Of a DNA stretch of 64,000 nt, positions 1-64,000 are shown piece by piece. The translations under genes were made by a program, and so were the position numbers. Source of the DNA: Polychytrium aggregatum (lineage: Eukaryota > Chytridiomycota > Chytridiomycetes > Polychytriales). Where the stretch lies: contig NW_026516347.1 in assembly GCF_025602895.1 (NCBI RefSeq), forward strand, positions 1 through 64,000, written 5' to 3'. The notes under the pieces are model-generated. The model ran no database searches, was not told the origin of the DNA, and was given only the letters and a program-made list of their open reading frames with translations. How positions within the stretch are numbered: the first letter of the stretch is position 1; each line of letters starts with the position of its first letter.

Positions 1-1
1 T

Positions 2-876
2 GGTATTACGAGCAGACCACCCTCAGCAAAGAGTACTGACCGCTCGCTGCTGGCGATTCGACTCAGCGATGGAGGCACCGTGCGAGAACAGTTTGAGTCC
101 AGCCAGACGCTTGGCGATGTCAAGGCATTCATTCAGAGGGTGAGCAAGCGTTTGATCATTCACCGCTCCACGCGATTGTGCAAGAGTGCATGCATTTCAC
201 TCAACGGCTGCCAACATACGTGCGTGGGTGTCCCGGCCTCGCCCTTCTGCATGAACTCACTCGTGGATCAAACTTTTGCCTTCCAAACCGACTCTGATGC
301 CTCTCGGTGTAGACGGCGCCGCAACAGGGTCCGTTTGTGATGGTCAATTCATCGGTCCTGCCCAGCACCGTTCTGGACATTACAGGTAATTCATGTGCAC
401 TGCCGGCAGGCGTTCGACGATTGTTTCGTTCTCCCCGAGCAGATCGTTAACTTGCTCGAATGCGCAACCAGACGAATCCAAGACCCTTCTGGAGCTCGAT
501 CTCACCCCCTCCGGAACAATCACCCTGCGTCCCGGTCGCAACGTGGCTACGGCCTATGCGAGCAATCCAGCTACAAACGGATCGGCTTCTGGCCTGCTTT
601 CGCAGTGGATTAGCTGGGTCTGGGTGTTTGCTGATGTCGATACTTGGCTCCTTCTCGTCAAGATACACTGTTGCCTCGGCCCAGACTGCGACTCAGACTC
701 AGAGCGCATCCAGTCCCTCAGAGGCAGCAAAGGGGCTCGCTGGAGCAGCCCGATCAACCCGCAGATCGCGAGGCAACCCTCGAATCCGAACCCTCTATGA
801 CAAGGCCAGCGATGACGACAGCGAGACCGACGACGAAAGAACATACAACGGAAACTCAACTAACCAGCAGTGGTGA
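2..876 (+). CDS. UBX-domain protein, 5' part outside window (UBXN4-like)
   Basis: The frame is open from base 2 and encodes the first half of a UBX domain (LAIRLSDGGTVREQFESS, then TLGDVKAFIQ) up to a GGTGAGC donor near 148. The last UBX strand, KTLLELDLTPSGTITLRPG, lies around 465-525 after an acceptor near 462. A C-terminal segment ending in DDERTYNGNSTNQQW stops at 876. UBX domains bind the AAA ATPase p97/Cdc48. The NGNST ending recalls UBXN4/erasin of ER-associated degradation, which is a weaker assignment. The central exon (about 150-460) and the frame change between about 600 and 790 could not be resolved, so an intron or a small lesion there is possible. Confidence 0.6.
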
Positions 877-1258
877 AGGCGCTTCCCACGCCACCGCAGA
901 CATCGTACGGCCATGCAGCGTATGAGCAATGCGCCTGCGATGATGTTGTACAGCTCGCTCAAGGAACATGGGTGATCAAGGCTGGTGCGCTTGGCTGCGG
1001 CAACACCACTCTATCGTGCTGTGGTGCATCTTTGTTTCTTGCCCTCAACACAAAAGTCGGGTAGCGATGTTCTTGGGCATACTGTGTGAATGTATTCATG
1101 GCCGAGACAACTTTGGTCAATGCCCTCACTGCCACGCCCCTGGCTTGATTTTTGCATATTGTATAGTGTTGGGGAGACACTCGCTCTAAAGCACACCTGT
1201 GTCGGACGAGTCGACCCGGCGGCGGCGTTTCAGGTGAGCGGCGGCAGCGACAGCATAT
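877..1258. other. Intergenic, convergent 3' ends
   Basis: This lies between the UBX gene (+) and the ABC1 kinase gene (-), which converge. I see no credible gene or RNA here. Several overlapping frames are open only by chance. Confidence 0.5.
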
Positions 1259-4165
1259 TTAGTGCCAAAAGGGAACAACAACCAGAAGATCCAACAGCAG
1301 CATCTTGAACCCGACAGCCCAAAAGCTGGCTAGCGAATCAATGTAGCGTGGGCTCTTCAGGAGATCCGCCCACATGCTGAGTGACTGCAGAGTCAAGCCG
1401 TGAGCCAGCGGGGTCTGATCCGTTTCAGAAGCCGCCGCCCAGCCTCTTCCGGCCAAGATCTCGGCAACGGTGTTGATATGGATGGTGAGAGCGCAGTACC
1501 AGCCCATGACAGAGACCATGCGCATCATGTGCTCCTGATCCGAGCCCGTCACGCCGAGAGCCTCGTCGACGGATCGCAAGAGATCGTTCGTCTTGAGCAG
1601 CAGCAGCATCTCTCTGGGAAGCTTGGCCAGAATCTCGGCCAGGGCGATGTAGAACCGGCCAGAGCTGGCGTTGTTTTGGATGCGGTTGACCTCCCCGCGA
1701 GTGCGCACCGTGGCTAGCCCAGTCCCGCTGCCCGAGATGACATCCCAGGTGCGTCCGGTCAGCATCGAGGCGAACAGCCGGTGGTGGGTGATGTCTCCGT
1801 CGGCTCGCTCGGTAACATGGCGGTCGTACTTCGTGAAGATCTTGTACGAATACTCCTCGATCGCGTGCTCGTCGCCTCGGATGCAGGCCGCCCAAAGATG
1901 GGCATAGTCGAGTCGGAATTCGCGGGAAAGGGTGCGGTAGAGACCGTGGTCCACTGGGAACGAGTAAAGGAGCCAACGAGAGGAGTCGGTACGGCGTCAG
2001 AAGGTTGGCGTCCCCAGTATAGCCTTGGGTCGCTCGCAAGCACAGGGCAGGGCCGGAGAGCTGTGCTCAAGCCCGACCTTCGAGGAGCATCACAAAGCAT
2101 GTGCAGCACTTACACAGGACGATCTCAAAGTTTTCAGGATTATGAGGGGTTCGGGCAAAGAACGAAAGCCAGGTGCGCCGGGTGGCAGACTTTGGACGCA
2201 CAAAGAGGTTTCCGCTGAAGAAAGCATTAGACATGGCTCGCATTAGCACTACCCACGGGCGCAGTGTCGGCAAGACTGCTCGACGCTACCGGTGCCCATG
2301 GCATTGTCCATGTTGTCGCTTGTGCCGTCGTTCTTCTCATCGTCACAGCCTCATCCCCACCACTGCAGTCGCACAGTTTCGCTTACGGATGAGGATCGCA
2401 GTGGACAAATCTGGCATGGATGGATCGAGGCATAAGTAGGAGCTGGACATCATCGAGCAGGAGAGCCCGACCCAACGAGCAAGCGACATGTACACGGCCA
2501 TGAACCTACCCGTGCATAAATATCATTTCCGAGTACAGCCGGGTCAGGGCCGCGGACACACGCACGGGGTTGATGTTGTGCTGGTTCATGTACTTGAGAT
2601 CGTCGATGCGGGAGCCCTGGGCGACTGAAAACGAGTGCCGCCAGTGTCTCAGTACAGGGGACCCTGCGCAAGCTGCTGCTCAACATGCCGACCCACGAGC
2701 CATGACGGCTGGACTCACACTCCATGATGAGCACCCGACGGCTCGCCCAGTACACCTCCGGGATCATGAGGATGGGCTCGTTTGCAAAGTTCTTGGCGAC
2801 CTGGACCGAGTTTTCCATTTCATGCTTGAAGTCGAGCTCCTTGGGCAGCGACAGCTTCATCTCTGTCGCGAGCCAGTCGAATTCAAACTCAGGGAAAGCA
2901 TACTTGATCCAACTGTGCAAGCAAGTAACGGATGCACGGCCAGAGCAGTCCCGCAACGCAGGTGACGAGAGAACACGAGCAAAGCCCGTTGTGAGCAAGA
3001 GCAGAGGAGAAACGGCCATGCGGGATGCGTGGACGACCTAGCGTCAATGGTATCGATCGGCGGACCAGCAAGAAAGCAGCATCCCTGTGCAGATCCGCAG
3101 GCCGGCCGGGCTGAACCAAGGCGAGCAGAGTCGTTGGCCGAACCAGATGTGCCAAACATCAAGCCGCCCCTGCCCCAACCACTGTGATAGCTTACCTGAC
3201 GATGCCAGCGACGCCCTGGATGTCGATGTTGACAAACTCGTCGAGCGATGGATGCTGCAGCTTGACGGCCACCTCGCGACCGTTGGATCTGAGCCTGGCC
3301 TTGTGGACCTGGGCGAGCGAGGCCACGCCGAGAGGCTTGGGGTCAAACTCCTCAAAGAGGTCCGCAATCGAGGAGCCCAGGTCCTGCTTGAGCATGGCGT
3401 CGATTTCCTCGATGGACGATGGCGGGCACTGGTCCTGCAATGGCTTCATGGTCTCGGTGTACTCGGACGGCAGCAGAAAGACCAGAGCCGAGATGTGTTG
3501 ACCCTGGAGCCATGGGACATGCGAATCGCAGGGCCGGGAGTGAGCAGCAAGTTTGCCGTCCACAACGACAGCATCGGCACTGCATCGGTGTTGGGTCGGT
3601 ATTGCATCGGTATTGCATCGGCATTGTCGGCATGTAGGTTCAGACAGATTCGTGCATAATCTCTTCCCAAGGATCCGCAGGCGACGGGACTTACCAGTTT
3701 GATGTAGGTGCCTCCCTGGAGCCGGCACAGCGCTAGGAGCTTCTCGGCCGAGCGCTGGTGGACCTGCGACTTGAGGTCGGAATATGCATCCCAGCCGATA
3801 ACCTCGGGCTGCTTGTCCTTGGACAGCGTCGATTTGTAGTCCCAGACGATGGAGATGACCGAGGCAGCGGTGCGGTAGGATCTCAGGACCGCGATTGCTG
3901 CGTGCTGGCATCCGACGGGATCGTAGACGTAGTATCCCAGGGCGCCGGCACCAATGGTCAGCAGCGAAGCCACCCGCAGTGACATGCCCTGCGGCTTTCG
4001 GGCTTGGGAAGACCCGGCGGCACTCTGGGCAAAGGTCCTCGACGGTCCTGAGCGAGTGCCGGGATGCCAGCGGCCGGGCCATTGTGAAGGGGAGGGCAGC
4101 GACGGGGCAATCGACCGAGCTCTGGCCGCTCCCGACCAGAGCTGTCGCAGGGCCAGTCCAGACAT
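1259..4165 (-). CDS. ADCK1/MCP2-type ABC1 (UbiB family) atypical kinase
   Basis: This is a mitochondrial ABC1-family kinase-like ATPase linked to lipid and coenzyme Q homeostasis. Exons on the minus strand are 4165-3695, 3503-3196, 2912-2719, 2624-2510, 2410-2387, 2214-2114 and 1953-1259. They total 1908 nt and give 635 aa with every junction in phase. Visible motifs are the KxGQ element (GGTYIKLGQHISAL, formed across the exon 1/2 junction, about residues 152-163), LAQVHKARL, VAVKLQHPSL, the catalytic FVHCDPHPGN (about 364-373) and LLDHGLY (DHG in place of DFG, about 405). The N-terminus is Ser/Arg-rich and acid-poor, followed by a hydrophobic stretch near residue 65, as expected for a mitochondrial inner-membrane protein. 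It is divergently arranged with the DDX59-like gene. Exon 5 is only 24 nt. Confidence 0.9.
3571..3630. repeat. Imperfect GCATCGGT/TATTGCATCGG tandem repeat in an intron
   Basis: Short direct units built on ATTGCATCGG lie inside intron 1 of the ABC1 kinase gene. They do not touch the splice sites. Confidence 0.7.
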
Positions 4166-4412
4166 GGTTCGCTTGCAACGGAGGGGGCGACAGAAGACAG
4201 ACAGCGCAGCCAGCGGAGGACAGGGGTGCTGACGAGGGATGCCCGAAGGCGATTCGGCCTGGAGCTGCAGGGCTTGGGATTGCGATGGGAAAGCGGGTCA
4301 ATTTTTTTTTTTTTTTCCTGCTTGAATTGCGGATCTGGAAGCACAAGGGATCCGCGCGGGCCGATGCTCTCTGTCGTCGATCTCGCCATCGCTCGCCTCG
4401 CCTTGGCATACT
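4166..4412. promoter_or_regulatory. Divergent promoter between ABC1 kinase and DDX59-like genes
   Basis: The two start codons are 247 bases apart on opposite strands, so both promoters must lie here. A run of 15 T at 4302-4316 (poly-A on the minus strand) is the most conspicuous element and may be nucleosome-excluding. No TATA box is evident. Confidence 0.5.
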
Positions 4413-6773
4413 TTGTCGTCGGCGATATCAACATTGCATCGCATCCCGGCAGCCATAACGGACCAACACGAGCAGACGATACCGGCCAAGCGGCCCGAGA
4501 CAGGCTCGCCTCCCGGGCCCAAGCGCCTCAAATCACTCGCAGCGAGCCTGTTGTCGATCGAACCGATATCGACTCCTGCGGATGCCAGCACCCACGACGG
4601 CGTTGCTCAAAGCGTCGTCCTCCACAGCCCCGATGGGCAGCATCGCATTCCTGCTGAGTCGGACCCAGCCCTGGATCTGAGGTGCTTCAACATCAGGCCT
4701 ATCGTTTCCAATCCAGAGATGCCCCCAACGGATGCTCCTCAGCTCGCTGGCATCGACGCAGATGCCGAAATCGATCCCGTGGCCCTATTTTCGTATCAGC
4801 AGCCATGGCCGCAGCCGGGCGATCCGCTCTGCTGCGTCTGCGGCCGGTACGGCGCATATATATGCGATGTCACCGACCACGATGTTTGCTCGCTGGAATG
4901 CAAGGCTGCCGATCTTGAACAGTATCTCCGGACGATTACAGCCCATCGCTCTGAAGCGCCCGGACAGAGCCGCAAACCGCCGACACCACCCGTGCGCCGA
5001 TGGAGAGAGCCCCCGCTCCCTCCTCCGTCGCCTGAGCTGAGAGTCAACCGCTCGCACCTGCTTCGGCTGATGCGACAGTCCCGGGGCGGTCCTGCTCGAA
5101 CTGCTCCATGGACACAGATCGCAGCGCTGGTCGAGCCATCCGGGATAACTGTAGCATATGAGGGAACAGAGCCGCTCCCACTGCCAATCGCAGAGTTCAG
5201 TCAGGCCCCTGCCTTGCCAGCAAAGCTACTGAGCAACATGGCTCTCGCTGGTCTGAGACGACCAGGCCCGACCCAGAGGATGGCGATTCCCTCGATCATG
5301 GACGGATTAGACGTGCTCCTGACAGCCCCGAACGACGGAGATCGTAGTCTATGCTATATCATTCCGGCCATCTCCTTCTGCGCTGCCATCTCGACGTACC
5401 TCTCTGCAGCCAAGTCGCCAATACCCCAACACCAGAAGGGTCCCTATGTCCTCATAATGGCGCCGACACGAGAACACTGCGTCCAAATCGAGGATCGCAT
5501 CAAGGCGCTGGCAAGCGGAATCGAGCGTCTCAAGACCGTCCTGCTGGCAGGAGGCTGCCCGCTGCCGAATCAGCTGCACCGCCTCGAACAAGGTATTCAG
5601 ATCGCCATCGCAACTCCAGGAAGGCTGGCATCGCTGCTTGCATCGGACTCGGGCAAACCTTACTTTGAAAGCCTTGCGCTCATGGTTGTCGACGGCACGG
5701 AAGGCATGATCGAGGGCAGCACCAAAGAGCAAATGTCGACGGTTCGCAAGCTGCTTCCAGGATCCAAGCGCATCCGAGTCTGGTGTGCGTCGATGGCATC
5801 GCCGGGGGTCCTTGACCTCTGCATCAAGCCTGGCCCTGGCAAGAAACCCAAGGCCGGCATGGCCAAATCCCACGCCACTGAGACACATACCCTCTGGATC
5901 CACCTTGGCGCGCAGTTGCCGACTATTCAGAATGAAGGCGCCAAAGTTGCAGCGTCGCATGAGATAGTACCCGATATCCCCGAGAGCGTGAAGCACACGT
6001 TTCTGTGGGTTGAGACCCCATCGAAGCCGAAGCAACTCATCTCCATCGTCACAGACACAAAGTACTTTCGTCCGCAGCAGCAGCGACTCTTGGTCTTTGT
6101 GGAGTGCAGAATCGGCGCCGAGATGCTCGCCAAGTGCATCAAAACGCAGTCCACCCTCAAGGCCGTTGTGCTCCACGGCGAGAAGACCAACCGGGAGCGA
6201 GAAACAGCCCTGGAACAGTTCACGGAGGGGCAGCACGGGATCTCGGTGTGCGTGGCGACCGGAGTGATGGCACGTAGCATCGCCGTGGAGGCCGATCTGG
6301 TGAGTCTGCTGCTCGCCTTGGCACGTCGGTGACGCTGAGTATGGTGGAGAAGCATCGTTTCTATCTCACGGGGTAGTAAGCGTGTGTGTCGACAGGTACA
6401 ACCGCGATACTCACTACCCGATATGCGCTCTTGTATTGTGGAATAGGTGCTCAACTACGATATGGCACTCTCAGGTAAGGCCCAGTGCACCAGGAGTGGC
6501 TGCTTCTTGGAGGTACCTTGAGCGAAAGCACCACCACATCTGCTACGCAATGTACTGACCCAAACAAACCATGATGGCCCTGCAGTTGCAAGCTACATCC
6601 ATCAAATCCGGCGCTGCCGACCAAGCAAAGATAAACTCGGCTGGGCAATCACATTCATCAATAGAGACCATGAGAAGCTCATCCCTGAGCTCGTCGCCAA
6701 GCTTAATCAGCTCCCCGCCGGAACCGTGACACCGCTGCCTGCTCAGATGAAGCGACACCAACGACCATCATGA
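4413..6773 (+). CDS. DDX59-like protein: HIT zinc finger plus degenerate DEAD-box helicase
   Basis: Exons 4413-6299, 6447-6474 and 6586-6773 give 700 aa in phase. A HIT-type zinc finger (CCVCGRYGAYICDVTD, then DVCSLECKA, about residues 139-167) closely matches that of DDX59. A Q-motif-like segment and a two-lobe DEAD-box fold follow, with APTRE, ATPGRL and VLNYDMALS recognisable. The ATPase signatures are not intact. Motif I, normally AxTGSGKT, reads TAPNDGDRS (about 304). DEAD reads VVDGTEG (about 426). SAT reads ASM. The HRxGRxGR motif reads SYIHQIRRCR. I infer a DDX59 orthologue that has lost ATP-dependent unwinding and works as a binding scaffold. The exons are clean, so it is not an obvious pseudogene. 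Confidence 0.85.
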
Positions 6774-6991
6774 CCCGCACACTCCTGACTCGCCGACAAG
6801 CAAATATACCTCCAAGCCAATCCATAGTCGATGGCGAGTTCGTGTGGATAGCATCTCTGCGTATCTCACTGGGCTCTGGCGACAGATGGTGCCGGTAGAC
6901 ATACTGGCCGGACCAGCGTGCGCTCAGGATCCAGAATGGGGCGTCCACTGGCCTTGGTCAATCGCTTGTACACTGTTATTGGATCGCCTTA

Positions 6992-7017
6992 CACTTTATT
7001 CAGAAAAAAACGGGACA
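6992..7017 (+). repeat. Left terminal inverted repeat
   Basis: It starts CACTTTATTCAG directly after the TA at 6990-6991 and ends AAACGGGACA. Read outward (minus strand) it contains AATAAA eight bases from the element edge. Confidence 0.9.
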
Positions 7018-7089
7018 ATATAGCCGTTTCCATGAACATGTAGTATGTGCTGTGCTTGCGTCAAGCAAAGCCACAAGAAATAAAACAGA
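6992..7089 (-). ncRNA. Candidate Fanzor guide-RNA (omega/fRNA) end
   Basis: This is the non-coding segment between the Fanzor stop codon and the element edge. The same block is kept almost unchanged in two derivatives that lost nearly all of the protein (10968-11065 and 25998-26096). In the Fanzor sense it can fold TGCTT-GACGC-AAGCA, closed outside by TGTG/CACA. It ends in a T run and AATAAA just inside the TIR. In TnpB/Fanzor systems the guide RNA overlaps the nuclease gene's 3' end and runs into flanking DNA. The RNA itself is inferred, not seen. Confidence 0.4.
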
Positions 7090-9533
7090 TCACTTTGGCA
7101 GCCTCCGAGTGAAGACCGCCGGTCGCTCTCCGATCTCCACAATCGACCTGCATACTGTGATCATGTTGCGCGCCGCATTGACGTCGCGATTCCACACTGT
7201 CCGGCAGCTGGGATTCTTGCAGCTCCTGACAAAGTGGGAATTCGCAACACTGGGCGCATCGAGTCCTTCCAACCGAACTGGCTCCAGGCACTTGGAGCAC
7301 ACTTGCGAGGTGTTGAACTCGTTCGTCGAGGCCACCTTGACGCTTCCATGATGGTGATTGGGACGGCGTCGGTGGTGCTCGAACTGCTCAAAGTACCGAG
7401 CAAATCGCTGCCTCCGAGGGCTGGATGCATAGCCCTTGCCCTGTCGCCATGACGCATTGCCAAAGGCGATCACCACATCGCTCTCCCTCGGGACGTGCTT
7501 CAGGACGGCCTTGCACATCCTGTCGACGGCCACTTGGCGCCTCTTGTGGCCCGTGAAGCGATGGTGACGGGCCTTCTTGCCAAGGTGGAAGTCGAGCTGC
7601 ACTCGTAGCTCCGGTCGCAGGACATGGGTGAGATGGACCTTGAAGGCCTCCGAGGACTGCACCTTGGGCGAGGGGGTGGTCGACATCCAGGTCTCGATGC
7701 CGAGTCGATACTTCATGGTGTTGTGCCACTTGGTGTTGGACGTATGGCCACACATTTGCTGGTAGTGGCCATTGGAGAATGAGACCACCTCGTCTTGGTG
7801 GCCCGGTGCTTGGATGACCGCCGTGAAGATGGAGCCGACTCCAGGATCGATGCCAATCCAAGTGGTGCGATCGGGGTCTGGGTCGCCGATGTGGGCCTGG
7901 ATACGCTGCTCGGCAGTCGGAGGAGGCTCAATGGTCTCGGTGCGATCGGTTCGAGGCAGAAACTTGACGAGACCGATGGTGCATCCAATGCCATCGGTGC
8001 TGATCTCGTAGTTGAACAGCTTCTTGTTCACGTCCCGCTCTTGGAAGAGGGAACTACGCAGCTTGAAGCAACTGCGCCAGAGACGATCCTGGTTGTTGAC
8101 ACCGTCCTCACCTTCTTCCTTGAGCATGTCCCTGGTGAGTCCAAGGCGCTTCTTTGGACCCAGGAGTTGCCAAAGAGTGACCGTGTCGATCTTGACATAC
8201 TTGGCCCTTGCAGTACAGAGAGGGACCATCGTGCACACGGCCGGAGGAGTGTCCAGAGCGAGCTGCTTGAGTGCCCACTTGAGTCTGGATGCCAGCCTGT
8301 TGATCTTGGACTTGGTGGTGCCGAGCTCAGACTTGGCCGTGGTGAACCTCTTGTCGTCGGAGGGAATGCCTCGGGCAGTGAGCTCGTCCAGCTTGGCCTG
8401 GCGCTGCAGCTCGGTGACTCGGAGAGCGGGCATGTCACAGTCGATCCACTTGTGGACATCGTCGACCATCTTGTCCCGGGCGAGGATTCCCACATGGTGT
8501 GAGAGGCGATGGAGGGCCCGGAAGCGTCCTGGTCGTTGCTGTACCGAAACTCGTCCAGGACGTGGCCAAAGTCGGGATAGAGGAACTCGAGATCGGCCTT
8601 GGGTGGAGTCTGCCCTGGTTTCTCGAAGAGCTCGAGACAGGCCTCGATGGCTTCGTGCTTATGCTTGTTGGCTGGGAAGACAGCAGCACAGAAGCGACGA
8701 AGGAGTCTCCAGTAGGCCAGATCGAGGTGGGTGGTGCAGTTGGTAGCATAGGCATTGACAGCCAGTGTGAGAAGCTGACTGTGAGCACCGTCAGGCAGAC
8801 GAGGGGCCGGAGGCAGGTCTGCGTGCCGAGTGGTCTGGTAGTCGCGAAAGGAAGCGACCAGATGCTCGTTGTATTTCTTGGTATCCCTGGCCGTCGAGAG
8901 GGCACCGGCCTGGACGATCTTGAAGCATTGGCGGATGAAAGCAGGGGTGGACTTGGAGATGACGGGGACGGGAAGATCCTGCTCGATGCACCGGAGGATG
9001 TGCAGGTTGAGCAGCCTGGATGCCTCGAACTGGATCTGGGTCATGGCCTCGACGGTGGCCTGGATCTTGTCGCGGAGAGCGGGATTGAGACAACAGCCAT
9101 CCATGGCCTGCTTGAAGCAGCTGAACTGAGGGGCGGATGACCTTCCATCCACGAGTGGGACGACAGAACTCTTGAGGGGCCGGTATTTGGGACATTTGCT
9201 AGTGTTGCTTCGCTCGTGGTCGGTACCGTCGCACTGGCGACATCGCTTGATGGGACCAGATGAGGGACCAGATGAGGGACCAGGCTCGGTGGGATCGACA
9301 TCCATTGGATCTGCAGAAGCAGTGGTGGTGAGCGACGGAGCAACAGACGAACAAGCATGCGTGGGGTCAGAATACGAACCAGAGACAGGCTCCGACTGTG
9401 ACTTGGCTTTCTTGGGCCTGGGTGGCCGAGGCTGGCCATCACCGGTACCCTTACGCTTCGGAGGCATGGGGGCAGAGGATGCTGGATGCCTGCCAGTGGT
9501 ACTGGTCAGAGCAGAGACTTTTTTATCGTACAA
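7090..9533 (-). pseudogene. Fanzor nuclease (TnpB-like), with one frameshift
   Basis: The N-terminal half (9533 to about 8510) has a basic, Ser-rich start, a CxxCx4Hx8C knuckle (CRQCDGTDHERSNTSKC) and helical blocks. The C-terminal half (about 8510-7090) holds the RuvC-like nuclease: WIGIDPGVGS (first Asp), STNEFNTSQVCSKC (catalytic Glu plus the first zinc Cys pair), CKNPSC, and WNRDVNAARN (third Asp). The protein would be about 800 aa, within the Fanzor1 range. The halves are in different frames and join near GGGCCC at about 8513-8518, where a single missing base explains the break. Catalytic residues are intact. Start choice is uncertain: MYDKK at 9533, or MPPKRK further in. No intron is needed to explain it. 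Confidence 0.88.
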
Positions 9534-9717
9534 TGGCGCGATGATCAGATCAAGGCGAGATGAGGGAAGAAAGCAGCAGGACGAAGGTGCGGCATTTATA
9601 CCCGAGAGCAGGAGCCCGTCTGCGCGGGCTGGTTGGGGAAGTGACCCTGTTCAAAAATCGCCGAGAGGTTCAAGCCAGGGATTTGAGCGTGAAAATGGCG
9701 GAGTGATTGGAGGGAAC

Positions 9718-10621
9718 TCAACCCCAGAAGCGCATCGCTCGCTCAATCAGCCGTGGGAAGACATCTGGAAGCACCCTCCGAACGGCAGACTCAAACAGGG
9801 TCACCATCCCGACTCTGAACCCCTCGGACGCATTCAGCGCTGCTGCCTTCCTGTATTGACGCTTCACAATCCCAAAGAAGTTCTCGATGGGATTGAAGTC
9901 GGGCGAGGCAGGTGGGGTGAAGATCACTGACCATCCTCGGCGCTCGATGCAGTCCAGGACAGCCCTTGTCTTGTGCATGCTGACATTGTCCATCACAATC
10001 ACAGAGTCGTCTGGGAAGCTCGCTCGCTCAAAGAACTCGACCATCGAGTGTGTCTTGAATGATGTGGGGATGTACATGCGATGCAGCCGAGACAGACTTG
10101 TGTTTCATGTGATTGCGCTGGCGAAGCGGAGCACCCTTCGGTGAGTATCCGTAGAGAGGGAAAATGGATCTCCTGATCCCTATCTCATCGACAAAAACGA
10201 ATCGTCGTGGGTCGATGGAGCGGACCTGGTCCCTGAACTGTGCCACTCGCTCATCCAGTCGCTTGGACTTGTAGAGGTGTGTTGCCCTCTTGTGTGAGAG
10301 ACCTGCTCGGTGGATGGCAGTGTGGCAGAGTGAGAGTGATACTTTCCTCTGGAGGATGGACTCGAGCTTGCATCGCAACACAGGACCAGTCTGGAACGGG
10401 TCCTGTTCAATCAGGGTGCGAATGACTGGACATGCCTGCTCGAAGAAAGTGGATCTGCGAGCTGGGACCCGGGATGGGTCATCCAGCTTGCATCCTCGGT
10501 GCCATCGATGGATGGTGCTTTTGGACACATTGAATATGGAGGCGACCTTACGCAGGCTATGGATGAGGGCGTAGCATCGCAATGCGGCGGTGCGAAAGTC
10601 GGATGTGTGGCGAATGGTCAT
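9718..10621 (-). pseudogene. IS630/Tc1-mariner transposase, DD34E, frameshifted
   Basis: The N-terminal part (10621 to about 10085) has a helix-turn-helix (KVASIFNVSKSTIHRWHRG) and the first catalytic Asp in FVDEIGIRR. The C-terminal part (about 10077-9718) carries VIVMDNVSMHK (second Asp) and SPDFNPIENFFG (Glu), with exactly 34 residues between them. The parts lie in different frames, and the join after KHKSVSAA seems about ten residues short of the usual spacing. A small deletion with a frame change near 10070-10090 therefore probably inactivates it. Its start codon is 84 bases inside the right TIR. Confidence 0.9.
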
Positions 10622-10679
10622 GGCCAGCGCGCGATAACATTGGGTAACAAAATATTCGATGAATGGTCAAAATCCCGGG

Positions 10680-10705
10680 TGTCCCGTTTTTTATTGGATT
10701 GCCTG
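10680..10705 (-). repeat. Right terminal inverted repeat
   Basis: On the minus strand it reads CAGGCAATCCAAT followed by AAAAAACGGGACA. It abuts TA at 10706-10707. The same end recurs at 26277-26302 and at 31363-31388. Confidence 0.9.
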
Positions 10706-10707
10706 TA

Positions 10708-10849
10708 ATCTGCGTCCATGCAAAGATCAGAAACCAGCGTGCACATTTTACAGCGAAACAGGGCACTCTGTTTTGTGCCAGGACTGCTGCTTTTTTTCTG
10801 GGACCTGGATACACCCATGCATCGCTGTGCTGCGATACTGCAGTTTCAG
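10708..10849. other. Spacer between transposon and its inverted end copy
   Basis: These 142 bases are not recognisable as transposon sequence. They separate the right TIR from the inverted Fanzor-end copy. Confidence 0.4.
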
Positions 10850-11065
10850 CTACTGGACGATGTGGAATCGCCAAGTCAATGCGGCGCGCAACATGATCAC
10901 AGTATGCAGGTCGATTGTGGAGATCGGAGAGCGACCGGCGGTCTTCACTCGGAGGCTGCCAAAGTGATCTGTTTTATTTATTGTGGCTTTGCTGACGCAA
11001 GCACAGCACATACTACATGTTCATGGAAACGGCTATATTGTCCCATTTTTTTTCTGAATAAAGTG
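10850..11065 (+). mobile_element. Inverted copy of the Fanzor 3' end
   Basis: It is a near-identical inverted repeat of 6992-7205. It encodes the last Fanzor residues (MWNRQVNAARNMITVC to TRRLPK, ending at 10967; RuvC-III Asp changed to Gln) and the full non-coding end. It stops at a CACTTTATTCAG terminus (minus strand) next to TA at 11066-11067. No matching opposite TIR was found for this copy alone. Confidence 0.85.
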
Positions 11066-11067
11066 TA

Positions 11068-11618
11068 ACTCATGTGCGGAGCTCACTCGCTGCGCTCCAG
11101 ACCAGCATCGGAGGTGTGTGAACACTGCCGAGACTCACACACATTGCTGTGCATGCTACAGACAGCGTTGATTGGGCAGCCGCAGATGCCAGCGTATCGA
11201 CCGACGACGTCGGCTGATTGACCCAGCGGTGACGTGATGGCAAGATTGACAAAAGCCAAAATAGCAAGTACGAGAGGGATCGAGCAAGCGCAGGACCGAG
11301 AGGCAATGTGGCGGACAGCCAGGTTCGCCCGTCGGCCACATGCGCATAGTGTCGCTCTGCAGACTCTGGCCGAGGAGAGAGAGAGGAGAGGGAATTCTCC
11401 GTTGCCGTTGGGATATAAGCAGCGCTCGTCCTATGGCACACGGCCATCGCCTCAGTCCCTATTGCTGCACTCTCCTTCGCCCTTGTCATCTATCGCCGCA
11501 CATCCCGGACTCTGAATCTGCCCTCCCCCCCCCGACAACAGACCCCGCCGACGCTACCAAGCGAGTGCCTGTCTGGTCCCAGGAGCAACTCATCTCTCCG
11601 GAAGCCAAGTAATCCAGC
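11068..11618. other. Upstream region of the CFAP97 gene
   Basis: No gene is seen. It holds a purine-rich stretch (about 11379-11397), a TATA-like site at 11412-11419 and a C run at 11524-11533. Confidence 0.5.
11411..11420 (+). promoter_or_regulatory. TATA-like element
   Basis: GGATATAAGC lies 200 bases before the CFAP97-domain start codon and is a plausible core promoter if the 5' UTR is about 170 bases. Confidence 0.4.
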
Positions 11619-14600
11619 TTGATGACTTCGATCGAACAGCTCCCGCCGCTTCGCCCATCGGCTAAGCCTCCGAGCGAAACCGCACCGGTGACCAAAAGCC
11701 CCAGGAATCATCCGGGTGCATATGTCTCTCCAAAGGCCGCTAGCGGGGCTGCGGCTACCAGGGCTGCTGGCGGTACTGCTGCTGACGGCGCTGCTGCTGG
11801 CGCTGCCAAGGGTGGCTCAGTGGGCGACACTGCTTCGTTCCTGGCCAACCGTCCGCCAATCCAGAGGATGCGCACCAACAAGCATCTCAAGGGCGAGATT
11901 GTCGAGAGCTTTGGTAATCTCATCGGCGCTCCGGCCCACAAGCATCTCTCCCCGAGCAGCTCGACGCTCGAGTATCGCCACTACGTTCCGTTCCACCCAA
12001 CCTGCAACAAACTTCTTGCCAAGCGATGGGACCGGGCCGCCAGAGACCTTCACCTCGCCAAACTGCGGCACGCCCGGCCCACGATTGACAATGCCCCGCC
12101 CAAGGTGTATCCGCATCTGGAGATGAGACTCAAGCGCCTCCAGATCCAGGAAGGTGAGGGCCGATGGCTTGAGCGACGCAGCGCTCGAGGATATGCAGCA
12201 GTAGCAGCGCTGGGCTGAAGGAGCTCGGGTCTGTGCCAACCCATCGGGAAGATGGGCCCCAGTCGCCATGGCGGTTAAGCTTGTTTCGGAGCAAACGGCC
12301 TGCTGTTCCCACGGTCGCAGCGCATCAGTGCAGCCACTGTTTTCGGCCTTCGCCACCGACCCAACCCGCAGCCGACCTGGCCCATAACTCTAATCACCGG
12401 CGTTTCTTTCGACTGAACACAGAGAGATTGCACGACATTGAGCGCAAAAACCACAATCTGCTCGACCGGATTGCCTTCCAGATGGTCAACCCATCAGAGG
12501 TCTCGGGCCTGGACGCATCTCGGCGATATTCGACCGCCCCTTGTCCTGGTGGACAGGGCCCGCCAGGAGAAGGGTCGCTGCATGCCCCGAAGCGCCGCCG
12601 GGATATGATGCAGATTGCGGTTGAAAACCTGGTGAGTGGCTCGCAGCTGCTGGGTACAGATGCCGCCGCGGGTCTGTGGTGGACGGGATCCGATGTGGTC
12701 GAGAAGCATGCGCGGCTCTGGAACTCGCACACCTTCGAGCCCTGCTGTATCCACTTGACTCGGTTCCGCCGCCTTTCTCACTCGTCCAGAACCGTCCCAT
12801 CCCGATCAACAGACCATCCTGCAGCGCCTCGAGGAGAAGGCTCCCTACTACAACCGACTTGAGTGGCTGGCCCAGCGGCACAAGAACCTTGGCTACCTCC
12901 TCAACATTGCCCAGTATCCGGGCACATATCGCCAGCTTGTGGACGAAAGCAATGCATACCAGTGCCCCGTGCCGCCGAAACTGCGCGGCATCACCCGTGG
13001 AATGCAGTTCCACCGCAAAGGAAACGGAGCCTATGCCAACGGACGGCCCATCACCCGACCCTCCAAGAGCGGTGGCAAGGGGCCGCTAGAGGAGTACTCG
13101 GAGCGATCCGAGTCGAACGCCTCGGACCACTCGCTCTCTCCGGCGGTGCTGCCGCCGATCCAGTCCGTCCATTCCGACGCCGACCCGCACGGATTTGAAG
13201 CTCGGGCAGCCGAACATGGCCACGACTATCACGAAGACGGGTATACCCCGCTCCCAGACAGCTACAGCGAGGCGGACTATCACGACGAGCACTTTTACGC
13301 ATCGCAGCAGCACGAAGATCGTTATGAGACGCCAGAGCCGTACCCAGCCCCAGAGGAGCATCATGACGAAGCCAGTCCGATGCCAGCACAGCCAGGCGAA
13401 TCGGCAGCACAGCCAGGCGAATCGACAGCACAGCCTCAACCAGAGCTGGCGCCGTCGCATGCCGAGCCACTGGAGCACCAAGTTGCGGCTGGAGAGACTT
13501 TGCCTCGGAATGAACACCATGACGAGTATGCATTGTACGATATTCACAACGATGCACACCAGCCGGACGGCCCGCCTGTGGCGCTGGACGACTCCAACCA
13601 ACAAGAAGACCAACGCAATCTCGACCAGCACGGAGACCAAGACCATTCCGAGTATCAGCAAACCAAGCCATACCACGAAGAGTACCATGAAGTCGAGTCA
13701 CAGGCCCCACAGAGCGCCGCCGCCGATCAGGACAAGCTCGAGCACGAACATGAGCACGAGCATGAGCATGCTGTGGGCGAAGCAACTCAGACGTCTGTCT
13801 CGGAGAACCCATACGAGACTACGGATATAGAGCCAGAGCAGGCGGTTGTCGAGCCCGTGGTGGTCCACGACGGGTCCGATCCAGACCACACAGAAGCGCG
13901 GGAGGGCGAGAGTGGTGCATCCGAGCCTCACGCCATCAGTACGGGTGTTGAACATGTGTATGGTGCTGAGCCTGCTCATGATTCTGAACTTGCAAATGAA
14001 CCTGAAAATGCACACGGCGACGGATCCGAACTCTTGGACACGGAGCCAGCACACCACGAGCCAGCCTCCGGTGCCGACGTCAAGGCAGCTTCAAGTCACA
14101 TCAGCGATTCTCCCATTGTGGAACAAGCCCGTAACGACCAAGAAACGGCTCCTGCCGACAAAGCTCTGGAAGCGCCAATGCAACACGACGAGCCGATCGA
14201 TAAAGACACCACTGCTACAGAATCAATGGTGGACCCGTCTCAGATTGGTACCGGCGGCGAAAGTGTGAGCTACGATGAGCCCGACCAAAATCAAGACCCC
14301 GCTGCAGAGGTTGATGCAGATACCAACACCGAGCATGTGTCCGCTGAGCTTGCTTCGGCACAAGTCACGCACGAGGATGTGAACGAATCGGACAATACCG
14401 TCGACCCGAGCGATCCAGCACCAGAGATCACTGAGGCACAACACGAGCAGCCTTTTGAAGTCGAGACCGAGTCTGAAGTGCACCAGGCGAATGCTGCTGC
14501 CGAAGCCGCCGAAGATTTGACAGGCTCAGTTGGCCAAGAGCCTGGTGCAGATGAGTCAGTTGAGACCGCGGCAGCTGCGGAAGTGGTCCCAATTGCCCAG

Positions 14601-15473
14601 GACGAGCAAGCCGTACAAGTCGAGCCAGCGGTCGGTGCAGACCCAGCTGCCGAACCAGAGCAGTCGGCTGGCATAGAGCTTGGACAAGACGAGAGCTCTG
14701 TAGAGCCGGCGGCCGAAGTGCAAAATGATACAGATGCTCAGGCCCGGGAGCTTGTCGAGGAGACTGCCCAGGGCGAGCAGGCGGACGTTCAACAATATCT
14801 GGACGAAGCCCTCGTTGATGGCTCCGCGAACGAGACCAACGAGACCGTGACCGAAGCTGGCGTTGAGCCTGCTGCAGATCTTGCTGTCGAGCCGGTTGCT
14901 GTCGAGCCGGTTGCTGTCGAGCCGGTTGCTGTCGAGGCTGAGCCGACTGAAACTAGTATCGCCGAATCACCCGATGAGCCAACCACACAAGTCGAACCAG
15001 CGGAATCAGCTGAAGCGCCTCAGTCAACCGAAGCGGCGGAGCCATCTGAACCTGCCGAACAAGTGCCTATCGAACAGCCCGGGGCAGCGGAGTATGAAGA
15101 GCCAGAGCCTGCTGAGTCCTCTGAGCCCGTGGAGCCGTCTGAATCCATTGTGCCATCCCAGCATGAGGCTCAAACGCAAGACGAGGCTGGTGAACAAACC
15201 CAAGCACCGGGCCCAAATAGGGAACTGACCCACGACCAACCGCACGAGAGCGATACCCAAGGGCACGACGAGAGCAGTTCAGGCAACAACCCGGCCGATG
15301 TCGCCGCGGCCTTGAGCGAGGCTCCAGAGCCAGTTGATCTCGAGCCATCGCCTGATCAAGACGAACATCAAAACAGCACAGAGGCCACCACCCAGCCCGA
15401 GGAGGCATTACAGACCGATGCCGTTGCCTCCGCGGATGACCTCGGCGAGTCAGGGGAGCCTCCTCGAGAGTAG
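11619..15473 (+). CDS. CFAP97-domain protein with long acidic C-terminal tail
   Basis: Exons 11619-12153, 12423-12631 and 12813-15473 give 1134 aa in phase. The first ~75 residues are Ala/Ser/Pro-rich. A CFAP97-type module follows (YPHLEMRLKRLQIQE joined to ERLHDIERKNHNLLDRIAF by splicing, then ENLTILQRLEEKAPYYNRLEW), a family found in axonemal and ciliary proteins. From about residue 330 to the end the protein is very rich in Glu, Ala, Pro, His and Gln, with tandem units such as VEPVA. That tail is probably disordered and strongly acidic. The presence of this family supports a flagellated zoospore stage. The tail accounts for nearly three quarters of the protein. MT at 11622 is an alternative start. 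Confidence 0.75.
14881..14936 (+). repeat. 15-bp coding tandem repeat (VEPVA)
   Basis: The unit GTCGAGCCGGTTGCT is repeated three times in a row within the acidic tail. Confidence 0.85.
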
Positions 15474-16229
15474 TCTCCATCCGTCGCGGGCAGCCAAGCT
15501 CACCTGGAAGTGGGATCCGTGGATCTCTGCAAGTGTTTGGAGCCAGAATAGACGGCAACGAGCAACATCACGCTCCATCCATCGATAGATATCCCTCTGG
15601 TACGTTCACAGCGCTGTCGATCACGAGAGCCCACCCTCCGGGGAATACACAGCCTGCCTGGGCTCGTGGCTGGCTGAGACGGTCTTGTTGAGGAAATGGA
15701 TACTTTGCACTTTTCTTTGTGATAGTCCCGCAAAACAGCCATTCTTTGCCGATTCGACACATGCATGTTTGTCTCAATCAATATCGCGCCGCTCGCATAA
15801 CAGTCTCACGCTTTCATACATGAATCATTTTGTTGCTATCTCGAGAGTGCCGGTTGCTTGGAAAGCTCTGGGTATCTGGGTGTCTGGGACTTTGCCGAGA
15901 TTGCTGTGCAGCCACACTGGGCTGTAGCAAGCGCCATCTTGGGGTGGGACGAGATCGAAACCGATTTGGGGGGAGAGGAGCAAGGATTGTCTATTGGGCG
16001 ATCGATTTCAATATAGACTTGAGTGAAACGAGGCTGCGACAGATCCGACATTGACAAGATACCGAAAGCGATTGGTAAACAGGCCCACGACCAAAGACAA
16101 ATGGCCATACAAAGGTTGGAAGGTGAAGAATGGGACGAGTAGATCACTGCTTTAAGGACCAAACACAAGTCGATGGCGCGGGAGAGCATCTAGAGCTGCT
16201 AGAGTAACTAAAGCCACATATATGTGTGC
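15474..16229. other. Intergenic, convergent
   Basis: This is the 3' flank of the CFAP97 gene (+) and of the GH26-like gene (-). I see no gene in it. Confidence 0.5.
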
Positions 16230-18152
16230 TCAGATGAGGGCTCCGAGGGAGAGAGCCATGGCAAGAGCTACAACAGCGATGGAGACGTAAGCAGAGCCGC
16301 TGGAGCCGCTGGAGCCGGTGCTCGAGGGCGGAGTGGTTGTGCTTGAAGAGTTGGCCCAGATGTAGCGGCTCGAAACCTTGGAAAGGTCGGATTTGAAGGC
16401 AGACAGGACAGTGGTGTTGATGGTTTGGCGAAAGTCTCGCAGCACAGTGACCTGCTGGGTTCCAGAAGTCTCGGTCTCTGCGGTATAAGCACGTCAGAGC
16501 GATGGATGCGTTAGTGACTCAAATTAGAGCCAAACATGCATAGACCCGACGCTGCCTCTGATAAGGGTCACGACAAGTCGAGGCTCGCAGGTACAAGAGA
16601 GCTTACCGTTCTTCTTGAACTCGAAGAGATTGAGGAGCTTGATCTTGGGGAAAAGGTCCAGGAAGGTGCTGTTGGTCATGTACTCGGCCCAGTACGACTG
16701 CTGCACAGCCAGCTGACCGGGGCCAGGGGAGAGCGGGACACCGTTGCCGATGAGATGGATGGCCGCGGCAGTCTCGGAAATGGCCATGGGCTTGTTTTTG
16801 CCGGAAGCATAGGTGTTGTAGAAGGGATAACTGGGATTGCCGCCCTCCGTTCCACCGCCGTTGAGGATCTGGATGAGATAGTTGCCGACGCAGAGCATAT
16901 TGGTCTCGAAGGGCCAGGTGGACGCCGGGCCCTTCCAATAGATCGACATGCCGACCCAGTCGACGTACTCGTCGCCGGGATAGTAGGGTCCGTACGGATC
17001 ATCGCTGGAGTTGACAACACCGTCGCCGTTGGTGTCCATCAGCTTCAAGTCGGCCGCACTGAGGTTTGCAACGATAGTGTAGCTGCGGAGGGGGGGGGGT
17101 GGTAGTATCGAGTGAGCGGATTGCAATGGGCTGCACGCAACATGTGGCTTATCGAAGTAGCTGGAACAAGCGCAGCGAGAAAAAGTGCCATTGGTGCGAA
17201 TGAGGATACTCACGGGTAGCCGGCGCTGAGGTTGGGCGCCCACATGAAGGCCGCAGAGGGAGCTTTGGCCTTGACGGCGTTGTAGACCTGGATCCACTGC
17301 TGTCGATACAGGGTGGGCTGCTGGCCGTACTGCATCCAGTTGCCTGCAGGAGAGCCGTGAATAGCGACTTGGGATGTCAGAGCCCTGGGCACTCTGCAGA
17401 CGGCAAACAGCAACCGGTCCCAAGAGTCAGCCCTGATTTGGGGTCGCCGAAGCCAACCCAATCCGACCGAGTACATGGCGAAATTGGCGTCACCAGATGT
17501 CCTGGGAGCCGCTCTGCGCTCGGGGCGATCAACGACTCACCGTTCATCTCGGGCCCGAAGCGAATCAAAAGACGGCGGTTGCTCAGGGTGGTGATGTTTC
17601 CGGCCTGGTAGGCCAGGTCGAGGATATCGGCGTTGGTCATGGTGCTGAAGTTCGGGTAGACGGTGAGGTAGAAGATGGCATCGGTCTTGGTGAGCTCGAT
17701 CGAGGTCAGGTTGCCGGTCTGGCGGGTGCCGAACGGATCAACGGTGACGGGCATGTTCTGGGCATCGTGGAAGGCACCGGCGTTGACACCAAGGCGGGAG
17801 TTGAAGGACACGGGCGAGTCCGAGCCGTAGGGACCATTGGAGGTATCGAGCCTGGAGCGAACCGAAGGTTAGGCACAGGGACACAGACGGACCTGTTCAG
17901 GAATCGGGCGAACGGCCAGACGGCCCTATCGAAAGCGAAGCGCTACTGGGAATGTCTCTGGGAGGTTGCCCAATCAGCAGTAAGACTGCACAGGAACAGA
18001 CAGGCATGCGACCGGGACAGCAAGCCGGGACAGCGAGAACGAGCATACCAGGCGCTGAGGAAGAGTCGGCCGTCCTGGGGCTCCAGAGGAGCGCCTGCCT
18101 GGACCAGGGCGCAGAGGCTGGCTGCCAGCAACGAAACTGAGAGCTTGACCAT
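16230..18152 (-). CDS. GH26-like glycoside hydrolase, secreted and GPI-anchored
   Basis: Minus-strand exons 18152-18049, 17851-17541, 17343-17214, 17082-16607 and 16477-16230 give 422 aa in phase. A signal peptide (MVKLSVSLLAASLCALVQA) leads into a beta/alpha-barrel. RFGPEMNGNWMQYGQ, formed across the exon 2/3 splice, carries the probable acid/base Glu (GH26 usually has HEMNG). KPMAISETAA carries the probable nucleophile Glu. An insert DTNGDGVVNSSD resembles one dockerin/EF-hand calcium loop, before YPGDEYVDWVGMSIYW. The C-terminus is Ser/Thr/Gly-rich and ends in a hydrophobic tail (SIAVVALAMALSLGALI), a GPI-anchor signal. It probably acts on mannan or another wall glycan at the cell surface. 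Substrate is not assignable from sequence. Confidence 0.82.
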
Positions 18153-18474
18153 GGCGGGGTGAAGAACAGCAGAGAAGAGCGATGCGCTGGCCAGCAGGAA
18201 GCCAAGGGTCAAGGGGGAGTTGGCGATGCAGGAACGATGTTTGGCGAAGCACGGAAGGTGTGGGAGGGGCAAGGAATTTGTGGACCGGCGGCTGGGATCG
18301 ATGTGGCGCACGGGGGACGCGCAAGCCACGACGCGGGCGTGGTTGGTTGCTTCGCGCAAACAGCGGCAGTGCAAGCGCCCATTGCCACAATGCAGACAAC
18401 TATGGGATGTGCGGCTGCTGTCTGGGGTGCAGGGGGGACAGCGAGAGTCGCTGTGGGAAATGGAGCTCAAATTG

Positions 18475-18530
18475 CAGTGCAATGTTCAGTGCAATATTCA
18501 GTGCAAAACAGTGCAAAACAGTGCAAAATC
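18475..18530 (+). repeat. AGTGCAAAAC / AGTGCAAT tandem tract
   Basis: Five or six units starting AGTGCAA follow one another at 9-10 base spacing. Confidence 0.8.
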
Positions 18531-18773
18531 CAGCACGAGCCGCAATGCAAATCGCACCCTGGGATGCGACGCGGTCGCGGTGCGCAAATGCACCACGTGT
18601 GTGCCGCACGTGTGGCGCAAAGTCGCACAGAAGCCATCTGCACCGCCACGGCACCACGGCGCACAACAGCCACGCGTGACACGTGATCCAGGCGCGATCT
18701 CGCCGAGAAGACACCGAGAAGACGCAGAGAAGCAGGGGCAGTCCTCGCTCTTGGCCATCAAGCAAACACCACA

Positions 18774-18866
18774 TCCATTGCATCCATCGCATCCATCGCA
18801 TCCATCGCATCCATCGCACCATTGCATCCATCGCACCACCGCATCCATTGCATCCATTGCACCATT
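18774..18866 (+). repeat. CATCCATCG 9-bp minisatellite
   Basis: About ten imperfect 9-base units (CATCCATCG/CATCCATTG, some CACCATTG) end about 26 bases before the start codon at 18893. If transcribed they lie in the 5' UTR. Confidence 0.85.
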
Positions 18867-18892
18867 ACAAGCCAAGTCACTGCGTCTGCGAC

Positions 18893-19297
18893 ATGGATCT
18901 ATCCTCCGGCTATGTTCCTGGTGCCCAGAGGGCTGCCCGCAGAATCTCCATCGCCTCGCCGCTCCGCTCAACAACCATCACGGCCTCCTCGGCTGCATCG
19001 GCCCAGCCCGCAGCCGACTTTCTGCTGTCCTCCAAGCAGCAGCTCCAAGAGCGCGCCAAAGACCTTATCACTGTCGCAGCGGTCCTGCCGCGTTTCGCCA
19101 TTGTCTCCTCGGGTGCGTCCGAGGAGCTGGCCAAGGTCAGCCGTCAGACGGCCTCTCTCGACCCAGCCCTGGAGCACACTCAGGCGTCGCTCGAACGCAT
19201 CAAGCAAGGGCTGGCCGAGATGAAAGCGCGGTCTGTTGAGATCAAGCGAGGACTGCAGCTGTCCGTCCAGGATGTCTCAGAGCTGCTCAAGTTGTAG
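18893..19297 (+). CDS. Small helical protein, function unknown
   Basis: A single exon of 134 aa. After a Ser/Ala-rich start it is predicted to be helical throughout (LLSSKQQLQERAKDLITVAA, then LEHTQASLERIKQGLAEMKA), with heptad-like spacing suggesting a coiled coil. I do not recognise the family. Its size and all-helical make-up resemble small subunits of BLOC-1-like or kinetochore complexes, but no motif supports either. It has no signal peptide and no membrane segment. Confidence 0.5.
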   Translation: MDLSSGYVPGAQRAARRISIASPLRSTTITASSAASAQPAADFLLSSKQQLQERAKDLITVAAVLPRFAIVSSGASEELAKVSRQTASLDPALEHTQASLERIKQGLAEMKARSVEIKRGLQLSVQDVSELLKL

Positions 19298-20269
19298 CGG
19301 CTTCGTTCGCCGTCGATGTCGGTAGCGAACAAGACAGGGATCCGCGCTGAATGGCGAGGAGTGCAGCCTGGCTCGTCCTGGGTCTGAATCTGTAGCTATC
19401 CGGGCGGAGAATCGATCTGCTGAGAGATTCGCACCCCGTCTGCATGTTTGTCTCTGTGAATAACCAGACGCCCAAGTTGGACAGCAACACAGACGCATTC
19501 TGCACAGGGAGCAGCCGCATCGCCAATGCTCGGAGCGGCTAGCCGTCGACCTGTCGCAGTCGAGTACCCTGTCCCTGAGACTCAGGACCCTCGTCTCAGT
19601 GGTTGCGGATACGATTCGTAGGTCAGACCACAAACCTCGACCGTACTCGTTGCTGAATACATCTCCCACTTTGTCCTTGCCGAACTTTGCCGTTGGAGAA
19701 AGCGCCCTCCTGCCAACAGGCATGGCCACATCCGAGCGTCTTCCACCGGCGTCCGGGATATCGAGCGGGTGGCGACGGCGCTCTGCCACCCCAGACCCTT
19801 CCGTATCTCCCTCCGGTCGCGTCCGCCCTCTCCATCGCAGCACTGCCAAGTGAATGCATGGCACACAGATATCGCTGCTGGCGCCTGCCATCATCGTGAG
19901 GCGCTCGTCCTTGCGCTTCCTTGGATTCGCCCACAGAAGCCGCTGTCGGTCGCGGAAGCAATGGTCATCTCCGTCTGCATCCACAATCTTCCGTACCGAC
20001 TCGCCACCGTCTGCGGCCCGGTGGCCTTCGCCGACGGTCCTTCGCTAATGGTCCTTCGCCGTCCATGACAGCCCATGGCCTTCTCTGGTGCAGTGGCGCA
20101 GCGGCGAGTCACAGAATCACCGCGCTTGACCAGCCACCGCATTCCTCCCAGCGCCGATCTGCTCAGAGTCCAAGGTCTGGGCTCGTCTGCAGCTACGCAT
20201 TCCGCCAGACTTAAATAGCCGGTGCTCCTCTCTCCGATCGCTTGGGTGTCGCAGTCAACCAGCAAAACA
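19298..20269. other. Intergenic region
   Basis: 972 bases without a gene I can support. A TTAAATAG motif at about 20212 could serve as the sirtuin promoter core. A long minus-strand open frame (19277-19984) has no family resemblance and biased Arg/Cys content, so it was not called. Confidence 0.45.
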
Positions 20270-21928
20270 ATGAGCGCCACCGAGAGCACCAACCCCGAGC
20301 AGCAGCAGATCGACCCTGCCATCCTCCAGGATGCCTCCATCGAGAGCATCGCCAGCTTTATCGCAGAGCAGCAGCCCAGGAACATCATCGTCATGACGGG
20401 CGCTGGCATCTCCACAGCTGCAGGCATCCCAGGTTCGCCCGCTGTTCTCCCCACAATCAGCTGGACACCACCTGTTGCTTCGCTATCGCTCGTGGCCTAA
20501 CAGGCCCGTTGCCACCTGCCCGGCAGATTTTCGAACTCCTGGCACCGGTCTCTACGACAACCTGCAGGTATGTATGAGTGGCACTCACCACAGGGCCATC
20601 CCCCTATCAGCCCCTCTGTCTGCTGTACTGCCGAGATGCGCCATTCTATATCCGACGCTTTCTCCGTCGCCGCTGGTGCTGAACCCACTCCTCTCCCATG
20701 TCAACTGCCCACCGCCAGAAATACAACCTGCCCTATCCGACCGCCGTCTTCGATATCAAGTACTTCCACAAACGGCCCGAGGCATTCTATGCGCTTTCAA
20801 AGGAGCTCTATCCGAGTCTGTTCAAGCCCACGGTCGGCCACTACTTTATCCGCCTGCTTGCCCAGAAGCAGCTCCTCCTCCGCAACTACACCCAGAACAT
20901 CGACACCCTCGAGCGCATCGCCGGCATCGACCCTGAGCTGCTTGTCGAGGCCCATGGATCCTTTGGCACAGCTCGTTGCGTCGGCAAGCTTCTGAAGACG
21001 GCCGATCCCGTCCCAAAGCCGCCCGGCGAGGCCGGCGGCGAATCGGGCGACTCGGATGATGAAGATCCCCGGCTGATTCCAGGCCACTTTCAGCCTCCCT
21101 GTGGTGCAACTTATTCGAAGGAATGGGTGAGTGGTGTGCTTGGGTGGCTGTCTCTTTCAACACCAACCGCTGACCTGAACATGCGTGCATAATGGGTGAC
21201 CGGATATATGGCATGTCGTCTGCATTCTCCGCCGGCGGGGCTGTTCGTCGAGCCTGAGGCAGAGCTAACACCGGGGTCTCCTGCATGCTACCCGCTCTCG
21301 CCTGCAGGTGTATGACCAAATCATCGCCGATGGCATTCCCAGATGCACCAACAACGGCTGCGGCGGTCTTGTCAAGCCCGACATTGTCTTTTTCGGCGAG
21401 AGCCTCCCCGACCGCTACGGAAAGCTTGTTCCCATCGACTTTCCCAAGTGCGATCTGCTGATCGTCATCGGCACCTCGCTGAAGGTGTATCCCTTTGCAC
21501 GTCTGATCGACGGCGTCGACGACAAGGTGCCCCGGCTCCTGATCAACCGCGAAGAAGTCGGAAGCTTCGGACACAAAGTCTTTGGGTTCGACTTTGAGCA
21601 CGACAAGCAAGAATACCACCGGGATGCGCTGTTCCTCGGCAGCTGCGACGAGGGTGTTTTGCGTCTAGCCGAGCTGCTTGGCTGGAAAGACGAGCTTTTG
21701 GAGCTGGTCGAGCGCGAGCACAAGGCTCTCGAGGCGCTCTCCGCGCAACATGCTGTCTCCGCCGCACCTGCCTCGGATCGTCCGGCGGCGCAGCCCGTGC
21801 CTGGTGAAGGCAGCGGCGCTCGCAACGAGACCACTGTCGAAGCACACGCCGACGAGACCGGTCATGCCGCTGCCGAAGCTGACGCGGAGGCCATCGACGA
21901 TATCACCGAACGCTTGAGCAAGATCTGA
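20270..21928 (+). CDS. SIRT2/Hst2-type NAD-dependent protein deacylase (sirtuin)
   Basis: Exons 20270-20432, 20527-20567, 20719-21126 and 21308-21928 give 410 aa in phase. NAD-binding motifs are MTGAGISTAAGIPDFRTPGT (the GIPDFR part joined by splicing), YTQNID, catalytic His147 in VEAHGSF, LVKPDIVFFGE and VIGTSLKVYP. The zinc site is unusual. The first Cys pair (155 and 196) is split by 40 residues rich in Pro, Gly, Asp and Glu. The second pair, Cys217 and Cys222, is spaced by four rather than two. The exon 1 donor is GTTCGC, non-consensus. The acidic, Ala-rich C-terminal tail (about 345-410) lies outside the fold. It is probably a cytosolic or nuclear class I sirtuin. Confidence 0.9.
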
Positions 21929-22308
21929 GTCGCACACGGTTCCGCGAGGATGTGAATGCCATGTATTTCCTGATCGTGCAATAAAGAGCAAAGTTTTGAT
22001 GTTTTCACTGCCTAGAAGCACCCGGCAGCTTCGAATTCTGATGAGGAGGGAGGCGCGCAGCGGAGAACAGGAACAAAGTTGATGTTCATGAAAGCCGAAA
22101 TAAAGCCGAAAGAAAGCCGAAAGAAAGCCGAAACTCAAAGCATATGTGCGGGTGACAACATTGAAGGAAAGGCGAGCGGAAGGATTTGCTGTCCACGCTC
22201 GGGATTTGCGACGATGCAGGCTGATTATTCAAACGGACAATCCCACCGCTGAATGGCACAGATCTGGAGAACAGACGCTGTATGGATCGAAGCACAGCGC
22301 TGAATGGC
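21929..22308. other. Convergent 3' region with AATAAA and a short tandem repeat
   Basis: AATAAA at 21981-21986 is a good polyadenylation signal for the sirtuin gene. A tract of AAAGCCGAAAG units at about 22091-22135 follows. No gene is seen. Confidence 0.6.
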
Positions 22309-25300
22309 TTACGACAGGCGCTGGAGCGGCCGCGAGGTCCTCTGGAAAAAGGCATAGCCCAGGATCAGAAAGCACAGTCCGATGATGACGTTTGCGAGGA
22401 TGCACATCCATTTGTCTGGGTTGTTCAAGTTGTGGTCTTGGACGATGTAGTCGCCGCTCGTGAAGCAAGTGGGCCCTGGATTGGTGATATTGGCGCTGCA
22501 CATGTTGAAGGTTAGACCACTGAACTCGTTTTGGTTCAGGGCCTTGTTGGAGTACGAGATGATGGAGATCCTGTTTGGGGTGGCGGTGGTGAACATTCTC
22601 AGCCAAACTGAAGGCAGACCCGAGCCCGGACGGTCTGCGGCCCCACATGTGCGGGAGAACAGCTCGCTTTGACTGCGAGACTCGAGTTGGAACTGCGGGA
22701 TGCGAGGAGGAATCACTCTGGAACATACCATTGAATCCTTGAACCGCATGGCCACACGATAGAGAAGGCGCCCGCCAGAGTCGCACGGTTTAGGTAACAA
22801 AATGAAAGCGGGCTATTAGCAGGGTACACCAGCGCACAACTTAACCACAGCTACCTCGAAGCGAGATAGACTGGAACGAGATGGCCTCGCCCGATTGGTT
22901 TGGAGTGCACTGAACACTCCCTCTCCTGCTGCCCCGCACTCACCATCGAAAGACGACCGGGACGTTATCCAGGTTCAGCAGTTGACCGCCAAAGAGGAGA
23001 AAGATGGTGATCGTCAAGGGACCGATGATCTGGGCGACAGTCAAGTTTGGTGAGGCGCTACCCATCATCAGCCCCAGGGCGTTGGCGACATTCGAATGGA
23101 CCACCAGAATCAGGAGAAACGTAAAGTAGTTGGCTGCCAGTGGCTGCAGTCCGACCATCCAGTAAACAGGAAGCTGGATTGGGTATATGTGGAGTTGGCG
23201 GTCAGTGGTGGTTGGCTCCCTTGCCGTATCCATCTGCTCGACCACGGTCAGTCCCCGCCAAGGCTTTCGTTGTCGATCGATACTCACCGCCAGAATCAGC
23301 ACGCCAATAAACACCTGCGGCCAGGTCGATATGACCTTGGCGATATAGGCGGCGCTGGCCCTGTATGCTCCTGAGGCGCGCTCGCGCTTGATGATCTCTC
23401 GCTGTTCAATGAACTTTGGGAGACTCGGCATCACCACACCTGTCCAAGAGAGCCAGCATTCGGTATCAGCGCCGAAGCGTGGGAAAACATTCTCTAGTGA
23501 TGATGGCGACACTTACCGAAGGCTGTATGGTCAGCGGCGATGAATCGAGCAGGGTTCGTTCGGAAGTCGTGGGCGGGTTGGATCCATTTGGGATGAGCAG
23601 ACCGATTAGATTGGCAAAGTAAACAAGCGGAAACAAGAGACAACAATAAGTCGTGGTGAGACAGACCTGCCGTCGGTCACCAGCAGCAGCAGCATAAACT
23701 CGAGGTTTGTCCCAAGGTGCTGACAGGCCAAACCCCGATAACGGGGAACAACCCATGCATCGAGTTGCTTACGGACCCGCCTCCCGCGCTGCGATACATA
23801 CTCTGGTTGATGCACATGAAGAACAGCACACCGCCGCGGTTCTGGGCCCCGGCCGAATCGAGTGTCACCTTGAAGTAGATGAATCCCATGAAAAGCTGCG
23901 GCAACGAACAACGATACCGCCTGTTAACAGTCGCTCAGAGCGACAAATGCTGTACTGCCGACATGCACGCCACAATCTCCACGCCATTGCCTACCATCAT
24001 GATGATGCCCTGGCCAAAGGTGGCTCCGAGAGTGGCCTTGTCTCGCGAGACCTCCTGCAGGTTGCGGCGAAGCAGGATGCCCAGCTCTCGGAACCAGTTG
24101 GGAGGCAAGCGATCGACGGGAGTTTCGATGCCGACTTCGGAAGGCACATTGGTGTTCATGCGGGTTCGCCTTGTCTCCCAAGCCTGCTGGAACTTTTCGA
24201 TGCGGGACTGGGACTGCTCCGAGAGCTCTGGTGTCCGCTGGTCAAGGGTGATGCTGTTAATCACGAAGGAAAGCAACAGCAGTATTAGTAGTAGTCAGCC
24301 ACATCATTCAAGTACCAAGCGACAGCCACTCCACACAACACAGGGCAGCCACCCACATGTCCATAAAAAAGTCCGAAGGATTGGTCTTATCGGGGAGGTG
24401 ATACCCGAGTTCATCAAAGTGCATCAGGGCAGCTACAATCAAAGCCCAAGGTTAGCAGATAGCAGATAGGCCGACCATACTCAAGTGTGCCGGTGCCGGA
24501 GACGGGCATCATCCATCACAAGGAAGGCAAGGCTCACCGGCGGTCGTGCCCATCCACAGAGTCTTGCCGACACTGAGGAGAATGACCTTGTCGAGCAGAT
24601 CCATAATGTCCGTTCGGGGCTGGTGAATGGTCATGACGACGAGCCAGTTGTGCTGCGTCGCAAGCTTCTTGATTGTTTCGACGATGTTGAAGGCCGTGAA
24701 GGCATCGAGACCCGAAGTGGGCTATTGGAAGCGAGCGGGCGGGCAAGAACCGGGAAACGAAACGGGGAAGATGGGCCATAAGCTGGACGGCTCTGTGTTT
24801 TCGACGCCGAGCGACCTGATGACGGGACAACCTTGTGGCCCTCACCTCGTCCAGAAAGAGAATGCTTGGGTAGTTCACGAGCTCGATGGCGATCGAGACA
24901 CGCTTGCGCTCGCCGCCCGAGATGCCTCTGCGAATCGTGTCGCCGATGATGGTGTCCTTGCACTTGAGCAGCCCGAGCTCCTGGATAATGGCGATCACGC
25001 GCTCGTGCCGCTGCTGGTGGGTCCAGGTTCTCGGGAGCCGCAGCTGCGCGGAAAACATGATGGTCTCGTAGACGGTGAGATTACGGAACATGACGTCGTC
25101 CTGCTCGACATAGGCGCACATGTTTCGCCATTTCTTGGCCTCGCGCTCACGGCCGTTGACCAGAATGCTTCCCGACAGCTTGCCGACGTTGGCGATTCGG
25201 CCGGCCAGAACGTTGAGGAGCGAGCTCTTGCCGGCGCCTGGTTGGAAAGTAGGGGTGGGGTGGCCGGACGGTGGAGTGGGAATGTCGTGTATCGAGCGCG

Positions 25301-25671
25301 TGGGAAATGGTGGGAGATGGGATTGCGCACAGTAGAGCCATGGTCAGCGCAAAACATGGATGGTGGTCCAAGCGGCCGGGGAAAACGCAAATGCACGAAA
25401 TCACTCAGCTCTGGTTTTTGCACTTTTTTTCTTCTTTTCTTTGGGCTGGCTCTGAGTTACCTGATCCACCCATGATCGCCACAACCTCGCCGCTCTTGAC
25501 TTCGCCGGACATGGCTGTCAGGATGTGGCGCTCGTGCACCTTCTTGCCGATTTTGACGGGGACAGAGTAGTTGACGTCTTGCCAGCGCAGAGACCATTTG
25601 GGTGCCGAGCCGCCTGTGCTCGGATGCGGCGAGTCTGGAATCGGAACGGCGACCGAGTCGGGCTTTTCCAT
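22309..25671 (-). CDS. ABCG-family half-transporter
   Basis: Nine minus-strand exons give 619 aa in phase: 25671-25461, 25237-24846, 24721-24538, 24432-24357, 24253-23995, 23895-23802, 23439-23288, 23173-22944 and 22570-22309. The ATPase comes first: Walker A GGSGAGKSSLL (split by intron 1), signature RRGISGGERKRVSIAIEL, Walker B ILFLDEPTSGLD (split by intron 2), and the switch His in VVMTIHQPRTD. Six membrane segments follow. The last loop carries Cys and Asn-Xaa-Ser/Thr sites (SANITNPGPTCF) before the final helix, as in ABCG1/ABCG2. The order (ATPase then membrane) and the length are typical of dimerising ABCG exporters of lipids or xenobiotics. Substrate is not predictable. Confidence 0.9.
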
Positions 25672-25997
25672 GCTGCTGGTGTTCTATTGCAAAACGCGTT
25701 GGGTCTGAGGGGCGGGGAGAATAGGCTCGATGAATGGGCAGAGAATCTGGGACGTGACAGGGCCCTTCGATTTCCAGCCGACGCGGAGCGGAAGCCTCAT
25801 ATGAGGATTCGGCGGGAATGGGATGGTGGGGGGGGGAATCTCAGCCGTCTTCTATGCATGCAATAAAAGGGAAGAGAGTCAGGGGGATTCTGGCCCCAGC
25901 CGGGGAAGCACCATGGTCATGATTGGCAAGAGATTCTCCATTTATGCATCAGGGGTTTTTCCGTACACACAGAACAAGAAAATGGAAACCGCCTTTG
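25672..25997. other. Upstream region of the ABCG gene
   Basis: It presumably carries the ABCG promoter. A G run lies at 25829-25837. No gene is seen. Confidence 0.45.
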
Positions 25998-26302
25998 CAC
26001 TTTATTCAGAAAAAAAATGGGACAATATAGCCGTTTCCATGAACATGTAGTATGTGCTGTGCTTGCGTCAAGCAAAGCCACAAGAAATAAAACAGATCAC
26101 TTTGGCAGCCTCCGAGTGAAGACCGCCGGTCGCCCTCCGGTCTCCACAATCGACCTGCACACTGGTCTCGGAGTGCCAGCGATGGATGGTGCTCTTGGAC
26201 ACACTGGCGAATGGTCATGGCCAGCGCGCGATAACATTGGGTAACAAAATATTCGATGAATGGTCAAAAACCCGGGTGTCCCGTTTTTTATTGGATTGCC
26301 TT
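25998..26302 (-). mobile_element. 305-bp non-autonomous derivative of the Fanzor-mariner element
   Basis: Both termini are present: CACTTTATTCAG at 25998 and the GGACA/AAAAAACGGG type end finishing at 26302, next to TA at 26303-26304. The left flanking dinucleotide is TG. The left 170 bases equal the Fanzor end, including the coding tail CRSIVETGGRPAVFTRRLPK on the minus strand. The right about 130 bases equal the transposase start and its upstream sequence. Everything between is deleted, giving a MITE-like element. Confidence 0.9.
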
Positions 26303-27054
26303 TAACGGGCACGCCGCTGACAGTCGATTTCATATTTGGGTGGGAGGGGGTACGGAGGGCAATCACACCGTCGAGGAATCCACATTAGTTGTGAAGGCGA
26401 AATGGGTGTGTCTCGCTTTCGCAAGCATCTACCACGCTATTTGCAATCCAGGCCTCGCCTTGCACACGATGATCATGCTGCATGCCGAGGTTGTTGCATC
26501 ACAGCGCGGCGATGAGTGGGTCGTGTATTCGGAACCCAGAAAAGTGGCACGTCTGGTTCAAAACGGGGCGTCTCGTTTGGTTTTGGTAAACCTAATTAAT
26601 CGAACTTGGTTTGAAACGGAACACCTTCACACACGGATCGGTTGATGCTGATCGATCTGGCTGAGCGGCTTTGATCGGTACCCAAACCAGCGATATTGCT
26701 CTTTGTCCTGCGGCTTCCTCCCTCATCCCCAGGTATGTCTTCGTGCTCTGGCCTGCAGTGACTGCATCTGCAGCGGCACACCGGTCCCTGTAGTGCCCAC
26801 TTCACCGGGTGTGTGATATGATCCTACACGCTGTGTTTGAATGAGGCGATGGGTCCCACTGTTTATTCAACACATTGTATTTGCCATGGCCGGTCAGACA
26901 CAGGACTTTCAAAGACTCGATGCATTCGGTTGTGAACGAGGGACTGTCCCCCGCTCCCTAGCTGAGTAAGGGGAAGAGCGGATGGGTCCCACAACTGCCG
27001 CACTCAAAACGAACCCAACCCACTCAGAACCCGGCGGCGGTCTTACTGCCAGAC
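26303..27054. other. Intergenic region with a decayed transposon
   Basis: Apart from the relic listed separately I see nothing coding. The 3' end of the ZZ-finger gene abuts it. Confidence 0.45.
26440..26597 (-). mobile_element. Decayed Fanzor-end relic, second subfamily
   Basis: Minus strand bases near 26463-26489 encode ACSMIIVC, matching ARNMITVC of the Fanzor, and are identical over more than 25 bases to the relic near 38330. GTCTCGTTTGGTTTTGG at about 26570 resembles a worn right TIR. Confidence 0.5.
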
Positions 27055-30000
27055 TTAGCGAGAGTCGCCCTTCAGCTGGCGCTCGATGCTGTCAACGCAG
27101 ACAAGGGAAACCTCGCCACGCTTCTTGCCCGAGTCCTCGGCAAGCGCTTCGCGGATCGAACTGACCAAGTCGGCGGGCAGCTCTTCAGGGAAGCTGGTCT
27201 TACCCGACGCTCTGCTGTCGAGATCCAATCGGAGCAGGTTCCACCACAGCAACATCACCATGAGGAAGCGCTTGACCTGACCGATCGCGGCCACATGGGA
27301 CATGTCGCGAACGCCGGCCCAGTTGGTCTTGGTGTCGGGCTCAGTGGTCGCGGCACCAAGCAGACTCGCAACAAGCGGATCCTCGGGGGCAGCCGGCTGT
27401 GCAGCTGTGCCGACGGAAATGGCTCGGATTCGATGCAGCGGCTTGGATGCACTGTGAGGTCTGGAGGAGTGACATTGGTCGCACTCGTCAAAGTCGAGAC
27501 AGTCGAGGCAGTGCCACCGCGTCCGACCGGCTCCGATGCTTTGCTCGCATACATCGCAGTGATATTCGAGAGAACCGGCGTTGATCTTGAGAGCGCTGGA
27601 GCGGAGCGAGAGCAGCGAGGCCTCGATTTCGACAGGTGAGTGAACCAGGTTGGCCTTGGTATTACTGACGAGCACGCTCCAGTGGCTAAACTTGGGCGAT
27701 GTCGATTCTTCTGCTTTGTCCAGATCAAAGGGGGATGATACTGCGCTGGAGGTCGGGATGGCGAGTCCGAAGGTGGCTGCTGCTGCGGGGCTTCCAAAGC
27801 TCATTGGGCTAGAAGCCACCGCAGGCGAGGTGAGCCTTGCCGATCCTGGGGCACTACTACGACTTCTGGCGCCTCCTCTGGAACCAGATCCAAATGCCGC
27901 GCGAGGCGCTGCAGCCATGACTGGTCCACCAAAGGAAAATGCAGACGAGCCTAAAGGTATTTGCCCCAGCCCGCGCTTATATGGTGCCGAGTTCGCTGAG
28001 TAAAGCGTAGAGCCGAGTCCAAAATGTGCCTCGGGCCGAGGTACAGCCCAGCGGGGAAGCTTTGGCTCAGCGGGACGATGGGCTCGATCGATTGCCGGTC
28101 TGTTGAGAGTGGTTTTGGCCCTACCGAGATAGGCCGTTGCTCCCGAAGGCGACGGAACATTGAATCCAAAGGATAGATCGTCCTCGATGCGCGAGAGCAG
28201 ATGCGGCGAGGCCACCGATGTGTTGATGGCCTGATCGGCGGCCGTCTTGGTGACAGTCTTGAGCCACTCGTAGGCGAGCGCCTGCCCCATCATCGGCTCA
28301 TGCGCGAGCTCGACGGCAACGGTGGTGAGGGTCCCGTTGACCTTGAATCGCAGTCGGATCTTGAGCTCTTCGGCCGGCAGCTTGGAGATCACGTACAGCA
28401 CCATTTCGTCGCCGGCCGAGATGTCGCTGAGCACCGTGCCGGCAAAATCGACCTCGGAGACGTCCGGCACGTCAAAACCGCACTTTCCAACGGTTTTGAT
28501 GCGCTCGAGGGCCAGAACTTGGAGGCCGTCGAGAGACTGGGTTCCCAGGCGAGGGTGGTTGACGACAACCGCCTGTGCATCGACCGCGACTTTGCTAGGA
28601 CAATGGCGAACAGCCTGGATCCACGCAGAGAAGCCGCGCCGGAAGACTTTGCTGAGACCCTCGTCGCCGGGCGCGAGAGCCTTCATCGAAAGCAGGGCAG
28701 GGACAGTGCCCAGCAGCGAAGCCACCTTGGAGGCACACTCCTGGTCGACCCAGGCGCCAAATCCCGTCACCACGCCGTTGCGGACATTGCAGGTGTCGAC
28801 GAGCGAGCGCACGGCGCGATAGCAGTACTCTTTGGAGCCATTGTGGCCGCCGTCGGTGTCAAAGTCGACAAAGGTCGTGGTGACGAGATCGCCGAGCTTG
28901 GTCTTGAGCCTGTTGGCCTCGGCAGTGTACACGGAGTGGAACTTTGTGACGGCATCGTTGAGGGGCACATCGAAGCTGGTTCCGCCAGAGGGCTTGAGGC
29001 CGCGAATGTCCTGGAGGATACGGCGAATCCGCGAGGCGACCGAATCGCTCCCAGAACCCGTTTTGGCAGTCTCGAGAGTGGCCAGATCGATCGCGGCATC
29101 CAGGTACTCACCCACAACAAAGGTCAGGGTGGTGTGCTTGATGACGCTGTGGTCAAAGGCAAAGAAGGCGTCCGTCCAGATGTCGTGGCGGCGAAGCAGG
29201 CCGCTCGACACCAGCAGCGGAATGGCCTCGAGTCGCTTGATCAGACGGGCCTCGGCGATCTTGTTGAAGCTTTCGCGCACGGTCTCGAAGGAGCCTGGGG
29301 TGGAAACCGCACGGGCACCGGTGCTGCCGGAAGAGTCCGAGAAGACCATGTTGAGAATGAGCCGGGTCGAGTTGTCGGCAAAGCTGGTTGCGCCCGGCGC
29401 CTTCAGCTTGAGACGGAGCAGCGAGTCATGGGTGCCCAGTCCAGGCATGGACACTGTCAGCTGGCCGGCGTCGCTTGGCTCCGGGACCCAGATTGTGGCC
29501 GAGGCCACGGGAGCAGGCGGCAGCTCGTTCGGGACGACGACAAAGTCGTCGAGATCGGGGTTGGTGATTTGAAGCCAGAACATCAGCGAGCAGGGCTTTG
29601 GCGGGAGCGTCTGCCATGTCTTGGAGAAGCCGATGGCGGCGGAATCGCGACGGATGCTGGTTTCGGTGACGGCAATGACGCTGGAGGAGCGGAGCTCGCT
29701 TTCGTTCAGGAGATGGCGGAAGGGCAGCGGCGACGACTCTGGCGAAAGCAGGGCCATGTGGCCCGGAGCATTCATCGACACCGAGAGAGTCGTCTCGCCA
29801 GACCGATGGCTGAACTGCGCCCACGGCAGAAAGACCATCAGCGGCAGCAGCTTGGTCGAGCCAATGTCGCTGGCGGCGGGATCGGTGCTCATGGCATCGT
29901 ACGAGTGAAGCGTGCGACACATGTAGCCGAGGATGACGCGGCCGCGGGAGGCGATGGGGCCGATCTCGACCTCGACGGCTTCGTCCGAGAGACTGGCACG

Positions 30001-30558
30001 GCCGGCGGTCTGGCCGGCATTGGGGTCGCTGAGAACGGCGGTGACGACGGCCTCGGCAGTCTGGCTATACGAGATGGTGGTGGAGATGTCGACCCACTTG
30101 TCGTCGACCCACTCGTGGAAGACCGTGGAGACCAGGTCCAGCGAGCCCTGCTGTGAGACCATGGTTTTGGCAACCTTGAGCTTGACGACCATGGACTCAC
30201 CTGGGTTGGGGTTGACAAACTCGCAGGTCTGGCGGACCAGAAGGCTTTGGTCGGAGGTCACAGAGAGATGGCACTCGATGGCCGACGGGTAGATCTCGGC
30301 GGGGGGTGTCGACGACCAGCCGGCGGTGGCAGCCGACGACAGCAAGACGGCATTCAGCGACGCATACGAGACGGCATTGGGCGGCGACAGATCGTCGCCG
30401 GGGCTTGGAGAGACCTGCGAGGCGAGAGCCAATGCAGGGTCTGGGACATCGTCGAGCCCGCGGAGGCTGCACAGGGCAACGTCGGTCTCGGTGCTGGATG
30501 AGAACAGGAACAGCCGGCTCTGTTGAGCGAGGGCGGACGAGTTGGCTTCCCACTTCAT
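27055..30558 (-). CDS. Large VWA-like protein with ZZ-type zinc finger
   Basis: A single uninterrupted exon gives 1167 aa from MKWEANSS. An in-frame ATG at 30597 would add 13 residues but lies about where transcription should start, 25-30 bases after a TATA box. About residues 1-420 are beta-rich and unrecognised. Residues about 440-640 resemble a von Willebrand A fold (FFAFDHSVI, LKPSGGTSFDVPLNDAV, TTTFVDFDTDGGHNGS). A Ser/Gly/Ala-rich linker follows. A ZZ finger (YHCDVCEQSIGAG, WHCLDCLDFDECDQCH and two distal His) sits at about 1000-1045. A helical C-terminal segment (VKRFLMVMLLWWNLLRLDLD) ends it. The ZZ and VWA combination suggests a ubiquitin- or chromatin-linked scaffold. Exact function is unknown. 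Confidence 0.75.
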   Translation of the reverse strand: MKWEANSSALAQQSRLFLFSSSTETDVALCSLRGLDDVPDPALALASQVSPSPGDDLSPPNAVSYASLNAVLLSSAATAGWSSTPPAEIYPSAIECHLSVTSDQSLLVRQTCEFVNPNPGESMVVKLKVAKTMVSQQGSLDLVSTVFHEWVDDKWVDISTTISYSQTAEAVVTAVLSDPNAGQTAGRASLSDEAVEVEIGPIASRGRVILGYMCRTLHSYDAMSTDPAASDIGSTKLLPLMVFLPWAQFSHRSGETTLSVSMNAPGHMALLSPESSPLPFRHLLNESELRSSSVIAVTETSIRRDSAAIGFSKTWQTLPPKPCSLMFWLQITNPDLDDFVVVPNELPPAPVASATIWVPEPSDAGQLTVSMPGLGTHDSLLRLKLKAPGATSFADNSTRLILNMVFSDSSGSTGARAVSTPGSFETVRESFNKIAEARLIKRLEAIPLLVSSGLLRRHDIWTDAFFAFDHSVIKHTTLTFVVGEYLDAAIDLATLETAKTGSGSDSVASRIRRILQDIRGLKPSGGTSFDVPLNDAVTKFHSVYTAEANRLKTKLGDLVTTTFVDFDTDGGHNGSKEYCYRAVRSLVDTCNVRNGVVTGFGAWVDQECASKVASLLGTVPALLSMKALAPGDEGLSKVFRRGFSAWIQAVRHCPSKVAVDAQAVVVNHPRLGTQSLDGLQVLALERIKTVGKCGFDVPDVSEVDFAGTVLSDISAGDEMVLYVISKLPAEELKIRLRFKVNGTLTTVAVELAHEPMMGQALAYEWLKTVTKTAADQAINTSVASPHLLSRIEDDLSFGFNVPSPSGATAYLGRAKTTLNRPAIDRAHRPAEPKLPRWAVPRPEAHFGLGSTLYSANSAPYKRGLGQIPLGSSAFSFGGPVMAAAPRAAFGSGSRGGARSRSSAPGSARLTSPAVASSPMSFGSPAAAATFGLAIPTSSAVSSPFDLDKAEESTSPKFSHWSVLVSNTKANLVHSPVEIEASLLSLRSSALKINAGSLEYHCDVCEQSIGAGRTRWHCLDCLDFDECDQCHSSRPHSASKPLHRIRAISVGTAAQPAAPEDPLVASLLGAATTEPDTKTNWAGVRDMSHVAAIGQVKRFLMVMLLWWNLLRLDLDSRASGKTSFPEELPADLVSSIREALAEDSGKKRGEVSLVCVDSIERQLKGDSR

Positions 30559-30621
30559 GGATGTGCGAGTTGCGAATGAAAAAAGAACGAGGGCCAAGCA
30601 AGCCGGGCGGCCGGCTGCCCG

Positions 30622-30631
30622 CTTTTATATT
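30622..30631 (-). promoter_or_regulatory. TATA box of the ZZ-finger gene
   Basis: Minus strand AATATAAAAG lies 64-73 bases before the chosen start codon. Confidence 0.5.
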
Positions 30632-30994
30632 CGGCGCCCTGGTGCTTCGCCACTCGGTATCAGGAGCTTCGACTCATGGTTGGTGGCGAGACGGAGGCTC
30701 AGCAGCAACAGCAGCAACAACAAGGAGCAGGGTATCGCGACGGCCTGGGTATGAGACTCTGTCGGTCCCGGATGGTGGGTCTCCGATGGCTCATGGCCCA
30801 TGTCTTGCTTCGCCCATGGAAGAGTTGGAGATAGGTCTGCGGGGCGGCTGTCGACGTGGCATGCAATCACTGGGACATGCAAACAGGCAATCCGCCAAGC
30901 CAGCCAGGCCCGGCCACTTTGACCACGCATCGCTTGCTACAAAACCCGCCGATCGTCCACCTGGAGGGCCCGCATCGCTTCCGTACCTGCCGCC
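30632..30994. other. Divergent intergenic region
   Basis: 363 bases lie between the ZZ-finger gene TATA box and the small membrane-protein gene. AGC/AAC trinucleotide repeats are present near 30700-30725. No gene is seen. Confidence 0.45.
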
Positions 30995-31363
30995 ATGTTG
31001 CCCCTCCTCCGCCATTTCCCGGCCTCGTTCAAGTCCGCAGCGACCCGGACCGCCTGCCTCCATTCCTCGGCCCCACGCAACTTCCGCCCGCCGCCCTTTC
31101 GGTTCGAGCAATACGTCAACGACCTGGGGCGATCGGCCCCGCTCGGCAGTCGGCTGCACATCTCCTACGGCATCGGCTGGGGCTCGCTGCTGCTGATCAA
31201 CACAGCCATTGCCGGGCTCGATGGGCAGAACAAGATCCTCGTGGCCGCAGCGTCGTGCTTCTTTGGCCCGCTCGTGACGCTCTATCTCGCCTTCACGACC
31301 TCGAGACACCGGCATCCATCGGATCTGGAGCGTCGTGTTTGGGAGCTCGAGCGGCGCTCCTAA
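30995..31363 (+). CDS. Small mitochondrial-type membrane protein
   Basis: A single exon of 122 aa. The N-terminus (MLPLLRHFPASFKSAATRTA) is Arg/Lys/Ser-rich without acids, a mitochondrial presequence. Two hydrophobic segments (ISYGIGWGSLLLINTAIAGL and ILVAAASCFFGPLVTLYLAF) make a hairpin, followed by a basic/acidic tail LERRVWELERRS. The family is not recognised. The TAA stop at 31361-31363 is shared with a transposon: TA is the target duplication and the final A is the first base of the element. The downstream flank after the second TA also begins with A, so the stop existed before insertion. The gene's own 3' UTR was displaced by 553 bases. Confidence 0.65.
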   Translation: MLPLLRHFPASFKSAATRTACLHSSAPRNFRPPPFRFEQYVNDLGRSAPLGSRLHISYGIGWGSLLLINTAIAGLDGQNKILVAAASCFFGPLVTLYLAFTTSRHRHPSDLERRVWELERRS

Positions 31364-31915
31364 AGTCAATCCAATAAAAAACGGGACACCCGTGATTTTG
31401 ACGATTGATCAAATATTTTGTTACCCAATGCAATCGCGCGCTGGCCATGACCATTCTGTGATTTGAATCAAGGGCGTCATTGTGGGAATCGCTTCCAGCT
31501 CAAGATGCGCTAGATGAGCACCACACCAAGTCCCAAGATCCATGAGTGCTCGGTGAACGAGTTCAACACATCCCAGGTATGCTCACCTTGTCGGGAAGCC
31601 AAGCGACTCGAGAAGGTCGAGCATCTTGATATCGAGAAACCACACTTTGTCCGGAGCTGTGCAAGCTGCCATACGCTGTGGGATCGAGACATCAATGCAG
31701 CCAGGAATATGATCTCGGTATGCCAGTCGATCATCGCCACAGGAGATCGACCGGGTGTATTCAAGACTGTGCTTCCCAAACCAACAAAACAAATAGATTG
31801 CCAACCAGGACGGGAAACAATCGCATGGCTTGCTCACTGGGGCCTACAGTCAGTCAGCGGGGTTCAGATATCTGAAGCCAGGAAGGAACTGTCCCGTTTC
31901 TTTCTGGATAGACTG
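31363..31915 (+). mobile_element. 553-bp internally deleted Fanzor-mariner element
   Basis: It is flanked by TA at 31361-31362 and 31916-31917. The two 26-bp ends match at 21 positions. The left end and about 90 bases after it match the transposase side of the 6992-10705 element. After a short unique stretch, 31514-31768 encodes a Fanzor tail: STTPSPK fused directly to VNEFNTSQVCSPC, then HFVRSCASCHTLWDRDINAARN. The zinc ligands and the RuvC-II and RuvC-III acids survive, but RuvC-I and the N-terminus are gone. The reading frame runs on to a stop inside the right TIR. Confidence 0.9.
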
Positions 31916-31917
31916 TA

Positions 31918-32478
31918 ATCCGCTGGCAAGGGCGGATACCAAGCAACCCAAGGGTCCGAGCCGCAGCATCCGGACGTTGCGAAAAGCATGCAGCCAATAG
32001 CACATACAGATTCATCAGACAGGGCAGAGCCCAGCAACAGCACCCCGCCCCTGCCATCGACAGAGACGCATCGCACGCGATCGCACATATGCTGTAATGG
32101 AAATCATTGGGTAACCGCTTTATAACGACGGCGAGTCGACAGAGATAGCAGTCGCCCGATGCGTCCGGCCAAGATACAGCCGCATTATGGGGGGGAAGGG
32201 AGGAGGGGTAAATGGGGTGGCGGGTTGGGAGATTAGCCGAATATACAAGCTCAACAGGTCGTGTAGCTGTTGTGAGGAAGGGGGCGCAAGACATAGTGTT
32301 TTGTGGTTCGCCGAAAAGAGAGCACCAAATAGGGCAGAGGGAAATAAGCCCCAAGGGGGGAGGGGCAGAGTGGAAGGCAGAGGGAATCTCCAGTTGATCC
32401 ACCACATGCCGCCGAGACGACGGCGGTGGCAGCTGCAAATCCCATGGGCTGGACAAATGGGCTTTAATCCGGCAAAGC
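31918..32478. other. Intergenic region
   Basis: 561 bases between the transposon derivative and the 3' end of the TMEM115 gene. A G run lies at 32189-32194. No gene is seen. Confidence 0.45.
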
Positions 32479-34877
32479 TCAGTGGTCCTGCATGTGGGAC
32501 AGCAGCCCAGACTTGGGAGTCGAAGACGTTTCCTGATCGTTTCGTAGATCAAATGAGGAATCGACGTTTTGAGAGGGGGCGTCGCCGGCCGAGTTGACTT
32601 TGCGGGCGCTGAGCGGGGATGGCGGCGACGAAATGCCTCGCGAGGCACTCTCGGTCGCAACGGACTGCATTCTCATATCCAAGGCACGCAGCGCCAATGC
32701 CCTGCAGCGACGCGCAGAGCACGAAATATCAGCCCCAGAACGAATGACAAACAACCAGAGTCAATGAGTTGAACAGGAGCCGCCACAACCAAGTGCGTCA
32801 GATGGACATCAAAAAGCATTCTTGCAACGGTCCGAGATCGGTGAGAGGCGGCCATACCTTCTGCGCTCGGCATCCGCCAGTCGGCTGTTGAAGTCGGCCT
32901 TGGCGGCGGGCTTGGACATCGTCTTGCCAACCTCCAGATCATCTCCGTTGAAGATCTCCGAGTATGTAGGCATCAACGGGGCGCACACGTGGATGGACAC
33001 CAGCAGGTTGAAGACCGAGTTGGAGATCGGGTGGATGATGACGCTAAGGGAAAGGCGAGTAGAGTCGAGACGAGTGAGTGGCTCGCCCTGTCTATTGTCC
33101 GGTCCAAGAATTGCGCCGCCAGACACGCCACCCCGCGCCCGCGCCCGCGCCGGCGATGCTTGCTTGCTTACTGGAGGAACTCGGGGAAGAAGCTCGCAAA
33201 GGAGAAGGTCTCGCTTCGGTCGCCAGCGATTCCGTCTTGCTTTTTGTAGAATCGCAGGTAGATCCAGGCCGTCAGGGTCGCGTACAGAGCCACGTAGTAC
33301 TGGGTGTGCAGGATGCCCAGCACAAAGAGGATAAAGTAGGCAAGCAGGACGATCGACGGAAGATGCTGTAGTTTCGGAGGATGCATCGATGGTGACATTG
33401 GCGATGGGACAAGACAGTTAGTGTTGGGCAGCGAGTGTCAGTCGGCGGGTTTCCGTCGGCGGGTTTCAGGCGCATATTGCTGGGCATGCTGCCAGGCGAT
33501 CGACAGCACGGGCTGCACGCACCTTGGCGCGAATCGAAATGACCTTGAAGATTCCAATAGAATACTCGGGGACCAGCTGGCGCGAGCGGTGACGAAAACA
33601 TCAGAATCAGGGCTGCCAGGAAAAGCATAAACACCTGCACAAGGCTATGCAGGGTGTGCCGGGTGCGTAGGATGAACCAGGTGCGTACCTGCTTGAAGGC
33701 AACCATAAAGGCAAACATGAGAGCAATCAAGCCATTGGCGTGTGCCTCGATTCTGGTGTTGGAGCGCAGGTATGAGAGGGGAGATCAGCGGGCGCTACCG
33801 TCACAGGCGATGCATAGCCAACGAGACGGCAGACAGAGCCGACGTGGCAAGCCAGTGCTGGCCAGCGCACTCACAGTTGGTCTGCATCCGAGTCACGGGA
33901 GTCCACGGCGTATTCCACGACCATGGTCAGGAACACGCCGATATAAGAGAGCACATTGACGATCATGATGAATCGAAAGAACTCTCTGTGCAAAAGAAGC
34001 GCATGAGAGGGGGGGGAAGGAGTCAGCGTGATGTGTCAGCACAGCGTGTCGTCGGTTTGGCATCGGGGGCGAGCATTCGATACGGCCATGAGGTGCACGC
34101 GGGAATGGCATCGGGTGAGGAGACTTACTTTCCACCCCAGGCCTGTTCGAGATACTTGCCCGACAGGGTCAGGGCAGCGGTGTGGATCACAAACTAGAGA
34201 GCAGGACCCGCGACACAGCGAATAGAGCGACGATGAGTCAAGACGCACACCGCAGCCAGGGATGAGAACGTATGGATCTGGCCAGCAGGCCCGCAGCCAG
34301 GAAGCTTCCCGGGCGCCTCGACTCACCAGGATCGGATTGACTTCGAATAGTCCGGCGGTGATGAATGTCCAGAAGAACCATAGCGAGTGGTTGGCGGTGA
34401 CGGAGAGGTAGGAGACGAACGAGGGGAAATAGAGCGACAGGAGACCGAGCAGGAACAGGAGCAGCGCCAGGAAGGATATGCTCCGGGTCACTGGCGGGAT
34501 GTTCCGAAATGAGGCAGCAATGTTCTGAGGGTTGGTCGGTGATGGTGACGGTTGCAATGGTAGTCGAGTCAGGAGAGGAGGGCAGATGGGGTTGCGTTTA
34601 GGATGTGCTGCCTGGCGCCCTGGACAGAATATGCAAATGGCCCTGGACAGAATGCAGATGGCAGGACGAAGGGCGTGTGGATGCGAGGAACGTGGTGCCA
34701 GGCGACGGATGCCAAAGCCGTTTCGCATGCCCCATGCCCAGCAAATCGAAGGAGCCAGCTTCCCGAGCGACTCGCTAGAAATCTCCAGCAGCATCCGCCC
34801 CAGCAAGTCCGAAGCGGCATCCAAACAAACCGGCAGAGCCCACAAAGCAAGACGCAGATGAATGCACTTACGACCAT
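32479..34877 (-). CDS. TMEM115-type Golgi rhomboid-like membrane protein
   Basis: Nine minus-strand exons give 366 aa in phase: 34877-34872, 34524-34327, 34193-34129, 33985-33875, 33752-33689, 33576-33523, 33365-33172, 33043-32858 and 32701-32479. Family hallmarks are NIPPVTRSISFLALLLF, HSLWFFWTFITAGLFEVNP, LTLSGKYLEQAWG, the NGLIALMFAFMVAFKQ helix, GDRSETFSFASFFPEF and the end motif LADAERR joined to ALALRALDMRMQ. TMEM115 is a multi-pass Golgi protein involved in retrograde traffic and glycosylation. It is related to rhomboid folds but lacks the protease residues. The first coding exon is only six bases (Met-Val), and its intron is 347 bases. Confidence 0.88.
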
Positions 34878-36114
34878 GGCGGGACGCTCGCGGGATCGAG
34901 TTTGTGGGCAGGCAAGGGCAGGGCAGGCAGGCAGATCAGACTGAGGGCAAGCGAGTCCACACGGGAGGAGAACCAGCGGCTTTGTCAGGCAGGGGGGGGG
35001 GCAGACCAGACCCACAAAAGCGAGCGAGCGAGAGGAGGGGGGTAGAAGAGAGCAGGACCGCAGCGGTCACAGGCCGGAGCAATGAGGGGCGGGAGAATGG
35101 AGACCAGCAGACCCAGGCGATCCTGTGATGGCGCTCTTTTCGAGCCGGGTGATCGAAAGGCCGGATGGCGGGATGGACTTGGTCCCCCACAGAGGCAGCA
35201 GCCGCGACACGCCGAAAAAGAAAGGCGAAAAGATAGAGGCCAAGGTTGCGCAACGGGGAGGGGGTGTGCTGGTGGCCAAGACGCCTTTGCCGACAGCGAG
35301 GACAAGTGCAGCCGCTGTGCGAGTGCAGCGGTGGTGCTGCTGGCTCGACTGGCTCCACGGCCAAGTGCCGAAGACTGTGTCGATGTCGCCGCAGAGATGC
35401 GTTGGTCGTTGCTTGACATTGCTTGATATCGCTGGACGTTGCTTGATATCGGTGAGCATTACTTGATATCGGGATGTCCAATACGCTCGCGGCCATGATC
35501 TCGGACCTGCTGGTCGGCAGGCTCGGCGACTCGCCCACTGAAACAGCTGTGCGGCAGCTTGGTCACTGAAATAACGGCCCTGCAACTCGCCCCCCGCCGA
35601 GCGCCCACAGTGCACCCGCGACGCGCCTGTGCGTTCCCACGGGCGCGCACAGACGCTGCCGTGTGCGCCGTTGCCGCTGTGCGGCCGCTCTGTGGCGCGT
35701 GTCCTCCACATGACCGGGCGGCGCTCGCTCCCTGCTCGTCACGGGGCTGGCTGCCCCCGCGTTCCCCTTGCGCCTCTGCCCGCGAATCACGCGCGCCGCG
35801 CTGCACACGTTGCCGATCCGCCCTCGATCCGCCCTCGATCCGGCTTGTCACGTGGATAATGCGCAGCACCCTCGCCGCACGCGCATTCGGCAACGACGCG
35901 CACAAGGTGTAACGCGTGTGCGCGCCACCCCTGGTGGAAACCACGTTGCCTTGCGGCGAAGCTGATCGAGCACCGCGACCCAACGTCCCTCGGCAACCAG
36001 AGCGGTGTATGGACCCCGGATGCGAGCCTCGTCGCTGGGGCCAGGATATCGCTCTGCATCTTCGCCGCCAAGCCCTGCCAGCTGTCCTTCTCCCCGCGCT
36101 CTATCCTCCCCGCC
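34878..36114. other. Long intergenic region
   Basis: 1237 bases separating TMEM115 (-) and the TIR gene (+), which are divergent. The 35.55-35.93 kb part is very CpG-rich, like an unmethylated promoter. I see no gene. Several long frames on both strands have low-complexity composition and no family resemblance. Confidence 0.5.
35408..35472 (+). repeat. TTGCTTGATATCG tandem repeat
   Basis: Four imperfect units of about 14-18 bases built on GTTGCTTGATATCG. Confidence 0.8.
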
Positions 36115-38205
36115 ATGTCTGTCGCCGGAGACAAGACCGGGCTCCCTGCTGGTGTCGTCCTCGTCCCCGGTCCGACACCGACCGTCTTGGCCCCAAGCAC
36201 ATTCGACCTGATGCTCAGCTACCAGTGGGTCCGCGCTCCTTGCATTGGACCGCTCTGCTTTGTGCCGATCGAGCCTCTCCCCTCTCCCGGACTGACGCCC
36301 TTTTGTTGTCCATGCACAGATGGAGCCATCAGGAAACTGTCAAAAAGATCCGCGATTCGCTCAAGGCCCGCGGCCTCTCTGTCTGGATGGACTTGGACTG
36401 CATGGCCGGCAACATCAACGACGCCATGTACGATGGGGTGGTATCGTCCCGGGTCATTGTGCCGTGCCTAACGGCTGCCTATGAGGTCAGACACCGCCGC
36501 GCTAATTCATACATTGACCAGGGCTCGCTGCCTGCTCGACGGTTCTGACATGCCACAATCCTCGGAACTCTGCACAACCCACATCCCCTGCACCCATGTG
36601 CTGTCAAACAGGCATCCTACAACTGCAAGAAGGAGCTCAATTTTGCCGACGCAGAAAAGAAGCCCCTCGTGCCCGTGCGTCTGGACCGAGGGCCGTTCAC
36701 CTGGTCCGCCATCATCACCTCGGGCCTGCTCTACGTCGATCTCTGTCATCCCAACGGCAGCGACTCCGAAGCCGCGCCCATGCTCGACACCGACTCGGCC
36801 TGGTGGAACTCCAAAATGGACATGCTCGCCCGGGAGATCCGCGCGAAGCAGAACTCCAAGCCGATTGCGCAGCGTTCTGTCGTAAGTGGGTCGCCCAAGT
36901 GTAAAGAGCCAGCAACACACCAAGCGCGAGGACAGCCCAGGTCGTAACAGTGGCTGATTTTGACGTCTTGACCAACCCGGATTCTCATCTTCACGACGCA
37001 CTCAGCAATATCGGTGGAAGTGGGCAATGATCACCTCGGGCTCATTGATCGTGCTCGTTGCGATCGTCTACGTCATTATCGCCGCAGTCGAGGGCCGGTT
37101 CAACGGACTGTTTGGCAACAACACACCCAACTGTGAGTGTTTTGAACGCAATCGTCTGCGGGCCGCTGCTTTGGGTGCCGCTTGTGATCATCATCCACGC
37201 AACAATTGCACTGAGGGGCGTGTGTCCCATGCAGCTAGCTTCATGCGATTTCTGATCCACTTGCTCATGCGCCTCTGATACACTTACTTACACGACCGGA
37301 TCCACACGACCCGACACCCCAATCCACCCGGTATCAGTTTCATTCAGCGTATCGACGCCTCAATGGGTCGCTGCAAATGGCCTCTCATGCGACAAAGCCT
37401 GTAGCAAGGCCAATCTGACTTTCTACTCCACCAGCACCACGGCCAGCACTGCCTATGCCGTTTGTCAGAATCTGCAAGGTGAGTGGCTGCACACACCTGG
37501 CTGCATGTCCTCGCGCCTCCGTGCACAGCGGCCGTCAGCCGACTCTCTGGATGCATGGACAAACTGGCATGCTCATCCCGGCCATGCTTTGGCAATCTCA
37601 GACACCGACCCGACCATTGCCATCTCATGGTCCGAGATCCAAGTCGCAGGCAACAGCACACTCTGCGGCAGCTCTTCATCGGCAAGCTATGAGTGTCTCT
37701 GCGTCGATCCAAAGTTTTCGGCCTCCGTGAGCACAGTGTCCAGCGTCATCGGAAACACTTGTGACGATGCTTGCAGTTTCTCGCCTCCCAATACTGCCAC
37801 GGTTCCTCACCCCGGTAAGCCTGCCACTCTGCAGATGAACGTCCCGCACATCACTTCATCCGAAACCAACCCCGCGCCCCCAGTCTGAGATTGCCGACAC
37901 AGAGATATCCAATGACTGATCCATCTTTGTTGGTGGTGGTGGTGATGGTGCACACTCTAGCCGATTCTTCCTGGGTTTTTCCTGTCAAGGCCCTCTTCAA
38001 TTCGCACTTTCCGCAATACTATGGGTGCAAGACCCTGACTGGCTCTCAGGCCGGCACCGTCCTCACGGGCGTTTGCCAGACCAAGGTTCTTGACAGCAGT
38101 GGTCGCTACGTCTCTGCCAACTCCACGGATCCGTTTGGACGATCCATCTCCTTCCAGTGCATCTGTGCTGTTCCGCCGGGTTCGCAGCCGACTCACAGCT
38201 CGTGA
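36115..38205 (+). CDS. TIR-domain transmembrane protein with duplicated Cys-rich ectodomain
   Basis: Seven exons give 423 aa in phase: 36115-36224, 36320-36485, 36612-36881, 37006-37132, 37338-37478, 37602-37814 and 37961-38205. Residues about 28-165 form a TIR domain: FDLMLSYQWSHQETVKKI, LSVWMDLDCMAGNINDAM, SSRVIVPCLTAAYEAS, NCKKEL (conserved Glu of TIR NADases), then RLDRGPFTWSAIITSGLLYV as in TIR_2-type proteins of animals and protists. A membrane helix (MITSGSLIVLVAIVYVIIAA, about 189-209) follows. The rest is Cys-rich with Asn-Xaa-Ser/Thr sites and reads as two copies of one module, each starting CDxAC and ending CLCV or CICA. There is no signal peptide. A type II arrangement with cytosolic TIR and outside C-terminus is predicted. 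Confidence 0.82.
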
Positions 38206-38308
38206 GAAACAACAGAGCGACACGACAGAGTCGCCGAGGATATGGTCCAGCATTGGCCCAGAGGTGAATCCATGCGTTGCCTCGACGAATACAGGGTTCC
38301 CTGAATAC

Positions 38309-38395
38309 ATGCGTGGAATCGTGACGCCAGCGCGGCATGCAGCATGATCATCGTGTGCAGGACAATTGCGGAAACCGGGGAGATCTTGGTTTGGC
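38309..38395 (+). mobile_element. Fanzor C-terminal relic, second subfamily
   Basis: One frame reads AWNRDASAACSMIIVCRTIA then ETGE, which aligns with WNRDVNAARNMITVCRSIV and EIGE of the Fanzor. The RuvC-III Asp is kept. It shares a stretch of more than 25 identical bases with the relic at 26463-26489 (opposite strand). No termini are recognisable. Confidence 0.7.
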
Positions 38396-38484
38396 GGCAT
38401 GTTGGAAGCAGACCATCAACGACGACATGTCCTGGGTAAGACGCACACAGTTTCCACCAGAGCACACATTGCCCCCCCCCCAGC

Positions 38485-38532
38485 GCACCATGCACCATAC
38501 ACCAAACACCATGCACCATGCACCAAACACAT
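38485..38532 (+). repeat. CACCATGCAC / CACCAAACAC tract
   Basis: About six short units alternating CACCATGCAC and CACCAAACAC. Confidence 0.75.
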
Positions 38533-39121
38533 GCGCCCAGCCCACCAAGCAACACCCGACACCCGCAGCGCCCGTGGCGGCGCCATCACCGCAGGCGTCC
38601 AAGGCGCCTGGCTCGAGAAGGGCGCGGCGGCCTGCGGCACACGCGGTCTGCGCGCCCATGGCCTTCTGTGAGATCAATCCGCTGGCCTGGATCGGCTCCG
38701 ATCGCTCTCGTCTTCCCACTCCAATTCAATGCATCTGCACCGATCCGCTCTCCCACGCCCCTTGCTGTCTCTCTTTGCATGTCCTTGCTGCTTCTCGACA
38801 CACATGGCCACTCTGACGCCGCTCGTTCTCGGCACCCCCTCCCGCCAGGTCGATGAAAAAGGACATCCGTCGCCGGCCTTTCTCGTCTTGCTCTCTTCCT
38901 TGCCCTTTTCTTGACCAGGCCCTGAGTCCTTTCGTCCTCCGGATACTTGGCCTCCAGCCGGCGCTGTGCTGCCTCCCTCGACTCAATCTCAAATAGTCGA
39001 GCCTTGCCCTTTTCCCGTCCACATTCAAGGGCCTCTGCTGCTCACATTCCCGCTGCAAATCTTGTCGCACCCTCGATATCCTGCCAAACACCATCGCTTC
39101 CCACGGACCCACCGTCCTGCC

Positions 39122-42100
39122 ATGCATCAAATCATTCGGCTCTTCCTGAGTCTGGCCATCGTCGCCGGCCTCGCGCTCTCCGCTGCTGCCATCCCCAACC
39201 CAAAGACTTACACCGTCGGCGCCATCGACCTCACCGTCTTTGATTTTGTCGAGACCGGCTTCACCAATGACCCGACCCTGCAGTCGCCCATGATGCTGTT
39301 CTGGAGCATCCTGAACCTGGGCACCGCCAACGAAACTCTGCATGCTGCCCTGGTGCTCGACCCAAAGCGCTCCTCGGACGACGAGGTGCAGAGGGAAACC
39401 GTCGCGAACTCGTGGATGGGCTTTGCCCTCGGCAAGACCATGCTGACCGCCGACTTTGTCATGGTTTGGGCCAACCCTCGCGATAACAGCACTGTCAAGC
39501 TCATCGAGGCCCTCTCGCCTGGCCAATACAGCCCGCCCAAACCCGCTCCGCAGAAGCTGTTGACGCCCGGTGTGCTCTCTCAGCAGGGCAACGTCGTCGT
39601 CGCCGAGTTCTATCGTCCAACCCAGGTGTCGATTCCGAACCGGCTCTCGATCAACACCGCGGGACTCACCGATACGATATGGTGAGTCTGCTGTCGTTGC
39701 CCTGCTTTGGATATGCAGTCGGCCGCAGTCGGCCGCAGTCCCCCCCCCCGATCTGCATGTGGGACTCACCAATGTGATCGCCATGAGAGCCTGGGCCTTG
39801 CACAACGGTGGGATCGTTGAGTGCATCGCCGTTCGCTGTCTCACACCCCATCGCCCTTTTGCTCCGTCTCTTGCAATCCAGGGCATACAATGTCGATCCA
39901 GACCACAACAGCCCCGGCGGATGGCAGTTTTACCACGGCTGGAACCGCGGAGGCATCACCTTCAACTTTGCAACGGGCGCAAACCAGGTGCAGCCCTACG
40001 GCCTGTCCCGCACGCCAAAGTACATCCACGGCGGTATCATGATGCTCTGCTGGCTGTTGCTCTATCCCGCAGGCATCTTCTGCGCTCGCTACTGCAAGTC
40101 CCTGCCCCGATGGCTCTGGATCCACGTCATACTCCAATCTGTCTCCAGCGTGCTCGTCTGGGCAAGCGCCATCTACATGCTTGTGTCGCTGCCGTCCATG
40201 AACTGGCTGGTGATCCACCGCCACACCATCCTTGGCCGTGTCTTGGTCTCATTGCTGGCAGTCCAAGTCCTCTTGGGCTTCTTGAATCGGCTCGGCCTCA
40301 GCTCGGAACGGATGGCCCGAATTCGGAGCTGGATCAAGCTCTCACACGACATCCTTGGCTGGCTGCTGATCCTGGCCTCCATCGTGCAAATCGGCTTTGG
40401 CATCCAGAACCTGTGGCCCTGGGAGGTGGCCAGCACCGGAAGCGGACAGATGTTCACCTTTTATTTCCCGTGGGTGCTGTTCTTTTTCCTCGTTCTGGTG
40501 TGGCTCATCCTCTTTTGCGGCGCCGAGGTCTACTACCGTATCTCCATCGTCAACTACGACCGGCCAAAGATCAAGACCCGCCTCCGTCTTCTGCGCCGAT
40601 TCAAAACCATCGACGAGTACGAGGCGCCCGATACCATGCGCAAGCCGCAGCTCCAGCTTCAGAAGGGTGTCGACATCCAGAGCCAGTATCTGACCAGCGT
40701 CTCGCCCTTCACCTGGAACGACATCAACGATCGCGTCTTGAGGGGCGACATCCTCGTCGTCGCCAACGGCAAGTTTGTTTATGACGCATCGCAGTGGCTG
40801 ACCTCGCACCCGGGCGGACAGGTCATTCTGTACTCGTGTGCTGGCACCGACATCACCAACGACTACTTCCAGTACGTATGATGTGTGAGCGACGGCGCAT
40901 CGGTGCGTACTGTGATGAGCCGGCACCTGGCCTGCTCTTGCGAACGGGGCAATGTTCGCAATGTTCGCAATATTCGCAATATTCGCAATGTTCGCAATGC
41001 ACGGGATATGCTGTTCTTCTCCTTGCTTGCTGTTCTTCTCCTTGCTTGCTGTTCTATTCCTTGCTTTACTTTGCTGTGCTCACCACACACACTCATATCC
41101 GCTTTGTTCACGCATACAGCGATGCCGGCTTTGATGCCGAGGAGTTTGTTCCGCGACCCACCCCAACCGCCGCCAACACCCTTCGCCGCCGCCGCAACCT
41201 GTCCCGATTCGACCAGACCTTTTCGAGCCCAAAACCGGCCGAGCTCTCGCGAAAGCCCACGGTCTCCCCGCCCGTCGACAACTTGCGCTTCCCGTACCTG
41301 AGCCAGCAAGAGATCGAAAATGTGATCCGCGCTCGTCGCACACACGTCCACACTCGCCTTGCCATCGAACGTCTGTCCTCGCTCTTGATCGGACAAATCG
41401 TCACCGATCCCGGTCTCTCTTCTCCGAACGACGAGCCCCTCTTTGATCCAGCCGAGTTCCGCCGATATGCCTTGGTCCAGTCCATCCGCGAGACTCAGCC
41501 ATCGTCAGCGGCGCAGCCATACTACCGTCTCAAGTTTGCCCTGCTGTACCCACACGACACTCGCTACCGCGAGCCCAAGATGCTTCTTCCCGGCCACGTC
41601 GTCGAACTGCAGCTCCGAATCCGCGGCAGACTGGTGTCGCGCTACTTTACGCCAATCGAGGGTTCGCTCATGTCCGCGATCGAGATCATCGTGCGCCTGA
41701 ACCCCAAGGGTGAAATGAGCCCGTATCTGGTTGACCAGAAGCCCGGCGACAAGCAGTTCAAGATCCGCGGGCCGTTTGGTACCCCGCTTGTGAACCCGCA
41801 GCGACCCATCAACAACGACGGCCAGTGGTGCTACCAGCGTATGGCTTTCTTCACCAACGGCTCAGCTCTGACTGCGGGACTACATCTGCTGAACTTTTTG
41901 TTCTTCCCGACCGAGGTGCCGATCAAGGTGAGTTGATTTATCTCGCTGTCGAGCTTGGCGGTGTCGTGATTGTAGCAAAGATTGGCACTGACGGACTGCT
42001 TGGCCCCCTGTCCTCACCCAGATCAGCATGGACTATCAAGCGCAGCATCCGGACGAGCTGAATCTCAAGCGAGGCCAGTGGGTCGTTGTGCGGACGCACT

Positions 42101-42603
42101 ACTACGACGGCTGGGCAGAGGGCCAAAACATGACCACCAATCAGACCGGCCTGTTCCCGCTCGTCGTCACCAAGCCGCGGTGCGGAACCGAGACACAGCT
42201 GACCATCGTCAACGTCGTCCGCAACATCCATGAGATCTGCGGGTCGTACCTGATGGAGGGAGCCCTGCTCTCGTATCCCAACCAAGTCCGCATTGTCCAT
42301 GTTCTGACGGGCGGTCCGCCCTCCGACCCCCACGGCGTCGTCAAGACCTATGCTCCCGGTAACATCATGCTCGGCAAAGTCGGCACTGCCATCGTCGACA
42401 GCATCCTGGGCGACCCCAAGTACGGCCTTCTCCGCGACCCGACGGCAGGGGGACAGACTCCATTCGGCAATGTGCGGCAGCGCATCTACATCTGCGGCAC
42501 GCGGTCGTTCTCAGGACGGATGTACGAGACCATCATTGACGAGCTGGGCTATCACCATGGCGACATCTACATCCTGCCCGACGAAGAGAGTGTCCATCGC
42601 TAG
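39122..42603 (+). CDS. DOMON-cytochrome b561-cytochrome b5-FNR protein with inserted SH3 domain
   Basis: Exons 39122-39681, 39882-40871, 41120-41927 and 42022-42603 give 979 aa in phase. A signal peptide (MHQIIRLFLSLAIVAGLALS) is followed by a DOMON domain (about 28-220). Cytochrome b561 helices (about 230-400) carry His in KYIHGG, WIHVIL, VIHRHTILG and KLSHDILGW. Cytochrome b5 (about 458-525) has HPGG and a second heme His in DYFHDAGFD, whose codon is assembled by splicing. A flavin lobe shows SRYFTPIEGS (RxYT) and KIRGPFGTPL. Exon 4 opens with an SH3 domain (DYQAQHPDELNLKRGQWVVV, DGWAEGQN, TGLFPL, about 788-838). The rest of a nucleotide-binding lobe follows (YICGTRSFSGRMYETIIDEL). The usual GGTGITP reads FFTNGSALTAG. 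It is probably a transmembrane electron-transfer enzyme. NAD(P) binding is doubtful. Confidence 0.88.
40951..41064 (+). repeat. Two tandem tracts inside intron 2
   Basis: GCAATGTTC/GCAATATTC 9-base units (40951-40999) are followed by three copies of CTTGCTTGCTGTTCTTCTC-like sequence (41010-41064). Both lie within the intron of the DOMON-b561 gene. The second adds pyrimidines upstream of the acceptor. Confidence 0.8.
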
Positions 42604-43351
42604 TCCGACCGCCTTCATCACCACATCCCACTCCATTTTTGCTGTTATTCTCTGCCTGTTTGTGTTTTCTCAATATCAGTCATACATTGGTCGCCGGCTT
42701 AGATGGCCCACCCGCCTGTGTTTGCACCATGAATGGGGGGGGGTGTTCACGATCCATGTTCTGCACAGGGTGGACCAACCTGCACCAGCCCGATATATGC
42801 AGTATCCCACGCCAGCGCCATGGCCAAGAGCGTCCGCTGGTGGCAACCGCCCCCAATCCATGCGATCCTGGCGACAAACCAGCGCGCCGCGCCGCCCAGC
42901 CAAAGCGACCCCTGCTCATCCGGGTCTTGCGATCGCCGTTCGTTCGCTCGTCCGTCCATCGTTGTTCGTCCATCGTCCATCGTTCATCGTTCATCGTCGC
43001 TCACTCGGTCACCAGCGCACTTCCCGCCGACACGAATAACCTGGATATCGCCCCGTCTGCCGGCTATCGATTCCTCGCACTATCACCACCATCGCTTCGG
43101 GCTCTGCACCCGCCACCGTCTTCTGTCCGGCAACGACTCCCTCGGACGGCACTCGTTTCCCTACAACTGCTACTCGACAAAGGTCGTCGCCTCGTCCTTC
43201 GGATACCTCCACCCGCTCATCTTCAGTCGCCACGCACAAGTCCCATCGGGCCCATCGTCAGTGTCCTCTCCCATCTCCGCCCCGATCTCCACCGATCCCT
43301 CCTCTCCCGCATCACTGTCCGCCTGGCGCATCCCTCTCCTCCTCTGTCCAT
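42604..43351. other. Intergenic region with TCGTCCATCGT repeats
   Basis: Upstream region of the tuberin gene. Imperfect CGTCCATCGTTCAT units lie at about 42948-43002. A G run lies at 42735-42742. No gene is seen. Confidence 0.5.
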
Positions 43352-46300
43352 ATGCCCCGCACTGGTCTTGAGAAGGGTATCCAGGCCTGGACGCTGAGGC
43401 TGCGGGCCCGCATCGAGGCCCTCTCCCGTCCCCTCAACTCTCCCGCCAGCACAGTTGCCACCAGTCCCAGCACCATCGACTCGGGCTCGGCTGCTTCTGG
43501 CCTTACCTCGCTCCAAGTCCTGGCGACCTTGGTGGACCAGCTCGCTCTCTTCAACCTTGCCCGCCGCCCCGAAGCCAGTGCGTCGCCGCAGCTTGAAACA
43601 GTCCCCTCACAGGACGGAACCGAACCGACCGAGCTCGCCAACAGCAACCTGGTTCAGATCCTGACGGATATTTCGCGTCTCGTCTTGGTCGTCGACTTGC
43701 CTTCGGAGGTGGCCGATATCTGGGAGCTGGTTGCTCCATGGACTGGGCCCGATAAAGAGCCCCAGATTCGCAGGGCCGCTTTGGGCTTTATCCCAGCCTG
43801 CCTGAAAGGCCAGGGCAACCACATCGATACGCTGCGCTATGCCTTCTTCTCGGCCATCAGCGACTCGCAGGACGACGCAGCGCAACGTTCGCAATCGCAG
43901 TCGCAACCTCAGCCTCAAGTGATCCCGGACCTGGATATCAAGTTCGCCATTCTCATCGCCCTCACCAATGATGGCCGAGACATCCGCTACATCGAAAAGG
44001 GTGTGGTCGCCTTGATCAGCCTGTGGATTACGAGACTGCTGGCTCTCCGGCCGCTGGCTACGGTCGTCCGTCCATCAGCAACTTCGGTCGCCGTCGCCGC
44101 CGCCGCTGTCGCCGTTTTCACACCGCTTGACGAGCCCAGCCATGAGCACAACGCTGCCGAGACCAACGGTCCCGTTGGGATATCGCCGGCGGATCCCTCG
44201 ACGGCACATCTTCCGGGCCAGGAACTCGTCGCTCTCTTTGCGCTCTTTGCCAACCTCCTCCGATTCCACCCGGCGCATTTGCCAGCAGATCAGATCCAAC
44301 AGCTCCTCGAGATCGTCTATCGCATCAGCATCGAGCCTGTAGACGAACTCGCCGAGCACTGTCTCGCTGTGCTCGACATTATGCTGCGGTACGGCTCGCT
44401 ACGCCTCGACTCGCTCAATGTGTATGTCTTTGCCCTCTGCCGGTTTGTGACGGACCACAACCGCTCGGGCACCTGCTGGAAGATCATGAAGAATCTGCTC
44501 ATGTAGGTCAATCGCGCCGGCTCCTGTTCTTGACCTATAGTTTGAAGCATTGTCTCCTCCTCCTCCTCCTGCTCCTGCTCCTGCTCCTGCTCCTATTTTT
44601 CCTCCTTCGTGATCAGGGGCCATGCTTTGCGTACCGTCCCCACCATTCCTCGACTCACCACCCTGTGTGCGTCTCTTGGTCCTTCCATCTGGCCATGTCG
44701 TCGTCCTTGCTATAGGTCGCAGTTCACCCAACCCGCCATGAAGATCCTCTGCGGCATCATCCAGGGCAAGATCAGTCTGCCACACCACACTCGACCCAAT
44801 ATTCTGCGCGGCGCCGTGTTCTTCCTCAGCATCAGCAACTGGGGCCGCAGTCAGATCCATAACCTCTCCTATTCGCCCATGTATCTGATCCAGTGTCTCC
44901 GAGAGGCAGCCCGCAGCCGAGTCGACATTGCCGATGCCGAGATCCTGATTTCCCTGGTCCGTCTTACCCGCAAGGACTCGCACGTCTTCTCGATGCTGGA
45001 GTGGGATCTGATTATGCAGGTCTGGAGCGTCCTTGGTGAATACTGGACCGACAGAGAGCGGCCCGTGCAGCTGCTGCTCGGCGACCCGGGGCTGGTTCGA
45101 GAAGATCTCGTCCGGGCCCAGCTCCCCACCCTCGAGCTCATCCTGAAGCTCCACAATCAACTCACCATCACCTTGACGGACGTGTATCTCAACTACCGCG
45201 GCGCATCGTCCGTTGCCTTCTTTGACCGGCTGCTCGACTTGGCCCCGCATCTCTTCGATGGCCTTGCAGAGACCCTGATCCAAGTCAACTCCAATTGGTC
45301 GTGGTATCCATCCTTCCCACGGTGGATCGCGGCAATGTCGAGTCTGACGGCGGCATACATGCCGTTGCACGAACGCCCCGCCATCCGCACCAAGCTCTTC
45401 GAGATTATGGAGCAGAGTTGGTACAATGTCCCGCTTGCCGAACAAGATTTGTACTTTGAGCAGATTCTCCGGCCGTTCCTATCGACGCTGACAAGCGAGT
45501 CCGATTCCACCATATATCAGCGTGCCGTGGCCTTTACCGTGCTGCTCGCCAAGGAATGCAACGACGCCCAGTTCAACGTCATTGCTTCGACCCTGATCCA
45601 GTGCTCGCTCAACAGCTGCTCGACCCAGATATACAGCTGGGGCGGAGAGAACGACTTTGACGTGGCTAATCCCGAGCAGCTCGTGTCGGTGCCCGGCTTG
45701 CTTGCAGAAGACGCCTCGGCGAGGGCAGCCGCTGCCCTTGTGGGACTCTTTGGACAGTGCCTGCAGAGTATGAACGGCCCGAGATGTATCACGCTCTACT
45801 GCCATATCGGCAGGATTGCCGCCTTGCAATCGGCCCCCACGTCGGTCCGCCTGGTGTGCTGGACGTTTCTGACTCGCCTCCGTGCCGATGTCGAGTACTG
45901 GCTGATCTGCCCTGTTCAGCAAGATTCTGATGCCGGGACGCCCCAGGCCGAACAGGCCAAGGCCGAGGATGCCCTCGAAACCTTCATCGTCAGCCGACAT
46001 GTGGTCTGCAACACCACCACGTCGGCCCCTCGCCCGTCGCGGCCCAGCGCTCGCCCAAACGCATCCGAGGCTGTTCTGCTTCCGGTGGACAAGTACTGCA
46101 ACCTCATTGCCAAGCTACTGCGAGAAGAGAGGGACTGGCCGGTCCTGTGGCACATCCTGACCTACTTCTCGCCGCAGCTCCGCAACGTTTACTTTTTTCA
46201 AGGCGTCTCTCCGATCATTCAGTCGGTGCAGGACGTCATTCACGACCTGATCACCGGCGAGAAGGCCGGCGCTGCCGTTTCCAACCTTCCCAGCAACGTC

Positions 46301-48145
46301 CGCAAGACCGATATCTACCTATCCCTCTGCAAAATCTTGACGGTGCTGCTCTCGTACCAGCACCACGTCCCGGGTCCTAAGCAGGACGAGCTGATCTCGA
46401 CGTTCATCTCGGGGATGCAAAAGTGGCCGGCAATCTCCAAGTTCTGCGTGCACGCCTTGACCTTGGCTTTGATGGAGATCCCCGAGCGGATGGCCAAGCA
46501 CACCCAAGCCATCACGACCGTGCTCGCGCAAAAGACTACCTTTGCCATGGGCACACCCAGTCTTGAGTTCCTGTCGACGCTCGCACGTCTGCCCAACATC
46601 TGGAAGAACCTGACCCAGCTGGATTTCCGTGCCATCTTTGGCATCGCCATCCAGTACATCCAGATCGCGCAGGATCACCTCCAGGATACCGAGAAGCAGC
46701 TCGGGGAGTACATACTTCATCTCGCCTATCACGTTGTCTCGCGCTGGTTTGTCAACATCAAGCTGCCAGACAGGAAAAAGTACATCGAGTTCATCATCAG
46801 CCTGCTTCTGGTGTCGGCGGGCGACCGCAAGTTCGGCGAGAGCGCCGAGTTGGTGCTGGACATGATGATCCAGAACTCCTTTGTCGACTGCTGGCCCAAG
46901 CCTCCGCCCGAGGTGATCGAGGAATCGAATCTCAGAAAAAAGGTTGATCGGGGCTGGATCCAAGGCAACTGCATCATCACCGCCCGGATCCTGACCAAGC
47001 CGCGCTGGATGGAGATCAGCATTCGCCGCCCCTCGGCGATGGTGAGCATGTGGGTCCGCCTCGAGAACCGCTTCAAGACGTCGGACTCGGCATCAGTGTA
47101 TCTGCCTGCTCCGCTGTCGTCGCACTGGCTATCGGAGAAGGACATTTCGGCCATGGCTTCGGCCGAAGAAGGCACTGAGGCGTCGCCCGTGGGCGGCCAG
47201 TTACCAGACGGTGCGTCGCCCGCGCCACAGATGTCGGCTCTTCGGAAGGAGCAGATCCAGGCACTCGACCCGAGCTTCATCGTTTCCCAGCTGCTGTTCT
47301 TCCCTACATTGCAGCCAGCCGAGCGGCCCGTGCTCCTCCCGGACGACGACGCCACCACTCGGACCATCTCTGTCCTCGACAGGTGTCCTGTTGTGGATCT
47401 GCACAAGATTGGCGTGGTCTACTGCGGGCCCGGCCAAGACACCGAGCAGGCGATCCTCTTGAACAGCTACGGATCGCGTACGTATAGCATGTTCATCCAG
47501 TCGCTCGGCAGCACCATCACGCTGAAGGGCTGCCGCGATGTGTATACGGGCGGCCTCGACACAACAAGCGACGTCGATGGCAAGTACGCCATCATTTGGC
47601 AGGACGACTTTACGCAGATCGTCTATCACATCGCGACGCTCATGCCCAATCCGCCGGAGGACGCCAACGGAATCTTCAAGAAGAGGCACATCGGCAACGA
47701 CTTTGTGCTCGTCGTCTTCAACGAGTCTGGCCTGGACTACAAGTTCGACACCATCCCGGGCCAATTCAACTATGTCAACATTGTCGTTACGCCCGTCGGA
47801 GCCAAGAACTCGGCCACGGCCGCGGTGTCGATCCCGTCCGAGAGCTACGCCAACCGCCACTTCCAGGTTGCAGTCCAGATGAAAGACTCGATGGAAAAGT
47901 ACGAAGTGGGCTCGATGCTGGACGCCAAGGTGGTCTCGGGAGATGCCCTGGGCAGCTTTGTGCGCCAGATCGCCATGCACGTCAACCTGTTTGCCCAGAT
48001 CCACATGCAGTCCGAGCGCCGCACCGAGTACTGCAGCAACATGAGGGAACGGCTTCGTCAGATCAAGCGCTTCCGCGACCGCCTCCCCGCGTCGACTGTG
48101 TCGGCAGACCCAGAAAAGCTTCTGGACTTTTCGCGTTTCACATGA
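43352..48145 (+). CDS. TSC2: Tuberin, Rheb GTPase-activating protein
   Basis: Exons 43352-44502 and 44716-48145 give 1526 aa in phase (GTAGGT donor, TATAG acceptor, ATG codon split). The N-terminal half is helical repeats like the tuberin DUF3384/HEAT region, with CWKIMKNLLM at the splice as in animal tuberins. The C-terminal RapGAP domain (about 1265-1460) is well kept: DRCPVVDLHKIGVVYCGPGQ, GCRDVYTGGLD, DGKYAIIWQDD, HIATLMPNPPE, KKRHIGNDFVLVVFNESG (the Asn-bearing segment supplying the GAP catalytic residue), and GQFNYVNIVVTPVG. With TSC1 it turns off Rheb and hence TORC1. The 3.4-kb second exon is unusually long for this window. The start MPRTGLEKGIQ has no better upstream rival. Confidence 0.93.
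44554..44594 (+). repeat. (CTCCTC)/(CTCCTG) pyrimidine tract in intron
   Basis: It lies in the single tuberin intron. Trinucleotide and hexanucleotide units end about 120 bases before the acceptor. Confidence 0.85.
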
Positions 48146-48567
48146 GCGGCTGCCGTATCGATCTGGCCCACGGTGGTCGCCTGGTCCAGACCGGTTTTGG
48201 CCTGCGGCACCGCTGCTCCTGGCAGCCCACGAGCGGACACTACGGTCAATCTCTCGCCGCTGCTGCTCCAGAACGTCATCGGTTATAGCCCACCCCCACC
48301 CACAAAGAAGCAATATATCTGCTGTCCCTTGGCGGTGCATATCCTGGCCGAGGTTCTGAGTCGGCCATGTTTCTGGACAATCCGTGTGGCTTCCCGGCCC
48401 GCAAGCGGGATAGAACAACAAGGCACATAGTATTGCACACGCAAACAGGCCGCTCACCGCTGCATTGCTGGGGCGGGCCTCCAACCTTTGGGCATGTGGG
48501 GCAGCACGGGTGTAAGCATTCAAGTAAATACACATGCACACGCGACTTTGCCTGTGGTGCCGAGAGA
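48146..48567. other. Convergent 3' region
   Basis: This is the 3' flank of tuberin (+) and UBA2 (-). I see no gene in it. Confidence 0.5.
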
Positions 48568-51500
48568 CTAGTCGTCGATCGTGTAAAAGTCGTCGACGGA
48601 GATGATCTCGCTTTCGATCTTGGCCCTCTTTGCATCCTGCGAGTTGTCCGCAGCGCCGTTTTCCAGCGAATGCTTCTCGGCCGAGCCCGCCGCGGTGCGC
48701 TTGTGCTGCAGACGAAGTACGCGATCTCCTTCGATATGGAAATCCGTCGCCCCCAAGGCTCCGCTGCAGATTGAGGAGCGTCACGAAACATGCAAAGCCA
48801 GAGACGGGAAGGGTTGAGCACGAGAGGCTCGCCAGTGTGATCGGGTTGGCAACTGGCGGATTTCCAGATTGTCGGGTGCCCATCACCCCCACTCTCAGCA
48901 GATCCGCCCCATCAGCGAGGCCGGGCAGAGCACTGGAGGTCGTCCGCGGCCGAGTCATTTCAGGCGCAGGGATGCATGCGACAATGACTTACTCATGCGC
49001 CACCGCGATGCTGACAATGTAATTCATGTCAGGCTGGTCATCGGGCTCGGCCACCGCCGTCAGGAACTTGTGGTGGGTGATGTGAACAGCTTCCAGAGCC
49101 TTGTCCTCGTTGTCGGTAAAGTCGAGATCATAGATGAGTCTGGTTCCGGTCATTGACAATAGGTCTCGCGCGTTAGACAGGGCCAGCATTCGCTTGATAT
49201 GCAATGCAAATGCAAGTGCAAATGAGACAGAATGCTGCCGCTTTCTCACATAATACATGCTAACTTACGCGCCCGTGTCGCTGGTCAATGCCAGCTCACC
49301 AGAAAGACCGAGGCCAGACTTGTCGGCGCTATCGTCCGAGCCGCCGAGCAGAACGAGCTGCACCAGGTCCCGGAGAATCATCTTCTCGGTGTTCACGCGG
49401 AGAATGATGTGGTTGTGGGCGCAGACACCGCAGTCTGGATTCGGCTTGTCTGGCTTGTCGGCTGTGAGCACTCGAGGAAGCCGACCACCGTAGCATATCG
49501 TGGTCTGATATAATACACATGCGGATTCCGCCACAGTCTGTCAGAACGGCGTACTGGGGGATGGGAGGTATACAGGGCAAAGCGTCCAGATGAAGCGTCC
49601 AAGCCAAGGCGTCGGCACACTCACGTCGATGCACTTATTAAAGTCCTTGTTGATGATGTTGAATGCCTGGATGATCATGAGCCCTGCGGCGATTGCGTTT
49701 GTCGTCGCAACGGCTGCGATAATGTTTCCAGCCATTTCTGGTGTCGCGCAGAGGTTGTCAATTGAGCAGAATCGGAGTGTAAAAGCGCAAGAAAAACGAC
49801 ACGAGCTCGATCGAGGGGGGGAAGGAATTGCGCTGGTCGAATTGGACTGGTCGAATAGCACGGCAGTCTTCAGGCTACTCACGCTTGCACGAAAAGCGGC
49901 TTTGAATTGGAATGCTGAACACATGGCAGCGCAGGTTGCACGCTGCTGTCACAAAGTCCATCGCTTCTTCATCGTCCTTGTCAAAGCCCAGGGTGCTGTC
50001 GGGGCGATCGGCTCTGTCTTGCAACAATCGAGCGGACAGGCTGTGCAAGCTGGCGGGTCAGGTCATGCAGAAATGTAAGCATACAAGAACTAGGCGGGCC
50101 GCTCAGCCCCGAGGCACTCCAATGTCCGCCCATGTCGGGTCGCTAAGGCCGTCAAAGACACCCGAGCTTGCCAAGGGTGGTTCAAGGGCAAATGCGAGTG
50201 CACTTACCTGGTGAGAAAAACGGAGAAGTTCTCGCGCAGTGTCCAGACTTGGTGGTCTCTCGCCACGCCAACCTTGGGTAGGTGCGCCTGGAGATGTTGC
50301 GACGAGTCGCGCCGGCGGGTTTGTCTGGTGGTGCCGATGATGCTCTCGTAATCGAGGGGGGTGGGCTTGGTACGGGTCTTCCAGAGACTGTCCATGTCGA
50401 CAAGGCGCTGGATGTCGGTACCAAAGATCTAGAGACATCGAGATGAGGCCATAACATCCGTATGCGCGTGAGATTGATGGGCGCTCGCTCTCTGCTCCTG
50501 GTCCGTCCTGGATGGCCTTGACGGTATACTATACCTTTTGGAATAGCTTTTGTTCAAAGTCCTCGCTGCCCATGGTTTTCAGCAGGAGCTTGAGCTCGTG
50601 TGTCTCCTTGTTGAGCTTTTCAATCTCCTCCTCTGTCGATGATTTCGTGTGGTCAGTACAACTGCAAGCAACCGAGCTTTCTGTGCGCGACGGCGCATGC
50701 GCTTACTGTTATCGTCGCTGATCGTCGTATCCATGATATCGTCTTCGTCGATTCCAAAGACTTGGCTGCGATGTTGAAATCCATTCCAGAAACAGAGCCA
50801 GAAGGAGGAGGAGCAGGCCATTGGTGATCGTGAAGCCCGTCAGCTCTACATCCTTGCCAATCTTGGGGAAGGCAGCTCGAGTAGCACTGCACTGCCGTTT
50901 CTCGAGACGCTGCCAAAATCTGGATGGCTCTGGAGAGGGACTGCAGTACGCGCGGCCATACCTGAAGAGATACTTTGCCCAGACGACGCAATGCACAGGT
51001 GTGCTTGGGGTGCTGCGGATAGTGCAAAACGGAATCTGCTTTGGGGCCACATGGGGACGGCAGTCATAGCACTGGCTATGGCCCTGCAGCCAGAGACGCA
51101 CATTACAGCCGGAATCAGTCCGTGAGTCGACAGGATCGGGCCAGCAAGCGAGTCAAGCAGAGAGCCCGAGTGCCCGACCTTGATTTGCACAGACGTCTGT
51201 CCGCGGAATCCGGCTGTTCCAGATTCTATCAGAGATACGCCGGCAGAGACACACATCAGGTTGACTCGGCGTCTGGCCTCTGTTACATTATGGACGGCGT
51301 ATTGGGTTTGTCAGTCAGTAGTGCGGGTGTGTCCCTGGCACAAGACCGCATCTGCGCTCGATTGCTTGCGAGCGCATTCCCTCGTCCAAGCTCGAAAGAC
51401 CATTACCGATGTTGTCCAGGGCGTTGAGGACCAGGTCAAATCCCTTGAACCACATCACATCGAACTGAGGATCGAAGATGCTGGCGTGGTGGGAGGTGAT

Positions 51501-52228
51501 GTTGACATGGGGATTGAATCGCAGGGCTGCTTCACGGGCGGTCTGTTGGACGATATAAGGGCGGTCACCTCGTGGCCATTGCGCAGGGGACAAGACGGGC
51601 AACAGTTGCTGACTCTTGGCGGTATAGCTTTCTGGCGATCCTTTCGAACACGCCGAAGAATCGTTGCAGGCGCACACAAGCTGCGTCGATATGGCCCGAG
51701 CAAGCATCTATCCGTGCCCTGAGCGAGTATGCAACGGCGAGGCGTGATGGCGCAGACAAGGATGGGAGTGCGGGCGTACATGTGCCTTGGACTTTTGGAT
51801 ATGCTGCTTCTGGAAGAGGAACTGTCGGTTGAGGTTGGAGAGATCGATGGTGTCGAGGTCCACCTGCATCGGTTGAATATTCGGCCATGGCATCAGAATA
51901 GTGCGGCACCAAGCACGGACAAGCGAACAGGGGATGCATCGACCACAAGATCCCAGCCCATGTTCCTCGAACAAACCAACGCGGGCCGAAATACCCCCGC
52001 AGTAGCGATGGTAGAAATGGCGACAGCGGCAGCAGCACATACGATCTCGATGTTGTGGAAGCCGCTCATGACCAGGTTCTTGAGGAGCTCGCAGCCAATG
52101 CCGCCAGCGCCAATCATGAGCACGCGGCTCTTGCTGATCGTTTGCAGGAGCTCCGGCCCGACGGCGACGCCCATGTCGTGGTAGCGGCCGGCGGGCTCCG
52201 GCTGGGTTGCGCTGGTCTCTGGAGCCAT
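48568..52228 (-). CDS. UBA2: SUMO-activating enzyme subunit 2
   Basis: Thirteen minus-strand exons give 619 aa in phase: 52228-52043, 51863-51780, 51542-51407, 51279-51179, 51083-50962, 50765-50707, 50632-50535, 50428-50208, 50049-49883, 49737-49625, 49504-49300, 49164-48993 and 48763-48568. The ATP site is [33 protein letters not shown] and LNALDN. CYDCR and the later DCGVC are zinc Cys pairs. The active-site Cys189 is in [20 protein letters not shown], a near-perfect UBA2 match. [12 protein letters not shown] and [19 protein letters not shown] complete the adenylation fold. A ubiquitin-like domain and an acidic end ([12 protein letters not shown]) resembling a SUMO-interacting motif close it. 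With AOS1 it activates SUMO. The exon 11/12 junction (GTGAGC donor, CGCGAG acceptor) is the least certain. Confidence 0.93.
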
Positions 52229-52438
52229 GTCGACTTGCTGGCTGGGCAGGGTGATGGAGGAGAGATGCGTGGCGAAACTTGGTGCGAACAAGCCGCAGCC
52301 CAAAGGCGCTCCTGGCTCGAGCCAGGATCCAGTCTGGAGGCGGCCAGCCAAATCAGGATAAATGGCCAGCGATCGTCACCGACCGCCAGGATGCTTCTGC
52401 ACATACCCCGCCGTTCACCATCCATACCGACAACCGCC
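52229..52438. promoter_or_regulatory. Bidirectional promoter UBA2-ORC1
   Basis: The two start codons are 210 bases apart on opposite strands. The region is GC-rich with no TATA box. Confidence 0.6.
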
Positions 52439-55082
52439 ATGCCCAGAGGCGTCAAGGGCACGAAGGCCCAGCAGCCGACCGCCAAGCGGACGCCTCGCAG
52501 TGCGATCAAGCCCAAGCACACAGCCGGCGATCTCTCCAATGCCGGGGGCACTGGCGCAAAGCAACAACCGGCAGCGAGGCGGAAGCGGAAGGCCGAGGAG
52601 CCGCCCGAAAGCCTCGATAAGCCCGCACAGAAGCGGAAGAGAGCTGCGCCAAGCAGATCACAGAAGACTCGCGGGCCGTCGTCTCGGGGCAAGCGTGTGT
52701 CGGCAAAGGCGGGCAAAGACGACGATGCATTCTCCGAGACAGGCTCCACTGACGGCGACGATGGTGATGCCTACTCTGCCAGTAACGGCGATGAGGACGA
52801 TGGTAGTGCAGATGAGAGTCACAACGAAAGCCAGAACAGCGGCAGTGAAGAAGAAGACGACGACGACGAGCGCCGCCGAAAGCCCCGCAAAGGACCGCGA
52901 GGAAGATCGCTGCCCTCCAGGCGGGATTCCAAGAAGAGCGTCGCGCGCCCAGCTCCATCCCGAAAGAAGGCAGCTCGCAGGGGTGCCCAGGACGAAGCCA
53001 GAGAGATGCCGGCGACAAACCACAGGTGCATCTCATATCAATCAGTATCTGGCTGATCAGTTCCTGCAATGAGTTGCTGGATCGATTCATCGGCTCCAGA
53101 CCACCGGTATCCAGAGTGAACCAAGTCCAGTCGGCCGATGTGCTAATCACTTCTGCAATCCATCTGCGATCGGCCGATCAGCGTCGAGACCGACACATCC
53201 GTCGTTGGGAAAGCAAGACAACTACTTCACCCCTCGGCCGTGCCAAACTCGCTGCCGTGTCGCGAGTCCGAGTTCGCCCAGATCCAAGCATATGTCCAGG
53301 ATGCGCTGGAGTCGGCATCTGGGACCTGCATTTGTAAGTGCTCCACGGGCTCAAGCACTACATAATCTGCTGCAAGAGACTGAAGAGACCAATCGACTTT
53401 TCTGCTCCATAGATATATCAGGCGTGCCCGGGACAGGAAAAACGGCGGTAAGTATCTGCCAGACAGCATGAGAACGAGCGCCGGGTGCCACTCGGCACTT
53501 TAGTGCGACGAGGTTGCTGACACACCCACAGACCGTGAACAGCGTCATGAAGACACTCCAAGAGATGGCCAGGAATAAGGTACTCGCCCTCTCTCCTCTG
53601 TGTCGTTGAGCGCATGACGACAGTGCAGTTCGGCCGAGCAGATTCGCGAGCAGCCACAGAGTGCTCAGCTAATGCAACCGGATACTCCAATGGGCTCCCA
53701 CCCGTGATAGGAAACGCCGAATTTCAACTTTGTCGAGATCAACGGCATGAAGCTGACAGAGCCATCCCAGGCATACTGTGTGCTGTGGCAGTCGCTCACA
53801 GGGAAACATGTGAGCTCGACCCAGGCCGCGCGTTTGCTCGAGTCCTATTTCGAGAAAGGTGGCTCGAAAGATCCTCCGTGGTAGGGCCCATGCTACCAAC
53901 ATCGATAGCCTGCTTTTTGGGCTGCCTGTCTCGAATGCAAACCCGACAGCGCATGGGCTAATGGCAATCTCCCATGGCATCAATAGTGTCGTCTTGATGG
54001 ACGAACTGGATGTGATGGTCACCAAAAAGCAGACCGTCATGTACAACTTTTTCGACTGGCCGAATCGCCCAAGCTCGCGCTTGATTGTTGTCGCAATCGC
54101 CAACACAATGGACTTGCCGGAGCGCATGCTCGCCAACCGCATTTCGAGTCGCATGGGTGAGATCCGTGTGCCTGAGTACCACTGGCAGTCGACTGCCCAT
54201 GCCGTGCCTTGGTGCTGATGACTGTGCCCCGACCAACGCAGGCTTGACTCGGATCAACTTCCAACCCTACACGCACCAACAGCTTACCGAGATTGTGGAG
54301 TCTAAGCTGTCGGGAACCGAGCTTTTTACGAAAGATGCCATCACGTTCTGCGCACGTAAAGTCAGCGCGGTAACCGGCGATGCACGTCGAGCCATGGACA
54401 TCTGTCGGTAAGTGCGCGGCTTGTGAGAGGCGATGCTTGAAGTTCGTTGACGCTGCGTCAAGATATCGGTGGGCTTTGGCGCACAAGCAGAGCTTCGAGG
54501 CAGCAACTGGTCCGAGCACATAGGGGATATCCTTCGCCATCAACTTCCAGCATGGCGGTGGAGCCGGTCAGTTCGTCGCAATTCTGGCTACTGATGTCAT
54601 AACTGTATGCCTTGATTCTGCCTATGCTTCACAGGAAAGCCATAGATATATTCCAGAGCCATGTCGGGCAAGCAAAGACACCCGATGGCGGCGAGCTGTC
54701 CAAGATCAGCATCGACATCATCAACCAAGCCATCAAGGAGCTCTCAAGCTCGCCGACTATCCAAGCGATCCAGAACGCCTCTTTGCACCAGCGGATCTTT
54801 TTGGTGGCGCTGATTCGGGTATTTCGCAAGCACGGGCTTTCGCGAGCGCAGCTTGGAGATGTTTCTCGCGAGCATCTTCGGCTGTGTCAGCTGCTCTCCT
54901 ATTCAGCCCCCAAGTTCCACGAGCTCTTCCAGATCTGCAGTACTCTCTGTTGCAACGGCTGCCTCAACATCCAGAGCCACAAAGTTGAGATCAACCACGA
55001 GATCGAGCTCAATGTCTCGATCACAGATGTGGAGACGGCTCTCAAGAAAATCGACGATAAGGCACTTTCGTTCCTCGGCTGA
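52439..55082 (+). CDS. ORC1: Origin recognition complex subunit 1, lacking a BAH domain
   Basis: Exons 52439-53025, 53182-53333, 53413-53447, 53532-53579, 53711-53880, 53987-54156, 54242-54407 and 54635-55082 give 591 aa in phase. Residues 1-195 are a basic then acidic, disordered region rich in Lys, Arg, Ser, Asp and Glu. The AAA+ core follows: SAVPNSLPCRESEFAQI, Walker A GVPGTGKTATVNSV, Walker B VVLMDELDVM, sensor-1 AIANTMDLPERM, ANRISSRMGLTRINF, and sensor-2 GDARRAMDICRKA. A winged-helix domain ends it. It licenses replication origins. Yeast and animal ORC1 start with a BAH domain. None is visible, and exon 1 begins directly with the basic tail. The exon 2 acceptor (ATCAG at 53181) is chosen by phase. 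Confidence 0.92.
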
Positions 55083-55662
55083 TATCCCGCCATTCTGTAG
55101 CCACCTGTGATGGGAGGATGGAGAGCATGAATATACTTGTCGCATGACATACCTGCTACATGAACGTATTTGCCACACGAGCGTACCCGCCCGTTCGGAG
55201 CGAAACGACAGTGTGTCCCTGGGTGCCTCTCACGCCAATAATTGTTGTTGGTTTCAGGAACGTGGTTCACGCATTCGATCATGGTTTCTCGACACCAAGA
55301 GAATCGGGCTGAACGAGTCGCTCGCTATGGTCTGACATGGATCTGGTGGTGGAACCGATCAAAGTGCTGGGCGAATCTCAGCCTGCGTGGTCGCCACAAG
55401 CCCCTTCCCTTGCTTCCCCGAAGCATTTCAAAGGCAAACACAATACCGGTCTCCTTGGACACTCTGTTGGTCGAGGGCACAGTGAAGGAGCCGCAGCGGG
55501 GAGACTGTTGGTCGATGTGGCATGGCCCCAGCACTGCTTCTGCCGTGGGACATGGAGCCGGACTGGCCAGCACAAAGCCCCGCCCGCCTCCGCTCTTGAT
55601 CTCCCCTTGCTCTCTCCCCGCCGCTCAAGAAGCGCTCTGCTCACATCGCCCGAAAGACCGCC
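55083..55662. other. Intergenic region
   Basis: 580 bases between ORC1 and the next start codon. No coding resemblance is seen. Confidence 0.45.
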
Positions 55663-57288
55663 ATGCACCCTGCCAGCGCCGGTGCCATCGCCAAGAAGAC
55701 TAAGAAGAAAAAGTCCAAGAAAGCCCGTGCCCATGTCGTCTTGGCTGCAGCATCCAAAGTCGATATCGCCACGGCCCTCAATCCGATGAGCCAGGGCGCA
55801 GACGGCGAAGCGGCTGTCGTCGGCAATCCAGAGCCCGATGCCAGCGTTGGATCACTGATGTCGACGGAGCTTGTCGCTCAACCCCGCTCCCAAGCCCCTG
55901 AGTTCCCAGCCGAAAGCCTGCCCGTCGTCGCCGGCGACAGCACCGTGCTGACCGATCGCCTCGGCGGAATCACAACAAGCAATCACTCCGGTACTTGATG
56001 TTCCCTGTGAGCACTCCGCAGCTTGCCCTTCAACCTCGCCGGTAGTCAACTCACCTGTGCTTTGTTGAATCGTCTACTCGGCCCCTTCCAGATCTGGTCT
56101 CGCAGGTTGCTGCTGTCGCCGAGGGAGCAGTGGCCGAAACCGAACCCAACGGAGCAGCGGCCGACTCAGATCCAGAGACCAACATGCATCCTCTGCTGCG
56201 AGAGGCTCGTTTGAATCTTCGCAAGACATCAAGCGCGACCCTCCAGACCGCATCAACCATCGAGGACGACAAGAGCCAGCGGCTCTATGCGCCGCTCCGA
56301 AAAGCCCGTCGCCAGCTTCTTCCCCAGCCGGCGACTGCTGCTGCTGCCGAAGGACCAAACGGCAACGCAGCGGGGAACAGCGACGGTGACCCCACTCCAC
56401 CCGAGATACCGCTCCTGGCTGAGATCCGGCGCAGACTTCGTCCAACCCAGATTGTCCGTCCTGCCAACTCAAATCTCGAGAATGGTCGCGCCGGCTTTCC
56501 CATCACCCTGCGCTCCTTCGAAACAGGCTGCGACCGAGAAGATGCCCCCGCTGAAATCCAGTCGCCTGGCAAGAATCCAATGTACCTCGAAGCCCGAAAC
56601 CGGCTGCGGTCTGGCCGAAACCGAATGTTTCCTATCGTCGAACCTGTGGACCAACCTGTGGCTGATCTTCTCGTGACCGAGAGTGAGCTCATGGGCGGTA
56701 TCGACACCATCCCCAACGACGTCGTGGCAGGCGAGTCAAGCATCGCAAATGATGCAGACGACGCTGCTTCGGATAGCACGATCGAGCCGCCTGTGTCGCT
56801 CAAGCGACCCGCCAGCGACGAGACCTCCGACGTTGCCCCTGCGCTCGCGATGGCCGAGGCCACCTCCGATCCATCGGCTGCAGATGAGCATGGCGCCAAC
56901 CGCAGGACCAAACGCAGGAAGCATCTCAAGGCCGCCCTGTTCGAGACCCGCGAAGAGCCGAGGAAGCCCAAGGTATAACTGCTACAGTTGCTGGACCGAG
57001 GAACGGGGAGAGCCGAGCGTCGCTCGCGATGCTCAAGTACCCAGAGCTGCTGTTGACATCATCCCACCCCATCCCATGCCATCCTAGACACCGAGGCGAT
57101 CTGCCAAAGCCGACAGCACAGTTGTTCCCGAAATCCGCCAGCGCTTCGAGATAGTGACGGGGCTCACACAGGGCATGGCGGCCTCGCCAGCCAAAGCCAA
57201 GGTGAAGAAGCTGAACATTGCTGTCTCGACACCAAATCGCACACTCAAATCGTCTCGTGAGCAGCTGCGCAAAATTGAAAAGAAATGA
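55663..57288 (+). CDS. Basic protein with repeated PLxxEARxxLR motif, function unknown
   Basis: Exons 55663-55990, 56092-56972 and 57088-57288 give 469 aa in phase. The start is strongly basic (AKKTKKKKSKKARAH), a nuclear-localisation type signal. Four spaced copies of one motif follow: HPLLREARLNLRK, YAPLRKARRQLLP, IPLLAEIRRRLRP and PMYLEARNRLRS. They are separated by 35-65 residues of disordered, acidic sequence. A fifth, weaker copy may be VPEIRQRFEIV in the last exon. Later parts are Asp/Glu/Ala/Ser-rich with basic patches (NRRTKRRKHLK). The C-terminus is KSSREQLRKIEKK. The family is not recognised. The repeats look like short helical binding motifs, so a multivalent nuclear scaffold is a reasonable guess. 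Confidence 0.65.
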
Positions 57289-57377
57289 GCTCCCTCAGGA
57301 GGCCCCTGGAAATGAACGGGGATGTCGGTGTGGGATTGCTCCGCTGGTCTGCAATATAGCGCTGCGTCTGCAATATA

Positions 57378-57712
57378 CACTCATTCCAGAAAACTGGGGC
57401 AGTATCCGTTTTCTCTGGCATCGGCGACACAAGTCTGCCGATCCGTAGGCTGCGGTGAGCAAGCCGTGTAATTGTTTCCAGTTCTGGTTGGCAATATCTT
57501 TGATTCCGTTGGTTTGGGGAGCATCGTCTTGAATGCACTTGGTCGAGCTCCTGTGGCAACGATTGATATCTGGCATTCCGAGATCGAGGTACTTGACTCG
57601 CGTCGCATGGCCACCACGCACTCTGAGCACAGTTTGGTCATGGTGGCGATGGGCAGTGTGTATACTCAGGCCCGGAAATCAGCCACAGCCCTGTCCCGAA
57701 ACAATCTGACTC
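57378..57712 (-). mobile_element. Decayed Fanzor-mariner relic, about 335 bp
   Basis: The left end CACTCATTCCAGAAAACTGG follows TA at 57376-57377 and matches the Fanzor-side end of the 31363-31915 element. The right end TGTCCCG followed by ATCTGACT lies near 57692-57712. In between, the minus strand encodes a worn Fanzor tail (KLCSECVVAMRRES, then IVATGARPSAFKTMLPKPT), closest to the copy at 31.5 kb. Confidence 0.75.
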
Positions 57713-58141
57713 GTTTCAGAATGCCCATGCCGAAGCACTGCGTCTGCGAGAAGCAACGTCGCTCATGGAACCCTGGCCGAATGCATGCCGCCACAGCCCT
57801 GGCTGGAGGCCGCTGATTGGCTGGGCGGTGCGGCCACAGTTTCCTTTTTGGGGCGGCGTGTCGTTCGAGCCGGCTCGAGCCGTCCACGTGTCGCTCGCCT
57901 CGTCGAGATTTCGCCCTTTTTGCCATCTCCAAAAGCGAGGGATTCCCGAGAGCCTCCCCCCGTCCAAAAGGCCAGCGAGCCCTTCTCCCTTCTGCATCGA
58001 CCTTGCCCCCGTCCGGCTCTGCTTGGATATCCACTCTGCCCTTGTGTCTGATCCAAAGGGACTGCCTCGTCCGATAACCACTCATCCGCCTGATCCGTCC
58101 GTGACGCTCCCGGCAAAAGCACCTCTCCTCTATCCATCATT
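57713..58141. promoter_or_regulatory. Upstream region of SEC31
   Basis: 429 bases with no gene. CpG-rich and TATA-less, it presumably holds the SEC31 promoter. Confidence 0.45.
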
Positions 58142-61100
58142 ATGAGGCTCAGATCCGTCGACCGAACGGCCACAATTGCGTGGTCGCCCGGAAAGCACTC
58201 CCCGCTCCTTGCCACCGGCACCGTCGCTGGAGCATTCGATGCCTCCTTCAATTCGTCCACCAGCTTGGAAATCTTTGACCTGAATCTCGACTCTGTTCCG
58301 GGAACCGAGGGTGCCTCGCGACTCAAGAAAGTTGGCTCCATCAGCAGCAACGCCAGGTACGGCGCACTCGGTGCATTCATGCCGATGAACGCATCGATCG
58401 CATCCAGAGACACCAGCAAGCGTTTGCCTGTGGCATCGATTGTTGCGTGGGTGTATGGCCGAGCTGCCTTCTCAATGAAGCCACCTCCCCCCCTTGCTCT
58501 CTCCTCGCCGCCAACACTCACCGCATGTTCTCTTCCGGAACGCCAATAGATTCAACCGACTGGCCTGGGGCCTTTCCAGCGATCCATCAAAAACCCACGG
58601 CATCCTCGTTGGTGGCAAAGAAAACGGCGAGCTCGAGCTGTGGAACCCCAAGCTCATTATCGACAACGGCCCCGATGCTCTGGTCCTGCGTCAGTCGGCA
58701 CATTCTGGCCCTGTGCGTGGGCTGGACTTTAGCAGCGTGGAAACCAAGCTCTTTGCTTCTGGATCATCGGATGGAGAAGTACGTGCCGAACGCACCGTCG
58801 CAGACCAGAACCACCAGCCCGTCCTGTGCTTGGCATACCCATAGCATAGTATTTATCCAACCTGGGTCTGACCAATCCCGTCAATGTTTTTCAGATCTTT
58901 GTTTGGGACCTGAACAACCCCGCCAAGCCCTATTCTCCTGGTGCCCGCTCTCTCAAGCTCGAGGACATCACTGCGCTCTCGTGGAACCGTCAGGCCGGGT
59001 CGATTCTGGCCACAGCCAGCAACAACGGCCAAACCGCCATCTGGGACCTCCGCACTCGCAAGGACCTCATCACCCTTTCTCACCCAGGCGGAAGGAGAGC
59101 CATCACGAGCGTTGCATGGCACCCGGAGCATGTGAGTAACAGGACCGATGACGCTTGGTCGAATCCGTGGAACTGGCAGCCGACTTGTGCGTTGGTCTCC
59201 TTTCTCATCGCTTTCTCTCATGCTCCAGGCAACTCAAATTGTCACGGCGGCCGATGATGATATGAGCCCCGTTATTCTCACTTGGGATCTTCGCAACGCT
59301 CGCGCCCCTGAACGAGTAAGTCCCATTCGCCTCATCTGTCGTTCTGTCATTCTGTCGTTCTGTCGTTCTGTCATTCTGTCGTTCTGTCGGTCGCCCGTAA
59401 TAGCACCCGAGTTGAGAATTGTATCGTCTAACGGATTGCCCTTCGCTGCGATCTATAGCAACTGGCTGGCCACACCAAGAGCATCTTGTCGCTCTCTTGG
59501 TGCCCGAAAGATTCGGATCTGCTGCTCAGTTGTGGCAAGGACAACCGCACCCTCGTCTGGAATATGTCGTACGGAGAGGTCATTGGCGATCTCGAACACA
59601 GCAACAACTGGGCGTTCGATGTGCAGTGGTGCAGCCGCAACCCTGACCTGATCGGTGTCGCCAGCTTCGACGGCAAAGTCTCTGTGCACTCCCTGCAGGG
59701 CTCGTCCACGGCGTACGAGGAGCCCGTCAGCGTCGTCCACAACCCTGGAGTCCCCAGCGACGATCCCTTCGCCATGCTCCAGCAGTACAGCACCCACACA
59801 AACGACACCGGATTTGTGCTGCCCTATCCGCCAAAGTGGCTCCGCCGCCCGGTTGGTGCCACTTGGGGATTCGGCGGCAAGCTCGCCGTCTTCAACAAGA
59901 ACCTCGGCCCAACCGCAGTCAGCGTCAAGTCTGTCGCTACCAACGTCGAATTCTTCAGCCGTGCACAAGAGCTGGAAGGTGCGCTGCAGGACGCAACTGG
60001 CGAGAGTCTTTTGACTTTCTGCAAGAAGATTACCAGCGAGCAGCCTGCCAGCAAGGGCGGCGACGTTCTGGGATTCCTGCGTGTTATGCTGGAGCGCGGC
60101 GAGCGCGAGCAAGTCCTTGAGTTCCTGGGATTCAACCGCAACAACATTGCTGGTGACCGCCTGGCTGGCCTCCTGGAGAAGCTCAAGATCCAAGCGCACC
60201 CTCCCGCGCAGCCCTCTCCAAAGCCAACAATCAAGACCCTTGCGACCAAGGACGATGCTGAAGTCGAGAACAAGGACTCGCTCTCCGATATGTTTGCGGG
60301 CGCTGCAGCTGATTTTGCCGTTGGAGGAGGTGACTCGGCTGCCACAGCCGCGGCCGTGATCTCTCCCAAGCCCAAGCCCAAGCCCACCGTGGGCTCGACG
60401 CCATTCAAGCTGTATCCGGTCATCCGCCGAGGCGAAGAGAGCGATGTCGATGTTCTCATCACTCGTGCGTTGATTCTGGGTGACTTTGAGACCGCGGTTA
60501 CGGTCTGTCTTGGAGCCGATCGTCTCGCCGATGCCGTGATGCTGGCAGTCTGTGGTGGCCACGAACTGCTGGAGCGCACTCAGGCCGAGTATTTCAAGCG
60601 CACCCGTGACAAGAAGAGCTATGCCCGCATCCTGCATAGCGTGGCCAACCAGGATCTGCGCGACATTGTCCTCAATGCCGATCTCGATGGCGTTGAAGGT
60701 GGCTGGAGGGACATCCTCGCCCTGATTTGGACCTATGCCAATCCCGAGGACTTTAGCGAGTTGCTGAACCTGATTGGCGAGCGCCTCGAGGCCTCTGCCG
60801 CTTCCTTGAGCAGCATCAAGCTCGCGGAGAAGGAGAGCAAGAGTCTTGCGGCGGTACTGTGCTACCTCGGCGCTGGCAACCTGAAGCGCGTGCTCCCCAT
60901 CTGGACTCGCAGCGATGCCGACGATATCAAAAAGTCTTCGCTTGCAGCCCCCGGTCGCCAGGCTTCGAACGGCTCGATTCCTCTCCCCAAATTGCAGGCG
61001 TTTATCGAAAAGATCTCTCTTTTCCGCGAGGCGATTCAATACCAGGATGGCGATCTGGTGGAGCAGCCTGCGCAGTACGAGCTCGAGAGTCTCTACAACT

Positions 61101-63158
61101 ATTACGCCGAATATGCCGAACATCTGTCGGCGCAGGGAAGCATTTTCGCTGCCCAGCGCTACCTGAACCTTATCCCGATGGCATACGCGTCCGCCAAGTT
61201 CATCCACTCAAACGTCGACGCGATCACTGTCCTCCGTGATCGGGTCTATCAAAGCGGAGGCTACCGCGTTGCGACCACGAGCCAGCCCATGTTCCCTTTC
61301 GAGCTGGTTGACGTTTCTCTGGTCAGCAAGCCCGAACCCGTCGCTCAGCAGCCCGCGCATAATCCATACGCAAGCTACCCGCACGGCACCACAGCCAGTA
61401 ACGCTGGCTATGACAGCACCAATTATGGCAATACTGCCACTTACACAAGCACCACCGGCTATTATAACCCGTACCCCGGCACTGGAGCACACGTATACTC
61501 CCCAAGCGGTAAGCATAGCACTCTGGCCAGAGGGGGCCACGAAAGCCCGCCTGCCAATCTGAGAGCGCTTTGAGATGCAATGTGCCTCTCCCAGACAGCC
61601 CCGCGCTGCCTCCGGTTTCTGCTCGCAAACATCTGACATGTTGCCGTCCTCAATTGCCACAGGTGCCCCTGCCGCTTACGAGAACACACCCAAGTTCGCG
61701 CCGGATACCTTCCCCAACCACCCCAACTATCCATACGCGCCTGACCGCAGCAGCTCCTATCCCGCGGCTCCTCTCTCGAGCACGGCCACTCCATCGGCAG
61801 GCGCGGTCAACTTGCCCCCGCCGCCCATCGCGCCGATCAATAACGGACTCGCTCGTCCGGGCTCGGCTCAGGGCCCCTTGGGCTATCCTTCGGCCTCTGC
61901 CTCCGCCTCCCATCCCGCATACGACTTTGGTCCCTCATCGGTGCCTCAGCCTAACCCACCGAGCATCAGTCACCACGGCCCACCGGCTGTTTCCCAGCCT
62001 CCGCCACGCGTCAACACCCCGCTGATGGCCCCTCCCCGATCCGTGCCTCCCACTGGTGTCTTTTCTCCCATCGTTCCGTCTGCGCCTGCCCCCGTCCCTG
62101 AGCCCGCCGCCCCCACCCGCCATCGTAAGTCATGCTCTGCGTTGAATCCGAAATCTTCCGATCTGCCGAATCTGTGCACACACTAACCACTCTCCTCTGG
62201 TGCAGCTTTTGGTGATCTGAGCCATATCCCGGCCGAGCACAAGCCACTGGTTGCTTCTGTGCAAAAGTACATCAAGAGCGCAAAAGACAGTGTCGTCGGG
62301 GTAAGTGTCTCACGTGGACCCAGCCCGAGAGTGCCATTCGATATCTGTGTTCGCGATGTGCATGGCAGCGCTCCTGGACTTTGCGCTGGCTCTGAGCGAC
62401 CGATCCACTGCCATGTTTCAGGCCCAGCAAAAGAAGATCATCGAAGATGCCGAGAAGCGTGTCAGCCATCTACTGGATCAGCTGAACAACTCCGAGCTCC
62501 CAAAAGACATCACCGACAAACTCTCTGAGCTTTTCAAGGGTATGTTGGCCATACAACACTCTAGGCCGCCAACAGTGCCGATATGCCGCGCCTGGCGCGG
62601 AACTGACGTCGCTTTCCTATCCTTTTCATCGTCCCAGGTCTCGACTCGGGTGACTACGCCAGCTCCCACGCAGCTCAGGTCAAGCTAATGAGCGAACGAT
62701 TTGATGTGACTGGCGCCTGGGTTGTTGGCATCAAGCGTCTGATTGACTCTGCGGAACAAGCAGCCAAGCGGGCAGCCCAGCCTTCTCCTGCCGTTTCGCA
62801 TCTCCCCCCGCCTCCCACTGGCGGCATCCCCTCAGCCAGCGCGCAAGGACGCGGAGCGTATGGCGCTCCTCCTGCCTCAGTCAATGGCTATGGTGCTCCT
62901 CCTCCATCAGCCAACCCTTACGGTGCTCCTCCTGCCTCAGCCAATGCCTATGGCGCTCCTCCTCCATCAGCCAACCTTTACGGCGCTCCTCCTCCATCAG
63001 CCAACCCTTACGGTGCTCCACCTGCATCGGCCAACCCTTACGGTGCCCCTCCACCCGCTGCAAATTACGGTGCCCCTCCGACAGCCGCTAACTATGGCGC
63101 ACCGCCGGCATCAAACTACGGAGCACCCCCTCCCCAGGGCCATTCGCGACCTTTCTAG
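58142..63158 (+). CDS. SEC31: COPII outer coat protein Sec31
   Basis: Nine exons give 1337 aa in phase: 58142-58356, 58550-58778, 58895-59131, 59229-59315, 59459-61508, 61663-62124, 62206-62300, 62422-62539 and 62638-63158. WD40 repeats make the N-terminal propeller (TATIAWSPG, NRLAWG, ENGELELWNP, ALSWNRQAGSILATASNNGQ, ILTWDLRNA, LAGHTKSILSLSWCPKDSDL, DNRTLVWN). An alpha-solenoid ancestral coat element follows (LITRALILGDFETAVTVCLG, LADAVMLAVCGGHELLERTQ). A long Pro-rich region binds Sec23/Sar1. A C-terminal helical domain (AEHKPLVASVQKYI, KKIIEDAEKRVSHLLDQL) then gives way to a YGAPP repeat tail. It cages ER-derived vesicles with Sec13. Confidence 0.95.
59335..59395 (+). repeat. TCTGTCATTCTGTCGT tandem tract in intron
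   Basis: Seven units of CTGTCGTT/CTGTCATT lie inside SEC31 intron 4. Confidence 0.85.
62857..63130 (+). repeat. 30-bp coding repeat, YGAPPPSANP
   Basis: About nine units of 24-30 bases encode YGAPPxSANx decapeptides at the Sec31 C-terminus, probably disordered. Adjacent units are nearly identical, which suggests recent slippage. Confidence 0.9.
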
Positions 63159-64000
63159 ACTGGAGTGATCAATGCCTGGCTTGACTGTTGCTTCTCGCCC
63201 CCGCTTGCCTCTAATCGTGCGCTTGTATGTGCGCCTCTTACCGTTCCCCAATGTTTCCTCCTCTCCCCCCCCTCCTATCGATTGCCTGCGTTCGCTCTCG
63301 CCAAGCGGCGTCGATCGTTTTTCCCCATCCTCTTTCCATCTGGGCTGTTTGTTGAAATTGGATACAGCTGGCCATCGGTGAACACGCAGTCTCAATCAAT
63401 TTGCAGCCAGTCCATATGATCCCACGCCACGCCTTCGCAGGCTCGGCGGCGAACTCGCAGCCAAATCGCCCAATTAGAGGATGCGTGCCGAGACCAAGAG
63501 CTGCCGACCGGACATTCAGCACCGGTGCCGGCAGCTAACCATGCGAAGGAATTGGGAGGTCCAGAAGCGGTCCAGCAGAAGCATGGACGCAAATCTATTA
63601 CGGGCGGCATCATCAACTGTACAGCCATGCATGCTCGGTCCCCCAGGCAACCAGAGCAGCAAATGAAAAAAAAAAAAAAACAATAACATATACGCAGAGA
63701 CAAACGAGAGAAGCAGACCGCAAATCGTAAGCAAAGGGAGGACGAAGAAGGGGAGCAAAAAAATCCCAAAGGAGATATCAGATCTCAAAAAAAGCGCCAG
63801 GATCTGGCGAGTTTGTATGTAGATCGAGCACGACATGTCCCATGGATTTGCTGGTTGCAAATGCGACCGGTTGCTCTGACAAAGATCTGCAATGTAGTCG
63901 CAGCCCGTGCAAAGGGGAGACAGGCTCGGCTGCCGACTGGATTTTCAGGCCGCATAGCGTCTCGACAACATTAGTTCGAAGGATCCAGCACCACGCCGAC
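63159..64000. other. Intergenic region to the window edge
   Basis: 3' flank of SEC31. An A run lies at 63665-63680. No gene is supported here. Hydrophobic minus-strand frames at 63.4-63.9 kb come from the A-rich composition. Confidence 0.45.

What the first reader, a model, noticed from the sequence alone, without database searches (positions are those of the whole stretch)
6992..10705. Complete-ended mariner/IS630 transposon carrying a Fanzor RNA-guided nuclease
Seen: matched 26-bp TIRs, TA on both sides, a DD34E transposase and a Fanzor with all three RuvC acids and the zinc Cys pairs. Known: Fanzor1 genes ride on several eukaryotic transposon classes. Inference: here the nuclease 3' end abuts one TIR, so its guide would be set by the insertion site and could promote copy retention after excision, as for TnpB.
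Basis: partly seen in the sequence, partly recalled or inferred. Interest (0 to 1): 0.85.

Follow-up and report, generated by a model that had tools for sequence, protein, structure and literature searches.

The report
Cut-and-paste transposon carrying Fanzor nuclease
A eukaryotic jumping gene present in hundreds of copies carries, besides its own cutting-and-pasting enzyme, a relative of the CRISPR-like RNA-guided DNA cutters called Fanzors, and the DNA next to its copies bears a lopsided mark that looks like that cutter's recognition signal, which makes the unknown role of such cutters testable.

Summary
The element at 6992-10705 is real: an IS630/Tc1-mariner (DD34E) transposon with TA on both sides and a Fanzor1 gene whose 3' end points at the left end. 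The 26-bp ends match at only 19 of 26 positions, and the window's copy is broken in both genes. The family is large: 260 left-end and 418 right-end matches. Of 29 near-full copies scanned (some allelic), 21 keep a Fanzor frame of at least 788 aa and 14 keep both genes. A C-terminal profile finds SpuFz1 first in the PDB.

Main new observation: the presumed TAM-side flank reads TAA at 96 of 100 listed exact right ends, the guide-side flank TTA at 17 of 100 listed exact left ends; host background is 13%. This predicts a 5'-TTA TAM at the empty site that the occupied site lacks. No empty allele was found for 29 sites. Allelic copies have near-identical flanks (0.15% different) but 2.4% different interiors: exchange among copies or mis-assembly, unresolved. 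Fanzor in mariner elements and ghost elements are in print. Copy retention or homing is consistent but not shown.

The parts
6992..10705 (.). Complete-ended IS630/Tc1-mariner element of family A (3714 bp; many other copies 3730-3741 bp)
   Evidence: same ends in 20 other near-full copies, 18 distinct flank sets
6990..6991 (.). TA target-site copy at the left, guide-side, end
10706..10707 (.). TA target-site copy at the right, presumed TAM-side, end
10706..10708 (-). TAA on +, read as 5'-TTA on the Fanzor strand: predicted TAM of the empty site
   Evidence: 96 of 100 listed exact right ends; 28 of 28 flank sets with TA on both sides; prediction, not tested biochemically
6992..7017 (+). Left terminal inverted repeat (LE)
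   Evidence: 260 matches at up to 2 mismatches
10680..10705 (-). Right terminal inverted repeat (RE)
   Evidence: 418 matches at up to 3 mismatches
7090..9467 (-). Fanzor1 gene, frameshifted in this copy between 8523 and 8526; about 790-aa open frame in other copies
9718..10621 (-). IS630-family DD34E transposase gene, frame broken near 10082-10086; 310-aa open frame in other copies
6992..7092 (-). Predicted omega RNA scaffold: non-coding tail after the Fanzor stop with two predicted hairpins, the last closing 5 nt before the left end
   Evidence: z -1.7 against letter shuffles, weak; the first 166 nt of the left end are kept in the 4 family-A ghosts mapped
6970..6989 (-). Predicted guide: host flank just outside the TA; length assumed from other OMEGA systems
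   Evidence: Anatomy; SpuFz1 guide of 14-15 nt read in PMC10432273
25998..26302 (-). 305-bp ghost of family A, same orientation: LE 1-166 joined to RE pieces, no complete gene
31363..31915 (+). 553-bp ghost of a related family (B), opposite orientation to the main element (Fanzor end on +), with TA on both sides
10847..11065 (+). Left-end fragment (219 nt, 95%) of family A, opposite orientation to the main element, TA beyond it
38313..38382 (+). Decayed Fanzor C-terminus remnant
   Evidence: 77% over 70 nt

Best explanation
This is a high-copy cut-and-paste transposon that moves by its own IS630/mariner transposase and carries a Fanzor1 nuclease as a site-memory module. Transcription through the Fanzor 3' end and the left terminus makes an RNA whose 3' tail is the host flank, so each copy is programmed for the place it occupies. 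The nuclease recognises 5'-TTA (the TA target site plus one T on the right-end side) followed by that flank. This sequence exists only when the element is absent from the site: in the occupied site the left end puts GTA before the flank, so the copy does not cut itself. Cutting empty alleles or sister sites forces repair from the occupied copy and keeps or spreads the element. Shown: element, ends, TA duplication, both genes, signature residues, copy number, pN/pS below 1, the one-sided TTA mark, ghosts that keep the left end. Inferred: RNA, TAM, cleavage, repair outcome.
For: Exact right ends followed by TAA: 96 of the first 100 listed; exact left ends preceded by TTA: 17 of the first 100 listed (both recounted). 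Fisher p about 3e-33, with allelic duplicates not removed; A after TA is 12.7% in window host DNA. In flank sets with TA on both sides: right A 28 of 28, left T 7 of 28. All 10 short (279-1110 bp) left-right pairs found in the two lists also have TAA, as expected if ghosts are served in trans. Two uninterrupted copies of a related family (L072, L073) align across the joined flanks of site L070/L071 with the dinucleotide once and the A behind it. Precedent: SpuFz1 TAM is CATA and a CA is conserved outside the 5' end of S. punctatus Fanzor and ghost elements (PMC10432273). pN/pS 0.32 for Fanzor (22 frames) and 0.21 for transposase (17 frames). Families A and B both fold a hairpin near the 3' end of the scaffold. 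No empty allele for 29 sites.
Against: No RNA, cleavage or mobility data. The one-sided A could be an oriented target preference of the transposase, whose two ends differ in their outer half. Filled second alleles may simply be old insertions in a nearly homozygous genome, and the empty-site searches score only the best 40 candidates. If the TAM is TTA, footprint sites left by the usual mariner excision would escape the nuclease. Fold z-scores (against simple letter shuffles) are weak for family A (-1.7), for the ghost (-0.4) and for B over 110 nt (-0.5); only the last 52 nt of B is strong (-3.8). The low synonymous diversity of the last 75 Fanzor codons cannot be claimed for the RNA, because diversity is low at both element ends. 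The empty-site alignment favours a target-borne A by only 4 score units, and L072 has CA where the TA would be. pN/pS rests on interiors that may be chimaeric. The window's related-family ghost has CTA, not TTA, on its right-end side.
Confidence: 0.55

Rival explanations
1. The TTA mark is an oriented target-site preference of the transposase: the asymmetric synaptic complex always places its right end next to the A of TAA. The Fanzor is a passenger with no part in site choice or retention.
For: LE and RE differ in their outer halves, so an oriented complex is conceivable. T is also enriched at right +4 (20 of 32; p about 2e-5 against background), a neighbourhood effect that a transposase could produce.
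Against: Mariner-type target preference is usually symmetric (recalled); the left side shows only background-like T (17 of 100). Fanzor frames have pN/pS 0.32. A conserved TAM-side flank is known for SpuFz1.
Confidence: 0.3
2. Fanzor-assisted homing with gap repair: breaks at empty or excised sites are repaired from the occupied homologue with template switching into the many dispersed copies. This leaves identical flanks, intact ends, patchwork interiors and internally deleted derivatives.
For: 12 allelic pairs: flanks differ at 32 of 21,626 aligned positions, elements at 1055 of 43,686. Differences come in stretches (L025/L031: 65 of 66 within about 2.0-3.25 kb). At one site the same flanks lie 3614 bp apart on C21 and about 305 bp apart on C404, as for a ghost (the C404 bases between were not read). 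A high-copy RT element shows the same 1284-aa frame in many listed places, so gross base errors are unlikely.
Against: Linkage between variants is near background beyond about 30 bp, shorter than usual conversion tracts. The terminal windows differ little between unrelated copies too (3.2 and 1.0 differences), so sparing of the ends is weak evidence. One left flank dropped from the flank count (L044/L045, 206 of 1816 positions) also differs. No control repeat with allelic pairs could be read. One pair (L014/L015) differs at 1 position only. Repeat mis-assembly predicts much the same pattern.
Confidence: 0.25
3. The interior differences between allelic copies are assembly or polishing chimaeras of a repeat with hundreds of copies, and say nothing about Fanzor.
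For: Interiors differ and flank-anchored ends mostly agree; linkage is lost within 30 bp; contig C81 ends inside an element; L036 shares the right flank of L009 but not the left; a stretch beside another repeat differs in the same way (L044/L045 left flank).
Against: Many rare variants persist (242 of 536 biallelic sites are singletons), open Fanzor frames are kept in 21 of 29 copies, and one pair agrees at all but 1 of 3738 positions.
Confidence: 0.5
4. Fanzor works mainly in trans as a nuclease against rival elements or host sites rather than for copy retention.
For: A ghost at C34 and its counterpart at C79 sit head to head with the left end of a related family, sharing one TA, so their guide would be that family's end.
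Against: Only 2 places, probably one site, match that junction pattern in the whole genome; for most of the 29 sites the flank matched only itself and an allele among the 40 candidates scored.
Confidence: 0.08

Closest known systems
Spu-1 / SpuFz1 (Fanzor1 of Spizellomyces punctatus; PMC10432273, sections 7 and 11 and passages read; PMC3627910, section 7 and passages read)
   Same: Fanzor1; TA target sites (putative, PMC3627910); guide end at the Fanzor 3' end; ghost elements that keep the RNA end; conserved extra bases outside the 5' end (CA there, T here); best PDB match of our C-terminal profile (E 2.4e-4)
   Different: No transposase was found inside Spu-1 ends; here an IS630-type transposase is present. 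Single-sequence phmmer gives only E 0.28. Copy number is higher here (260 LE matches, against 42 Fz loci and 134 ghosts reported). Predicted TAM TTA instead of CATA.
Mariner elements with Fanzor1 and transposase, PGv-1 and PUl-1 (PMC3627910, section 7 read)
   Same: Fanzor1 plus mariner-like transposase between TIRs with TA TSD
   Different: PGv-1 is described there as single-copy and also codes a GIY-YIG nuclease; here a large family with two genes
GtFz1 (Guillardia theta Fanzor1; PMC10432273 and PMC11423790, passages read)
   Same: TAM TTAAN resembles the predicted TTA; second PDB match (E 0.018)
   Different: Its loci are reported to seem to lack IRs, with no clear transposase association
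TnpB of IS200/IS605 as site-memory nuclease and gene drive (PMC11870625, outline and abstract read)
   Same: Guide taken from the flank; retention or drive of the element
   Different: HUH transposase and single-strand peel-and-paste in bacteria (recalled); here a DDE enzyme

Membership tests
Fanzor1 | RuvC triad with DPG at RuvC I and alternative Glu six residues before the zinc finger (ExxxxxxCxxC) | tested here: met
   DPG at 539-541, E715-FNTSQV-C722xxC725, D760; D, E and D in 22 of 22 open frames; rule from PMC10711439 passages
Fanzor1 | Zinc-ribbon and RuvC III domain of the TnpB/Cas12f kind | tested here: met
   PF07282 38 bits, cutoff 26.3; NCBIfam guided_TnpB 27 bits, below its cutoff of 100
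Fanzor1 | Sequence kinship with solved Fanzor1 proteins | tested here: met
   Profile A2: SpuFz1 E 2.4e-4, GtFz1 E 0.018; single-sequence searches gave E 0.28 or nothing
Fanzor1 | Fanzor fold | tested here: inconclusive
   AlphaFold2 on a 7-row alignment gave mean pLDDT 34; no fold search made
Fanzor1 | RNA-guided DNA cleavage | not testable with these tools
   Needs biochemistry
OMEGA (omega RNA) system | Structured RNA at the element end running into the flank | tested here: inconclusive
   Hairpins predicted for A and B, mostly weak z-scores; no Rfam match at 6400-11300; no RNA data
OMEGA (omega RNA) system | TAM on the side opposite the guide | tested here: inconclusive
   One-sided TAA at 96 of 100 listed exact right ends against TTA at 17 of 100 listed exact left ends; not biochemical
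Tc1/mariner/IS630 | DDE transposase, DD34E | tested here: met
   D145, D221, E256 with 34 residues between; NCBIfam IS630 125.3 bits, cutoff 100; DDE_3 85 bits
Tc1/mariner/IS630 | TA target-site duplication | tested here: met
   28 of 32 flank sets have TA on both sides; paralogous uninterrupted sequence with the dinucleotide once
Tc1/mariner/IS630 | Terminal inverted repeats | tested here: met
   19 of 26 positions by eye; 76% over 29 nt
Homing or copy-retention element | Restoration at empty or excised sites | not testable with these tools
   No empty allele found for 29 sites, which is not diagnostic

The most novel reading that the evidence does not exclude
A eukaryotic DDE cut-and-paste transposon uses Fanzor as a homing nuclease: it cuts alleles that read TTA plus the remembered flank, and gap repair with template switching among hundreds of dispersed copies refills the site. 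This makes insertions homozygous, keeps the ends uniform, reshuffles the interiors and sheds ghost elements that still carry guide RNAs.
Probability: 0.22. Interest if true: 0.88.

Novelty: new member of a known kind. Interest (0 to 1): 0.58.

Why it matters
The Nature 2023 paper states that the biological role of Fanzors is unknown and that no transposase was found within the Spu-1 ends. This family keeps transposase and Fanzor together and open in 14 of 29 copies scanned, with many comparable insertions, ghosts and allelic pairs in one genome. It offers a ready TAM prediction, natural guides and a direct test of retention or homing for a DDE transposon.

Tried and rejected
Footprint idea: that the SpuFz1 TAM CATA equals a Tc1-type CA footprint plus TA. 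Dropped as the main reading because here the conserved extra base (T) lies in the flank outside the TA, and a CA or TG footprint would not give TTA.

RIP-like mutation as the cause of interior differences between alleles: rejected, ordinary mixture of changes.

Recurrent RE-like left flanks: suggested by the window (14 nt, 13 matching) and L028; the genome count of GCCNNTA before the exact LE was 6, against about 4 expected by chance (expectation is my estimate). The window's own 14-nt match stays unexplained.

Guide capture from rival elements as a general rule: 2 places only.

Low synonymous diversity of the last 75 Fanzor codons as RNA constraint: not claimed, since both ends of the element are low.

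Structure prediction failed (pLDDT 34). A viral-contig search with the Fanzor found nothing. Rfam none. The bacterial promoter scan is not relevant to a eukaryote. The RVT_1 search was meant to find a control repeat; its loci could not be cut out, so no allelic control was made.

Left out of counts: L016, L036-L039 and L042 were not scanned because my end patterns did not fit them, and L044 and L045 repeat L012 and L019. In one search the window ghost (left TG, right TAA) did not fit the pattern; L028 and L043 are allelic and both counted. In one search, L022 was mis-cut by two bases. In the flank totals the left flank of L044/L045 (206 of 1816 differences) and all indels were left out.
Full report
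OBSERVATION. The stretch 6992-10705 is bounded by TA on both sides (6990-6991, 10706-10707) and ends in CACTTTATTCAGAAAAAAACGGGACA on the left and the reverse complement of CAGGCAATCCAATAAAAAACGGGACA on the right. The 13 inner bases are identical; the outer 13 mostly differ, so 'matched 26-bp TIRs' is too strong (19 of 26 by eye; one search gives 76% over 29). The genome of the window (64.7 Mb, 418 contigs) holds many copies. The left 26-mer is found 260 times at up to 2 mismatches and the right one 418 times at up to 3, each with 0 for the reversed control. The 20 other near-full copies read have the same ends (right end with up to 6 mismatches) at 18 distinct flank sets.

GENES. The transposase (310 aa in intact copies) passes the NCBIfam IS630 cutoff (125.3 against 100) and Pfam DDE_3, with D145, D221, E256 and 34 residues between the last two, in 17 of 17 open frames. 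The other gene has the TnpB-type zinc domain (PF07282, 38 bits), DPG at RuvC I and the alternative glutamate six residues before the zinc finger, the features that separate Fanzors from most TnpBs in PMC10711439 (passages and section 25 read). Single-sequence searches of the PDB found nothing significant (SpuFz1 at E 0.28). A profile of the C-terminal 266 aa, including two fragments of a related family B, found SpuFz1 first (E 2.4e-4) and GtFz1 second (E 0.018). So I call it a Fanzor1. The window's copy has both genes frameshifted. One search shows 31 rows, two of which repeat other loci; of the remaining 29 copies (some allelic; 6 further fetched loci not scanned there), 21 have a Fanzor frame of at least 788 aa and 14 have both genes open. 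Scanning all 35 loci L009-L043 gave 25 distinct Fanzor frames of 785-795 aa and 17 transposase frames; pN/pS is 0.32 over the 22 Fanzor frames of exactly 790 aa and 0.21 over the 17 transposase frames.

GUIDE END. Fanzor runs on the minus strand and stops 98 bases before the left end. The last 101 bases fold into two hairpins, the last one closing 5 bases before the end; family B has a different sequence but a 12-bp hairpin closing 8 bases before its end. Against simple letter shuffles the z-scores are -1.7 (A), -0.4 (ghost), -0.5 (B, 110 nt) and -3.8 (B, last 52 nt), so this is suggestive only. The four family-A ghosts mapped keep at least the first 166 bases of the left end: 214 in L049, 166 in L050 and in the window ghost (one lineage), 446 in L051, with right-end pieces of 97 to 663 bases. 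By analogy with SpuFz1 (75-nt scaffold, 14-15-nt guide; section read) the host flank just outside the left TA would be the guide.

TAM-SIDE ASYMMETRY. Of the 100 exact right ends listed, 96 reappear in the list for right end plus TAA (172 places in all); of the 100 exact left ends listed, 17 reappear in the list for TTA plus left end (40 in all); both recounted by script. Fisher p is about 3e-33, with allelic duplicates not removed. In host DNA of the window A follows TA in 12.7%. Of 32 flank sets read (some allelic), 28 have TA on both sides; all 28 have A at the right and 7 have T at the left. The four without TAA (L018, L021, L028 and its partner L043) also lack TA at the left. All 10 short pairs of ends (279-1110 bp) found in the two lists have TAA. 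One site, L070/L071, lies inside the terminal part of a related element (family C). Two uninterrupted copies (L072, L073) align across the joined flanks with the dinucleotide present once (TA in L073, CA in L072) and the A behind it, which supports a 2-bp duplication and an A that belongs to the target; the margin over the alternative is 4 score units. In S. punctatus a CA is conserved outside the 5' end and the TAM is CATA. By the same logic I predict 5'-TTA here, close to GtFz1's TTAAN. The occupied site shows GTA before the guide, the empty site TTA, so self and target are told apart. Against it: the single family-B ghost in the window has CTA at that side, and an oriented transposase preference is not excluded.

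EMPTY SITES AND ALLELES. Joined flanks of 19 sites and of 10 more gave no allele lacking the element. The tool scores only the best 40 candidates; an empty allele of high identity should have ranked first. For 19 of 29 sites a second, apparently filled place was found: 12 read in full, 3 seen by BLAST on the fetched partner, 4 by the spacing of the flank matches only. At one of these the flanks lie 3614 bp apart on C21 and about 305 bp apart on C404, as a ghost would give; the bases between were not read. At another the element spans 3739 bp on C9 and 3414 on C79. In the 12 full pairs the flanks differ at 32 of 21,626 aligned positions and the elements at 1055 of 43,686; left out is one left flank next to a family-B fragment (L044/L045, 206 of 1816 positions differ), and indels. 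Differences come in stretches; terminal windows differ less, but they also differ little between unrelated copies. Linkage among 20 copies falls to near background by about 30 bp. This is either mis-assembly of a repeat or real exchange among copies. A high-copy RT element with the same 1284-aa frame in many of the 150 rows listed speaks for good base accuracy, but it is no allelic control. I leave this open.

MECHANISM. Most likely (0.55): transposase moves the element; Fanzor remembers the site through the left-end RNA and cuts TTA plus flank where the element is absent, so that repair keeps or spreads it. Footprint types are recalled from Tc1 biology.

KNOWN OR NEW. Fanzor1 in mariner elements was described in 2013 (PMC3627910, section 7 and passages read); RNA-guided cutting and ghosts in 2023 (PMC10432273, sections 7 and 11 and passages read). 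Four searches, Fanzor with TAM and mariner (4 of 4 papers listed), Fanzor alone (40 of 82 listed), Fanzor with transposase and excision (12 of 27 listed) and Fanzor with chytrid (1 of 1), listed no paper whose title or shown abstract start reports a one-sided TAM mark or allelic patchwork in a Fanzor mariner family. The library lacks most subscription journals and most listed papers were not opened. I file it as a new member of a known kind with two observations worth testing.

Noticed in passing
12 allelic pairs, e.g. L025/L031 and L044/L045: Interiors of allelic copies differ (40-136 positions in 11 pairs, 1 in the twelfth) although flanks are nearly identical; linkage is lost within about 30 bp. 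Exchange among copies or mis-assembly.
   Followed up: partly
G000:C21:70842-74457 versus C404:90914-91219: The same flanks lie 3614 bp apart on one contig and about 305 bp apart on the other, as for a full element and a ghost; the C404 bases between were not read.
   Followed up: partly
window 6976-6989: The left flank ends in 14 bases that match the right terminus of the family (13 of 14), directly before the TA.
   Followed up: partly
L009 and L036: Two copies share the right flank but have different left flanks: recombination between copies or a chimaeric contig.
   Followed up: no
G000:C34:104913-104938 and C79:592348-592373: A family-A ghost sits head to head with the left end of a related family, sharing one TA, so each would have the other's end as guide.
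   Followed up: partly
G000, e.g. contigs C115, C173, C11, C75, C1:1275421-1320684: A reverse-transcriptase element with the same 1284-aa open frame in many of 150 listed rows, often several to a contig.
   Followed up: no
window 3195-6329, 40785-48142, 59459-61570: Host genes: ABC1-type kinase, DEAD helicase, FAD-binding oxidoreductase domain, tuberin/Rap-GAP, weak beta-propeller match; the host is a GC-rich (59%) eukaryote not identified here.
   Followed up: no
window 31363-31915 and L044 6198-6584: Family B, a second Fanzor family about 61-66% identical at the C-terminus, seen here only as a ghost and fragments.
   Followed up: partly
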